NCBI GenBank assembly: GCA_003577165.1
Contig: QEUM01000016.1
Location: 1-43,069 of the forward strand
Direction: 5' to 3'
DNA: 43,069 nt
Origin: Armatimonadota bacterium
GTDB taxonomy: Bacteria > Armatimonadota > Fimbriimonadia > Fimbriimonadales > ATM1
Shown here: piece after piece, positions 1-43,069 of the stretch
How the letters are laid out: each line of letters begins with the position of its first letter
Numbering within the stretch: the first letter of the stretch is position 1
Notes under the pieces: model-generated
Databases searched by the model: none
The model's input: only the letters and a program-made list of their open reading frames with translations
Told to the model about the DNA's origin: nothing
Made by a program: the position numbers and the translations under genes

Positions 1-97
1 TTTAGGGCTCCCTTGCCAACTTCCAATACCGTCCGTCGCCTCGGTTTCCCGATCTCTTAGCTCGAGCCAGTGGAACCAGAGAGGAACCAAACGTGCG

Positions 98-125
98 GGA
101 GTGCGCGGACCGTGCCGCGCACTCC
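98..125 (-). terminator. Strong hairpin, probable terminator of the hypothetical gene
   Basis: An 11-bp perfect stem (98-108 with 115-125) closes a 6-nt loop, 28 nt beyond the stop codon of the minus-strand gene at 154-1107. On the minus strand only a short TTT run follows, so it is not a textbook intrinsic terminator. Nothing else is visible in bases 1-153. Confidence 0.4.
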
Positions 126-153
126 GAAACGGACCGTCGGCGAGTGGCCTCGG

Positions 154-1107
154 CTAACACTTCTTGCAGTACAGCTTGAAGACAGCGTCCGACATGTAGT
201 AACTCGTCACCTCTGTCCCGGACGACCCCATTTCGGCCTCCCGGAGCATGATTCCGAGACACACGCAGCAGGGGTCTGAATCTGCCGCGCCGATCTCCAT
301 GACGACCGTAGGTCCAAATTGGTCGAGCGGATCGTTTAGAAACGCGGGCGGCTTCTGCGCCCTGAGCGGTTGTGTGCGATCCAGGTTCGGCCCAGGGGAT
401 GCAGTGACGCAGTCTCCGATGGAGAGGTTTGTCGAAAAGGTCGCCGCCAGGAAGTTGGGCTGTTCGATGTAGTCCACGGCGAACTTCGCCCGTTCATCGG
501 ACCGCATGCCGATGTCGAAGTGCAGGGAGGCCGCTCCAGTTCTCGACGATCCGGCTCCGGCGTTTTCCACGAGGATGTTGCCGATCGTCGCCGGAGTTAA
601 CGTCCCCGAGTAACGAACGGGCGGCTTCTCCTTCGGACGGTGATAACGAATCCAAACGACTCCCGTGTCGATCGCGTATTCGACGATGAATCCGGGGCCT
701 CCGAAGGCCTCATCAAGGAACCCGCCGAGTGTGTCATGCAGCCAGTTGTAGTTGACCTCGCGACGCACTTCATGCAAGGCCTTCTGGAGGTTATCGCGAA
801 GGTCTGGTCGGACGAGGGAGATCGTTCGAACGGCTTGAGAGGCCTCGCCCAACAGCGGAACGATCACAATCGTGTGCGGTTCCTTGAGCGTCCAACGGGG
901 GGGCGTCGGAACGAGCGTGCCAAATTTGTCGCGGAAGGCGATACGTTGGCTCTCGAGAAACAACTTGCTGTCGGAGAGGAGTGTCACGAGTTCCTCCCAA
1001 TCGTTTGAAACGTAGATGACGGAGTTTTCCTCACGGTAGTTCGCTGCCGTTGAATAGTCGAGCAGGACGACTCCCGCTCTCTTCAGTGTGCCCACTGCTG
1101 GTGGCAT
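154..1107 (-). CDS. Hypothetical protein, 317 aa
   Basis: I do not recognise a family. The start is well supported: a perfect AGGAGG lies about 7 nt upstream of the ATG at 1107. There is no signal peptide or membrane segment; the protein looks globular and cytoplasmic. The C-terminal part is cysteine-rich, with DPCCVCLG about 40 residues from the end and a terminal YCKKC, which could be a metal-binding cluster (inference). The N-terminal third holds an ordinary mix of helix- and strand-like segments. It is transcribed in the same direction as the cyclase-STAND gene, but that gene lies downstream of its start region, not downstream of its stop, so this gene is the last of the minus-strand run. 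A strong hairpin follows its stop. Confidence 0.75.
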   Translation of the reverse strand: MPPAVGTLKRAGVVLLDYSTAANYREENSVIYVSNDWEELVTLLSDSKLFLESQRIAFRDKFGTLVPTPPRWTLKEPHTIVIVPLLGEASQAVRTISLVRPDLRDNLQKALHEVRREVNYNWLHDTLGGFLDEAFGGPGFIVEYAIDTGVVWIRYHRPKEKPPVRYSGTLTPATIGNILVENAGAGSSRTGAASLHFDIGMRSDERAKFAVDYIEQPNFLAATFSTNLSIGDCVTASPGPNLDRTQPLRAQKPPAFLNDPLDQFGPTVVMEIGAADSDPCCVCLGIMLREAEMGSSGTEVTSYYMSDAVFKLYCKKC

Positions 1108-1171
1108 GGCTGATCCTCCTAAAGCGTGAAAATGGTCGCCGGCTGCGCCAAAACGAGTGCTTCAGGGAGAC

Positions 1172-3763
1172 CTAAGGGTGCAAGGCTCGTGCCCTGCTCA
1201 AGACTGCTTCTGCGATCTCCACCCACGACATTCCCCTGCACTCGTCCGCCGCCTGCGCGACTGCGCTACTCAGCCATTCTGCGTCCGTCGGCGTACTCCT
1301 TCCGCGAAGCTGGCTTTTCACCATCGGCGAGGCGGTCTTGGGGAACCTGGCGAGGGCGGCCAGGCAGTTCGCCTCCGCCTCCGGCCTGCCGGCGGAGGCG
1401 AGCGTGTCGGCGAGGGCGATGAGGGCAAGCCCCGCATAGTGGGCGTAACTGCCCGCGAGGGCGCCCTCGAGCATCCGAAGGCACATCTCGATCGCGGACT
1501 CGTGCGCGCCTGCTGACAGATAGACCCCGGCCATGTTCCTCCACACATAGAACGCCTTCGGATCGGGCCGCAGGTCGGCCGCGATTCGGCGGGCTCTCTC
1601 GAAAAGGCGCGCTGCCTCCTCCGGGTCGCCCGTGCTCTGGTGAAGGCGCGATTTGAGGAGGAGCCCGCTTGCGCGAACCGCGCCGTCGGGAAGCGACGCT
1701 TCGATCGCGTCGAATTCTTTTAGGTAGTCCCTTGCGCGCGCGATGTTGCCATGAGCGAACATCATGTCGGCGAGGTCGAGAAGGCTGTCGGCTTGCTTCT
1801 CGAAGTCACGTACCAGTGCGCAAAGACGCACGCGCTCCTGCCAGTGTCGTTCTGCGCTCGCGATGTCTCCCGTCCTTCGGCAGGCGGTGCCCTGAAGTCC
1901 ACGGATTTCGATCAGCGTCGCGTGATCCAGCGTGCGAGTCGCCGCCGACTCCGCACCGCGAGAGAGTTCCTCAAACTCCTCGCGCAAACCTGCTTCAAGG
2001 TAGGAGCGGCAGAGGCCGCGTCCCAACCGAACCAAGAGGTCGTCTTCTCGGTTCTGAATGCAGTGGCGGGCTGCGGCGCGGAAGTTGCCCACCTCTCGCC
2101 AAAGCAGCGCGCTGGCTTCTGTCCAACTTCCTTCGTCGAACAGTGAGCGCACATCCGCCGCGCGACTTGCGAAGTGGACTGCGTGCGCGCGTTTCGTCGG
2201 AGCGATCTCATCAGGCGAAGCGGAGCTCTCGAGGTACTCGCGTACGCTGTCGAGCGAGCGATATCTCATCTTGCCATCTACGACGCTCGTAACCAAAAGG
2301 CTGAAGTCTCGCAGCAGACTGATGCCTTCAAGCACTTCGATCGAATCGCCGAGGACACTGACCGCGTCCGAAACGAAGAACCCGCCGGCGAAGACGGATA
2401 GGCGCGTCGCAAGATCCGCCTGCTCTTTGGGAAGGAGATCGAGCGATCCTTCGATGACGCCCGCAAGGTTTGCGTGCTTGTCCTCCCCGATCGGCCGTCT
2501 GCGCAGCACGTCGAGCCTTCCTTTGCGCAGTTGACTCGCGATTTCGCCAAGCGACAGATGACGTAGGCGTCCCGCCGCGAGCACGATGGCGAGCGGAATC
2601 CCCTCCGCAAGGTCCACGATGTCGCGAACGATGCGACGATTCGCGCGAGTCAAGCGGAACGCGCTCAAGATGTGGGAAGCAGCTTCGGCAAAGAGCAGTT
2701 CGCCATCGGAAGGGCCTCCGCCCTGCTTCGAGCGGCCCATCGGGCCGAGCGGATACTCGAACTCCCGGGGAAGACCGAGCACCGCGCGGCTTGTGACCAA
2801 GCACCGAATCGAACGCGATGACTTTAGGATCGCGTCGAGGGTCGGCCCTGCGTCGAGCAGCTTCTCAAAGCAATCGAGGACGAGAAGCGTTCGCTTTCCT
2901 TGGATGGCATCAGTGATGGACTGAATCGCAGTAGCGCCCTCCCCTTCGATACCGAGTTCGCGTGCGATAGCAACAAGCAGTTCTTGAGAGGAGATCAGAG
3001 GGTCGCACTCGACGAAGTGCACGTTTCCGTCGAAGTCATTGAGTAGGTCTGCGGCGACCTGTTTGGCGAGCCGCGTTTTCCCGGCGCCTCCGATTCCCGT
3101 GATGGTGACGAGGCCCTGTTCTCGTTCGAGGAGTTTCCGCGCGACCTCCTGCCGTTCGTCCTCTCTCCCGACGAAAGGCCTCTCCTCCGCAAGCTGAAGA
3201 AGCGGATGAGGCCCGGTCTCGACAGCCGCCCGGAGGGGGGGGAAGGTGTCTTGAAGCGAAGGGTGGCTGATTTGGAAGATCTCTTCCGGCCCGAGGCCGC
3301 GCAATTCATAGGCGCCGAGCGGGATGAGTCGAAAGTTTTCAGCCGCAGAGTCGGCCAGCGCATCGCGGATGGCGCGGGAGACCAGGACTTGGCCGCCATG
3401 TCCGAGATTGGTGACCCTGGCCGCGCGGCTCAGGGCGGGGCCGGTGAAGTCGCCTCCCTCTTCCTGTGCGCGTCCGACGTGGATTCCCATTCGTACGCGA
3501 AGCCGGGTTCTTCCCGGCCACGCTGCGCAATCAAGTTCCGCCTGGCAGGCGATCGCCGCTGACACCGCATGATCGGGGTGTTCGAAAACGGCGCAGAAGC
3601 CGTCTCCCGTCGCTTTGAAAATCCTGCCGCCGTGGCTCGTGAGCGCGGCACCGACGAGGGAGTTGTGGAGGCGCAGGGCGGCGGACATCGCGGCGCGATC
3701 GCGCTCCCAGAGGGCCGAACTCCCCTCGACATCGGTAAACAGGAAGCAGTAGTCGCGCGCCAT
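1172..3763 (-). CDS. Class III nucleotide cyclase - STAND ATPase - TPR signalling protein
   Basis: 863 aa with three parts. Residues 1-170 form a class III adenylate/guanylate cyclase domain: FTDVEGS with metal-binding Asp11, and ATGDGF with Asp54. Residues 195-450 form a STAND/NB-ARC-type ATPase: P-loop GIGGAGKT at 223-230, Walker B LLVLDCFE with Asp297, a TSR sensor motif and a GIPLA motif. The rest is helical and TPR-like, rich in LRxxGD and A-x-ExxYxx patterns. Proteins of this build are usually annotated 'adenylate/guanylate cyclase domain-containing ATPase'; the repeat region is expected to sense a ligand or partner and the ATPase to act as a switch (family knowledge). It is cytoplasmic, with no membrane segment. 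A TetR gene starts upstream on the same strand, with a 58-nt gap, so they may be co-transcribed. The ribosome site before the ATG is only a weak GGGTGGT. Confidence 0.85.
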   Translation of the reverse strand: MARDYCFLFTDVEGSSALWERDRAAMSAALRLHNSLVGAALTSHGGRIFKATGDGFCAVFEHPDHAVSAAIACQAELDCAAWPGRTRLRVRMGIHVGRAQEEGGDFTGPALSRAARVTNLGHGGQVLVSRAIRDALADSAAENFRLIPLGAYELRGLGPEEIFQISHPSLQDTFPPLRAAVETGPHPLLQLAEERPFVGREDERQEVARKLLEREQGLVTITGIGGAGKTRLAKQVAADLLNDFDGNVHFVECDPLISSQELLVAIARELGIEGEGATAIQSITDAIQGKRTLLVLDCFEKLLDAGPTLDAILKSSRSIRCLVTSRAVLGLPREFEYPLGPMGRSKQGGGPSDGELLFAEAASHILSAFRLTRANRRIVRDIVDLAEGIPLAIVLAAGRLRHLSLGEIASQLRKGRLDVLRRRPIGEDKHANLAGVIEGSLDLLPKEQADLATRLSVFAGGFFVSDAVSVLGDSIEVLEGISLLRDFSLLVTSVVDGKMRYRSLDSVREYLESSASPDEIAPTKRAHAVHFASRAADVRSLFDEGSWTEASALLWREVGNFRAAARHCIQNREDDLLVRLGRGLCRSYLEAGLREEFEELSRGAESAATRTLDHATLIEIRGLQGTACRRTGDIASAERHWQERVRLCALVRDFEKQADSLLDLADMMFAHGNIARARDYLKEFDAIEASLPDGAVRASGLLLKSRLHQSTGDPEEAARLFERARRIAADLRPDPKAFYVWRNMAGVYLSAGAHESAIEMCLRMLEGALAGSYAHYAGLALIALADTLASAGRPEAEANCLAALARFPKTASPMVKSQLRGRSTPTDAEWLSSAVAQAADECRGMSWVEIAEAVLSRARALHP

Positions 3764-3821
3764 ACCACCCGCCCCAGGGTTGGTACGACATTATGGGCGC
3801 GGCGGACGGGATGACCCCGCG

Positions 3822-4415
3822 TCAGACCACGAACGGGCGCCAGAAGGAGACCATCAGTGGGCCTAGCCTGCGCATAGGCTCCGAGGACCCCTTCACCCGG
3901 CAAAGGAGCAGCACGCCGTGCAGATACGCGGCGCACGCCTGCGCCAGCAGGCCCGGATCGGCGTCTGGGGTGAGGTCCATCTCGTCCCTCGCCTGACTGA
4001 ACGCCCTGGCGAGCGGAGTCTGCAGACGGTCGAGCACGGCTTCAGTGCGCTCCCGCATCTCCGCAGGGAGGCTGCCGAAGCAGGCCGCGTTCGTGCCGAT
4101 GAGCCAGAAGGCGGTGCCCGTCTGCTCGTCGATCGCTCGTGAGAGGCGATCCACCAGCCGGAGCGGGCGATCCAGGGGCTCCACGCCCTCGTCGAAGGCC
4201 GGGGAGAGGATCTCCTGGTCCACCCGGAGCTCCCATTCGGAGGTCGCGGCGGCGCCGAGGGCGGCCTTGGTTTCGAAGAAGTGGTAGAAGCTGCTCTTCC
4301 CAACGCCTGCTTCGGCGAGGAGGTCGTCCACGGCCGCTCCGGCATAGCCTCGGTCCGAAAACAGCCTCACCGCCCCGGTGAGGATTCTTTGGCGTGCGTC
4401 CGACTTGCGTCCCAT
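3822..4415 (-). CDS. TetR/AcrR family transcriptional regulator
   Basis: 197 aa. Residues 5-50 are a typical TetR DNA-binding domain: RQRILTGAVRLFSDRGYAG, then VDDLLAEAGVGKSSFYHFFETK, the helix-turn-helix with the KSSFYHFF recognition helix. The variable C-terminal ligand and dimerisation part includes QTGTAFWLIG and PDADPGLLAQACAAYLHGVLLL. I chose the ATG at 4415 because TTGGAGG sits 5 nt before it; an in-frame TTG four codons upstream would overlap that ribosome site. The gene is divergent from the his operon, 68 bp from the his -35 box, and lies upstream of the cyclase-STAND gene. Its target is unknown; TetR repressors usually control themselves and a neighbour, so either side is possible. 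Confidence 0.92.
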   Translation of the reverse strand: MGRKSDARQRILTGAVRLFSDRGYAGAAVDDLLAEAGVGKSSFYHFFETKAALGAAATSEWELRVDQEILSPAFDEGVEPLDRPLRLVDRLSRAIDEQTGTAFWLIGTNAACFGSLPAEMRERTEAVLDRLQTPLARAFSQARDEMDLTPDADPGLLAQACAAYLHGVLLLCRVKGSSEPMRRLGPLMVSFWRPFVV

Positions 4416-4482
4416 GTTGGCCTCCAAGGGATAACGACGGGGCCGCGTGACGTAGGGTTTCTCACCCCGTTAGGAATGCGCG

Positions 4483-4511
4483 TTGACAATTCAGCCGATT
4501 GGCTGTACAAT
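4483..4511 (+). promoter_or_regulatory. Consensus sigma-70-type promoter of the his operon
   Basis: A perfect -35 TTGACA (4483-4488), a 17-bp spacer and a -10 TACAAT (4506-4511, one mismatch). The transcription start would be about 4517-4519, 150 nt before hisG, leaving room for the leader peptide and the terminator hairpin described below. Confidence 0.85.
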
Positions 4512-4519
4512 GTCCTCTT

Positions 4520-4582
4520 GTGAGCAGGAACGAGGTCTTCCAAGGCCACCATCATCACGGTCTCGACGAGGCCGGTTCCTAG
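4520..4582 (+). CDS. Putative his operon leader peptide, 20 codons with four consecutive His
   Basis: GTG at 4520 opens a frame that ends at TAG 4580-4582 and encodes MSRNEVFQGHHHHGLDEAGS (the GTG read as Met). The four adjacent His codons are at 4547-4558. In enterobacterial his leaders a run of His codons senses charged tRNA-His, and stalling there prevents terminator formation (established). Here the predicted transcript would begin only 1-3 nt before the GTG, so the peptide would be translated from a near-leaderless mRNA with no Shine-Dalgarno; that is the weakest point. GGTCTC at 4559-4564, just after the His run, can pair with GAGGCC at 4568-4573, and GGCCGG at 4570-4575 can instead pair with CCGGCC at 4612-4617 in the terminator, giving the expected alternative folds. 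Confidence 0.6.
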   Translation: MSRNEVFQGHHHHGLDEAGS

Positions 4583-4609
4583 CCCACTCCTTCTTTATCT
4601 CCTTTTGGG

Positions 4610-4640
4610 CGCCGGCCACGTGGCCGGCGTTTCGTCTTTT
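4610..4640 (+). terminator. Intrinsic terminator/attenuator in the hisG leader
   Basis: A perfect 20-bp palindrome at 4610-4629 (arms CGCCGGCCAC and GTGGCCGGCG) is followed by the T-rich tract TTTCGTCTTTT at 4630-4640. It lies between the leader peptide and hisG, downstream of the operon promoter, so constitutive termination would silence the operon. That placement is what argues for attenuation. A competing helix with 4570-4575 would act as anti-terminator. Confidence 0.75.
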
Positions 4641-4665
4641 AATCGCACCTCACGGAGAATCCAAA

Positions 4666-5541
4666 ATGACAGACAGCATGCGTCCAAAGGTTCTAAGGCT
4701 CGCACTTCCGAAGGGAAGAATGCAGGCGGCCGTCTTTGAACTCCTCCGCGAAGCGGGGATGCACCTCACGGCGAGCAGCAGAGAGTACAGGCCGATCGTC
4801 TCGCTGTCGGGCGTCGAAGCTAAGATCTTGAAGCCGCAGAACATCGTAGAGATGCTGCATCAGGGCTCCCGAGACTTGGGCTTCACAGGGGCGGACTGGG
4901 TCGAGGAACTGGGCGCTAACCTCGTTCAACTTATTGACACGGAGTTCGACCTGGTCAGCGTGGTCGTGGCCGCGCCGCATTCCATCCTCGAAGGGGGGCT
5001 GCTTCCGAACCGGAAGATCGTCGTCGCGTCGGAGTACGAGTCCATCACCAAGCGGTGGATCGAGTCTAAGGGGATTGACGCTACGTTCGTGCGGTCGTAT
5101 GGAGCGACGGAGGTTTTCCCCCCCGAAGACGCGGATTGCATCGTGGATCTGACCGCCAGCGGAGCGACGTTGCGCGCGAACGATCTTGTCGTGGTCGAGG
5201 AACTCATGCGGTCTTCGACGAGGCTGTACGCGAATCCGCGCGCACTCGACGACGCAGCGCGCCGCGAGCGCATCGAGGATTTCGTGCTGCTCGTTCGCTC
5301 CGTGTTGGAGGCCCGAAGCCGCGTGATGTTGGAGGTCAATGTGGCATCGGAGAAGTTGGAAGGGTTGGTAGCGATCCTTCCATGCATGCGCGAACCGACG
5401 ATCGCTCCTCTCCACGGGGACGCGGGCTACGCCGTGAAGGCGGCCGTTCCCCGAAGCGAATTGCCTCGCGTCGTCCCGCTTTTGAAGGCGCGTGGAGGGA
5501 CTGACATCGTGGTCACCGAGATCGCGCAAATCGTTCCATAG
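4666..5541 (+). CDS. hisG: ATP phosphoribosyltransferase, long form
   Basis: 291 aa. Catalyses the first step of histidine synthesis, ATP + PRPP to phosphoribosyl-ATP, in the cytoplasm. Family segments are clear: LRLALPKGRM near the N-terminus, DLGFTGADWVEE, and the PRPP-binding DCIVDLTASGATLRANDL. The length and the C-terminal domain ending in GGTDIVVTEIAQI mark the long, self-regulated HisG, which binds histidine itself and needs no HisZ (family knowledge). I chose ATG 4666 because GGAG lies 8 nt upstream; the open frame continues further upstream but through the leader and terminator. It is the first structural gene of the his operon, 10 nt before hisB. Confidence 0.97.
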   Translation: MTDSMRPKVLRLALPKGRMQAAVFELLREAGMHLTASSREYRPIVSLSGVEAKILKPQNIVEMLHQGSRDLGFTGADWVEELGANLVQLIDTEFDLVSVVVAAPHSILEGGLLPNRKIVVASEYESITKRWIESKGIDATFVRSYGATEVFPPEDADCIVDLTASGATLRANDLVVVEELMRSSTRLYANPRALDDAARRERIEDFVLLVRSVLEARSRVMLEVNVASEKLEGLVAILPCMREPTIAPLHGDAGYAVKAAVPRSELPRVVPLLKARGGTDIVVTEIAQIVP

Positions 5542-5551
5542 GGGGAGTCAC

Positions 5552-6145
5552 ATGAAACAAGAACTGCAACGAACAGGTAGCGCGAAGCGCAGCACCACGG
5601 AAACTCAAATCGAGGTCACGCTGTCGCTCGATGGAGCGGGGGACTGCGACTCCGAGACGGGGATCGGCTTCCTCGACCACATGCTGGGGGCCCTTGCGAA
5701 GCACGCGCTCTGCGACCTTACGATCCGGTGCGAGGGTGACCTGCACGTGGACGATCACCACACATCAGAGGATTGCGCCTTGGCGTTGGGCGAAGCCCTG
5801 AACAAGGCTCTCGGTGATCGCAACGGCATACGTCGCTTCGGCGATGCGATGGCGCCGCTCGACGAGTCCCTTGCTCGGGCGGTGGTCGATCTCTCAGGGC
5901 GTCCCCACGCGACAATCCACCTCGGAATCGGCGCACAGCCGCTCGGCAATTGGTCGAGCGAAAACGTCGTTCACTTCTTCCGTTCGTTTGCGACGTCGGC
6001 CAGACTTTGCCTGCACTTAGATGTGCTGCGAGGCGAGAACGACCATCATCGAGTGGAGGCCGCGTTCAAGGCGCTGGCGCTCGCAATTCGCGATGCAAAA
6101 TCGCCGTCGGGCGCGGGCGTGCCGAGTACGAAGGGAGCGCTGTGA
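5552..6145 (+). CDS. hisB: Imidazoleglycerol-phosphate dehydratase
   Basis: 197 aa, monofunctional (no N-terminal histidinol phosphatase). It dehydrates imidazole glycerol phosphate to imidazole acetol phosphate. Diagnostic motifs are GIGFLDHML, DDHHTSEDCALALGEAL and a second metal-binding segment, GENDHHRVEAAFKALA, whose His residues bind the paired Mn ions of the family. GGGGGAG sits 4 nt before the ATG at 5552. The stop TGA overlaps the GTG start of hisH, which suggests translational coupling. Confidence 0.97.
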   Translation: MKQELQRTGSAKRSTTETQIEVTLSLDGAGDCDSETGIGFLDHMLGALAKHALCDLTIRCEGDLHVDDHHTSEDCALALGEALNKALGDRNGIRRFGDAMAPLDESLARAVVDLSGRPHATIHLGIGAQPLGNWSSENVVHFFRSFATSARLCLHLDVLRGENDHHRVEAAFKALALAIRDAKSPSGAGVPSTKGAL

Positions 6146-6744
6146 TCGAAGTCGGAGTCGTTCGAACGGGAACGGCAAATCTGGCGTCGGTGCTTGCCGC
6201 GCTGAGGCGCATCGGCTGTGCCTGCAGCGTCGTCGAGAGGCCGGATGATTTAGTGAAATCGAGAGTCGTCGTGCTGCCGGGTGTCGGTGCGTTCGGTCAA
6301 GCGATGGAGGGGATGCGCGAGAGGGGGCTCGTGGACGCGCTCCGGTTGCACTTCTCCGAAGGCAAGCCAGCGCTTGCGATCTGTCTCGGCATGCAGGTTC
6401 TGTTCGAGTCGAGTGAGGAGAGTCCAGGCGTTGTCGGGATGGGTTTGCTGCCGGGGAGCGTCGTGAGAATTGACTCCGCGATCCTGCCGCAGATCGGCTG
6501 GAATCGTATCGATGCGACGGGGTGCGCCTTTCAAAAGTCGGGCCATGCGTACTTCGCAAACACTTTCGCGGTTCCCCACGGCGAGTTTGGTGATTGGAAA
6601 GTGTCGCAGTTCGAGTACGGCCGCTCGTATGTGGCGGGAATCGAACGGGGCGCGCAGCTCGCCTGCCAGTTTCATCCGGAATTGTCGGGACAACTCGGCC
6701 TCGATATGCTGACCTGCTGGATGGCGGAGGCGCGGTCATGCTGA
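6142..6744 (+). CDS. hisH: Imidazole glycerol phosphate synthase, glutaminase subunit
   Basis: 200 aa, class I glutamine amidotransferase. It releases ammonia from glutamine and channels it to HisF. The nucleophile Cys is in AICLGMQVLFESSEE and the His-Glu pair in FHPELSG. The chosen GTG at 6142 overlaps the hisB stop by 4 nt (GTGA); the open frame upstream of it lies inside hisB. The 3' end overlaps hisF by 7 nt, as expected for partners made in equal amounts. Confidence 0.97.
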   Translation: MIEVGVVRTGTANLASVLAALRRIGCACSVVERPDDLVKSRVVVLPGVGAFGQAMEGMRERGLVDALRLHFSEGKPALAICLGMQVLFESSEESPGVVGMGLLPGSVVRIDSAILPQIGWNRIDATGCAFQKSGHAYFANTFAVPHGEFGDWKVSQFEYGRSYVAGIERGAQLACQFHPELSGQLGLDMLTCWMAEARSC

Positions 6745-7490
6745 CAAAGCGAGTGATTCCCTGTCTCGACGTGGATGCGGGCCGCGTTGTGAAGGGAGTG
6801 CGATTCCAAAATCTGAGAGACGCGGGCGATCCGGCTGAGTTGGCCGCACAATACGAACGGCAAGGAGCCGACGAGATCGTGCTGCTCGACGTGAGCGCGA
6901 CGAATGAGGGCCGAAGGGCGAGACGGGATGTCGTGGCGAAGGTCCGAGAGGCGATCGCGATTCCGCTCACGGTCGGTGGCGGGATTCGAGACGTGGAGAG
7001 CGCGCGCGAGGTCTTGGAGGCCGGCGCAGACAAAGTGAGTGTGAACACAGCGGCGGTAGAGTTCCCGGAAATGCTGCGCGAGATGCACGATCACTTTGGA
7101 GCACAGTGCGTCGTTCTCGCGTTGGATGCTGCGAGGGTGGATGGTGGCTGGGAGGTCATGACTCATTCGGGAACGAAGCGCACCGGGTTGCGTGCCGCGG
7201 AATGGGCCAAACAGGCCGAAGAGTTGGGCGCAGGCGAGATTCTATTGACGAGTTGGGATCGTGACGGCACGCGGTCGGGATACGACCTGGACTTGATATC
7301 GAACGTTCGAGCACAGGTGCGACTTCCCATCATCGCGTCAGGGGGGGCGGCAGGACCCGAGCACATGATCGAGGCTTATCGTGCCGGCGCCGACGCCGTG
7401 CTCGCCGCCAGCATCTTCCACGATGGTGATTATTCGGTCGAAGACATCAAGAGGGCGATGCAGTCAAGCGGGCTGGAGGTGCGGCTGTGA
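6738..7490 (+). CDS. hisF: Imidazole glycerol phosphate synthase, cyclase subunit
   Basis: 250 aa TIM barrel. It uses ammonia from HisH to convert PRFAR to imidazole glycerol phosphate and AICAR. The catalytic Asp near the N-terminus is in PCLDVDAGRVVKG; the second catalytic Asp is in TSWDRDGTRSGYD. Phosphate-binding loops VGGGIR and ASGGAAGPEH are intact. ATG 6738 overlaps the end of hisH; the stop overlaps the GTG of the next gene. Confidence 0.97.
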   Translation: MLTKRVIPCLDVDAGRVVKGVRFQNLRDAGDPAELAAQYERQGADEIVLLDVSATNEGRRARRDVVAKVREAIAIPLTVGGGIRDVESAREVLEAGADKVSVNTAAVEFPEMLREMHDHFGAQCVVLALDAARVDGGWEVMTHSGTKRTGLRAAEWAKQAEELGAGEILLTSWDRDGTRSGYDLDLISNVRAQVRLPIIASGGAAGPEHMIEAYRAGADAVLAASIFHDGDYSVEDIKRAMQSSGLEVRL

Positions 7491-8737
7491 TCGTTCCATC
7501 CATTGACCTTTCCGAGGGGAGAGCCGTTCAACTCGAAACAGGCGAGAGGCTCGTCATCGATGCGGGTGACCCACGGCCGCTCGCCACTCGGTTCGGGATG
7601 GTCGGAGAGATCGCGGTCATCGACCTCGATGCAGCGAAGGGCGAGGGGTCCAACGAGGAAGTCATTCGCGAATTGTTGGGTCTCGCGCGATGCCGCGTCG
7701 GAGGGGGTATTCGGAAGGCCGAGCGCGCGATCGAGTGGCTGGATGCAGGAGCATCGAAAGTCATTCTCGGAACGGCGGCTGAGCCGGAACTGCTCTCGCG
7801 CTTGCCTAAGGATCGAGTGATGGCTGCGTTGGATGCGCGACATGACGAAGTGGTCACGCACGGTTGGCGCACCAACACAGGAAGCAGGATCGAGGAGCGG
7901 GTCGAGGCACTTTCGGAACTCGTGAGCGGCTTTCTGGTGACGTTCGTCGAGCGAGAAGGGAAGATGGAGGGAACGAACCTCGATCGAATTCGAGAGTTGG
8001 TCGAGCGATTTCCCGGAGTGAAGTTCACTTTTGCGGGGGGGATTACAACACTGGAAGAGATCCGTGAGATAGACCGGCTGGGAGCGGATTGCCAGGTGGG
8101 GATGGCGCTCTATACAGGTCGAATCGGGCTCGCAGACGCGCTCTGCGCACCCTTGAATTGGACGGCCGATGGAATGATTCCGACGGTCGTGTGCGACGAA
8201 GCCGGTGTGGCCCTGGGCCTGCATTGGTCGAATCCGGACTCGCTACGCGAGGCGATCGAGTCGGGAACCGGCGTGTATCACTCCCGCAAGCGCGGACTCT
8301 GGCGGAAGGGCGAGACGTCGGGCGACAGACAGGAGCTTCTGCGCGTCGATGCAGACTGCGATCGGGACGCGCTGCGGTTTACGGTTCGGCAGTTTGGTCG
8401 TGGAAACTGCCATGTTGGAACTCGCACCTGTTGGGGCGACGACTGGGGGCTTCACCGGCTCTATCGCAGACTGGAAGCGCTCGCAGTGGACGCGCCGCCG
8501 GATTCCTACACAAGGCGGCTGTTGGCAGATCGGGAGTTGTTGGAATCGAAGTTGCGAGAGGAACTCGGTGAACTTCTGGCCGCACGCGATGCGGGCGAAA
8601 CAGCATGGGAGAGCGCGGACCTTTTGTACTTCGTTCTCGTCAAGTGCGTTGCCATCGGCGTCGGCCTCGAGGAGGTGGAGCGAATTCTCGATTTGCGAGA
8701 AAAGAGGGTGACGCGCAGGCCGGGGGATGCGAAGTGA
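7487..8737 (+). CDS. hisA: HisA-HisI-HisE triple fusion
   Basis: 416 aa carrying three activities in one chain. Residues 1-220 are HisA, the ProFAR isomerase, a TIM barrel with catalytic Asp7 (SIDLSEGRAVQL) and Asp116 (AALDARHDE), and phosphate loops VGGGIR and FAGGIT. Residues 222-316 are HisI, phosphoribosyl-AMP cyclohydrolase: SRKRGLWRKGETSG, DADCD with Cys291, NCH with Cys308 and RTC with Cys315, the zinc ligands. Residues 320-408 are HisE, phosphoribosyl-ATP pyrophosphatase, with KLREELGELLAA and ESADLLYF. The three catalyse consecutive steps 2-4 of the pathway. HisI-HisE fusions are common; HisA in front is not one I know. The usual Gln-Asp of HisI is Cys-Asp here (VVCDEAG). GTG 7487 overlaps the hisF stop. 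Confidence 0.93.
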   Translation: MIVPSIDLSEGRAVQLETGERLVIDAGDPRPLATRFGMVGEIAVIDLDAAKGEGSNEEVIRELLGLARCRVGGGIRKAERAIEWLDAGASKVILGTAAEPELLSRLPKDRVMAALDARHDEVVTHGWRTNTGSRIEERVEALSELVSGFLVTFVEREGKMEGTNLDRIRELVERFPGVKFTFAGGITTLEEIREIDRLGADCQVGMALYTGRIGLADALCAPLNWTADGMIPTVVCDEAGVALGLHWSNPDSLREAIESGTGVYHSRKRGLWRKGETSGDRQELLRVDADCDRDALRFTVRQFGRGNCHVGTRTCWGDDWGLHRLYRRLEALAVDAPPDSYTRRLLADRELLESKLREELGELLAARDAGETAWESADLLYFVLVKCVAIGVGLEEVERILDLREKRVTRRPGDAK

Positions 8738-9993
8738 GCCGGCGCTTGTTTCCGCTGGTCACGATCGAGGAGGCGGTCCGCCGAACGCCGAAGCCGCTCG
8801 ACGAAGAGGCCGTTGCGAGATCGGAGGAGATCCTGCGATCGATCGAAGAGCGAGGATGGGAGGCTGCCGTTTCGTGGGCGAACGAACTCGGCGATCTCGT
8901 GCCGGGCCAAGCCGCAGTCTTGCAAGGGGATGAACTGCAGGCGGCGCTCAACGAAATTCCCCAAGATCATCGTGAGTTGTTGTCGAGGGTTCGAGACCGC
9001 ATCGCGCGCTTCGCGGAAGTCCAGTTGGCGTCGCTGCGCTCTGCGGTGAGCGACATTCCGGGAGGAATCGCGGGCCATGTCGTTGTGCCGGTTCGCGCGG
9101 CGGGCTGTTACGCTCCGGGGGGGCGATATCCGCTGCCGAGTTCGGTGCTGATGACCGTGACCACTGCTCGAGTCGCAGGCGTGGAATCGGTCTGGTGCGC
9201 CTCTCCCAAGCCGTCCGCAGTGACCGTCGCGGCGGCCGCAGTCGCCGGAGCGGACGCGCTAATCGCGTTCGGGGGGGCGCCTGCAGTCGGCGTCCTTGCC
9301 TACGGATGCGGCCCGGTTCCGAGATGCGATGTGATCGTGGGTCCCGGAAGCAAGTGGGTCACCGCGGCAAAGAGGGCCGTCTTCGGGCAGGTCGGAATCG
9401 ACATGCTCGCGGGTCCTTCGGAGTTGCTCGTGCTCGCAGACGACTCGGCGAACGCGGCTTGGATTGCGGCCGATCTGCTCGCCCAGGCTGAGCATGACGT
9501 GGATGCCGGTCCGATGCTGATTTCGACAAGCGAGTCGCTGCTCGACGCGGTCGAACTTGCGCTGCAGAATCAACTCGAAACACTACCGACGAAGGAAATC
9601 GCGGAGCGCGCGCTTGCGAACGGATGGGCTGCGTTTGCGCCAAGCCTCGAAGAGGGGATTCGCGTGGCAAACGAAGTCGCTCCAGAGCATCTGGAGTTGA
9701 TGGTGCGGGATGCGGAGTCGGTCGCTCAGAGGCTGACCGAATACGGCGGCTTGTTCATTGGCGGCAACGCGGCCGAAGTGTTCGGAGATTACGGAGCAGG
9801 CCCGAATCACGTCCTACCGACTGGTCGGACCGCGCGCTTCTCGAGCGGACTCTCCGTGTTGAACTTCCTCCGCACGAGGACTTGGATGCAGGTCTCCAAA
9901 CCGAACGACGCGCTGATCGACGACTGCGCGGAACTGGCTCGCTTAGAGGGCTTGGAAGCGCACGCCCGCGCGGCAGAGATGCGTCGAGGTTAG
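8734..9993 (+). CDS. hisD: Histidinol dehydrogenase
   Basis: 419 aa, the normal length. It oxidises L-histidinol to L-histidine in two NAD-dependent steps and needs zinc. Visible family segments are GGRYPLPSSVLM, VGPGSKWVTAAKR, DMLAGPSELLVLAD, AQAEHD (zinc ligands Gln and His), APEHLEL and GDYGAGPNHVLPT (zinc-ligand Asp and catalytic region). GTG 8734 overlaps the preceding stop by 4 nt. It is the last gene of the operon: hisC and a histidinol-phosphatase are not in this window. Its stop codon interlocks with that of the convergent ThuA gene. Confidence 0.97.
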   Translation: MSRRLFPLVTIEEAVRRTPKPLDEEAVARSEEILRSIEERGWEAAVSWANELGDLVPGQAAVLQGDELQAALNEIPQDHRELLSRVRDRIARFAEVQLASLRSAVSDIPGGIAGHVVVPVRAAGCYAPGGRYPLPSSVLMTVTTARVAGVESVWCASPKPSAVTVAAAAVAGADALIAFGGAPAVGVLAYGCGPVPRCDVIVGPGSKWVTAAKRAVFGQVGIDMLAGPSELLVLADDSANAAWIAADLLAQAEHDVDAGPMLISTSESLLDAVELALQNQLETLPTKEIAERALANGWAAFAPSLEEGIRVANEVAPEHLELMVRDAESVAQRLTEYGGLFIGGNAAEVFGDYGAGPNHVLPTGRTARFSSGLSVLNFLRTRTWMQVSKPNDALIDDCAELARLEGLEAHARAAEMRRG

Positions 9994-11357
9994 TCGTTTC
10001 GGGGCAGTACCCATACGTTGCGATAGGCGATCGGCCCGTGATCGCCCTGCAGCATCAGAGGCCCCTTCGGCTTCTCGTCGTCGAACAGACTTGCCCGTGT
10101 CGGGCCGGTGCAGCGTACGTTTTCGAGAACGACTAATCCGTTGAGCCGGACCTCGTGAAAGACGGCGTCGGAAATCTTTTTGCCAGCGCGGTCGAAGCGC
10201 GGAGCCGAAAAGCGTATGTCGAGGGTCTGCCACTTTCCTGGAGCAAGGGCAGCATTGACGCGCGGAGGAACGCCTTCAAAACCCTTGTCGTTCTTCCACC
10301 TCTCGTACTTCCCGCCCATGTCGGAGTGCATGAGGTTGGCAGCGGCGACCTCGAAGGAGTCGCGAATTTGAATCTCGTATCGCCCCATGAGGTACACGCC
10401 CGAGTTCGAATTCTTGGGGATGCAGAACTCGACGCGCAGAAGCACGTCTCCGTACTGTTCGCGAGTGATGAGATGGGCGTCCCGGCCATTGCTCGTGAAA
10501 AGGACACCCGAGCCAGGCGATGACGTCAATCGCAGCGGATCCGACGTGTCGAGCAAAACGTCGCCCACTTCGATCCAGCCCTTCGGAAGGGTCGCGCCGA
10601 AATTAGCGGATTCGGCCCCGTGCGGACGACCCGCTTGTGATGCCCACAGGATGCCTTGATAAAGGTGTTCGACAAATTCGGGCTCGGTGTAGGACTCCTT
10701 GGTGTGACCGAGGGCCGTGTACCAGGATCGCCCACCGTCAAACTCACTACACCATATGATTGGATGGTCCGATCCCATGGAGCCGCCGGCGTAGGTCGTT
10801 TCGTCGACGCTCGCGAGCACGCGCACGTCTTTTCGCGGACTTGCGTCGAAGTCGTACCATTCGTCGGTTCTTTCCCAGGCCTTCGGCAGGAACTGCGTCG
10901 AGGGGTGTCTGTCATCTTCGATGCGGATCGTCGCTTTTGAGATCTGAGGATGGCGTCGGAAGTAGGCTCCTGCCAGTTGGCGATACCACGGCCATTGGTA
11001 TTCCGTGTCCGTCGCTGCGTGGACGCCAACATATCCGTTGCCTTCGCGAATGAAGGCTTGAAACGCCGCCTGCTGCGTTTCGTCTAGCACGTCGCCAGTC
11101 GTGAGCAAGAAGACGACACAGTCAAAGTTCGCCAAATTCGACGGATTGAATGCGGCGGAATCCTCGGTGAAGGTGACCGTAAAACCTTTGCTTTGCGAAA
11201 GACGCCGTAGCGCCTCTTGGGCATCGGGAATGGAGTCGTGCCGGAAGCCTGCCGTCTTGGAGAAGGCGAGCACGCGCGGATGCGACACGGAGAGAGCGCT
11301 CATGGAGGCGCTCTGCGTCAGGCTGACCAGACTGGCGGCGAGAAGACCGGCGACCAT
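9990..11357 (-). CDS. ThuA domain - DUF1080 fusion protein, exported
   Basis: 455 aa. An N-terminal hydrophobic stretch (residues 1-20, ending near QSAS) looks like a signal peptide. Residues 27-245 form a ThuA domain, a glutamine-amidotransferase-like fold: VLAFSKTAGFRHDSIP, FDCVVFLLTTGDVL, GNGYVGVHAATDT and WYTALGHTKESY. Residues 255-455 form a DUF1080 (3-keto-disaccharide hydrolase / concanavalin-like) domain: WIEVGDVLL, NSGVYLMGRYEIQI and the terminal GPIAYRNVWVLP. ThuA is linked to trehalose and other disaccharide use and DUF1080 to 3-keto-sugar hydrolysis, so an envelope sugar-catabolic role is likely (inference). No Shine-Dalgarno precedes the ATG at 11357; a GATAAT six bases before it could mean a leaderless message. 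The 3' end overlaps hisD by 4 nt, tail to tail. Confidence 0.88.
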   Translation of the reverse strand: MVAGLLAASLVSLTQSASMSALSVSHPRVLAFSKTAGFRHDSIPDAQEALRRLSQSKGFTVTFTEDSAAFNPSNLANFDCVVFLLTTGDVLDETQQAAFQAFIREGNGYVGVHAATDTEYQWPWYRQLAGAYFRRHPQISKATIRIEDDRHPSTQFLPKAWERTDEWYDFDASPRKDVRVLASVDETTYAGGSMGSDHPIIWCSEFDGGRSWYTALGHTKESYTEPEFVEHLYQGILWASQAGRPHGAESANFGATLPKGWIEVGDVLLDTSDPLRLTSSPGSGVLFTSNGRDAHLITREQYGDVLLRVEFCIPKNSNSGVYLMGRYEIQIRDSFEVAAANLMHSDMGGKYERWKNDKGFEGVPPRVNAALAPGKWQTLDIRFSAPRFDRAGKKISDAVFHEVRLNGLVVLENVRCTGPTRASLFDDEKPKGPLMLQGDHGPIAYRNVWVLPRND

Positions 11358-11402
11358 GTGCGGATTATCGCACGCCAGCCACCGAACGCTCGGTTCGGCT
11401 GA

Positions 11403-12563
11403 CTATTTGGAGTACTCTCGGATTTGGATTCCGCGCTCTTTCAGCCGCTCCACGACCGTCGTTCCCGGCACGGCAAGTTCGTATCGGACGCAGCCGTGAG
11501 ACACGTTGCCTTCGGCGATCTCAATCGCCACGATCGAGGTCGGGAAGCCGGTCATTCTTTCCATCGCGCTGAAGCCCGTAGCCTCGTCCTGTTTGTCGTG
11601 AATTTCGATGACGAGAGTCGAATCTGCGCCGTCCTTCTTTCCAGAAGCGACTGCTCGCACTAAGATCTGGTCTTGGTCTTCGTCGTCGCGGAGCGCATCT
11701 GCCATCACCTTGTGGAACAACTCTCGCGGGCGGACTTTGCAGCCTTCGACTTCGATCGGTTCCATGCTCCAGAAACCAAAGTCAGAGAACATCCGCATCC
11801 GTTCGCAGTGTCCGGGAAACCGAATGGTCTTGTATTCGTAGGTGCGCACCTTGCCTTCGAAAGTATAGGGCGCCGTGCTTGTGCCGCCACTCGTGACAAA
11901 CGCTTCCATTTTCCCGAGGCCTGGCCAGTCGATGCTCTCGAGGTCCGTCAGACTGTCGGGTCGCGCGATCTTCCAATCGCGAATCGCGAAGGCGGGGTCG
12001 GTGTATTCCGCGACGAGTCCCTCGATGTTGAAGACCAACTTGTAATTAAGAGGCGGCTTCGGATGCTGAGGGAGTCCACCGCAATATAGATAGATGTCCA
12101 GCGTTTCATCCAGGAGGGACATCAAGTGCGTTGCAAGGCTGTTGACGAGTCCGGGCGCGAGCCCCGTGTCCGGAACGACGCACACCTTCGCCGCTTTGGC
12201 AGCGTCGTCGAGTTTCATCGTTTCGAGGGTGACCTCGGTGTCCCCGCCCATGTCCACCATGCTCGTCGCCGTGTGGATCGCAACCGGCGCGACGCGAGGA
12301 TGCATCCAGTAGGGAACGCAACTCAGCACGACGTCCACAGGCTCCAAGAACTTGGCGAGGTCGTGCTCCTTGAGTGCATCCACTTGGAAAGCCTCGCAAA
12401 TCGCCTTTCCAACGAGGCAATTGATGCGGTGGGCGTTAGTTTCCGCCTGCGCCAAACTCACGTCGCCCATGAGTATGCGGTCAGCGTTCCCGAATCTTGC
12501 TAAATCGTATGCAGAGGCCGTGCCCTGCATACCGGATCCGAGTATCGCGTACGTGTAACCCAT
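11403..12563 (-). CDS. Saccharopine dehydrogenase family protein, lysine 6-dehydrogenase-like
   Basis: 386 aa, the normal length for lysine 6-dehydrogenase and its relatives. An N-terminal Rossmann fold carries YAILGSGMQGTASAYDLARFG (nucleotide-binding GxGxxG), followed by VDVVLSCVPYWMHPRVAPVAI and DMGGDTEV; the middle has PDTGLAPGLVNSLATHLM and TSGGTSTAPYTFEGKV, both typical of the family. Likely an NAD(P)-dependent oxidoreductase acting on lysine or a related amino acid in the cytoplasm; the exact substrate cannot be read from sequence. GGAG lies 6 nt before the ATG at 12563. It is divergent from the small basic protein at 12749 and 45 nt upstream of the ThuA-DUF1080 gene on the same strand. 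Confidence 0.85.
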   Translation of the reverse strand: MGYTYAILGSGMQGTASAYDLARFGNADRILMGDVSLAQAETNAHRINCLVGKAICEAFQVDALKEHDLAKFLEPVDVVLSCVPYWMHPRVAPVAIHTATSMVDMGGDTEVTLETMKLDDAAKAAKVCVVPDTGLAPGLVNSLATHLMSLLDETLDIYLYCGGLPQHPKPPLNYKLVFNIEGLVAEYTDPAFAIRDWKIARPDSLTDLESIDWPGLGKMEAFVTSGGTSTAPYTFEGKVRTYEYKTIRFPGHCERMRMFSDFGFWSMEPIEVEGCKVRPRELFHKVMADALRDDEDQDQILVRAVASGKKDGADSTLVIEIHDKQDEATGFSAMERMTGFPTSIVAIEIAEGNVSHGCVRYELAVPGTTVVERLKERGIQIREYSK

Positions 12564-12716
12564 GGAGTCTCCAGTTTCTTATCGGCGGCGGTGGATTGCG
12601 CGAGCAGTGTGTGCCGCAGAAAAAATCGCGGGCGATCTCGCCTCGCGTTCAGGGAGAATACCGCGAATCGCCCTCGCGCCTCAACCTCGCGGATATGCCG
12701 GCAGGCTGCGAGTCAG

Positions 12717-12725
12717 TGTTATAAT
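12717..12725 (+). promoter_or_regulatory. Extended -10 promoter for the small basic protein
   Basis: TGTTATAAT: a perfect TATAAT at 12720-12725 preceded by TG one base upstream, the extended -10 form. No good -35 is present, as expected for that class. Transcription would begin about 17 nt before the ATG at 12749. Confidence 0.6.
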
Positions 12726-12748
12726 GCTGTCCGCTCAGGACGATTTGT

Positions 12749-13006
12749 ATGCGTATTCGGAATAAGGAACTGCGCCAACGGCGCCATCGGAAGGAGAAGG
12801 CCCAGAAGGCCGCAATCAAGGCTGCGAAGGCAGCGGGCAAGTCCACCCCGAAAACAAAGGCGCCAGCCGCCGAAAAGCCGAAGGCCGCGCCGAAGAAGAC
12901 GACCACAAGGGCCGCAGCAGCCAAGAAGCCGGCCGCTCCGCGAAAGAGAGCGACCAAGAAGGCGGAAGAGCCCGCTCCCGAAGCGGAAGCGCCCGCCGAA
13001 GGCTAA
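12749..13006 (+). CDS. Small Lys/Ala/Pro-rich basic protein, histone H1-like
   Basis: 85 aa. It opens with a dense Arg/Lys helix (MRIRNKELRQRRHRKEK), continues with A/K-rich repeats (AAIKAAKAAGK, then TPKTKAP, AAEKPKAAPKK, AAAAKKPAAPRK), and ends in a short acidic tail EEPAPEAEAPAEG. No family is recognised. Composition resembles the disordered tails of bacterial histone H1-like or ribosome-associated proteins, so nucleic acid binding is likely (inference). Support for being real: an extended -10 box, AGGA 8 nt before the ATG, and a composition very unlike a random frame. The opposite strand also has a long frame here; I treat it as a shadow. Confidence 0.7.
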   Translation: MRIRNKELRQRRHRKEKAQKAAIKAAKAAGKSTPKTKAPAAEKPKAAPKKTTTRAAAAKKPAAPRKRATKKAEEPAPEAEAPAEG

Positions 13007-13059
13007 GTTCCCCCCGGAGAGCCATAAGTCAAGGGCATCATCGGCCCAGACTGCGCCCG

Positions 13060-14622
13060 TTAGCGTGGTTTGCCCTCGGATTCGCCCGGAAGCGCCCATG
13101 GCGGGGGCCCAACCTCGTCCTCGTCGGCGCCGACCGTGCTCGGCTGCTCCCACTCTTGTGGCCGCTCTTCGGCCGGGGCGGACACGGATGGCGGAGCGAC
13201 GGTTCCGAATACCCGCGTGAAGAGAGCCGACTGGAGAACCGACTCCGGGTCGAGACGCCTCTTGATCGCGAGAAACTCGGCGACTGCGTCTTCGCCCCAT
13301 ACCGCGGCTGGCGCGCCCAGGAATAGCGTCGAGTCCTTCGCAAAGTAGAAGCGACCGCGGTTCTCAAGCACGATTTCGTCGAGGGCGCGGGCGAGGGAGT
13401 TCATGGCGTCTCTTGCCTTTTGCGGAACTCGATAATCAAGGGCAAGAGAGTAGCCGTCGAGACCGTGGCTGAGCAAGAACGAGTCTTGGCGGTGCTTTTT
13501 CAGTACCGCCAATAACGGGACCATTCCTCTGTCCTGAGAGAGTCCGACGATGCGATCGAACGCCTCCGGCGCGCGCTCGATCGGAAGGAAGGCTTGGTAC
13601 TGAACGAGGGCGGCTTTGCCGTAAGAGAGTTTCCAATTCGGCGCAGCGTCGAGCAGAAAACTGAACCTGGCTAAGGATTCACGGTGGATGCGGCCGGATT
13701 CTCTTTTGCCGGAGCGAAACTTCGCCGCGTTCACCATTCGCATTCCGAATCGATTCACAAACGGGCGCATGAATCGAAACAACTGCGAGCGGGCGAGGCA
13801 GCCCGCAAACGTATCCGGCAAGGCTTGTGCAGACGCGCGCAGTGTCTCCTCGGGGTGTGCGTCTTCACCCGGTCCCAGGTGCCACGCTCCATGAACGAGT
13901 CCACGGCCGGAAGACGCTCCTGAGGAGAAGGCGTCGACCCAACCTACTACATAGTCGGCCTGCCCCCCACCTGTCAGCCTCTCGAATGCAGAAAACTGTT
14001 CACGCCAAGATGCAACAGAGACCGGTTCGACCTTGAGAAGTCCGGAGTGGACTCTCTTCATTTGCAGGGTGACCGAGAAGATGACGCCGAGCAGTCCGAA
14101 TCCGCCGATCGCCGCGTAGAAGATGTCGCTGTTCTCGGTTCTGGAGCAGTGGATCTTGTCCCTCGTCGGCGTTAGGAGTTCGAACTCCAGCACGTGGTCG
14201 CCGATCGGTCCGACTGCAAAGCAGTTCTTTCCATGGATGTTCGCCGCCACTGCGCCGCCGATCGTGACTTTCGCCGTTCCAGGAACGACAGGCGGCCACC
14301 AGCCGTCGGGGAGAGTGTATTGCCACAACTGCTCGATCGTCACGCCTGGCTCGCAGCGAATGATGCCGGTCTGGGGACTCCACTCGAGGATGCGAGTCAT
14401 GCGAGTGAGGTCGATGACGATTCCTTCCGGACATTGGAACGCATCCCCGTAACTATTGCCGCCTCCTTTCAGAGCGACCGGGAGCCCGAACGCCTCTGCG
14501 TCTTCGAACGCGTCAATGATGCCTTCCTCCGTCGTTGGGCGATAGACGTACGACAGACTCGAAGACGACATGCCCCATGCCTCGATCCGTTCGAGGCGTT
14601 CTGTGGGCGGAGTGCGCGTCAC
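13060..14622 (-). CDS. FAD-linked oxidase, DprE1-like
   Basis: 520 aa from the GTG at 14622. The N-terminal FAD-binding (PCMH-type) domain carries YRPTTEEGIIDAF, GGGNSYGDA, IVIDLTRM, GGAVAANIHGKN and AAIGGFGLLGVIFSVTL. The GGA..A..IHGKN block closely resembles mycobacterial DprE1, the FAD subunit of decaprenylphosphoryl-ribose 2'-epimerase. The C-terminal part with PIERAPEAFDRIVGL and FYFAKDSTLF fits the same group. The GTG overlaps the stop of the upstream short-chain dehydrogenase by 4 nt, and that neighbour looks like the reductase half (DprE2), so the two probably act together, with oxidation then re-reduction at C2' of a lipid-linked pentose (inference). The frame is open further upstream but inside the neighbour. 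Confidence 0.82.
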   Translation of the reverse strand: MTRTPPTERLERIEAWGMSSSSLSYVYRPTTEEGIIDAFEDAEAFGLPVALKGGGNSYGDAFQCPEGIVIDLTRMTRILEWSPQTGIIRCEPGVTIEQLWQYTLPDGWWPPVVPGTAKVTIGGAVAANIHGKNCFAVGPIGDHVLEFELLTPTRDKIHCSRTENSDIFYAAIGGFGLLGVIFSVTLQMKRVHSGLLKVEPVSVASWREQFSAFERLTGGGQADYVVGWVDAFSSGASSGRGLVHGAWHLGPGEDAHPEETLRASAQALPDTFAGCLARSQLFRFMRPFVNRFGMRMVNAAKFRSGKRESGRIHRESLARFSFLLDAAPNWKLSYGKAALVQYQAFLPIERAPEAFDRIVGLSQDRGMVPLLAVLKKHRQDSFLLSHGLDGYSLALDYRVPQKARDAMNSLARALDEIVLENRGRFYFAKDSTLFLGAPAAVWGEDAVAEFLAIKRRLDPESVLQSALFTRVFGTVAPPSVSAPAEERPQEWEQPSTVGADEDEVGPPPWALPGESEGKPR

Positions 14623-15368
14623 AGATTGAGTCTCCGGAAGAAGAAGGATGGGATCATGCGAATCACTTTGCTCACGAACCACCATCGCATGGGGATGTAA
14701 GCCGTCTTGTTGTTCTTCGCCGCAGCCCTAAGAATGAGATCGGCCGCGCGCTCTGCGCCGATCATCCCAGGTAGCCGTCCCCTCTGTTCAGTCATAGGGG
14801 TCTTCACAGGACCCGGCTTGACCGTACACACGTTCACTCCGAGAGTAGCCAAACGATTGCGAAGGGACTCGAGATAACACTCAAGCCCGGCTTTGGATGC
14901 GCCGTAGGCGGGATTGCCTCGCCGGCCTCGGTCGCCGGACACAGATCCGATGCCGACGATCGTCCCCCCCCGTCCGCGTTCGAATCGTTTCGCCGCGAGG
15001 TTGAGCCAGGCCATTGCGCCGATGAGATTAGCCGTGACGGTGGGAGCGTCCTTCTCGATGTCGTACTCCGTGGGGCCGATCAGAGGCATTGCGCCTGCGG
15101 CGTACACGATGATGTCGAGACCACCAAGCGCGCGCACGGCATCCTCGAAGACCTGCTCCGCGGAGCCGAAGTCGGCTACGTCGTGAACGTGCACAGTTGC
15201 GAGGGACAGGGAAACGCCGTTGATGTCGGCCGCGACTCGCCTCAGTTTATCTTCACGCCTGCCGACGAGCGCGACCTTCGTGCCGGAAGCGCACAGTTTC
15301 CTCGCTATCTGTTCGCCGATGCCGCCAGAGGCTCCGACGACGATCGCATGCTGCCACCGCGTTTCCAT
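14619..15368 (-). CDS. Short-chain dehydrogenase/reductase, DprE2-like
   Basis: 249 aa. A classical SDR: nucleotide-binding GASGGIG near residue 14, IVYAAGAMP, then the catalytic Ser in GIGSVSG and the YxxxK pair in NPAYGASKAGLE, followed by VKPGPVKTPMT. The C-terminal segment KVIRMIPSFFFRRL is hydrophobic and basic, consistent with membrane association, as in DprE2-type proteins. ATG 15368 is preferred because AGGAGAGGG lies about 9 nt upstream; the in-frame TTG at 15389 would overlap that site. It is coupled to the DprE1-like gene by a GTGA overlap and is probably its NAD(P)H-dependent reductase partner. Confidence 0.85.
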   Translation of the reverse strand: METRWQHAIVVGASGGIGEQIARKLCASGTKVALVGRREDKLRRVAADINGVSLSLATVHVHDVADFGSAEQVFEDAVRALGGLDIIVYAAGAMPLIGPTEYDIEKDAPTVTANLIGAMAWLNLAAKRFERGRGGTIVGIGSVSGDRGRRGNPAYGASKAGLECYLESLRNRLATLGVNVCTVKPGPVKTPMTEQRGRLPGMIGAERAADLILRAAAKNNKTAYIPMRWWFVSKVIRMIPSFFFRRLNL

Positions 15369-15447
15369 ATTGTCAGGCCCTCTCCTCAAGCATATCCGAA
15401 CGCGAGTTCGTAGTCGGGAACCGGGTCACGAGCATCCCGCAACCTTC

Positions 15448-16542
15448 TCATATTACGTCAGCGGGCGGTTCGTGAGGTTCAGCGGGTGGGGGCGGAGCGG
15501 GAATTTCGATGACCTGCCTCACCGGGTAGTTGATGGCGATGCCGAGTTGCGCGAAGCGCCGGTGGAGAGCCTTGATGAACTCGTGTTGGACGAGGAAGCT
15601 CTTGTCGTAATTCACCGCTCTCAAGATCACTCGGAAGAGGATGTTGGACTCTCCGAACGTGTGGTAGCGAACCAGAGGCTCGAAAGTGGGATCGGCGCCT
15701 TCTATGTTGTGCAGCACCCAATTCGCAACCTCTAAAACCGCCGTTTCGACCTTGTATAGGTTCATCTCATAGGCGATGCCGCACTCAACGTAGACTCGCA
15801 CCGTCTGCTCTGGCGGCGACAAGTTCGTGATGATCGCAGAGGTGATTTTGTTGTTCGGAACGACGACGGCCATTCCGCCGTACGGCTTCAATCGTGTCGT
15901 TCGCCACCCGATCTGTTCGACGAATCCTTCCTGTCCGCTGTCCAACTTGATGTAGTCACCCGGTCGGAACGGCTTGTCGGCTGCGATGGTCATACCGGCA
16001 AAGTAGTTGCTGAGCGTGTCCTGCAGGGCGAGGGCGACCGCGAGGCCCGCAATTCCGAGTGACGCGAGTACGGGCCCGACGTTGACTCCGACCTGATAGA
16101 GAGCCGTCATCACGGCCAGCAGCGCCATGCAGGCTGCAAACACCTTTCGGAACAGCAGGAGGTTTGCAGCGTCCCCCCCTCCGCGCATGACGGCGGCTCT
16201 TGCTGTGAGGAAGATCAGTTTGTACGCGAAATAGAAGGCCGCGAGAATTCCGACTGCGCCGAGCCACAGATCAAAAGTGGCCCAATCGAAAGCGACGTCC
16301 TGCATCGCCTCGAATCGGCGGACGATCAGGCTGCCTAAGAATACGCCAAGCAGACCGGTGGCGAGAACGATCGGCAAGCGCATGCCTCCGGCAACCGTTT
16401 CCTTCGCGCCGACTCCGTGCGCGAACGCGATGCGACGGGCGATCGCCGAGAGCCAAAGGGAAGCGAGGATCCCGATGAGAATGGGCACACCCAAGGCGAG
16501 CGCGGCAGAGCCGAACTCCTCCAGCGCAGGAATGAAGCCCAT
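15448..16542 (-). CDS. Small-conductance mechanosensitive channel (MscS family)
   Basis: 364 aa. Four hydrophobic segments are visible before residue 185: about 12-33, 55-75, 90-112 and 135-185. The last is the pore-lining helix with the characteristic LASLGIAGLAVALALQDTLS, followed by the conserved NYFAGMTIAADKPFRPGDYI and VVPNNKI of the beta domain. The C-terminal alpha/beta domain ends in a proline-rich tail. It opens under membrane tension to release solutes during osmotic downshock. Only 15 nt separate it from the membrane cyclase gene upstream on the same strand, so they are probably co-transcribed. Confidence 0.93.
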   Translation of the reverse strand: MGFIPALEEFGSAALALGVPILIGILASLWLSAIARRIAFAHGVGAKETVAGGMRLPIVLATGLLGVFLGSLIVRRFEAMQDVAFDWATFDLWLGAVGILAAFYFAYKLIFLTARAAVMRGGGDAANLLLFRKVFAACMALLAVMTALYQVGVNVGPVLASLGIAGLAVALALQDTLSNYFAGMTIAADKPFRPGDYIKLDSGQEGFVEQIGWRTTRLKPYGGMAVVVPNNKITSAIITNLSPPEQTVRVYVECGIAYEMNLYKVETAVLEVANWVLHNIEGADPTFEPLVRYHTFGESNILFRVILRAVNYDKSFLVQHEFIKALHRRFAQLGIAINYPVRQVIEIPAPPPPAEPHEPPADVI

Positions 16543-16557
16543 ATGCCTACTGTACCG

Positions 16558-18318
16558 CTACAGGGTGGGATGCAGGGCGATGAACACCTTTTGGCCGTCG
16601 ATTTCGTCCGCGAGTTGAGCGAACTGCTCGCTCGGCAATTGGTCCACCACGGCTTCGGTCGCGACGATGCCCCCAGCGGGTGCGGACTTCTCGATGTGTG
16701 CTGCGATGTCAATGACTTGTGTGAAGACCACATCGTCCACGTTGCCGTAGACCAGGCCGGAGTGGAGGCCGATACGGCAGCGGAATGGCGAAGCCAACCG
16801 ATTTTCGATGCGATTGAACTCCGACAACTCGGTCTGGATCTCTCTCGCGGCGAGCAGCGCCGACTCGGCGCTCGTGAAGTGTGCGACCGCACCGTCGCCA
16901 GCCGCATGGTGGATCGTGCCGCTGTTCTTCGTCACCACCTTCGCGACCAAGTTCTGGAAACTTCGGAAGGAGTATTCGACGCTGAGATCGTCCGCGCCCT
17001 GCTTCATGGCCGTGCTTCCGACGCAATCAACGACCAGAATGCACACATTGGCGAAGTCCTTCTTGAGTCGCTGCTGAAGCCTAATAATCTCTCCGAGAAT
17101 CGCCGCGTGGTCCTGCATCTGCAAACGAATGCGATGAGCGTTTCGCTCTTCGATGCGCGCGCCGACACTGCCGAGAACGCCGAGCACCAGGAAGAGGCCG
17201 AACATCCCTGCCGAGAGACCGGGCTGCGACTGGTACTCGTGGATCATTGCTGTCCACGCCTGTGAGCCGAGAGGCAAGCAGTACGCGGCGGACGAGATCA
17301 CAAATACGAGGGTGGAAGCGAGCGCGGCCCTCGCCACCGTCCCGGCAATGAAGCCGAGCAGAGGATAGGAAACAAAGGTGAGCAGAATGAGCCCTACCCC
17401 CACGGCGATCGGCACAATGCCCGCCATCTGAGCAGGCGAGCCCCGCTCGGGGGCCAAGTCCCCCAGAGTCGCAAGCCCTGAAAAGAGTCCGAGAGCCGCT
17501 CCGACTCCAATGGCGCACCACAGCCAGCGGCCCCTCAGAGCGAGCACACGCGTCCTCAAGGGCGAAGGCTTGTAATCCCTTGGGGCATCCGAGCCGAGGC
17601 GCGTCTGAAGGTCGAAAACTCGCTCCAGGAGTTGCTGGCGGCAGAGGGCTGCGTCCTGGCGGTCGACCTTGACCATCTGATAGTAGGCGCCGAGCAGAGC
17701 CGCCACGGTGGTGAATCCCCCCACCAGCACGGTGAGGAGGATGCCCGCCAGGGCGCCGAGGACCAGATCTGTAGCGCCAGGGCCCTTCCCAGTCAGGAGG
17801 CTTGCCGAGGCTCCAGTGACCACCCAGGTCGCTGAACCGGCGAACGCCGTGACGATCGCGTATCTGACCTGCGCCCTTAGGTAGTTCACGAAGGAAAGCC
17901 CGAGGAGACCGACGAGTCCGGCGACAGGGATCCAGAGCACCCGCGAACTTCCCGGATCCTGCAGGTCGCCGCCGCCGAGCGTCAGCACGATGCGAGCACA
18001 AAGGACGACGAAAACGGAAGACCACACGGGGTGGTCTCGCACCCAGAGGGAGGTGCCTCGCAGCAGGGCCGCTGCACTGTCGAGGATCGCGGACACGGCC
18101 TTTGGCTTCGTGTCGGATTCCGTGCGCTTCGGCATGGACCCGGCGAACGCAAGCGCCTCCCGCACGACCTCGATCGGGATGCCGAAGCGCTCGGAGAGCG
18201 CGTGCGGAGACTCCATCTGGTCGGCCGGCATGGCGCGAAGGTGCGCCGCGAAGCGCACCATCGCTTCGGCAGAAAGGCTTGCCCCGCTCTTCTCCCCTAC
18301 GTCGTGCATGTCGGACAC
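16558..18318 (-). CDS. Membrane-bound class III nucleotide cyclase
   Basis: 586 aa from a GTG. Residues 1-70 are soluble, with a predicted helical segment SERFGIPIEVVREAL. Residues 75-370 hold about eight hydrophobic segments in two blocks separated by a soluble loop containing QDAALCRQQLLERVF. Residues 415-586 are the cyclase domain: ILVVDCVGSTAMK with the first metal-binding Asp, HHAAGDGAVAHF with the second, and IGLHSGLVYGN. It should make cAMP or cGMP at the cytoplasmic face; the membrane part may sense a signal. It is followed directly by mscS, so a link to osmotic or membrane stress is possible (inference). No clear ribosome site precedes the GTG. Confidence 0.85.
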   Translation of the reverse strand: MSDMHDVGEKSGASLSAEAMVRFAAHLRAMPADQMESPHALSERFGIPIEVVREALAFAGSMPKRTESDTKPKAVSAILDSAAALLRGTSLWVRDHPVWSSVFVVLCARIVLTLGGGDLQDPGSSRVLWIPVAGLVGLLGLSFVNYLRAQVRYAIVTAFAGSATWVVTGASASLLTGKGPGATDLVLGALAGILLTVLVGGFTTVAALLGAYYQMVKVDRQDAALCRQQLLERVFDLQTRLGSDAPRDYKPSPLRTRVLALRGRWLWCAIGVGAALGLFSGLATLGDLAPERGSPAQMAGIVPIAVGVGLILLTFVSYPLLGFIAGTVARAALASTLVFVISSAAYCLPLGSQAWTAMIHEYQSQPGLSAGMFGLFLVLGVLGSVGARIEERNAHRIRLQMQDHAAILGEIIRLQQRLKKDFANVCILVVDCVGSTAMKQGADDLSVEYSFRSFQNLVAKVVTKNSGTIHHAAGDGAVAHFTSAESALLAAREIQTELSEFNRIENRLASPFRCRIGLHSGLVYGNVDDVVFTQVIDIAAHIEKSAPAGGIVATEAVVDQLPSEQFAQLADEIDGQKVFIALHPTL

Positions 18319-18674
18319 TACTTGCTACGGTGCACTCGGAACCTGCCGTTCCGGGGGCGGGTTTTCAACGTGCCGGAAGGCCCATTTGCGCACCCGGAGA
18401 GGCCTCGCCAAACAATTATGTTAAATTTCGAATTCGCAACGAACGAAACGAACACCGCCAACGTCCTACGAACGGCCCTGAGCCTTCCTCCTCCTGCCTG
18501 TACCCACCTGCACCCCCTAGAGAGGAAGTGACCGCCAGGGCCGTCTTCCTTTAAGCGGTCTGCGATTTTTTGGGGTCTGCACGCCAACTCGATCACCGCC
18601 TGCACAGGGGACGCGCAGTTGGGATAGAATCCAACGGTTCCCATGGTTGGGAACTCTCACGGGGTCCTAACGGA
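18319..18674. other. 356-nt divergent intergenic region upstream of nuoG
   Basis: No gene is seen. It contains an AT-rich island near 18412-18440 (AATTATGTTAAATTTCGAAT), a degenerate hairpin around 18523-18550 (AGGAA pairing with TTCCT, with an imperfect inner stem), and the nuo promoter and inverted repeat listed separately. It must hold the promoters of both the minus-strand cyclase and the nuo operon. Confidence 0.5.
18625..18654 (+). promoter_or_regulatory. Likely nuo operon -10 box and adjacent inverted repeat
   Basis: TAGAAT at 18625-18630 is a near-consensus -10; no good -35 is visible. Seven bases downstream is a perfect inverted repeat, GTTCCCA (18637-18643) and TGGGAAC (18648-18654), with a 4-base gap. 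It would sit at about the transcription start, as a repressor site or as a hairpin at the 5' end of the mRNA. Confidence 0.45.
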
Positions 18675-20747
18675 ATGGGTTCGGCTGCCGAACAGAAACT
18701 CGTCAAAATCACGGTGAACGGCACGGAAGTCGAAGTTCCCGAAGGCGAGTTGATCGTTGAGTCCGTTAAGCGCCTGGGCCTCGAGATTCCAATCTTCTGC
18801 TACCACCCCCGGATGAAGCCTGTCGGCATGTGCCGGATGTGCTTGGTCGAAGTCGGCTTCAAGCAGGCAGACGGCTCAGTTCGGATGATGCCGAAACCGC
18901 AGGCGGGCTGCACACTCCCAGCGTCGGAGAACCTCGTCGTTGTCACCGATTCGGAGAGCATTCACCGGGACAGAAAGGGCGTGCTCGAATTCCTGCTCGC
19001 CAACCATCCACTCGATTGTCCGATCTGCGACCGGGGGGGTGAGTGCCCGCTGCAGAACAACACGATCTTCTACGGGCCGTCCACCAGCCGCTTCATCGAG
19101 GTGAAGCGGCACCTTCCGAAGGCCGTACCGCTCAGTGAGTACGTCACCCTCGACCTGGAGCGATGTATCCAGTGCGGTCGCTGCGTCCGGTTTACGGAAG
19201 AGATCAGCGGCGATTCACAACTCGCGTTCCGCTTCCGTGGGGCCGAAATGCAGCCCAGCACGTTTGAACTCACCGACTTCACTTCCAAGTTCAGCGGAAA
19301 CGTGATCGAAGTCTGCCCGGTGGGCGCCCTTACGAGTTCGAAGTACCGGTTCCGCTCTCGTCCGTGGGACCTCGAAACGAAGGCATCCATTTGCACCGAG
19401 TGCGGAAACGGCTGCAACGTGTGGCTCGATTACCGGTCGGGCAAACTCGTGCGAATCAACGGAAGGACGAACGAGCTAGTGAACGAAGAGTGGACTTGCG
19501 ATCGGGGCAAGTTCGGCCAAGAGTACATTGACTCTCCGGAGCGGCTTGATCGGGTGCTGTTGCGAAAGGCCGATGCGCTCCACGAGTCGTCCTGGCCGGA
19601 GGCGATGGACGCGATCGCCGCGCGCTTCGTCGAGTCCGGAGATTCCTCCGCGATGCTGGTCGGCCCGCGCGCAACCAACGAAGACCTCTACCTCGCCCGC
19701 GAAATCGTCACGAAAACCTTCGGCTCGAGGAATCTCGACCACCGGTGGACGAAGAACCTTCCGAACAACCCCGAAGCGACGGCCGTACACAGCCGGATCG
19801 CGGACTTCGAGACCGCGCGGGCGATCTTGATCTTTGGAAACGATCTCTCGGATGAGCAGCCGATCCTCTACCTTCGCGTCCGTAAAGCCTGGTCTCAGTT
19901 CAACGTGCCGGTGGTGGTGATCTCCGATCGCGCGACGAGCGCGGATGCGTTTGCCGAGGCAGTCGTCCGGTACGCGCCCGGAGAAGAAGTCGAAATCCTG
20001 ACCTCACTCAGCGGGATGGTTCGCGGAGGTGGAGGGAGCGAGGACCTCAAGAGGGCGTCCGAGATCTTGCGGGGGGGATTCCTGCTCGCGGCGAGCAGCA
20101 GCGTTTTCAATTCGGCTTCGGGCGAGGCTACGGCCGTCGCACTGCGCGACCTCTGCGCCTCTGCCGGGACTCCAGACGGATACAACCTGTTCGCCCTCGG
20201 CGCCAACGAGCAGGGAGCCAGGGATCTCGGAATCCTGCCAACGGAGGGGGGAAAGGACACTAAGAGAATCCTCGAAGCGTGCGCATCCGGAGAAGTCAAA
20301 TCGCTCTGGCTCTTGCACTGTGATCCGTTTTCGCTCTACCACGATCGCGGTCTTGTCGAGCGTGCGCTCGAGAACGTGGAGTTCCTGGTCGTGCAAGACA
20401 TCCTCGCGACCGAGGCGACTCTATTTGCCAGCGCCGTCCTTCCATCTTGCTCGCACGCCGAATACGAAGGGACCTACACGAACATCGAGAGGCGTGTGCA
20501 GAGAGTTCCGCGCATCCTTCCGCCGAAGGGATCGGCACGTCCCCCGTGGCAGGTCTTCTGCGACCTACGGTTGGCCGCGACGGGAGCGATGCCGTTCTTC
20601 GGGCCATCGGAGGTGATGGAGGCGATTGCCAAGGAGCACTCGCAGTTCGCTGGCGTTTCCTACAGCGGGCTTGCTGGAGAGGGATGCGTGCTGGCTTCAG
20701 CAGACTCCGCACTCGCTTCTGCCGGCATCGAAGGGGGGGGCGGTTAG
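18675..20747 (+). CDS. nuoG: NADH-quinone oxidoreductase subunit G
   Basis: 690 aa, the iron-sulfur subunit of complex I's peripheral arm, carrying electrons from the NADH-oxidising module towards the quinone site. Cluster ligands are readable: [2Fe-2S] Cys42, 53, 56, 79; the His-Cys cluster His111, Cys115, 118, 124; a third cluster Cys164, 167, 170, 214; and the N7 cluster Cys240, 243, 247, 275, which only some bacteria keep. The rest is a molybdopterin-oxidoreductase-like domain without a cofactor role, shorter than in E. coli. ATG 18675 fits the N-terminus of the family (KITVNGTEVEVPEGE). It is the first gene of this nuo run; nuoA-F and nuoI are not present in the window. Confidence 0.95.
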   Translation: MGSAAEQKLVKITVNGTEVEVPEGELIVESVKRLGLEIPIFCYHPRMKPVGMCRMCLVEVGFKQADGSVRMMPKPQAGCTLPASENLVVVTDSESIHRDRKGVLEFLLANHPLDCPICDRGGECPLQNNTIFYGPSTSRFIEVKRHLPKAVPLSEYVTLDLERCIQCGRCVRFTEEISGDSQLAFRFRGAEMQPSTFELTDFTSKFSGNVIEVCPVGALTSSKYRFRSRPWDLETKASICTECGNGCNVWLDYRSGKLVRINGRTNELVNEEWTCDRGKFGQEYIDSPERLDRVLLRKADALHESSWPEAMDAIAARFVESGDSSAMLVGPRATNEDLYLAREIVTKTFGSRNLDHRWTKNLPNNPEATAVHSRIADFETARAILIFGNDLSDEQPILYLRVRKAWSQFNVPVVVISDRATSADAFAEAVVRYAPGEEVEILTSLSGMVRGGGGSEDLKRASEILRGGFLLAASSSVFNSASGEATAVALRDLCASAGTPDGYNLFALGANEQGARDLGILPTEGGKDTKRILEACASGEVKSLWLLHCDPFSLYHDRGLVERALENVEFLVVQDILATEATLFASAVLPSCSHAEYEGTYTNIERRVQRVPRILPPKGSARPPWQVFCDLRLAATGAMPFFGPSEVMEAIAKEHSQFAGVSYSGLAGEGCVLASADSALASAGIEGGGG

Positions 20748-22034
20748 ATGCTGGAAGGAACGGCTGGGAGTCTGTTGTTCGCTCAAGCCGGCTCGATGGC
20801 GCTGACCGAAGAGATCCTCTGGGCGCTGCTCCGAGTCATCGTCGTCATCCTCTTCGTCCTCGTGTTCGTTCCTCCTGTCATCTGGTGGGAGCGACGGCTC
20901 CTCGGTTGGATGCAGGATCGTATCGGCCCAAACCGCGCGGGGCCGTTCGGGCTTCTCCAGCCGATCGCGGACGGGATCAAACTCTTTTTCAAAGAGGACA
21001 TCACGCCGAGCAAGATCGATCGGTTCGTCTATTTCACCGCGCCGGCGATCGCGCTGCTGCCTGCCTTCGTCCTCGGGGCGACTGTCCCGTGGGGACCGAA
21101 TCGGCTGCTCACCCCCGTTGCCGACGTCGACATCGGCGTCCTCTGGATTTTGGCGATCTCTTCGCTCGGTGTCTACGGAGTCACGCTCGGCGGTTGGGCA
21201 GGGAACAATAAGTATTCGCTGTTGGGCGGGCTGAGAAGCAGCGCCCAAATGATCAGCTACGAACTCGCGATGGGCGTTGCGATTTACAGTGTGGCGTTGC
21301 CCACGGGTTCGCTTCGCCTCACCGACATGGTCTCGCGCCAACACGATCCTCTGTGGGGGGTCGTGGAATGGGCACAGAACTGGTTCGTCTTCACGCCGTA
21401 CGGGTTCGTGGCATGCGTCATCTTCCTCATCTGCATGGTGGCGGAAACCAATCGCGCGCCGTTCGATCTTCCCGAAGCGGAATCGGAACTGGTCGCCGGC
21501 TTTCACACGGAATACTCGTCCATGAAGTTCGCGGTGTTCTTCATGGGCGAATACGCCGTGATGGCGGTGTTCGGCGGAATCTTCACGACGCTGTTCCTCG
21601 GCGGCTGGAGCCCACTGCCGCTCAATTGGGACCATTTGGCGTCGTCTGCCGACGCGAGCGGAATGGGGTGGCTCGCTGCGACCCTCGCTTTCATCGGCTC
21701 CAGCAAGATCGCAGGCCTCTGGTTCCTCGCGAAAATCGTCGGCATCTTGACGTTCTACATATGGCTGCGGGCGACGCTTCCGAGACTACGATACGACCAA
21801 TTGATGAATCTGGGTTGGAAGGCGCTCCTGCCGATCGCGGCCCTCAACTTCGTCATCGTCGCGATCTGGATGCTCTACGGTTGGATCGCATTCTTCGGAT
21901 CGGCGGCGGTCGTCACGCTCGCCTACTTCTACGTCGTCGTTTTGATTCTCAAGCCGAGGGCGAGCGCCAAGCGTTCGGAACTGAAACTCGTCGACGTCCG
22001 GCCCGACACCGCGAAGACGATCGAAATAGGATGA
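20748..22034 (+). CDS. nuoH: NADH-quinone oxidoreductase subunit H
   Basis: 428 aa membrane subunit forming much of the quinone chamber. Conserved segments: [35 protein letters not shown] (split here as [20 protein letters not shown] and the following [13 protein letters not shown]), [20 protein letters not shown], and the late transmembrane [13 protein letters not shown]. About eight to nine membrane helices. It is longer than E. coli NuoH (about 325 aa), with an extended N-terminus and an insert between helices near residues 280-310. It begins directly after the nuoG stop; an alternative ATG is at 20796. Confidence 0.95.
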
Positions 22035-22074
22035 TGATGAGTGGAGGGGAAATGAGGTCGAGGAGGGGATTGGG

Positions 22075-22608
22075 TTGAGCTCTCAACTCGTCGTCTTCTC
22101 GGCGATGTCCATCGTGGCGGTTCTATCTGCCGTCGGCGTGATCGTGTCGCGCAACGCGGTGCGTGCTGCGCTTGCGCTCGTGGTCAACTTCATCGTGCTC
22201 GGCGTGCTCTATTTCACGATGAATCTGGAACTGCTCGGCATCAGCCAGGTCCTCGTTTACACGGGCCTCATCATGATGCTGTTCCTCTTCTGCATTCTGC
22301 TTCTGAATCTCGGCGCGCCTCAGATGCTCGAGGAGACGAGTGGTTTGAAGCGATATGTTGCAGTTCTCTTGTCGCTCGTGCTGATCGTTTTAGTTCTCAC
22401 GCAGGTGCTTGGCCCCGTCGCCTTTTCCGGGGCGCCGGGATCCGAGTCCGCGCTCGCGGGCATTCCAACCGCGCCCGACGGCTACGGGACGGCGAAAAGC
22501 GTCGGAACCGAGATCTTTACGAACTGGATCTATGCGCTCGAGATCTGTTCGGTGTTGCTGTTGCTGGGGATCGTTGGCTCGATCCTGCTGGCGAAGAGGA
22601 GAGGATAG
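22075..22608 (+). CDS. nuoJ: NADH-quinone oxidoreductase subunit J
   Basis: 177 aa, five membrane helices. The conserved third helix YFTMNLELLGISQVLVYTGL and the following MMLFLFCILLLNL are clear. A TTG at 22075 is used as start because GAGGAGGGG lies 7 nt upstream and the first helix begins shortly after; the first in-frame ATG would cut into helix 1. In most operons nuoI lies between nuoH and nuoJ; here it is absent and a 40-nt gap takes its place. Confidence 0.93.
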   Translation: MSSQLVVFSAMSIVAVLSAVGVIVSRNAVRAALALVVNFIVLGVLYFTMNLELLGISQVLVYTGLIMMLFLFCILLLNLGAPQMLEETSGLKRYVAVLLSLVLIVLVLTQVLGPVAFSGAPGSESALAGIPTAPDGYGTAKSVGTEIFTNWIYALEICSVLLLLGIVGSILLAKRRG

Positions 22609-22953
22609 ATGGAAGGAGTGCCTCTGTCGGCTTACCTCGCTCTCGGCGCCGTGTTGTTCGCGATCGGCGGCCTCGGAGTAATCCTCAAGCGCAACCCCAT
22701 CATCATCTTCATGTGCATCGAACTGATGCTCAATGCCGCGAATCTGACGTTCCTTGCGTTCTCTCGGTACCACGACGCCCCGCTTCGCGGGACGATACCG
22801 ATGGAGCACACGTACATGAACGGCCAGATGGCGGTGGTGTTCGTGATGGCCGTCGCCGCAGCGGAAGTCGCCGTCGGACTCGGCATCATCATGGCGATCT
22901 TCCGAATGCGCGAAACGGTCGACATCGACGAGATGAGCGGGATGAGAGGATGA
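22609..22953 (+). CDS. nuoK: NADH-quinone oxidoreductase subunit K
   Basis: 114 aa, slightly longer than the usual 100. Three helices; the proton-channel glutamates are in FMCIELMLNAANL and in VAAAEVAVGLGI. An insert with the sequence RYHDAPLRGTIPMEHTY sits in the loop between helices 2 and 3. The ATG immediately follows the nuoJ stop. Confidence 0.95.
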   Translation: MEGVPLSAYLALGAVLFAIGGLGVILKRNPIIIFMCIELMLNAANLTFLAFSRYHDAPLRGTIPMEHTYMNGQMAVVFVMAVAAAEVAVGLGIIMAIFRMRETVDIDEMSGMRG

Positions 22954-22963
22954 GCGAGGGGCG

Positions 22964-25174
22964 ATGACAACCGTCTGGGACTACATCTGGATCGTCCAAC
23001 TCCTGCCGGTTGCCGGCTTTCTTGCGCAGGCCCTGTTCGGCCAGCGCATCATCGCAATGTTCGGCCCCGCCATGGGTCGCAGGATCTGCGGCGCCATGGC
23101 GGTCGTCCCGATCGCGCTCGCCTTCGTCATTGGGGTCTTCGTCTTCTACAAACTCACCGAACTGGCGCCGGACCAAAGGGTGCAGATCTCGACCTGGTTC
23201 AACTGGATCGATCTGCAGACGCTTCGCGTCCCCTTCGAGTTGCGCGTCGATCCCTTGTCCTTGACGATGGTGCTCATCGTGACGGGCGTCGGTGCGCTCA
23301 TCCATCTCTATGCGACCGGCTACATGGCGACCGATCGCGACTACCCGCGGTTTTTCACGTACCTGAACCTGTTCATCGCCTTCATGCTGATGCTCGTGCT
23401 GGGGAACAACCTGGCGCTGGTCTTCATCGGATGGGAAGGCGTTGGGCTGTGCTCGTACTTGCTCATCGGCTACTGGTACCACGACATCGCGAACGCAAAA
23501 GCCGCGAACAAGGCGTTCATCGTCAACCGGATTGGCGACTGGGGCTTCGTCCTCGGCATCTTCCTGATCTACGTGACCTTCGCGTCGAGTCAAGCGATCG
23601 TGGGAGACGAGGCGAGGCTGCTGAGCTTCGACGTGATCCTCCCCCTGGCCGAGAAAGTGCTGCCGACATTTGGGCCGGCCGTGGTCGCCGCAGTGCCGAT
23701 ACTTCTGTTCATCGGCGCGATGGGGAAGTCGGCGCAGTTTCCGCTCTACTTGTGGCTTCCCGACGCGATGGCGGGTCCCACTCCTGTGTCCGCCCTCATT
23801 CACGCTGCGACCATGGTGACGGCGGGCGTCTATCTGGTCACTCGGTGCCATGTGTTCTTCGAACTTTCGCCGATCGCGATGCTCGTGGTCGCTTGCGTTG
23901 GAGCATTCACGGCCATCTTTGCAGCGACCGTCGCATTCGGTCAGACCGACATCAAAAAGGTGCTCGCGTACTCGACCGTCTCTCAGTTAGGATATATGTT
24001 CCTCGCTTGTGGCGTCGGCGCGTTCTATGCGGGCATGTTTCACGTCACTACGCACGCGTTCTTCAAAGCCCTGCTATTCCTTGGATCGGGTGCGGTCATC
24101 GTGGCGATGGCGCACGAACAGGACATGCGCCGTTACGGCGCACTGCGCAAGTACTTGCCCATCACGCACGGCACGATGCTGATCGGGTGGATTGCGATCG
24201 CAGGCATCCCGCCACTCGCCGGATTCTTCAGCAAGGACGACATCCTCGGCAAGACCTTTGCAAGCTCCCACTATTGGACTGAGCACGGCTGGCTTGTAGA
24301 CCCGAAGATTCTGTACGCCATCGGCCTAATCACAGCGTTCATGACGGCGATGTACATGACGCGGATGTTCTGGCTTACCTTCCTCGGTAAGGAGGAGAGG
24401 TGGCGAGAGTCGGCAGCGGGAGTGAGCGACGAGCACGCGCACCACGAAGCCCACGTGCACCATCCCCACGCTCACGCCGAGCATGAAGACACCCACGGCT
24501 TCTTCCTCTCCGATGACGAGGTCTTGGAGCGCGAGCGGGCGGAGCACGAGGCCGAGCATCATGACGTGCTCACGCCCGACCATCAGCCGAAAGAGGTTGT
24601 TCCTTCGATGTGGCTGCCGCTCGTGGCGCTTGCGGCCCTCTCCATTGTTGGAGGCCTCGTGTTGTCCGGCGGATATCCGTTTTCAGAGCTGCTGCATTGG
24701 GACACGCAGCATCTCTTCCGCGATTGGAATGCTATCGCCGCCGCGCCGACCCTCCTTCCCGCCGCGGAGATGTTCCACGCAGATCACATGACCGAGTGGA
24801 TTCTCATCGGATCCTCTGTGTTGGCCGCCATCCTCGGGATCGGAGTCATGGCGTTCCAGCATCGGCTCGGGATTCCCAAGAGCGATCGGGAGATCACGGG
24901 TCTCAAGAGGATCATGGGCGCGCAGTGGGGATTCGACGGGGCGATGTACAAGACGTTTGTTGATTTCGGCGGTCGGTTTTCGCAAGGGTTTTATCGCTGG
25001 TTCGATAAGGGGGTCATTGACGGGCTGTTCGTGAACGGATCGGCGTGGACGGTTCAGTCGTTCGGCAAACTATTCCGCAAAGCCCAGACGGGATACGTTC
25101 GATCTTACGCATTGACGATGCTGTTAGGCGTCGTCGTCATTCTCAGCTACGTGATCTGGAAGACGAATCGGTAG
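22964..25174 (+). CDS. nuoL: NADH-quinone oxidoreductase subunit L with His-rich insert
   Basis: 736 aa, the distal antiporter-like subunit with the long lateral helix. Signature segments: FIGWEGVGLCSYLLIGYWY, MGKSAQFPLYLWLPDAMAGPTPVSALIHAATMV (the discontinuous helix and proton channel; key Lys in GKSAQFPL, Lys in FKALLFLGSGAVI). Residues about 489-548 form a hydrophilic loop with roughly 15 His and many Glu/Asp (EHAHHEAHVHHPHAHAEHED and the following ERERAEHEAEHH). It lies between the antiporter core and the C-terminal helices, so it should face one side of the membrane as a loop. Such a run could bind metal ions (inference). Confidence 0.95.
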   Translation: MTTVWDYIWIVQLLPVAGFLAQALFGQRIIAMFGPAMGRRICGAMAVVPIALAFVIGVFVFYKLTELAPDQRVQISTWFNWIDLQTLRVPFELRVDPLSLTMVLIVTGVGALIHLYATGYMATDRDYPRFFTYLNLFIAFMLMLVLGNNLALVFIGWEGVGLCSYLLIGYWYHDIANAKAANKAFIVNRIGDWGFVLGIFLIYVTFASSQAIVGDEARLLSFDVILPLAEKVLPTFGPAVVAAVPILLFIGAMGKSAQFPLYLWLPDAMAGPTPVSALIHAATMVTAGVYLVTRCHVFFELSPIAMLVVACVGAFTAIFAATVAFGQTDIKKVLAYSTVSQLGYMFLACGVGAFYAGMFHVTTHAFFKALLFLGSGAVIVAMAHEQDMRRYGALRKYLPITHGTMLIGWIAIAGIPPLAGFFSKDDILGKTFASSHYWTEHGWLVDPKILYAIGLITAFMTAMYMTRMFWLTFLGKEERWRESAAGVSDEHAHHEAHVHHPHAHAEHEDTHGFFLSDDEVLERERAEHEAEHHDVLTPDHQPKEVVPSMWLPLVALAALSIVGGLVLSGGYPFSELLHWDTQHLFRDWNAIAAAPTLLPAAEMFHADHMTEWILIGSSVLAAILGIGVMAFQHRLGIPKSDREITGLKRIMGAQWGFDGAMYKTFVDFGGRFSQGFYRWFDKGVIDGLFVNGSAWTVQSFGKLFRKAQTGYVRSYALTMLLGVVVILSYVIWKTNR

Positions 25175-25178
25175 AGAA

Positions 25179-26885
25179 ATGGAATCTACAGGACTTGGAC
25201 TATTGAGCCTTGTGATCTGGATGCCGCTTTTTGGAGCGGTGTTCCTGATGCTCGTGCCCAAGGACTTCGTGGCCGTACACCGATACGGCGCGCTCGGCAT
25301 CTCTATCCTCACCTTCATCGCCTCGCTCTCCCTCTACGGGGCGTTCAGTTCCGGAACCTTCCACTTCCAGATGGTAGAGGCGATTCCATGGATTTCCGGC
25401 CTCGGGATTCAATACAAAGTTGGAGTCGACGGCATCAGCCTATGGCTTGTGATGCTCACCACCTTCATCACGATCATCGCCGTCTGGTTCAGTTTTTACG
25501 TCGGACATCGTGCGAAGGAGTTCATGGTCTATCTCCTGGTTCTGGAGACGGCGATGCTCGGGGTTTTCTGCGCACTCGACCTTGTTCTCTTCTACGTGTT
25601 CTTCGAGGCCACCCTGGTCCCAATGTACTTCCTCATCGCGATTTGGGGAGGGGAAGACAAGAAGTACGCCTCCGTCAAGTTCTTCCTCTATACGTTCTTG
25701 GGCTCGATCTTCATGCTCATCGCGATCGTCGCCCTTTACTTCATCAGCGCGGAGAAACTCGGCAAAGGAACCTTCGACTTGGTTGCGCTGCAGTCGTTGG
25801 CCGCCCAGGGCGACCTTGCCGCCCTGCCGATTCAACTCTGGCTGTTCGCGGCTTTCGCCGTCGCGTTCGCGGTGAAGGTGCCGTTCTGGCCCGTCCACAC
25901 CTGGCTGCCCGACGCGCACACAGAAGCGCCGACCGCGGGTTCGATCATCCTGGCGGCGGTGATGTTGAAGATGGGCGCCTACGGTTTCCTCCGATTCTGT
26001 CTTCCTCTGTTTCCCGATGCGACGATACAGGCCGCGCCCTTGCTGATGGGCCTTGCCGTCGTCGGGATCATTTACGGCGCCGTGATGGCGGCTGTGCAGC
26101 ACGACTGGAAGAGGCTCGTCGCCTACTCGTCGGTGAGTCACCTGGGATTCGTCATGCTCGGGCTGTTCAGCCTTACGCACAACGGATTCACCGGAAGCGT
26201 GCTCCAGTCCGTCAATCACGGGATCAGCACGGGCGCCCTCTTCCTGATGGTCGGGATGATCTACGAACGGCGGCACACGCGGTTGTTTTCAGACTATGGC
26301 GGGCTCAAACGGCAGATGCCCATGTTCGCCGCCTTGTTCTTGATCGTGATGCTGAGTTCAGTCGGCTTGCCTTCGATGAACGGATTTATCGGTGAGTTCT
26401 TGTGCATGCTCGGCGCGTTTCAGGCCGGGTTCGAGGGGCGCGCCGGGATCCCGCTCTGGATGCCCGTGGTGGCAGGGGGGGGTGTCGTGCTCGCCGCCGT
26501 CTACCTTCTCTGGATGTTCCAAAAGGTGTTCTACGGAAGAAACGACAATCCGGAGAACAAGAGGCTTCGCGACATCAAACCGTGGGAGCAACTGCTCTGT
26601 TGGTCGCTGGTGCTGTTCGTTTTCTGGATCGGTCTGTATCCAAAGACTTTCACGGACGAGATGGAAGCCAGCCTCAACGGCTTGAGGCACCAAGTTTTGC
26701 AGCAGCCGGGACTCCGCCCTCAATGGGCCGATACCTCAATTGATGTGAATGCGCGCGGTGACGTGGTGCAAGCCTCGAACCGGGATCCGAACAATCCGGG
26801 CAATTGGACGCAGGGCAAAGTCCTCGTGCCGGCAGATCACCAGGTGCGAAGCGAGCAGGTCGCCGCGAGGAGTGAGCGTGAATAG
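25179..26885 (+). CDS. nuoM: NADH-quinone oxidoreductase subunit M
   Basis: 568 aa, an antiporter-like proton-pumping subunit with about 14 helices. Family blocks: GVDGISLWLVMLTTFI, FYVFFEATLVPMYFLI (key Glu), AFAVKVPFWPVHTWLPDAHTEAPTAGS (written in part), and KRLVAYSSVSHLGFVMLG. A hydrophilic C-terminal extension of about 60 residues follows the last helix (from NGLRHQVLQQPG to the end), longer than in E. coli. It starts 4 nt after nuoL and overlaps the next gene by 8 nt. Confidence 0.95.
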   Translation: MESTGLGLLSLVIWMPLFGAVFLMLVPKDFVAVHRYGALGISILTFIASLSLYGAFSSGTFHFQMVEAIPWISGLGIQYKVGVDGISLWLVMLTTFITIIAVWFSFYVGHRAKEFMVYLLVLETAMLGVFCALDLVLFYVFFEATLVPMYFLIAIWGGEDKKYASVKFFLYTFLGSIFMLIAIVALYFISAEKLGKGTFDLVALQSLAAQGDLAALPIQLWLFAAFAVAFAVKVPFWPVHTWLPDAHTEAPTAGSIILAAVMLKMGAYGFLRFCLPLFPDATIQAAPLLMGLAVVGIIYGAVMAAVQHDWKRLVAYSSVSHLGFVMLGLFSLTHNGFTGSVLQSVNHGISTGALFLMVGMIYERRHTRLFSDYGGLKRQMPMFAALFLIVMLSSVGLPSMNGFIGEFLCMLGAFQAGFEGRAGIPLWMPVVAGGGVVLAAVYLLWMFQKVFYGRNDNPENKRLRDIKPWEQLLCWSLVLFVFWIGLYPKTFTDEMEASLNGLRHQVLQQPGLRPQWADTSIDVNARGDVVQASNRDPNNPGNWTQGKVLVPADHQVRSEQVAARSERE

Positions 26886-27642
26886 CCGAGAACGTCTGCT
26901 TGCCGCAGCGCGAGGGGGGGACGTGGATCGGGCTCCGTGGCTCGTTTGGCCGCGGCTGGGTGACTTGGCAGAAGTTAACGATGCCGCGATTCGAGCAGGA
27001 GCGGATGCGGTCGTCGTCCGCGAATTGCAGCACGTGGCCGAAATGGCCGCGCGATGCGGACTGGACGGCCCGGCCGTATTGTATGAGTGCCACTCGCCGT
27101 TCGGCGCCGCATCATCGAAGGGGATCGATCTCAACCAAGCGATCTTCGCAAGCCCGGTGGAAGGCTCGGCGCTGCTCGACACCATTGCGCAGAATTGCGA
27201 GCGCGAAGCGCAAGAGGCTCTCGAACTCGGAGCCGACGGCGTGTTCTACGTGCTGGAAGGAGCGACGCCGGGCCTATGTACGCCGATGCAGTACGGTGGG
27301 TTCTTTCTGGAACGGGATCGGCAGTTGCTCGACGCGGTCGCCGATGCTCGGTTCAATTTGATGTTCGTCGCGGGCGGCGAGGGAACCTATCTCGATTTCG
27401 TCCATGACCTGCCGGCCTCTGCACTCGCTTGGGACGAACCCGCTTCAGGGATCGGGCATGAGCAGGTGCGAAAGATGCACGAAGGGACGATCGCGTGCGG
27501 CCTGTTCGGAGATCGAGAGACCCTGTGGCGCTCCTTTGCGGGACGGGGGCTGGTCTTCTTCGGCATATTGGATGAAGTGCGAGACTTGGACGAAATCGGT
27601 AGAGAGATGAATGAACTGAAGTCGGGGGCGCTCCATGGGTAG
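26878..27642 (+). CDS. UroD-like (uroporphyrinogen decarboxylase superfamily) protein inside the nuo operon
   Basis: 254 aa from a GTG with GAGGAG 5 nt upstream; it overlaps nuoM by 8 nt and nuoN by 8 nt, so it is a genuine member of the operon. The N-terminus NSRERLLAAARGGDVDRAPWLVWP is the classic UroD-family opening, and LAWDEPASGIGHEQVR, ACGLFGD and ILDEVRDLDEIGREM match the C-terminal barrel. It is about 90 residues shorter than HemE and lacks the RQAGR-type substrate segment, so it is not a canonical heme enzyme. Relatives include MtaA/CmuA-type methyltransferases and uncharacterised UroD-like proteins. A role tied to complex I is suggested only by location. Confidence 0.8.
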   Translation: MNSRERLLAAARGGDVDRAPWLVWPRLGDLAEVNDAAIRAGADAVVVRELQHVAEMAARCGLDGPAVLYECHSPFGAASSKGIDLNQAIFASPVEGSALLDTIAQNCEREAQEALELGADGVFYVLEGATPGLCTPMQYGGFFLERDRQLLDAVADARFNLMFVAGGEGTYLDFVHDLPASALAWDEPASGIGHEQVRKMHEGTIACGLFGDRETLWRSFAGRGLVFFGILDEVRDLDEIGREMNELKSGALHG

Positions 27643-29194
27643 TTCGGGTCTGCATCCGGCAGCCATTGACTGGATGGCCCTGGGCCCGCTGATCGGCGTG
27701 TGTTTGACGGGTGTGGTCGCGATGGTGCTCGAGATGTGGCGGCCGCGGATGAACAACAACGGCATCGTCGGCGTGTGCATCGTCGGGCTCCTCGTCTCGG
27801 GGTTCCTCGTCATCGCGAACTGGAATCGGCCGGGGGGGGAGTCCTTCGGCGCAGATTACAGCGAGGCGAACGGCGCGGTCGGCAATCTCGGCCTCTTCAT
27901 CAACGATCGCCTCGGTCAAGTGATCCAATTGCTGATCGTCGGCATCACCCTCGTCACCGTCCTGTTCAGCGAAGGCTATCTCCGGGAGAAGCGGCTGCCT
28001 TTCGGCGAGTACTACCCGCTGGTTCTCTGGTCCGCAGCGGGGGGGATGGTGATGGCCACCACCCGCGACCTCTTGATTTTCTTCCTCGGGCTGGAAACGC
28101 TATCGATCGCCCTGTACGTGCTCGCAGGACTGAGCAGCAAGGAGAGGAGGTCGCAAGAAGCCGCGCTCAAGTACTTCCTCCTCGGAGCATTCGCGTCGTC
28201 GTTCCTCCTGTACGGAATTGCTCTGATTTACGGTGCGACGGGAACGACTCACCTGTCCGGGATTGCCGCAATCGCCAACACTCAGCCCGAATCGATTGCC
28301 ACGTTTAGCGTGCTTTACGCGGGAATCGGGCTGGTGCTCGTGGGCTTCGCTTTCAAAGTTGCGCTGGTGCCGTTTCACATGTGGACGCCGGACGTGTACC
28401 AAGGCGCGCCGACGAGTGTCGTCGGCTTCATGGCAGCGGGCGTGAAGGTCGCGGCGTTCGCCGCGATGCTGCGATTCATCGACGTGATCGTCTTCACTTC
28501 GTCGGTTTGGATCACAGTGCTCGCCGCCCTCGCCGCTGTTACGATGACGATCGGCAATCTGATCGCGCTGGCGCAGAAGGACGCAAAGCGCATACTTGCC
28601 TATTCGAGCATCGCGCACGCCGGCTACATTCTCGTCGCGGTCGTCGCCTACGGCGCGTCGAAGTCCGGGCCTTACGAACCGCTCGGTCAGTCCACGGTCG
28701 CTTACTACTTGGCGATGTACGGATTCATGACGCTTGGCGCTTTCGCAGTGCTTTCGCTCACGGGTCGAGACGGCAAGGAAGGTTCGACCCTCGAAGATTA
28801 CTACGGGCTTTATCGAAGCGCGCCCTTTCCCGCGGCCATGTTCATCGTGTTCATGGCGAGTCTTGCAGGAATTCCACTGACGGGTGGTTTCCTCGGGAAG
28901 TTTCTCATCTTCCGCGACGCGCTTTCGGTGGATATGCTCTGGTTGGCCCTGCTGCTCGGAGTGAACTCCGTCATTAGCGTCGCCTACTATCTGAGGATCG
29001 TGCAGGCGGTCTGCACGGAGGAGCCGGGGGTCGTGCGCAGCAGGTTCGCCCCCGTCAATGCAGGACTGTTCACCGCTTGCGCGGTCTGTGCGTTCCTGCT
29101 GATCGCCGGTTTCGTGGCCGCCGATCCGCTCTTCGATTGGATGGGGCTTTCTGCGCCGGGGGCCTCGGTGGTCGCCGGACTGCCGGGCAGGTAG
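27635..29194 (+). CDS. nuoN: NADH-quinone oxidoreductase subunit N
   Basis: 519 aa antiporter-like subunit with about 14 helices. Conserved segments: FLGLETLSIALYVLAGL, RRSQEAALKYFLLGAFASSFLLYG (with key Glu and Lys), GFAFKVALVPFHMWTPDVYQGAPTSV, and AKRILAYSSIAHAGYILV. The ATG at 27635 lies inside the end of the UroD-like gene. It ends the nuo run. Confidence 0.96.
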   Translation: MGSSGLHPAAIDWMALGPLIGVCLTGVVAMVLEMWRPRMNNNGIVGVCIVGLLVSGFLVIANWNRPGGESFGADYSEANGAVGNLGLFINDRLGQVIQLLIVGITLVTVLFSEGYLREKRLPFGEYYPLVLWSAAGGMVMATTRDLLIFFLGLETLSIALYVLAGLSSKERRSQEAALKYFLLGAFASSFLLYGIALIYGATGTTHLSGIAAIANTQPESIATFSVLYAGIGLVLVGFAFKVALVPFHMWTPDVYQGAPTSVVGFMAAGVKVAAFAAMLRFIDVIVFTSSVWITVLAALAAVTMTIGNLIALAQKDAKRILAYSSIAHAGYILVAVVAYGASKSGPYEPLGQSTVAYYLAMYGFMTLGAFAVLSLTGRDGKEGSTLEDYYGLYRSAPFPAAMFIVFMASLAGIPLTGGFLGKFLIFRDALSVDMLWLALLLGVNSVISVAYYLRIVQAVCTEEPGVVRSRFAPVNAGLFTACAVCAFLLIAGFVAADPLFDWMGLSAPGASVVAGLPGR

Positions 29195-29210
29195 AGGTAA
29201 ATTCACATTC

Positions 29211-29226
29211 GCAGGCAGCCGCCTGC
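29211..29226 (+). terminator. Small hairpin after nuoN
   Basis: GCAGGC (29211-29216) and GCCTGC (29221-29226) around a 4-base gap, without a T-tract. It lies just upstream of the ribosome site (GAGGAGAGGACGAGG) of the next gene, so it may shape that site rather than terminate. Confidence 0.3.
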
Positions 29227-29245
29227 AGAGGAGAGGACGAGGACT

Positions 29246-29773
29246 ATGCAGGAAATTCCGGGTGGCTCACCTTATCCGCGGCCATCTGCACCGATGCCAC
29301 CGACGCGATTCGCGGCCGACCTTGCGATCGGCATCATCGTGGCGGTTTTGTGGGGGATTTGCTTTTTGTGCCAAGTGGGCGGCCTCGCGATGGCAGGGGC
29401 CGTTACGTCCCAGGCCGGAGCCGGTTCGGAATTCCGTGCGGCGATGCAGGAGGCCAGCATGGCCCAACTGGTGCTCGGCATCCTTGTGACTCTGGCGATC
29501 TGCATCTCGGGGATCGGAGTCGCAATGGGAACTCGCTGGGGATTCCTGCTGGGCGCGATCGCGACCTTCGCGAACGTGATCATGTCGGTGATCCAGATGG
29601 CGACCGGCGGGATGCAGACGATGACTCAGCAGCCGGGAGTGAGCGCGGATCAGATGGAGGCCGCGTACACGATCAGCATCGTTCTCGGCGTCGTTTTCCT
29701 GCTGCTGTTCCTCGCCTACGGCGTGTACTGCGTCATGCGGCTCATCGGCAAGGTCGGCCCCCCGCCACGCTAA
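29246..29773 (+). CDS. Membrane protein of unknown function, paralog A
   Basis: 175 aa. A proline-rich cytoplasmic-type N-terminus (GGSPYPRPSAPMPP) leads into four hydrophobic segments, about residues 25-53, 70-92, 95-118 and 142-165, ending in VYCVMRLIGKVGPPPR. There is no family I can name. It resembles the protein encoded at 29847-30308 in design and at both ends (GSPYPRP opening; YC-L/M-RL-x-G-x-GP-x-P close), so the two are tandem paralogs. Both follow the nuo operon on the same strand. Ribosome site GAGGAGAGGACGAGG is just upstream. Confidence 0.7.
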   Translation: MQEIPGGSPYPRPSAPMPPTRFAADLAIGIIVAVLWGICFLCQVGGLAMAGAVTSQAGAGSEFRAAMQEASMAQLVLGILVTLAICISGIGVAMGTRWGFLLGAIATFANVIMSVIQMATGGMQTMTQQPGVSADQMEAAYTISIVLGVVFLLLFLAYGVYCVMRLIGKVGPPPR

Positions 29774-29796
29774 TCGCGTCCATCCTTCCTTTGGGG

Positions 29797-29832
29797 ACGT
29801 CTTAGACGTTATAAGCCCGCGAACGAACGGGC
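29797..29832 (+). promoter_or_regulatory. 13-bp palindrome over a -10-like box, plus a 5' hairpin
   Basis: ACGTCT T AGACGT at 29797-29809 is a perfect palindrome with a one-base centre. It abuts TATAAG (29810-29815), a plausible -10, so a repressor could block this promoter. GCCCG (29815-29819) and CGGGC (29828-29832) then form a hairpin just before the ribosome site of the gene at 29847. Confidence 0.4.
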
Positions 29833-29846
29833 GTGGGGAGGAGACT

Positions 29847-30308
29847 ATGCAGCCAGGATCACCTTATCCTCGGCCACCTCAGCCGGGATACTCTGACTAT
29901 CCGACGGACAAAGTCATCGGAGTCCTCATCATGGTGCTGGCCGGTTGCGGCGTCCTGTTGGGGATACTCGTGATTACGACGGGAGGAATCTTCGGCATGG
30001 CAGCCCAGCAGGCCGCCGCCGAGCAGGGGGCGAACGCAAAGGAGGCGAGCGCCGTGGCTGGTTTGTTCGGAGTCAGCTTCGCCCTCGTCGGAGGCATTCT
30101 CATCGTGCACGCAGCGCTCAGCATTGCCGTCGGGTGGGGGATGTTCAAGAGCGCGAAGTGGGCGTTCATCCTCGGAGCGGTGCTCTACGGCATCGGACTG
30201 GCGCTCAATCTCATTGGATTCAGCATCCTCGGCATCTTGATATCGGGCGCCCTGTTTACCTACTGCCTCCTTCGGCTAACCGGAAACCTCGGCCCGCGAC
30301 CCGCGTAA
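29847..30308 (+). CDS. Membrane protein of unknown function, paralog B
   Basis: 153 aa. N-terminal GSPYPRPPQPGYSDYP, then four hydrophobic segments (about 24-50, 66-88, 94-118, 119-143) and a short tail YCLLRLTGNLGPRPA. An Ala/Gln/Glu-rich loop (AAQQAAAEQGANAKEAS) separates the first two helices; paralog A has the comparable loop SQAGAGSEFRAAMQEA. No function is recognised. GGGGAGGAG lies about 5 nt before the ATG. Confidence 0.7.
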   Translation: MQPGSPYPRPPQPGYSDYPTDKVIGVLIMVLAGCGVLLGILVITTGGIFGMAAQQAAAEQGANAKEASAVAGLFGVSFALVGGILIVHAALSIAVGWGMFKSAKWAFILGAVLYGIGLALNLIGFSILGILISGALFTYCLLRLTGNLGPRPA

Positions 30309-30340
30309 CTGCAGACGCGTCCGACCATCAGGAAAGCTGC

Positions 30341-30367
30341 GACGGCGGATGACGGCCGTTCGCCGTC
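30341..30367. terminator. Hairpin between convergent genes
   Basis: GACGGCG (30341-30347) pairs with CGCCGTC (30361-30367). It sits in the 72-nt gap between the plus-strand paralog B and the minus-strand mlaE. A short T-rich stretch (TTCTTT) follows on the plus strand. Probably a terminator for the plus-strand gene. Confidence 0.4.
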
Positions 30368-30380
30368 TGGCGCGAGTTCT

Positions 30381-31148
30381 TTAGTAGAAGAGCGCGGCTA
30401 AGAAGTAGTTCGCGACGTAGATGAGCACCATCGAGACGACGACGGCATTCGTCGTCGAGCGGCCGACTCCGACTGCGCCGCCGTGCGTGCGAAGCCCCTG
30501 CTGGCAACTCACGAGCGCGACGATGACTCCGAACGCGGCGGTTTTATACAGCCCGCCCACGAAGTCCCACGGCTCTAAATAGACTTCGACGGAGCGCAGA
30601 AACTGCGATGAGGGCACTCCGATGGACGCGGAAACGAGCAGTCCGCCGACCATCCCGCCGTAGGTGCCAACCAACCCGAGAATCGGCAGCATAAACAGAC
30701 AGGCCAGCACGCGAGGCACGAGGAGGTAGTTGTAAGGGTGCACGGCGAGCGATCGCAGTGCGTCAATTTGCTCCGTCACCGCCATCGTTCCGATCTGCGC
30801 AGCCATCGCACTGCCGCACCGGGCGGCGACCATGATGCCCGCGATGACAGGCGCTAACTCGCGCGTGACGGAGAGTCCGATGACCGCTCCGACGAGTTCG
30901 CCACCCCCGTTCTCCACGAGCAGTTCCGATAGATAAAGGGCGAGGACCGCTCCTGAGGCGAACGACGTGAGCGCCACGATCGGCACGCTCGAAACTCCCA
31001 CGAACGCCATTTGCGAGAAGATCTCCCGCACTTCGAACGGGCGAGTGAACGAGCGCCGAACGCTCTCCATCAGCAGGATGGCAATCTCGCCGACGAAGAT
31101 GATGGGCGATCGGAACCACTTGCCCGATTGGGAGCGCGCCGCAGCCAT
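30381..31148 (-). CDS. mlaE: MlaE-family ABC transporter permease
   Basis: 255 aa, the normal length. Family segments: FVGVSSVPIVALTSFASGAVLALY, VIGLSVTRELAPVIAGIMVAARCGSAMAAQIGTM (given in part), VTEQIDALRSLAVHPYNYLLVPRVLA, and TTNAVVVSMVLIYVANYFL. MlaE is the inner-membrane permease of the Mla/MCE lipid transport system that moves phospholipids between inner and outer membranes, pairing with an MlaF ATPase and an MCE (MlaD) protein. Neither partner is in the window. It starts 6 nt after the comEA stop, with GAGGA close to the ATG. Its presence argues for an outer membrane. Confidence 0.93.
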   Translation of the reverse strand: MAAARSQSGKWFRSPIIFVGEIAILLMESVRRSFTRPFEVREIFSQMAFVGVSSVPIVALTSFASGAVLALYLSELLVENGGGELVGAVIGLSVTRELAPVIAGIMVAARCGSAMAAQIGTMAVTEQIDALRSLAVHPYNYLLVPRVLACLFMLPILGLVGTYGGMVGGLLVSASIGVPSSQFLRSVEVYLEPWDFVGGLYKTAAFGVIVALVSCQQGLRTHGGAVGVGRSTTNAVVVSMVLIYVANYFLAALFY

Positions 31149-31154
31149 TCGTCC

Positions 31155-31775
31155 TCAGCGTACCGTGCAGAGCGGCTTCAGGTTTGCGAGTTTCTTCTCA
31201 CCGATTCCCTTCACCAGGAGCAGTTCGTCCACCGACTTGAAGCCTCCGTGCTTGTTGCGATGCTCGATGATCGCCCTGGCCGTAGCGGGCCCGACGCCTG
31301 GAAGGGTGTCCAGTTCTGCTTCAGACGCCGTGTTGATGTTGACCTTCTGCACGGCTGTAGCCGGGGCAGACCCCTCCGCGGATCCCGAAGATCCGTTGGC
31401 GACAAAGTCCCCTCCCGAATAGCCTGCGGCATAGGGGCCCAGTTGCTCGGGTGAGGGCCGCTCCCCCTGCTCGGGAACGTACAGTTGGGTGTTCGGCTTC
31501 AATTTCGCGGCGAGATTCAAGGCGGAGAGGTCCGCGATCGGCAGGGCGCCGCCTGCCTCTTCGATCGCGTCCGCGACAATCATGTGCTCCCCTGCGTCGA
31601 CGACTGTGTCGGGACGGTTGACGGCCCCGGTCACGTGCACGGGGAAGGGCTTGGGAAGAGCATCCCGAAACACCGTCGCGTACAGGACGTAACTTCCGAT
31701 TCCCAGGACAAGGCCCGCTCCGAGTAGGACTCCAAATCGGTCGGGCCCTTCGGTCTTGGACCACCTACTCAGCAT
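31155..31775 (-). CDS. comEA: ComEA-like competence DNA receptor
   Basis: About 206 aa. A single membrane helix near the N-terminus (GVLLGAGLVLGIGSYVLYATVF) anchors it; residues about 45-105 form a SLBB-like domain (VHVTGAVNRPDTVVDAGEHMIVADAIEEAGG, in part); a low-complexity Ser/Gly/Ala linker follows; the last 65 residues are a helix-hairpin-helix pair (VNINTASEAELDTLPGVG and FKSVDELLLVKGIGEKKL). ComEA binds incoming double-stranded DNA during natural transformation. The ATG at 31775 is chosen because it starts just before the helix; an in-frame GTG at 31805 has AGGA too close to it. Neither has a good ribosome site, so the start is uncertain. Confidence 0.88.
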   Translation of the reverse strand: MLSRWSKTEGPDRFGVLLGAGLVLGIGSYVLYATVFRDALPKPFPVHVTGAVNRPDTVVDAGEHMIVADAIEEAGGALPIADLSALNLAAKLKPNTQLYVPEQGERPSPEQLGPYAAGYSGGDFVANGSSGSAEGSAPATAVQKVNINTASEAELDTLPGVGPATARAIIEHRNKHGGFKSVDELLLVKGIGEKKLANLKPLCTVR

Positions 31776-31856
31776 GGAGGCAGGATTCGATGATCGCTTT
31801 CCCACTCCTTCCAGTATGGGAAAGCGAGGGGGTCATGGGGTACAAATGCGGCTCGC

Positions 31857-31942
31857 GGGGAGTTGCCCGAGCGGTCAATGGGAGCAGACTGTAAATCTGC
31901 CGGCGGACGCCTACGTTGGTTCGAATCCAACACTCCCCACCA
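31857..31942 (+). tRNA. tRNA-Tyr (anticodon GTA), CCA encoded
   Basis: Acceptor GGGGAGT (31857-31863) pairs with ACTCCCC (31932-31938), followed by A and the encoded CCA. The anticodon arm is GCAGA CTGTAAA TCTGC, with GTA at 31891-31893. A long variable arm (CGGCGGACGCCTACG) marks it class II, as bacterial tRNA-Tyr is; the T loop is GGTTCGAATCC. Confidence 0.97.
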
Positions 31943-31985
31943 CGTGCCCCATCCGCATTCTCAGGGAACGGCGAATGTACGTCGA

Positions 31986-32060
31986 GCCTTTGTAGCTCAG
32001 GGGTAGAGCACCCCCTTGGTAAGGGGGAGGTCACGGGTTCAAATCCCGTCAAAGGCTCCA
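31986..32060 (+). tRNA. tRNA-Thr (anticodon GGT), CCA encoded
   Basis: Acceptor GCCTTTG (31986-31992) pairs with CAAAGGC (32050-32056), then T and encoded CCA. D arm TAGCTCAGGGGTAGAGCA; anticodon stem CCCCC/GGGGG with loop TTGGTAA and GGT at 32018-32020; T loop GGGTTCAAATCCC. It is 43 nt after tRNA-Tyr and likely co-transcribed. Confidence 0.97.
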
Positions 32061-32138
32061 GGCTTTCTGTGTGTACGGTCGAGAGACATGGGTTTCACCG
32101 CCATAGCCCAAGGGCTCGGGCGCACTTCCGGAACTTTG

Positions 32139-33134
32139 CTATTCGAAGAACCCTAAGACGAAGTAACTCGCCGCTCCGACGGCTGCGGACGCCGGCAGAG
32201 TGATGACCCAGGCCATGACGACGCTGCGCGCGACCTGCCAGCGGACTGCGGATAGGCGCCGCGAGGACGACACTCCGAAGATGCTTGCAGTGATCGTGTG
32301 GGTCGTGCTGATCGGCATTCCGAAGTGCCCCGCTGTGAGGATGACGGCCGCGCCGGATGTTTCCGCAGCGAAGCCGTGAACGGGCTCCAAGCGGCTGATT
32401 TTCGAGCCGACTGTGTGGATGATGCGCCACCCCCCCGCAGCCGTTCCGAGTCCCATCGTGATCGCGCAGGCGAGCATCACCCAAGTCGGCACTTCCGGTT
32501 TTGCGATCAGGCCCGCCGAAACGAGGGCGAGGGTGATGATCCCCATGCTCTTCTGCGCGTCGTTCTGACCGTGGCTGAACGCCATGGCTGCAGACGAGAC
32601 CAACTGCAGTCGTCTGAACACCGCCCCGGTGCGCTTCGGATGCATATGTCCGAAGAAGAAGGCGATGGTCACCATGATGAAATAGCCGATGACGAAACCA
32701 GCGAGAGGCGATCCGATGAGAGGGTAGATGACCTTATCGGCGAGTCCGCTCCAGCTCACCACATCGGGACCGCCGTGCACAAGCGCCGCGCCGATGAGTC
32801 CGCCGACGAGTGCGTGGGAGGAACTGCTCGGAATTCCGTAGACCCAAGTGATTAGGTTCCAGGCGATCGCCCCGATGAGCGCGGCGAGGACCACGAGTTC
32901 CGTCGCCTGTGAAGGCTCGACGAGACCCTTGGCGATGGTCTTCGCCACGTGGGTCGCGACGAGGGCCCCCGCGAAGTTCAGGATGGCGGCCATCATCACG
33001 GCAACCGTGGGCGAAAGAACTCGCGTGGAGACGACCGTGGCGATCGCGTTCGCCGTGTCGTGAAATCCGTTGATGTAATCGAAGACGAGGGCCGCGATGA
33101 CGACCGCGACCACGAGCGGCGGGACGTCAAGCAT
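32139..33134 (-). CDS. pit: PiT-family inorganic phosphate transporter
   Basis: 331 aa, about 10 membrane helices. The family signature DYINGFHDTANAIATVVSTRVL is at the N-terminus and its duplicated counterpart GTAAGGWRIIHTVGSKI with STTHTITASIFG at the C-terminus, as expected for the internal repeat of PiT transporters. Also WVYGIPSSSSHALVGGLIGAAL. It imports metal-phosphate driven by the proton gradient. It overlaps the upstream DUF47 gene by 8 nt, a standard pairing. Confidence 0.96.
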   Translation of the reverse strand: MLDVPPLVVAVVIAALVFDYINGFHDTANAIATVVSTRVLSPTVAVMMAAILNFAGALVATHVAKTIAKGLVEPSQATELVVLAALIGAIAWNLITWVYGIPSSSSHALVGGLIGAALVHGGPDVVSWSGLADKVIYPLIGSPLAGFVIGYFIMVTIAFFFGHMHPKRTGAVFRRLQLVSSAAMAFSHGQNDAQKSMGIITLALVSAGLIAKPEVPTWVMLACAITMGLGTAAGGWRIIHTVGSKISRLEPVHGFAAETSGAAVILTAGHFGMPISTTHTITASIFGVSSSRRLSAVRWQVARSVVMAWVITLPASAAVGAASYFVLGFFE

Positions 33135-33756
33135 ACTTGATCGCGAACGTTCCGATAATCGCCGCTATGTGCTCACACTTGTCGATCGCAGACTCGATGC
33201 GGTCGAACAGCTCCTTCCATTTCATCACTTCGAGCGGGTCTGGGTTGGGAGAATCGAAGAGGTTGCGAAGCGCCGTACGGAACAGTTGATCGCTTTCGTT
33301 CTCGATCGAGTGAATGTCCAAGATGTGGTTTTGCAGTTCCGCGGATTTGTGGACTCCGCGACGGATGCAGTGGACCGCTGACTCGGTTCTCTCCACGACA
33401 TTTCGGAGGAGTTCAGCAAGTTGGACCAGCTCGGTGCGAGTCGTCGTGAGCCTGTAGAGTTCGGCACGCGCCGCTGCGGCTTCGATGTGGTCCGTGATGT
33501 CGTCGAGGCCCTGGGAGAGTTCCTTCAGGTCCTCCTTGTCCAGTGGCGTGATAAACGTCCCGGCGAGGAGGTTCTGCAACTCGTGAGTGAGGCGATCGCC
33601 GTCGTGCTCGATGTCCTCGAGCGCGGCCACCTGTTCCTTCATCTTCGACGGGTCTCGCGCCATAACCAGGAACGCTTCCGCCGCTTGGGTCGCCACTCTG
33701 GCCTGCGCCTCGAAGAGGTCGTAAATCACCCCTTCCTTTCGCACCTTCAGTCTCAT
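33127..33756 (-). CDS. DUF47 / PhoU-like Pit accessory protein
   Basis: 209 aa, an all-helical PhoU-like protein. Typical segments: IEHDGDRLTHELQNLLAGTFITPLDKEDL (in part: EHDGDRLTHEL and TFITPLDKEDLKEL), LDDITDHIEAAAARAELYR, and ENESDQLFRTALRNLF. Proteins of this group sit beside Pit transporters and modulate their activity. The ATG at 33756 is chosen as it begins the conserved MRLKVRKEG; the frame is open upstream but has no conserved content. Translation is coupled to pit. Confidence 0.93.
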   Translation of the reverse strand: MRLKVRKEGVIYDLFEAQARVATQAAEAFLVMARDPSKMKEQVAALEDIEHDGDRLTHELQNLLAGTFITPLDKEDLKELSQGLDDITDHIEAAAARAELYRLTTTRTELVQLAELLRNVVERTESAVHCIRRGVHKSAELQNHILDIHSIENESDQLFRTALRNLFDSPNPDPLEVMKWKELFDRIESAIDKCEHIAAIIGTFAIKYA

Positions 33757-33873
33757 AAAGTCAACATCCGTTTCCGCGCCGGGTGATCTCCGACGGAGGC
33801 TAATTTCGCCACGCGAGCCCGAGGTTCCTGCTCGGAACTCCAATCGGTCTCTTAGCGTGTCTAAGGGCCCCAG

Positions 33874-33879
33874 TATAAT
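33874..33879 (+). promoter_or_regulatory. -10 box TATAAT for the DUF1579 gene
   Basis: A perfect TATAAT about 38 nt before the GTG at 33918. The region 17 bp upstream (CTTAGC, 33851-33856) is a poor -35. Confidence 0.5.
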
Positions 33880-33917
33880 CCGAGCGCGCGGGGCGCACCC
33901 GCGAAAGGAGAGTGATT

Positions 33918-34445
33918 GTGAAGACCCTCATCGCTTTGTTTCTGGCTGCCTCGTTCGCGGGTGCGGCGCCCCAGGTTCCCGACATGAAGCCCCCTGCGGA
34001 ACTCAAGCAGTTGGGCTTCCTGGTGGGTGATTTCGAAGGCCAAAACAAGTTCTTCGAGCCGGACGGTTCGTCGAAATCCAGCCCTGCGACGATCAAGGCC
34101 TCGATGGCCGTCGGCGGCCGGTTCCTATCATGGGGCTACAAGGGCAACATGCCCGGTTTTGGGGACGTCGAGGGCCTCCTGCTCATGACCTACGACGCCG
34201 ATTCGAAGAAGTTCCTCGGCTGGTGGTACGACAACGCCGGGAGCCGGCCGATGGAGATGAGCGGCGGTTTCGAAGGTGAGAAACTGGTCATGACGAGCCT
34301 GCCATCCAACGCGCCTGGTATGGAGGGGGCGGTGTTTCGCTCGACCTTCTCCAAGAAGTCCGCAACCGAAGTGGCCTTCCTGCTTGAGTCGAAAATGGGC
34401 GATCAGTGGATGACGTTCATTGACGGCTCTTACAAGAAGAAATAG
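33918..34445 (+). CDS. Exported DUF1579 protein
   Basis: 175 aa from the second of two nearby GTG codons; AAGGAG lies 7 nt before it, while the first GTG at 33912 nearly touches that site. A signal peptide is clear (KTLIALFLAASFAGAAPQ). The mature part begins PPAELKQLGFLVGDFEGQ and has GGRFLSWGYKG, LLLMTYDADSKKFLGWWYDN and a final DQWMTFIDGSYKKK, the lipocalin-like beta-barrel pattern of DUF1579. Its function is unknown; location is expected to be periplasmic or extracellular. Confidence 0.85.
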   Translation: MKTLIALFLAASFAGAAPQVPDMKPPAELKQLGFLVGDFEGQNKFFEPDGSSKSSPATIKASMAVGGRFLSWGYKGNMPGFGDVEGLLLMTYDADSKKFLGWWYDNAGSRPMEMSGGFEGEKLVMTSLPSNAPGMEGAVFRSTFSKKSATEVAFLLESKMGDQWMTFIDGSYKKK

Positions 34446-34478
34446 CGGCAGTTTGTGCCGCTCCGTCCAGATATACGA

Positions 34479-34506
34479 GCGGCGCCGGCGAGGTGACCGG
34501 CGCCGC
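34479..34506. terminator. GC-rich hairpin between convergent genes
   Basis: GCGGCGCCGG (34479-34488) pairs with CCGGCGCCGC (34497-34506), a perfect 10-bp stem with an 8-nt loop. It separates the plus-strand DUF1579 gene from the minus-strand hsp20 and can fold on either strand, but neither side has a T-tract. Confidence 0.45.
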
Positions 34507-34514
34507 CGTGTGGG

Positions 34515-34949
34515 TTAATCGCGCGCAAGAATCACAGGGACGCGGTGGGATTTGTCGCCCTCAGCCTTTGGCACGACAATCCGCAACACGCCTCTTTCGT
34601 ACGCAGCCTTCACGCTTTCAGGCTTGATGGGGAAGTTCAGCGTGAAGTTTCGCTGGTACGTGCCGTAACTGCGTTCCATGCGCACGTAAGCCTCGCGTTT
34701 CTCCTCTTTTTCCATTCCGCGCTTAGCGTGAATGGAGAGGGTGTCGCCGACAACCTCGACCTCGATGTCTTTGTCTTCGACGCCGGGGAGGTCGACATGA
34801 AACGCGATCTCCTTTTCGTTCTCCTGGATGTCCACGCTGGGCTGATGGACCCAGCGGCTGGTCTCAATTTCGGGCCAGAGGTCGCGGAACATCCTCTCGA
34901 TTCGTTCCGCATCGCGGAAGGTCGGAAGGGTCGGGAATCTGGTGATCAT
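34515..34949 (-). CDS. Small heat-shock protein Hsp20
   Basis: 144 aa, a normal length. N-terminal RFPTLPTFRDAERIERMFRD, then the alpha-crystallin domain from about residue 40: PSVDIQENEKEIAFHVDLPGVE, GDTLSIHAKRG, GTYQRNFTLNFPI and the conserved AAYERGVLRIVVPK; the C-terminal extension carries the IxI-like RVPVIL motif used for oligomer assembly. An ATP-independent holdase that keeps unfolding proteins soluble. GGAG is 8 nt before ATG 34949; the upstream open frame has no conserved content. No CIRCE element is seen. Confidence 0.95.
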   Translation of the reverse strand: MITRFPTLPTFRDAERIERMFRDLWPEIETSRWVHQPSVDIQENEKEIAFHVDLPGVEDKDIEVEVVGDTLSIHAKRGMEKEEKREAYVRMERSYGTYQRNFTLNFPIKPESVKAAYERGVLRIVVPKAEGDKSHRVPVILARD

Positions 34950-35111
34950 CTTGTTTTCTCCATTCGACTCTCTTCCGTTATTCCGGCCGTTCGACGCCGT
35001 CCGCTCTTTCGGGCGATCGGCCGGCATCTCGAATCTCGCGGCCTTTTCGTCGGCCCCGAGCTTCATCGGTCGAGGGCCGACCGTATGCTTGCATGACGCG
35101 CGCTTTTCCGC

Positions 35112-35127
35112 TATGACGGCGGTCATA
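35112..35127. promoter_or_regulatory. Palindromic operator-like site 1, TATGAC-N4-GTCATA
   Basis: A perfect inverted repeat: TATGAC (35112-35117), GGCG, GTCATA (35122-35127). Five-base half sites with a 4-base gap are the geometry of FNR/CRP-family sites. A near-identical copy is 93 bp downstream. Confidence 0.5.
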
Positions 35128-35204
35128 CCGGCGTACTGGCTTGAGGCCAGATTAGGCCCAAAATCCGCCGCTATCTGGCGCACACGTGGGCGAAATCCCC
35201 CACC

Positions 35205-35220
35205 TATGACCGATGTCATG
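35205..35220. promoter_or_regulatory. Palindromic operator-like site 2, TATGAC-N4-GTCATG
   Basis: TATGAC (35205-35210), CGAT, GTCATG (35215-35220): identical half sites to site 1 except for the last base. It ends 34 nt before the ATG of the tetraheme cytochrome. Confidence 0.5.
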
Positions 35221-35253
35221 GCGTGCGCCTTCCGATAGACCCACCATATTCGC

Positions 35254-35685
35254 ATGGCGCCGCAAGTGCCACGGCTGATTCTCGCGTTCGCTACGCTGGT
35301 CGTTGGTTTCCTTGCGTTCCGCAGTCAGGTCGTCCCGGATTCCTTCGGTGAGACGGGGTTCTATCGGGCTGACTCCGTCAAGGAGATCGGCGACCTCCCG
35401 ATGAAGCACGCAGGCGAGGAGACATGCGCAACTTGTCACAGTGATTTTGCCGAGGCCACGTCTCATGTTCTCGGTGGAGTGGCCTGCGAGAGTTGCCACG
35501 GCCCGAGCCTGGCCCACGCGGAGGACGGCGCGAGCTCAAAGCCCAACCGCCTCGGAGGGGATGTGCCCTGCGCTCGGTGCCACGAGGAGATTGCCGGAAG
35601 ACCAAGTGTCATCCCCCAAATCGTGCTCGAAGAGCACACCGGCGGAGAGCCTTGCCAAAGCTGCCACACGGTGCACGAGCCATGA
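35254..35685 (+). CDS. Membrane-anchored tetraheme cytochrome c
   Basis: 143 aa. An N-terminal hydrophobic stretch (LILAFATLVVGFLAF) acts as an anchor or signal. Four CxxCH heme sites follow: CATCH, CESCH, CARCH and CQSCH, with extra His (HSDF, SHVLG, HAED, EEHTGG, HTVHEP) as possible distal ligands. It should face the periplasm and pass electrons to or from the ferredoxin/NrfD pair encoded next. A stop codon lies just upstream in frame, so ATG 35254 is the first possible start, although no Shine-Dalgarno is visible. Confidence 0.9.
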   Translation: MAPQVPRLILAFATLVVGFLAFRSQVVPDSFGETGFYRADSVKEIGDLPMKHAGEETCATCHSDFAEATSHVLGGVACESCHGPSLAHAEDGASSKPNRLGGDVPCARCHEEIAGRPSVIPQIVLEEHTGGEPCQSCHTVHEP

Positions 35686-35759
35686 AGCGAACGAGGATCT
35701 TCCAGAGCGACTCGTCGAGGCCCCGAGGCCCGGACAGCGACATACCGTAAAGGACGAAT

Positions 35760-36560
35760 ATGAGCACGGACCCGGAACCCACCAAGCAAACAGACGAAAG
35801 GTCCTTGTCTCGTAAAGAGTTCCTAAAGGGAGTGGGGAGATCGGCGCTCCTGATCGGCATCGGCGCAGGCGGATATGCGTGGTGGGCGCGTATCACCTCA
35901 CAATTCACGAGGCGTCGCGAACCAGTCGGAGATGCAAGGCACAACTACTCGATGGCGATCGACATCGAGAAATGCATCGGATGTGGTTTCTGCGTCGAGG
36001 CCTGCTCGAAAGAGAACAACGTCCCCCCCGGACACTTCCGGACCTGGATCGAACGCTACGAGGTCATGAAAGACGGATCCGTGCGCATCAATTCGGACGA
36101 CGGCGGCATCAACGGCTTCTCCGACGACGTCCGAGCGGAAGACGTCGAGCGAGCGTTCTTCGTTCCCAAGCTCTGCAATCACTGCACGGACTCGCCGTGC
36201 ACGCAGGTGTGCCCTGTCGGGGCAACATTCAAGACGGAAGACGGCGTCGTGCTCGTAGACTATGACTGGTGCATCGGCTGTCGGTACTGCATCCAAGCGT
36301 GTCCATATGGCTCGAGGTTTTGGAACCCGGTTAAGCGCACCGCCGACAAGTGCACGCTCTGCTATCACAGAATTCGAAAGGGCCAAGTTCCGGCGTGCGT
36401 CGAAGTCTGCCCGACGGGGGCGCGCGTCTTTGGAGACCTCGCCGATCCCGAGAGCCCGGTTTCCAAGTTCATGCGCGAGAACGCCACACTGGTCATGAAG
36501 CCGCACCTCAAGACCGGCGCAAAAATCGCTTATAAAGGGATGAGCAAGGAGGTCGTGTAG
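35760..36560 (+). CDS. 4Fe-4S ferredoxin-type subunit (NrfC/HmcB/PsrB-like)
   Basis: 266 aa. Sixteen Cys in four motifs fit four [4Fe-4S] clusters: CIGCGFCVEAC, CNHCTDSPCTQVC, CIGCRYCIQAC and CTLC with a later CVEVC. The N-terminus has a Tat-like segment, SLSRKEFLKG followed by a hydrophobic stretch (SALLIGIGAGGYAWW); the second Arg of the twin-Arg is Lys, so export by Tat is likely but not certain. Homologs carry electrons between a membrane NrfD-type quinone subunit and periplasmic partners. It ends directly before the NrfD gene. Confidence 0.92.
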   Translation: MSTDPEPTKQTDERSLSRKEFLKGVGRSALLIGIGAGGYAWWARITSQFTRRREPVGDARHNYSMAIDIEKCIGCGFCVEACSKENNVPPGHFRTWIERYEVMKDGSVRINSDDGGINGFSDDVRAEDVERAFFVPKLCNHCTDSPCTQVCPVGATFKTEDGVVLVDYDWCIGCRYCIQACPYGSRFWNPVKRTADKCTLCYHRIRKGQVPACVEVCPTGARVFGDLADPESPVSKFMRENATLVMKPHLKTGAKIAYKGMSKEVV

Positions 36561-37745
36561 TTGGACCTGGGAATGCTGCTGGCTGAGACGTCCGGCTACG
36601 TGCTGCCGAACGAAAAAGAACTCCAGTGGAGCGTATTGATCGTGCTCTATCCATACCTCACCGGATTGGTGGCGGGCGCGTTCATTCTCGCTTCGCTCGT
36701 GCGCGTGTTCAACTCGAAACCTGTCGCGCCTGTGTACCGTCTGGCGCTTCTGACCGCCCTTGCGTTTCTCATCTGCGCGCCAATGCCCCTCATTGGGCAT
36801 CTTGGTCACCCTGAGCGCGCGTTTCAAATCATGGCGACCCCGCACCTTTCGTCGGCCATGGCGATGTTCGGTTTCGTTTACGCTTGGTACCTCATGGCCG
36901 TGCTCCTGCTCGAGATCTACTTCGACTACCGGAAGGAGATGGTGGCGTGGGCGCAGTCCTCGCGGGGGTTGAAACGGCTGCTCTACACAGTGCTTACACT
37001 CGGGGTGATGGACACTTCCGAGAAGGCGGTGCGGTTCGACGACCGCGCGGGGAGATTCATCACGATCATCGGCATCCCGTCCGCCGCGCTGCTTCATGGA
37101 TACGTCGGTTTTATCTTTGGCTCTGTAAAGGGCAACCCCTGGTGGTCGAGCGTGCTGATGCCCCTGATCTTCCTTCTTTCGGCCATTGTTTCCGGCATAG
37201 CGGCGGTGCTCGTGATCTACATGGCGATCAATTGGTATCGCAGGCAGCCGCATGACATGAAGTGCCTGAACGCGATCGGCCGGTATCTGATGTTCGCCTT
37301 GATCTTCGACTTGAGCCTCGAGGCCCTCGACGTCGTGCACCGAATGTACGAAGCCGGCGAGTGGTTCGAAATCCTCGGCCTGCTTGGCTCGGGCTATCTG
37401 TATTACACGATCTTCGGCATCCAGTTCTTCCTCGGCGGAATCTTTCCACTGGTGAACCTTGCGCTCGCTCAATTTCTGAAGGCAAGCGACGCGACGAGGC
37501 AGCGCGTCTATTTCTTCAGCGGTCTGCTCGTTTTGATCGGCGTTCTGTGCATGAGGTGGAACGTAGTCATCGGCGGACAACTGTTCTCAAAATCGCTGCA
37601 GGGGTTGACGACGTACCGGCTGGAACTCGTCGGAGGAGAGGGAGCGTTGGTGGCGATCGGCGTCCTATTCCTCCCGCTCGCGATCCTGTTCGTCCTCGCG
37701 AAGATCCTCCCGCCCTGGAAGGCCCACGAAGAAGCCCGCGCGTAG
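36561..37745 (+). CDS. NrfD/PsrC-type membrane quinone-reactive subunit
   Basis: 394 aa, about ten membrane helices. Segments LIGHLGHPERAFQIMATPHLSSAMAMFGF (in part, GHLGHPERAF) and GIPSAALLHGYVGFIFGSVKG match the family's quinone-site region. It uses TTG as start right after the ferredoxin stop; AAGGAGG is 9 nt upstream. With the preceding ferredoxin and tetraheme cytochrome it forms a three-gene respiratory module that would exchange electrons with the quinone pool. The catalytic subunit, if any, is not in the window. It is the last gene before the CRISPR locus. Confidence 0.92.
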   Translation: MDLGMLLAETSGYVLPNEKELQWSVLIVLYPYLTGLVAGAFILASLVRVFNSKPVAPVYRLALLTALAFLICAPMPLIGHLGHPERAFQIMATPHLSSAMAMFGFVYAWYLMAVLLLEIYFDYRKEMVAWAQSSRGLKRLLYTVLTLGVMDTSEKAVRFDDRAGRFITIIGIPSAALLHGYVGFIFGSVKGNPWWSSVLMPLIFLLSAIVSGIAAVLVIYMAINWYRRQPHDMKCLNAIGRYLMFALIFDLSLEALDVVHRMYEAGEWFEILGLLGSGYLYYTIFGIQFFLGGIFPLVNLALAQFLKASDATRQRVYFFSGLLVLIGVLCMRWNVVIGGQLFSKSLQGLTTYRLELVGGEGALVAIGVLFLPLAILFVLAKILPPWKAHEEARA

Positions 37746-37749
37746 GGAC

Positions 37750-37979
37750 AGATCCGCTCGCCGGCTGGCGCAGTCTAGCGGCTAGCCCTTGACGGGCCGG
37801 TCGGGCGAACCGGCTCAAGCGCAGCGGGCGCCCCTGCCAACCCGCGCTTGAGGGGCAGTCCCGCCGTCTCGGCGGTGGCATGCGCGCTGACACCCCAGCT
37901 GAGCGCACCAACCCAGGGCAGGAGACTGGGAAGTCATGGAGGAGCCGCCGGGAGGGCCGGAGAAGGAGAAGTCGGATCT
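37750..37979 (+). ncRNA. Unidentified structured RNA candidate upstream of the Cas12 gene
   Basis: A 248-nt GC-rich gap precedes the effector. AGATCCG (37750-37756) is complementary to CGGATCT (37973-37979), which would enclose the whole segment. Inside: GCCGGT/ACCGGC (37796-37801 with 37809-37814); CTCAAGCGC/GCGCTTGAG (37814-37822 with 37844-37852); CCGCCG/CGGCGG (37861-37866 with 37870-37875); TGCGCGCTG/CAGC..GCGCA (37881-37889 with 37896-37899 and 37903-37907); CCCAG/CTGGG (37912-37916 with 37926-37930). The ribosome site GAAGGA (37981-37986) lies just outside. It is either a folded 5' leader of the effector mRNA or a separate RNA. I see no match to SRP, RNase P, 6S or tmRNA. Confidence 0.45.
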
Positions 37980-37993
37980 TGAAGGAACGAGCG

Positions 37994-40597
37994 ATGGCGA
38001 AGGCAACCAAAGAAGTCAAGTCGAAGCGCGTGGAAGCGTTGCGGCAGGTGGCGTATCAACGGCTGGAACGCCTCGAGCGGAAGGCTCAGAAGATCGGAGC
38101 GCATCTGCGCAAGCCGGGAAAAGCCGCTGACCTCCAATCACTCCATTATCTTCTTCACAAGGTCGAAGTCGAATATCACGATATCGCAAGGAACCTGGAG
38201 AAGGACCCGACTTGGACACCAAAACCGAAAATGCGACGAGAGAAGCGTGCCATCGTGCCGGAGTCCGGCCCGGCTGCGCCCCTCCCGACCACGGCAAAGG
38301 GTGAGCCGGGTAGACCGGCAAACCGTCATATTCCGCCACCAGTGCCGCTCGATTCAGCAAGGATCCCCGAAGACCAACAGTCGATGGGCCAAGGAAGCGG
38401 GGGGAGGAGTTGGTGTTCTGCGCCTTTCGTTGAGGTGAAGTTACCGCCGACTCAATGGTCGAATGTCCGGGAGAAGCTTCTGAAATTCCGAATTGAGGAC
38501 GACGCCGACATCGTCAGGCGGTGGGCCGAGGCCAAGTTCGGAAGCATCGAGACGGCGCGCGATGGATTACGTGCGAGCGCAGAGATCGGAACGAGCCCGG
38601 ATGTCTGGCGTTCCTTCATCAGCCGCGCGATCTCGAACGGCAAGAAGGACTTTGAGCCACTTCTCTCGTTGGACGATGACGAATTGACCGCGGATGCAAC
38701 AGCCGAGCGCGTTGTGCGTCGGTGGCATCAGATTGACTGGGTGGGCCGAATGCTCGACTCCATCCTGGAAACCGTCCCGTCGGGGGTCTCGAAAGACACG
38801 TTTCGAAGCAGGGTCGAATCGCGTCTCAAGACGTTTCACTCGTCTGTGAACAGCTTCGAGCTCAAGAAGAGGAAGGACGGTACGGTCGAGCGCAAGCGGA
38901 AGCACACCAACCCGCAGTTTCCGTACTTGTCACCGAGCGCAGTGAGCATCGATCCTGATGTTGTGACTATGGAGGCGGTCGAACTGCTCCAGATGCAGCC
39001 CGAGGAACGCTTTGCAAAGGACCCGAACGATGCGAATGGCAGAATGAGGCTGAGGGTTTTGCAGGCGGAACTCGGCAAAGCACGACGCGAGGCTCTGGGT
39101 CGGCGGGGCGAGAAGGCCCCGCCGTGGAGTGGCCGCAAGGTCTTTCGCGGAACCACGACCAGGAAGAGGGAAGCGTGCCTGGTTTGGGACAAAGAGGCAC
39201 AAGCGGATGGACTTTACTTCGCGCTCGTGATGTCGGGCGGACCAAAGATCGACGACAAACGGTTTGTCTACATGGACGGTCAGCCGCTACAAAGCGATTG
39301 GCAACTGCACAACGGAGTGGCCGGTAAGGCAAAGTCATGCAGGGCGATGCCTCTCATTTTGAAGCATGACTTCCTGCGGTGGTACCACCGCCACATTAAG
39401 AACCACGACGTCAATGCTCCCCTCGAAAAGCGGTGCGTTCACACGACGACCCAGTTCGTTTTCGTGGAGCCGGACGAAAAGAAGGGCCTTCAGCCCCGGC
39501 TGTTCATCAGACCCGTATTCAAGTTCTACGATCCGGTCTATGAAGTGCCGGATAGCCACTCGATTGACAAGAAGCCGGACTGCCGATATTTGATCGGAAT
39601 TGACCGAGGCGTTAACTACCCCTATCGTGCCGCAGTATACGATTGCGAGACAAACTCCATAATCGCCGACAAGTTCGTGGACGGACGAAAGGCAGATTGG
39701 GAGCGGATACGAAATGAACTCGCATACCACCAGCGGCGACGTGACCTCCTGCGCAACTCGCGTGCCTCTTCCGCCGCAATACAGCGAGAGATTCGAGCCA
39801 TTGCACGGATTCGCAAGAGGGAGCGTGGGCTGAACAAAGTCGAGACGGTCGAGAGCATCGCGCGGCTCGTCGACTGGGCGGAAGAGAATCTCGGGAAGTG
39901 CAATTACTGCTTCGTTCTCGAAGACCTTTCTTCAAACTTGAATCTGGGGCGAAACAACAGGGTCAAGCACATTGCCGCGATCAAGGAGGCGCTGATCAAC
40001 CAGATGCGCAAGCGCGGATATCGTTTCAAAAAGAGCGGGAAAGTTGACGGCGTGCGAGAGGAGTCCGCGTGGTACACGAGTGCCGTTGCGCCATCCGGTT
40101 GGTGGGCGAAGAAGGAAGAAGTGGACGGGGCCTGGAAAGCGGACAAGACGCGGCCATTGGCGAGAAAGATCGGCAGTTACTATTGCTGCGAAGAAATCGA
40201 CGGACTCCATTTGCGCGGCGTGCTGAAGGGGCTCGGAAGGGCGAAGCGACTCGTTCTTCAAAGCGACGACCCATCCGCGCCGACTCGCAGACGAGGGTTT
40301 GGATCAGAGTTGTTCTGGGACCCCTATTGCACCGAACTCTGCGGCCACGCTTTCCCGCAAGGCGTCGTACTGGACGCAGACTTCATCGGCGCCTTCAATA
40401 TTGCGCTGCGACCGCTGGTGAGGGAGGAACTTGGGAAGAAGGCGAAGGCCGTGGACCTGGCCGACAGGCACCAGACGCTCAATCCGACGGTTGCCCTCCG
40501 ATGCGGCGTAACGGCGTACGAGTTCGTCGAAGTCGGGGGCGATCCCCGGGGCGGTCTCCGAAAAATCTTGCTCAATCCCGCAGAGGCCGTGATATAA
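37994..40597 (+). CDS. cas12l: Type V CRISPR effector nuclease, Cas12l-like
   Basis: 867 aa from ATG 37994 (GAAGGA 7 nt upstream; the frame is open 38 codons further but through the structured leader and without conserved content). The N-terminal half is helical and basic, including a coiled-coil-like RVEALRQVAYQRLERLERK. The split RuvC nuclease is complete: RuvC-I LIGIDRGVNYPYRAAVYD with Asp537, RuvC-II FVLEDLSSNL with Glu643, RuvC-III LDADFIGAFNIALR with Asp796 (Asp794 beside it). Between II and III, Cys731-Cys732 and Cys779-Cys783 could form a degenerate zinc site. No HNH or HEPN domain. Size about 860 aa, the order effector-cas1-cas2-cas4 and a large tracrRNA agree with published Cas12l/Casπ; the subfamily call is inference. 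It should cut DNA guided by crRNA:tracrRNA. Confidence 0.88.
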   Translation: MAKATKEVKSKRVEALRQVAYQRLERLERKAQKIGAHLRKPGKAADLQSLHYLLHKVEVEYHDIARNLEKDPTWTPKPKMRREKRAIVPESGPAAPLPTTAKGEPGRPANRHIPPPVPLDSARIPEDQQSMGQGSGGRSWCSAPFVEVKLPPTQWSNVREKLLKFRIEDDADIVRRWAEAKFGSIETARDGLRASAEIGTSPDVWRSFISRAISNGKKDFEPLLSLDDDELTADATAERVVRRWHQIDWVGRMLDSILETVPSGVSKDTFRSRVESRLKTFHSSVNSFELKKRKDGTVERKRKHTNPQFPYLSPSAVSIDPDVVTMEAVELLQMQPEERFAKDPNDANGRMRLRVLQAELGKARREALGRRGEKAPPWSGRKVFRGTTTRKREACLVWDKEAQADGLYFALVMSGGPKIDDKRFVYMDGQPLQSDWQLHNGVAGKAKSCRAMPLILKHDFLRWYHRHIKNHDVNAPLEKRCVHTTTQFVFVEPDEKKGLQPRLFIRPVFKFYDPVYEVPDSHSIDKKPDCRYLIGIDRGVNYPYRAAVYDCETNSIIADKFVDGRKADWERIRNELAYHQRRRDLLRNSRASSAAIQREIRAIARIRKRERGLNKVETVESIARLVDWAEENLGKCNYCFVLEDLSSNLNLGRNNRVKHIAAIKEALINQMRKRGYRFKKSGKVDGVREESAWYTSAVAPSGWWAKKEEVDGAWKADKTRPLARKIGSYYCCEEIDGLHLRGVLKGLGRAKRLVLQSDDPSAPTRRRGFGSELFWDPYCTELCGHAFPQGVVLDADFIGAFNIALRPLVREELGKKAKAVDLADRHQTLNPTVALRCGVTAYEFVEVGGDPRGGLRKILLNPAEAVI

Positions 40598-40598
40598 T
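40568..40598 (+). promoter_or_regulatory. tracrRNA promoter overlapping the effector stop codon
   Basis: A perfect -10 TATAAT (40593-40598) shares bases with the stop codon TAA (40595-40597). A weak -35, TTGCTC (40568-40573), lies 19 bp upstream. The start would be near 40605, at the foot of the tracrRNA stem. Confidence 0.65.
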
Positions 40599-40604
40599 TT
40601 GAAT

Positions 40605-40740
40605 GTGCTCTGCCGAAGACGCCGCACGGAGCCTGGGCCGGAATCGTAGATCGAACGCGGCATCGAAGCCCTGCAGCCCTTCGGGGCCAAGGCGGCGCAG
40701 CAAGCCTCTTTCAGGCGGCAGAGTCCTTTAGAGTGTAACG
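40605..40740 (+). ncRNA. tracrRNA of the type V system
   Basis: The 201-nt gap between effector and cas1 begins with a promoter and folds extensively. CTCTGCCG (40608-40615) pairs with CGGCAGAG (40716-40723); inside it CGCCGC (40620-40625) pairs with GCGGCG (40692-40697), and GCCC-TTCG-GGGC (40676-40687) is a UUCG-tetraloop hairpin. Immediately 3' of the closing stem is TCCTTTAGAGTGT (40724-40736), the exact reverse complement of ACACTCTAAAGGA at 43049-43061, in the putative CRISPR repeat. An anti-repeat at the 3' end of a folded RNA is the layout of tracrRNAs in Cas12b/Cas12e-type systems. The 3' end is estimated; it could extend through the hairpin to 40763. Confidence 0.85.
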
Positions 40741-40741
40741 A

Positions 40742-40763
40742 GGGCCCCCAGGAACGGGGGCCC
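40742..40763 (+). terminator. Hairpin after the anti-repeat
   Basis: GGGCCCCC (40742-40749) and GGGGGCCC (40756-40763), 8 bp perfect with a 6-nt loop. No T-tract follows, so it may be a weak terminator or a 3' protective end of the tracrRNA, or allow read-through into cas1, whose ribosome site is at 40787. Confidence 0.5.
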
Positions 40764-40798
40764 AGCCATCTCCAGGGAAGGGACAGAGGAGGTGGATA

Positions 40799-41827
40799 GT
40801 GAAGTACGAATACGTCGAGACATTCGGGTCGGCGGTTCAAAAGCACTCCGAGCGACTTGTCGTGTCGGAGCCTTCCGGCGAAGGAGGGCAGAGAACAAAG
40901 AGGCAGGTGCCCGCTCTACACCTGGACCACCTGCTGATCGGCTCACGCGGCGTCAGCATTTCGTCGGACGCTCTCGAACTCTGCTGCGAACGAGGCATTC
41001 CCGTCACAATCGTGGATCGCCGCGGCAAGCCGGTGGGGAAGTTCACCGCCCCGGCAATTCACGGCACCAGCCGGACGCGCCGAGCGCAGATCAGAGCGTA
41101 CGAGAACGGCCTCGGGGTTACTTTCGCTCGCTCGGTCGTCATTGGAAAGGCGGCGAATCAGGCAATAAACCTGAAATACTTCGCAAAGAATCGACGAGAG
41201 CGAAGCCCGGATCAGTACGAGACGCTCAGAAAATCCGCAGAGGCGATCGACCGCGTTGCTCGTAGAGCGAAGAAGATCTCGGCGAACTGCATTGATGAAG
41301 TTCGACAACCGCTCATGGTCCTTGAGGCCGAGGCTTCGCGCATCTACTGGAGTTCGTTGTCAGCTCTTTACGGCAGCAGCTCTGGCTTTGTGCACCGCGA
41401 GCAAAGGGGTACCAAGAATCCAGTCAATGCTGCGCTGAACTACGCCTACGGTGTACTGACAGGCGAAGTTTGGACAGCGTGCCTCCTGGCTGGGCTTGAA
41501 CCGTACGCAGGATTCCTACACGCGGACCGACCAGGGAGGCTCAGTTTCGTGTTGGACCTTATCGAGGAGTTTCGGCCAGTGGTCGCGGATAGGGTCGTAT
41601 TCGCACTCGCGGCGAAGGGGTGGAGGATTGAACAAGAGGAGAATGGATGGCTCTCGCTCGCGTCGAAAAACAAGCTCCTCGCGAGTTTGGCCGAGAGGTT
41701 GGATTCTCCCGAGCCTGACCGCGGGAGGAGGCGCAAACTGCGCAACGTAATTCAGCGGCAGGCATACGCAGCGGCACAGCATTTCTTAGGAAATGAAACC
41801 TACGTGCCATATAAGCAGAGGTGGTAG
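40799..41827 (+). CDS. cas1: CRISPR-associated endonuclease Cas1
   Basis: 342 aa from GTG 40799, with AGGAGGT 5 nt upstream. The integrase that inserts new spacers together with Cas2. N-terminal beta domain includes HLDHLLIGSRGVSISSDALEL and RGIPVTIVDRRGKPVG. Catalytic metal ligands: Glu176 (LEAEASRIYW), His241 (AGFLHADRPGRLSFVLD) and Asp253 in the same block; NPVNAALNYAYGVL is the usual conserved helix. All look intact. Cas2 follows 4 nt after its stop. Confidence 0.96.
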   Translation: MKYEYVETFGSAVQKHSERLVVSEPSGEGGQRTKRQVPALHLDHLLIGSRGVSISSDALELCCERGIPVTIVDRRGKPVGKFTAPAIHGTSRTRRAQIRAYENGLGVTFARSVVIGKAANQAINLKYFAKNRRERSPDQYETLRKSAEAIDRVARRAKKISANCIDEVRQPLMVLEAEASRIYWSSLSALYGSSSGFVHREQRGTKNPVNAALNYAYGVLTGEVWTACLLAGLEPYAGFLHADRPGRLSFVLDLIEEFRPVVADRVVFALAAKGWRIEQEENGWLSLASKNKLLASLAERLDSPEPDRGRRRKLRNVIQRQAYAAAQHFLGNETYVPYKQRW

Positions 41828-41831
41828 CAGA

Positions 41832-42080
41832 ATGACCTGGCTCGTTGTGTATGACATTGAGGATGACAGAGTTCGAACGAAGGTCGCAGACTATTGCCTG
41901 GACAAGGGTCTGGAGCGGATCCAATACAGTTGCTTTCTTGGCGAGATGTCGCGAACATTGGCTCGCGAGCTGGCATCAAAGTGCAAGCGGAAGCTCGGGG
42001 ACAAGCCCGGGAAGATTCGGCTTGTTCCCGTTTGTGAAAAGGACCTTGCAAGCCAGGTTCGAATCGAGAATGTGCCTTGA
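41832..42080 (+). CDS. cas2: CRISPR-associated protein Cas2
   Basis: 82 aa from ATG 41832, 4 nt after the cas1 stop, with AGAGGTGG overlapping the end of cas1. A longer frame starts at 41793 but inside cas1. It has the ferredoxin-like fold pattern: first strand WLVVYDIEDD with Asp8, then RTKVADYCLDKGLERIQYS and IRLVPVCEKD. It bridges the two Cas1 dimers during spacer integration. Slightly shorter than the typical 90-100 aa. Confidence 0.95.
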   Translation: MTWLVVYDIEDDRVRTKVADYCLDKGLERIQYSCFLGEMSRTLARELASKCKRKLGDKPGKIRLVPVCEKDLASQVRIENVP

Positions 42081-42082
42081 TC

Positions 42083-42724
42083 ATGGAAGTCTCGCCGAGT
42101 GATGGATTCGTCTCCGTATCCGAGGTCAGACAGTGGTCATATTGTCCGCGTGTCGTCTGGCACAACCGCTGGCTAGGGGAACGCAGACCCCAGACGTCTC
42201 GAATGGAAGAAGGGAGGGCCGACCAGGCGGAACGGGAGCGGAAGGAGAAGAGGCGCACGTTCGCCGAATACCGGTTGCCTGCCCAATCGCGAAGATTCAA
42301 CGTGTACTTGAGGTCGGAGCGGCTCGGTGTTTCTGGTGTCGTGGACGCCGTGCTGGAACTTACGAATCGCTCCATCGACGAAGTGGACTCCCAAGGGCTC
42401 GATCCGGAACGCCCTTATTTCGCGCCAGTTGAGTATAAGAGCACGCAAGAGAGGGTCGGCCGCCATCATCTTCTGCAGCTCGCAGGGTATGCGGCGCTGC
42501 TCTCCGATATTACGGGAACGAGCGTACCGTTCGGATACTTCGTTTCGCTTCCCAACGGGCGAGCAAGCAGGGTCGAACTGAGCGAGAAGGCGAGGGAAGA
42601 GTTCCTTTCGTGCGTGCAAGGGATACGTAACATGGTAGTCGAGTGCCGAATGCCGGAGCCCACGCCTTCGCGGGCGAAGTGCCGAGACTGTGAGTTCCGC
42701 CGCTTCTGCAATGACGTGTGGTGA
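42083..42724 (+). CDS. cas4: CRISPR-associated exonuclease Cas4
   Basis: 213 aa from ATG 42083; a TTG two codons upstream (42077) overlaps the cas2 stop and is an alternative start. A RecB-type nuclease with an iron-sulfur cluster: Cys21 (SYCPR), then Asp88 (GVVDAV), Glu117 and Lys119 (PVEYKS), Gln132 with Tyr136 (LLQLAGYAALL), and the C-terminal Cys200, 203, 209 (KCRDCEFRRFC). All key residues are present. Cas4 trims prespacers so that they carry the right PAM and orientation before Cas1-Cas2 inserts them. Confidence 0.95.
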   Translation: MEVSPSDGFVSVSEVRQWSYCPRVVWHNRWLGERRPQTSRMEEGRADQAERERKEKRRTFAEYRLPAQSRRFNVYLRSERLGVSGVVDAVLELTNRSIDEVDSQGLDPERPYFAPVEYKSTQERVGRHHLLQLAGYAALLSDITGTSVPFGYFVSLPNGRASRVELSEKAREEFLSCVQGIRNMVVECRMPEPTPSRAKCRDCEFRRFCNDVW

Positions 42725-43032
42725 GCCCGCAACCCTGTCAACCGACGGATTCCCGGCCCAATGTGCGAAAGTAGCGCGGGCGCCGTTGCTCGATCCTCCA
42801 TGCCGGGAGTGCGAAGAGGTGCCTCCATTTTGGGGCAGTAGGAGGCTTATCGGCCTCCTCCGCCGTCCGCAGCAGGCCGGAGCCGCCGAACTGTTCGCAC
42901 ATTGGCGCAGATACACTGGCAGATATGGGGTTGCGAATCTCGCGGACGAATCGGGTGTTTGAACCAAAAATGCGGCGATAATGTACGGAAGCCCGAGTGC
43001 GGAGCCCCAGCCTTTGAGGCTGGCCCCTACGG
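42725..43032 (+). other. Leader region of the CRISPR array, with a long inverted repeat
   Basis: About 308 nt with no gene, between cas4 and the array. CCAATGTGCGAA (42758-42769) is perfectly complementary to TTCGCACATTGG (42894-42905), 12 bp, spanning 148 nt. Inside is AGGAGGC/GCCTCCT (42840-42846 with 42853-42859). Further on, CCAGCC (43007-43012) and GGCTGG (43018-43023) form a hairpin just before the repeat. The array promoter should be here; GATAAT at 42977 is a possible -10 but lacks a correctly spaced -35. Confidence 0.6.
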
Positions 43033-43069
43033 GCGCAGGACAAAATGCACACTCTAAAGGAATGAAAGG
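43033..43069 (+). CRISPR. First CRISPR repeat, cut by the window edge
   Basis: Only one unit is visible, so the array cannot be confirmed by repetition. The evidence is the 13-nt match to the tracrRNA anti-repeat (43049-43061 against 40724-40736), the position just after cas4 and a leader, and an end (GGAATGAAAGG) like many CRISPR repeat 3' ends. The start at 43033 assumes a 36-37-nt repeat ending near the window end. The crRNA would be transcribed on the plus strand, as the pairing needs. Confidence 0.7.

Follow-up and report, generated by a model that had tools for sequence, protein, structure and literature searches.

The enterobacterial hisL leader (Rfam RF00514) combines an ORF containing His codons, mutually exclusive helices, and an intrinsic terminator before hisG. 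Leaders with a His-rich peptide, a terminator, and an anti-terminator are also known outside Proteobacteria. Candidate His-leader attenuators occur in the Firmicutes, in the B. cereus group, Peptostreptococcaceae, and Erysipelotrichales (PMC9413887), and hisS/hisZ leaders have been reported in the same phylum (PMC2965389). These belong to another phylum and to other operons than the leader studied here, and we liken them to it by description. We likewise compare by description a structured leader element that precedes hisG in Flavobacteriaceae (Bacteroidota), which also has no Rfam match and was reported together with a suggestion of leader-peptide attenuation for amino-acid operons (PMC9723704). 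Mycobacterial Cys-rich upstream ORFs have similarly been proposed as attenuators where leaderless transcripts are common, but they involve cysteine rather than histidine, and the accessible part of that report does not state an intrinsic terminator (PMC4633059).

We analyzed a 43,069-nucleotide stretch of DNA (the window) from an Armatimonadota bacterium, in which the region before hisG follows the same logic as hisL. Very probably, the his operon is controlled by a ribosome-mediated transcription attenuator at 4483-4665. Its leader is probably leaderless, and it has homologues in other phyla and was probably acquired with the operon. A first-pass annotation had proposed His attenuation outside Proteobacteria at this site. 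It is well supported here, but the Firmicutes cases had already been reported. What appears to be new is a homologous cross-phylum family of His leaders and its leaderless architecture; no prior report of either was found in the literature available without subscription.

Layout of the leader and its operon

The promoter, His leader ORF, anti-terminator, terminator, Shine-Dalgarno site, and hisG follow one another on the + strand (Table 1), and the whole array spans 4483-4666. The first-pass annotation had described a promoter, a 20-codon frame with four His codons, helices, and a terminator in order before hisG, and all are where it placed them. The promoter matches the consensus at 11 of 12 positions and is the top-scoring such match within the first 20 kb (1-20000). 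Because the leader GTG (4520) is only 8 nt past the -10 hexamer, at or no more than 2 nt from the expected transcript start, the leader has no Shine-Dalgarno site and no room for one. In E. coli K-12, the corresponding distance from the apparent -10 (TAGGTT) to the hisL start is about 38 nt. Short ORFs with at least four His per seven codons are rare in the host, with 3 in 285 kb of its genome on both strands.

Table 1. Features of the probable his attenuator and the operon that follows it
Feature	Position	Strand	Details
Sigma-70-type promoter, TTGACA-17-TACAAT	4483-4511	+	TTGACA 4483-4488; 17-nt spacer; TACAAT 4506-4511
Expected transcription start (predicted)	4518-4520	+	7-9 nt 3' of -10 hexamer
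Leader peptide ORF, MSRNEVFQGHHHHGLDEAGS	4520-4582	+	20 codons; GTG 4520-4522; TAG 4580-4582; probably leaderless
Four successive His codons, CAC CAT CAT CAC (CACCATCATCAC); stall site	4547-4558	+	
Protector (pre-emptor)	4524-4583	+	4558-4564/4568-4574 plus 4524-4531/4575-4583; sequesters anti-terminator strand
Anti-terminator	4570-4617	+	4570-4576/4611-4617 and 4582-4586/4606-4610
Intrinsic terminator, GGCGCCGGCC-ACGT-GGCCGGCGTT, tail TTTCGTCTTTT	4608-4640	+	Stem 4608-4617/4622-4631; tail 4630-4640
Shine-Dalgarno site of hisG, GGAG	4654-4657	+	Sequence
hisG, ATP phosphoribosyltransferase	4666-5541	+	TIGR00070, E 1.5e-43
hisB	5552-6145	+	NCBIfam
hisH	6142-6744	+	NCBIfam
hisF	6738-7490	+	NCBIfam
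hisA-hisI-hisE fusion	7487-8737	+	NCBIfam
hisD	8692-9993	+	NCBIfam

The regulated unit is a hisG-B-H-F-A/IE-D operon, so the downstream genes make histidine. Its gene order differs from that of the enterobacterial his operon. The whole genome has a single hisG match and a single hisI match, and therefore the cell relies on this operon for those steps. Adjoining hisD on the opposite strand (9990-11357) is a gene for a ThuA domain fused to a 3-keto-disaccharide hydrolase domain. Another minus-strand gene (1172-3763) encodes a large protein with guanylate cyclase, NB-ARC ATPase, and TPR domains.

Computed folding and the position of the ribosome

The leader fold was more stable than all 200 of 200 dinucleotide shuffles (z = -4.4). 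Without a ribosome, computed folding assigned 4568-4583 to the protector, which contains the helix 4559-4564/4568-4573 of the first-pass annotation. The protector had a minimum free energy of about -25 kcal/mol (4520-4586), and equally low values were found in 15 of 500 shuffles and, with synonymous recoding, in 21 of 1000 sequences. When a ribosome was masked on the first His codons in RNA extending to 4619, a 12-pair anti-terminator formed (-20.3 kcal/mol). One as strong was rare among dinucleotide shuffles of this segment (6 of 1000). Synonymous recoding was a weak control for this element, with 86 of 1000 equally good, in part owing to the GC-rich terminator arm. The annotation had predicted that a stalled ribosome would free 4570-4575. 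Masked folding agrees that a strand is freed, but the anti-terminator is larger than that segment and includes 4582-4586/4606-4610.

The terminator alone had a stability of -20.6 kcal/mol, and its U-tract is interrupted (TTTCGTCTTTT). Placing the ribosome at the stop codon abolished the anti-terminator in the computed fold, and the terminator formed. The 5' arm of the terminator was entirely paired upstream under the His-codon mask (9/9 pairs), which none of 60 shuffles matched, and it made 1 pair with upstream RNA under the stop-codon mask. This was extended to 34 leaders, in which the mean number of terminator-arm pairs was 9.2 with a stalled ribosome, 6.7 in shuffles, and 4.0 with a ribosome at the stop codon. 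All of these masks presuppose a rigid ribosome footprint. When the third or fourth His codon was masked, full-length RNA still preferred the terminator, which makes the outcome dependent on the order of folding. The similar stabilities of anti-terminator and terminator also indicate that the outcome is set by folding order during transcription, as in the classical model.

Therefore, by computed folding, the choice between terminator and anti-terminator is set by ribosome position. Another hallmark of the attenuator class is a leader ORF with His codons (HHHH), which is present, predicted to be translated, and kept in relatives (see below). Ribosome-mediated His attenuation is well supported by this anatomy, by the folds computed with the ribosome stalled, and by its conservation in relatives despite divergence of their leader sequences.

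We propose the following mechanism. Transcription would begin at about 4518-4520, with the leader GTG at the 5' end of the RNA and read via leaderless initiation. When His-tRNA is ample, the ribosome would reach the stop codon and make 4570-4576 unavailable; when the ribosome is absent, the protector would form and make the same strand unavailable. Either way, the terminator (4608-4631) would form and transcription would end before hisG. Under His-tRNA shortage, the ribosome would stall at 4547-4558 and block the protector. Then 4570-4586 could pair with 4606-4617, which would pre-empt the terminator and allow the whole operon to be transcribed.

Relatives of the leader in other phyla and in the host class

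Neither the leader nor the relatives examined convincingly match an Rfam family. At a cut-off of E 10, RF00514 did not match within 4400-4750, and it had no genome-wide match either, although the E. coli control was detected. Other Rfam matches at 4400-4750 were chance level only, and a T-box was not matched, the window search having returned tRNAs only. Rfam also had no match for 20 leaders of the family described here.

Among 80 named hisG relatives, a His-rich leader ORF was found in 31, and 7 further leaders were found via a covariance model only. Leaders occurred at 17/17 named loci of Planctomycetota, 6/6 of Spirochaetota, 3/3 of Acidobacteriota, 5/20 of Myxococcota, 4/20 of Pseudomonadota, and 1/2 of Sumerlaeota. 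The consensus of 20 leaders has a His run, GGCCGGGUGAUGGUG spanning the stop codon, CCAUCGACGCCGGCC, GGCCGGCGUC, and a U-tract. Its terminator helix was 92% paired, with both sides changed at four pairs, and its anti-terminator was 80% paired, compared with at most 49% when slid. A terminator core, CGCCGGCC..GGCCGGCG, is conserved in sequence in most other-phylum leaders and is common to the window leader.

A terminator was present in 40 of 41 leaders. This bears on whether control is translational, with the leader ORF feeding hisG by reinitiation, or structure masking the hisG start, and no termination. Leader ORFs near genes have been proposed to boost translation via reinitiation (PMC4833913). 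However, in the window 83 nt separate the leader stop from hisG, which is preceded by a GGAG of its own, and the intervening sequence contains the hairpin with its U-rich tail, the element so widely kept. We consider translational control very improbable and retain transcription attenuation.

Many family members, though not all, have a UGAUGGUG box at the leader stop codon. It can pair with the His codons at loci L044, L058, L064, L084, L091, L097, and others of Planctomycetota, and so the sensing codons there double as strand 1 of the switch. At least 6 of the 12 His-codon bases were paired downstream in 19 of 34 leaders. The window leader does not have the box at its stop codon but UUCCUAGCCCAC instead, and its protector uses 4524-4531 and 4558-4564 in place of the pairing between UGAUGGUG and His codons.

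The covariance model, R1, was built from 20 leaders of other phyla and zero sequences of the host order. Its top match in the 2.75-Mb host genome was 4538-4641, with 41.1 bits (E 4e-6), and the runner-up had 20.4. Because a model built only from leaders of other phyla ranks this site first, we conclude that, by sequence and structure comparison and with a moderate margin, the window leader belongs to a homologous cross-phylum His-leader RNA family. The first-pass annotation had suggested an independent or very deep occurrence. That suggestion is not favored, because the model from other phyla matches the leader and the operon type is confined to one class of the phylum (see below). Further weak R1 matches in the phylum (25-34 bits) were discarded as mostly His-rich protein genes or GC hairpins.

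We also compared leaders within the phylum, in a sample of 291 genomes, 113 of them from the host class. A hisG of the window type, defined by E below 1e-70, was found in 13 of the 291, all 13 of the host class. Most other genomes had a hisG about 33% identical, with dispersed his genes. A His leader (a short His-rich ORF between promoter and hisG) was present in 10 of the 13. A same-family leader, in genome G003, encodes HHHH, and the HisG protein there is 65% identical to that of the window. The leader was missing before the same type of hisG in genomes G009, G063, and G098; loci L002, L113, and L115 have this type of hisG but not the His leader. A hairpin kept without His codons, the pattern that the annotation had named as contrary to its reading, does not occur among the relatives. 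In one genus (L004-L006, L112, L114, and L116), the His codons themselves are the 5' arm of a hairpin, and in L004 a compensatory change converts a His codon to Arg. The next hairpin in these hisG leaders has a C-rich rather than a U-rich tail.

R1 matches in genomes G035 and G056 exposed a second compact operon type, hisI-hisG-hisH, which has a His leader of its own. Searching for hisI then gave 7 such operons in the same class (L156-L162), with the leader about 70-190 nt upstream of hisI. All 7 have a His leader and a terminator-like hairpin before hisI, and these terminators are unlike the R1 core. Among dispersed genes, neither the 23 hisI loci nor the hisG loci examined had a His leader. 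In the host class, attenuators sit on compact his operons and not on dispersed genes. The hisI-first operons also contradict the notion that leaders in the class are limited to the presumably transferred operon type.

Short ORFs with at least four His per seven codons occurred in 41 of 116 regions upstream of hisG but in only 3 of 2515 control segments. That enrichment, together with leaders in 10/13 and 7/7 class genomes, makes it scarcely credible that the arrangement is a product of chance with no regulatory function. Another explanation is regulation by a protein or by Rho, with the His codons mattering little. A TetR-like gene (3825-4412) is just upstream of the leader and divergently transcribed, and regulation through the ilvB leader of an actinobacterium was reported to be unaffected by codon mutations (PMC1262725). 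However, His runs persist before his operons though the leader sequence has otherwise diverged, and the NCBIfam relatives of the TetR gene are acrylate and butyrolactone-type regulators, all below cut-off. This explanation is improbable, and we favor sensing by the ribosome.

A stronger challenge, to homology rather than to attenuation, is that the His leader of the class arose independently and that its likeness to the family is that of any His run with a GC-rich hairpin. The hisI-first operons, an unrelated type in the same class, also have His leaders but quite different terminators, which suggests that such leaders readily arise or move. Low R1 scores were also obtained within the class for L003, L111, and L004-L006. 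Against this, R1 gave 41 bits for the window and 37 for L007, compared with 17-29 for unrelated His attenuators (the seven hisI-first leaders and E. coli hisL, the latter with only 20.5). Other phyla also share the CGCCGGCC..GGCCGGCG core and, at the end of the peptide, the GCCGG codons, and the operon gene order is identical. Convergence is possible but unlikely, and homology to the leaders before hisG-B-H-F-A operons elsewhere is the preferred reading.

Probable leaderless initiation, origin, and host

The leader start codon is located where transcription should begin, and so translation of the leader looks leaderless, here and family-wide. Among 47 loci, the best promoter ended 5-11 nt before the leader start in 33 (shuffles, mean 5.2, maximum 12), and strong promoters at leaderless spacing numbered 20, with 0.4 expected by chance. 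In G003 an ATG is 7 nt after TATCAT, and in G045 a GTG is 6 nt after TACCAT. The start codon was picked by a fixed rule, which explains why L003 and a few other loci fall outside the 5-11 nt band; another in-frame ATG fits. In a 285-kb sample (L118-L132) plus the window, TATAAT-like hexamers were about threefold enriched 6-10 nt before candidate starts, and Shine-Dalgarno signals were weak. Together, these suggest that leaderless initiation is probably normal in the host and that leaderless genes are common in its genome. A low Shine-Dalgarno fraction has been listed for Fimbriimonadia of Armatimonadota (PMC10783764), a class that may include the host.

The hisG-B-H-F-A gene order is common to the window operon and other phyla. 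The patchy presence of the operon type, in 13 of 291 genomes and one class, makes acquisition of operon and leader the simplest account. The HisG tree is weakly supported and poorly resolved, and so transfer rests mainly on this patchy distribution. A single-clade test of the HisG sequences of the class did not reject single acquisition (p-AU 0.915). Operon and leader were probably acquired together horizontally.

Contamination of the contig was ruled out, since nuoH identity was 66-71% within the same family and fell with distance. The first-pass annotation had considered an Armatimonadota-like, non-proteobacterial host. The host is not a proteobacterium: against named plasmid-borne 16S copies, all from other phyla, the best identities were 78% (Actinobacteria) and 76% (an alphaproteobacterium). 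The Armatimonadota assignment is supported by a 905-aa ORF adjoining cas1, in the region 37880-41827. This ORF matched CasPi (PDB 7YOJ) over all 867 residues with 2002 bits, and Asp2Cas12l with 726 bits. The Cas12l nuclease family was described from Armatimonadetes (PMC9724661). By these protein matches, the contig carries a Cas12l/CasPi type V CRISPR locus, and CasPi probably came from this genome or from one nearly identical to it. The effector was missed by Pfam and PADLOC, and there was no repeat array within 41500-43069, up to the contig end.

On balance, we favor a single widespread His-leader RNA family, present in at least six phyla and not in Rfam, that moves together with the hisG-B-H-F-A operon and relies on leaderless translation. 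If so, the leader start codon would be the 5' end of the transcript, the ribosome would load once the RNA emerges, and the entire switch would fit in about 120 nt without a ribosome-binding site. The leader before hisG would then be a specific example of an RNA switch that has probably crossed from one phylum to another along with its operon. His attenuation is extended to Armatimonadota, Planctomycetota, Spirochaetota, Acidobacteriota, Myxococcota, and Sumerlaeota, and this extension rests on a homologous RNA that a model can detect, not on isolated look-alikes. The leaderless start suggests that ribosome-sensing attenuation can dispense with a Shine-Dalgarno-led leader, which bears on transcription-translation coupling in poorly studied phyla.
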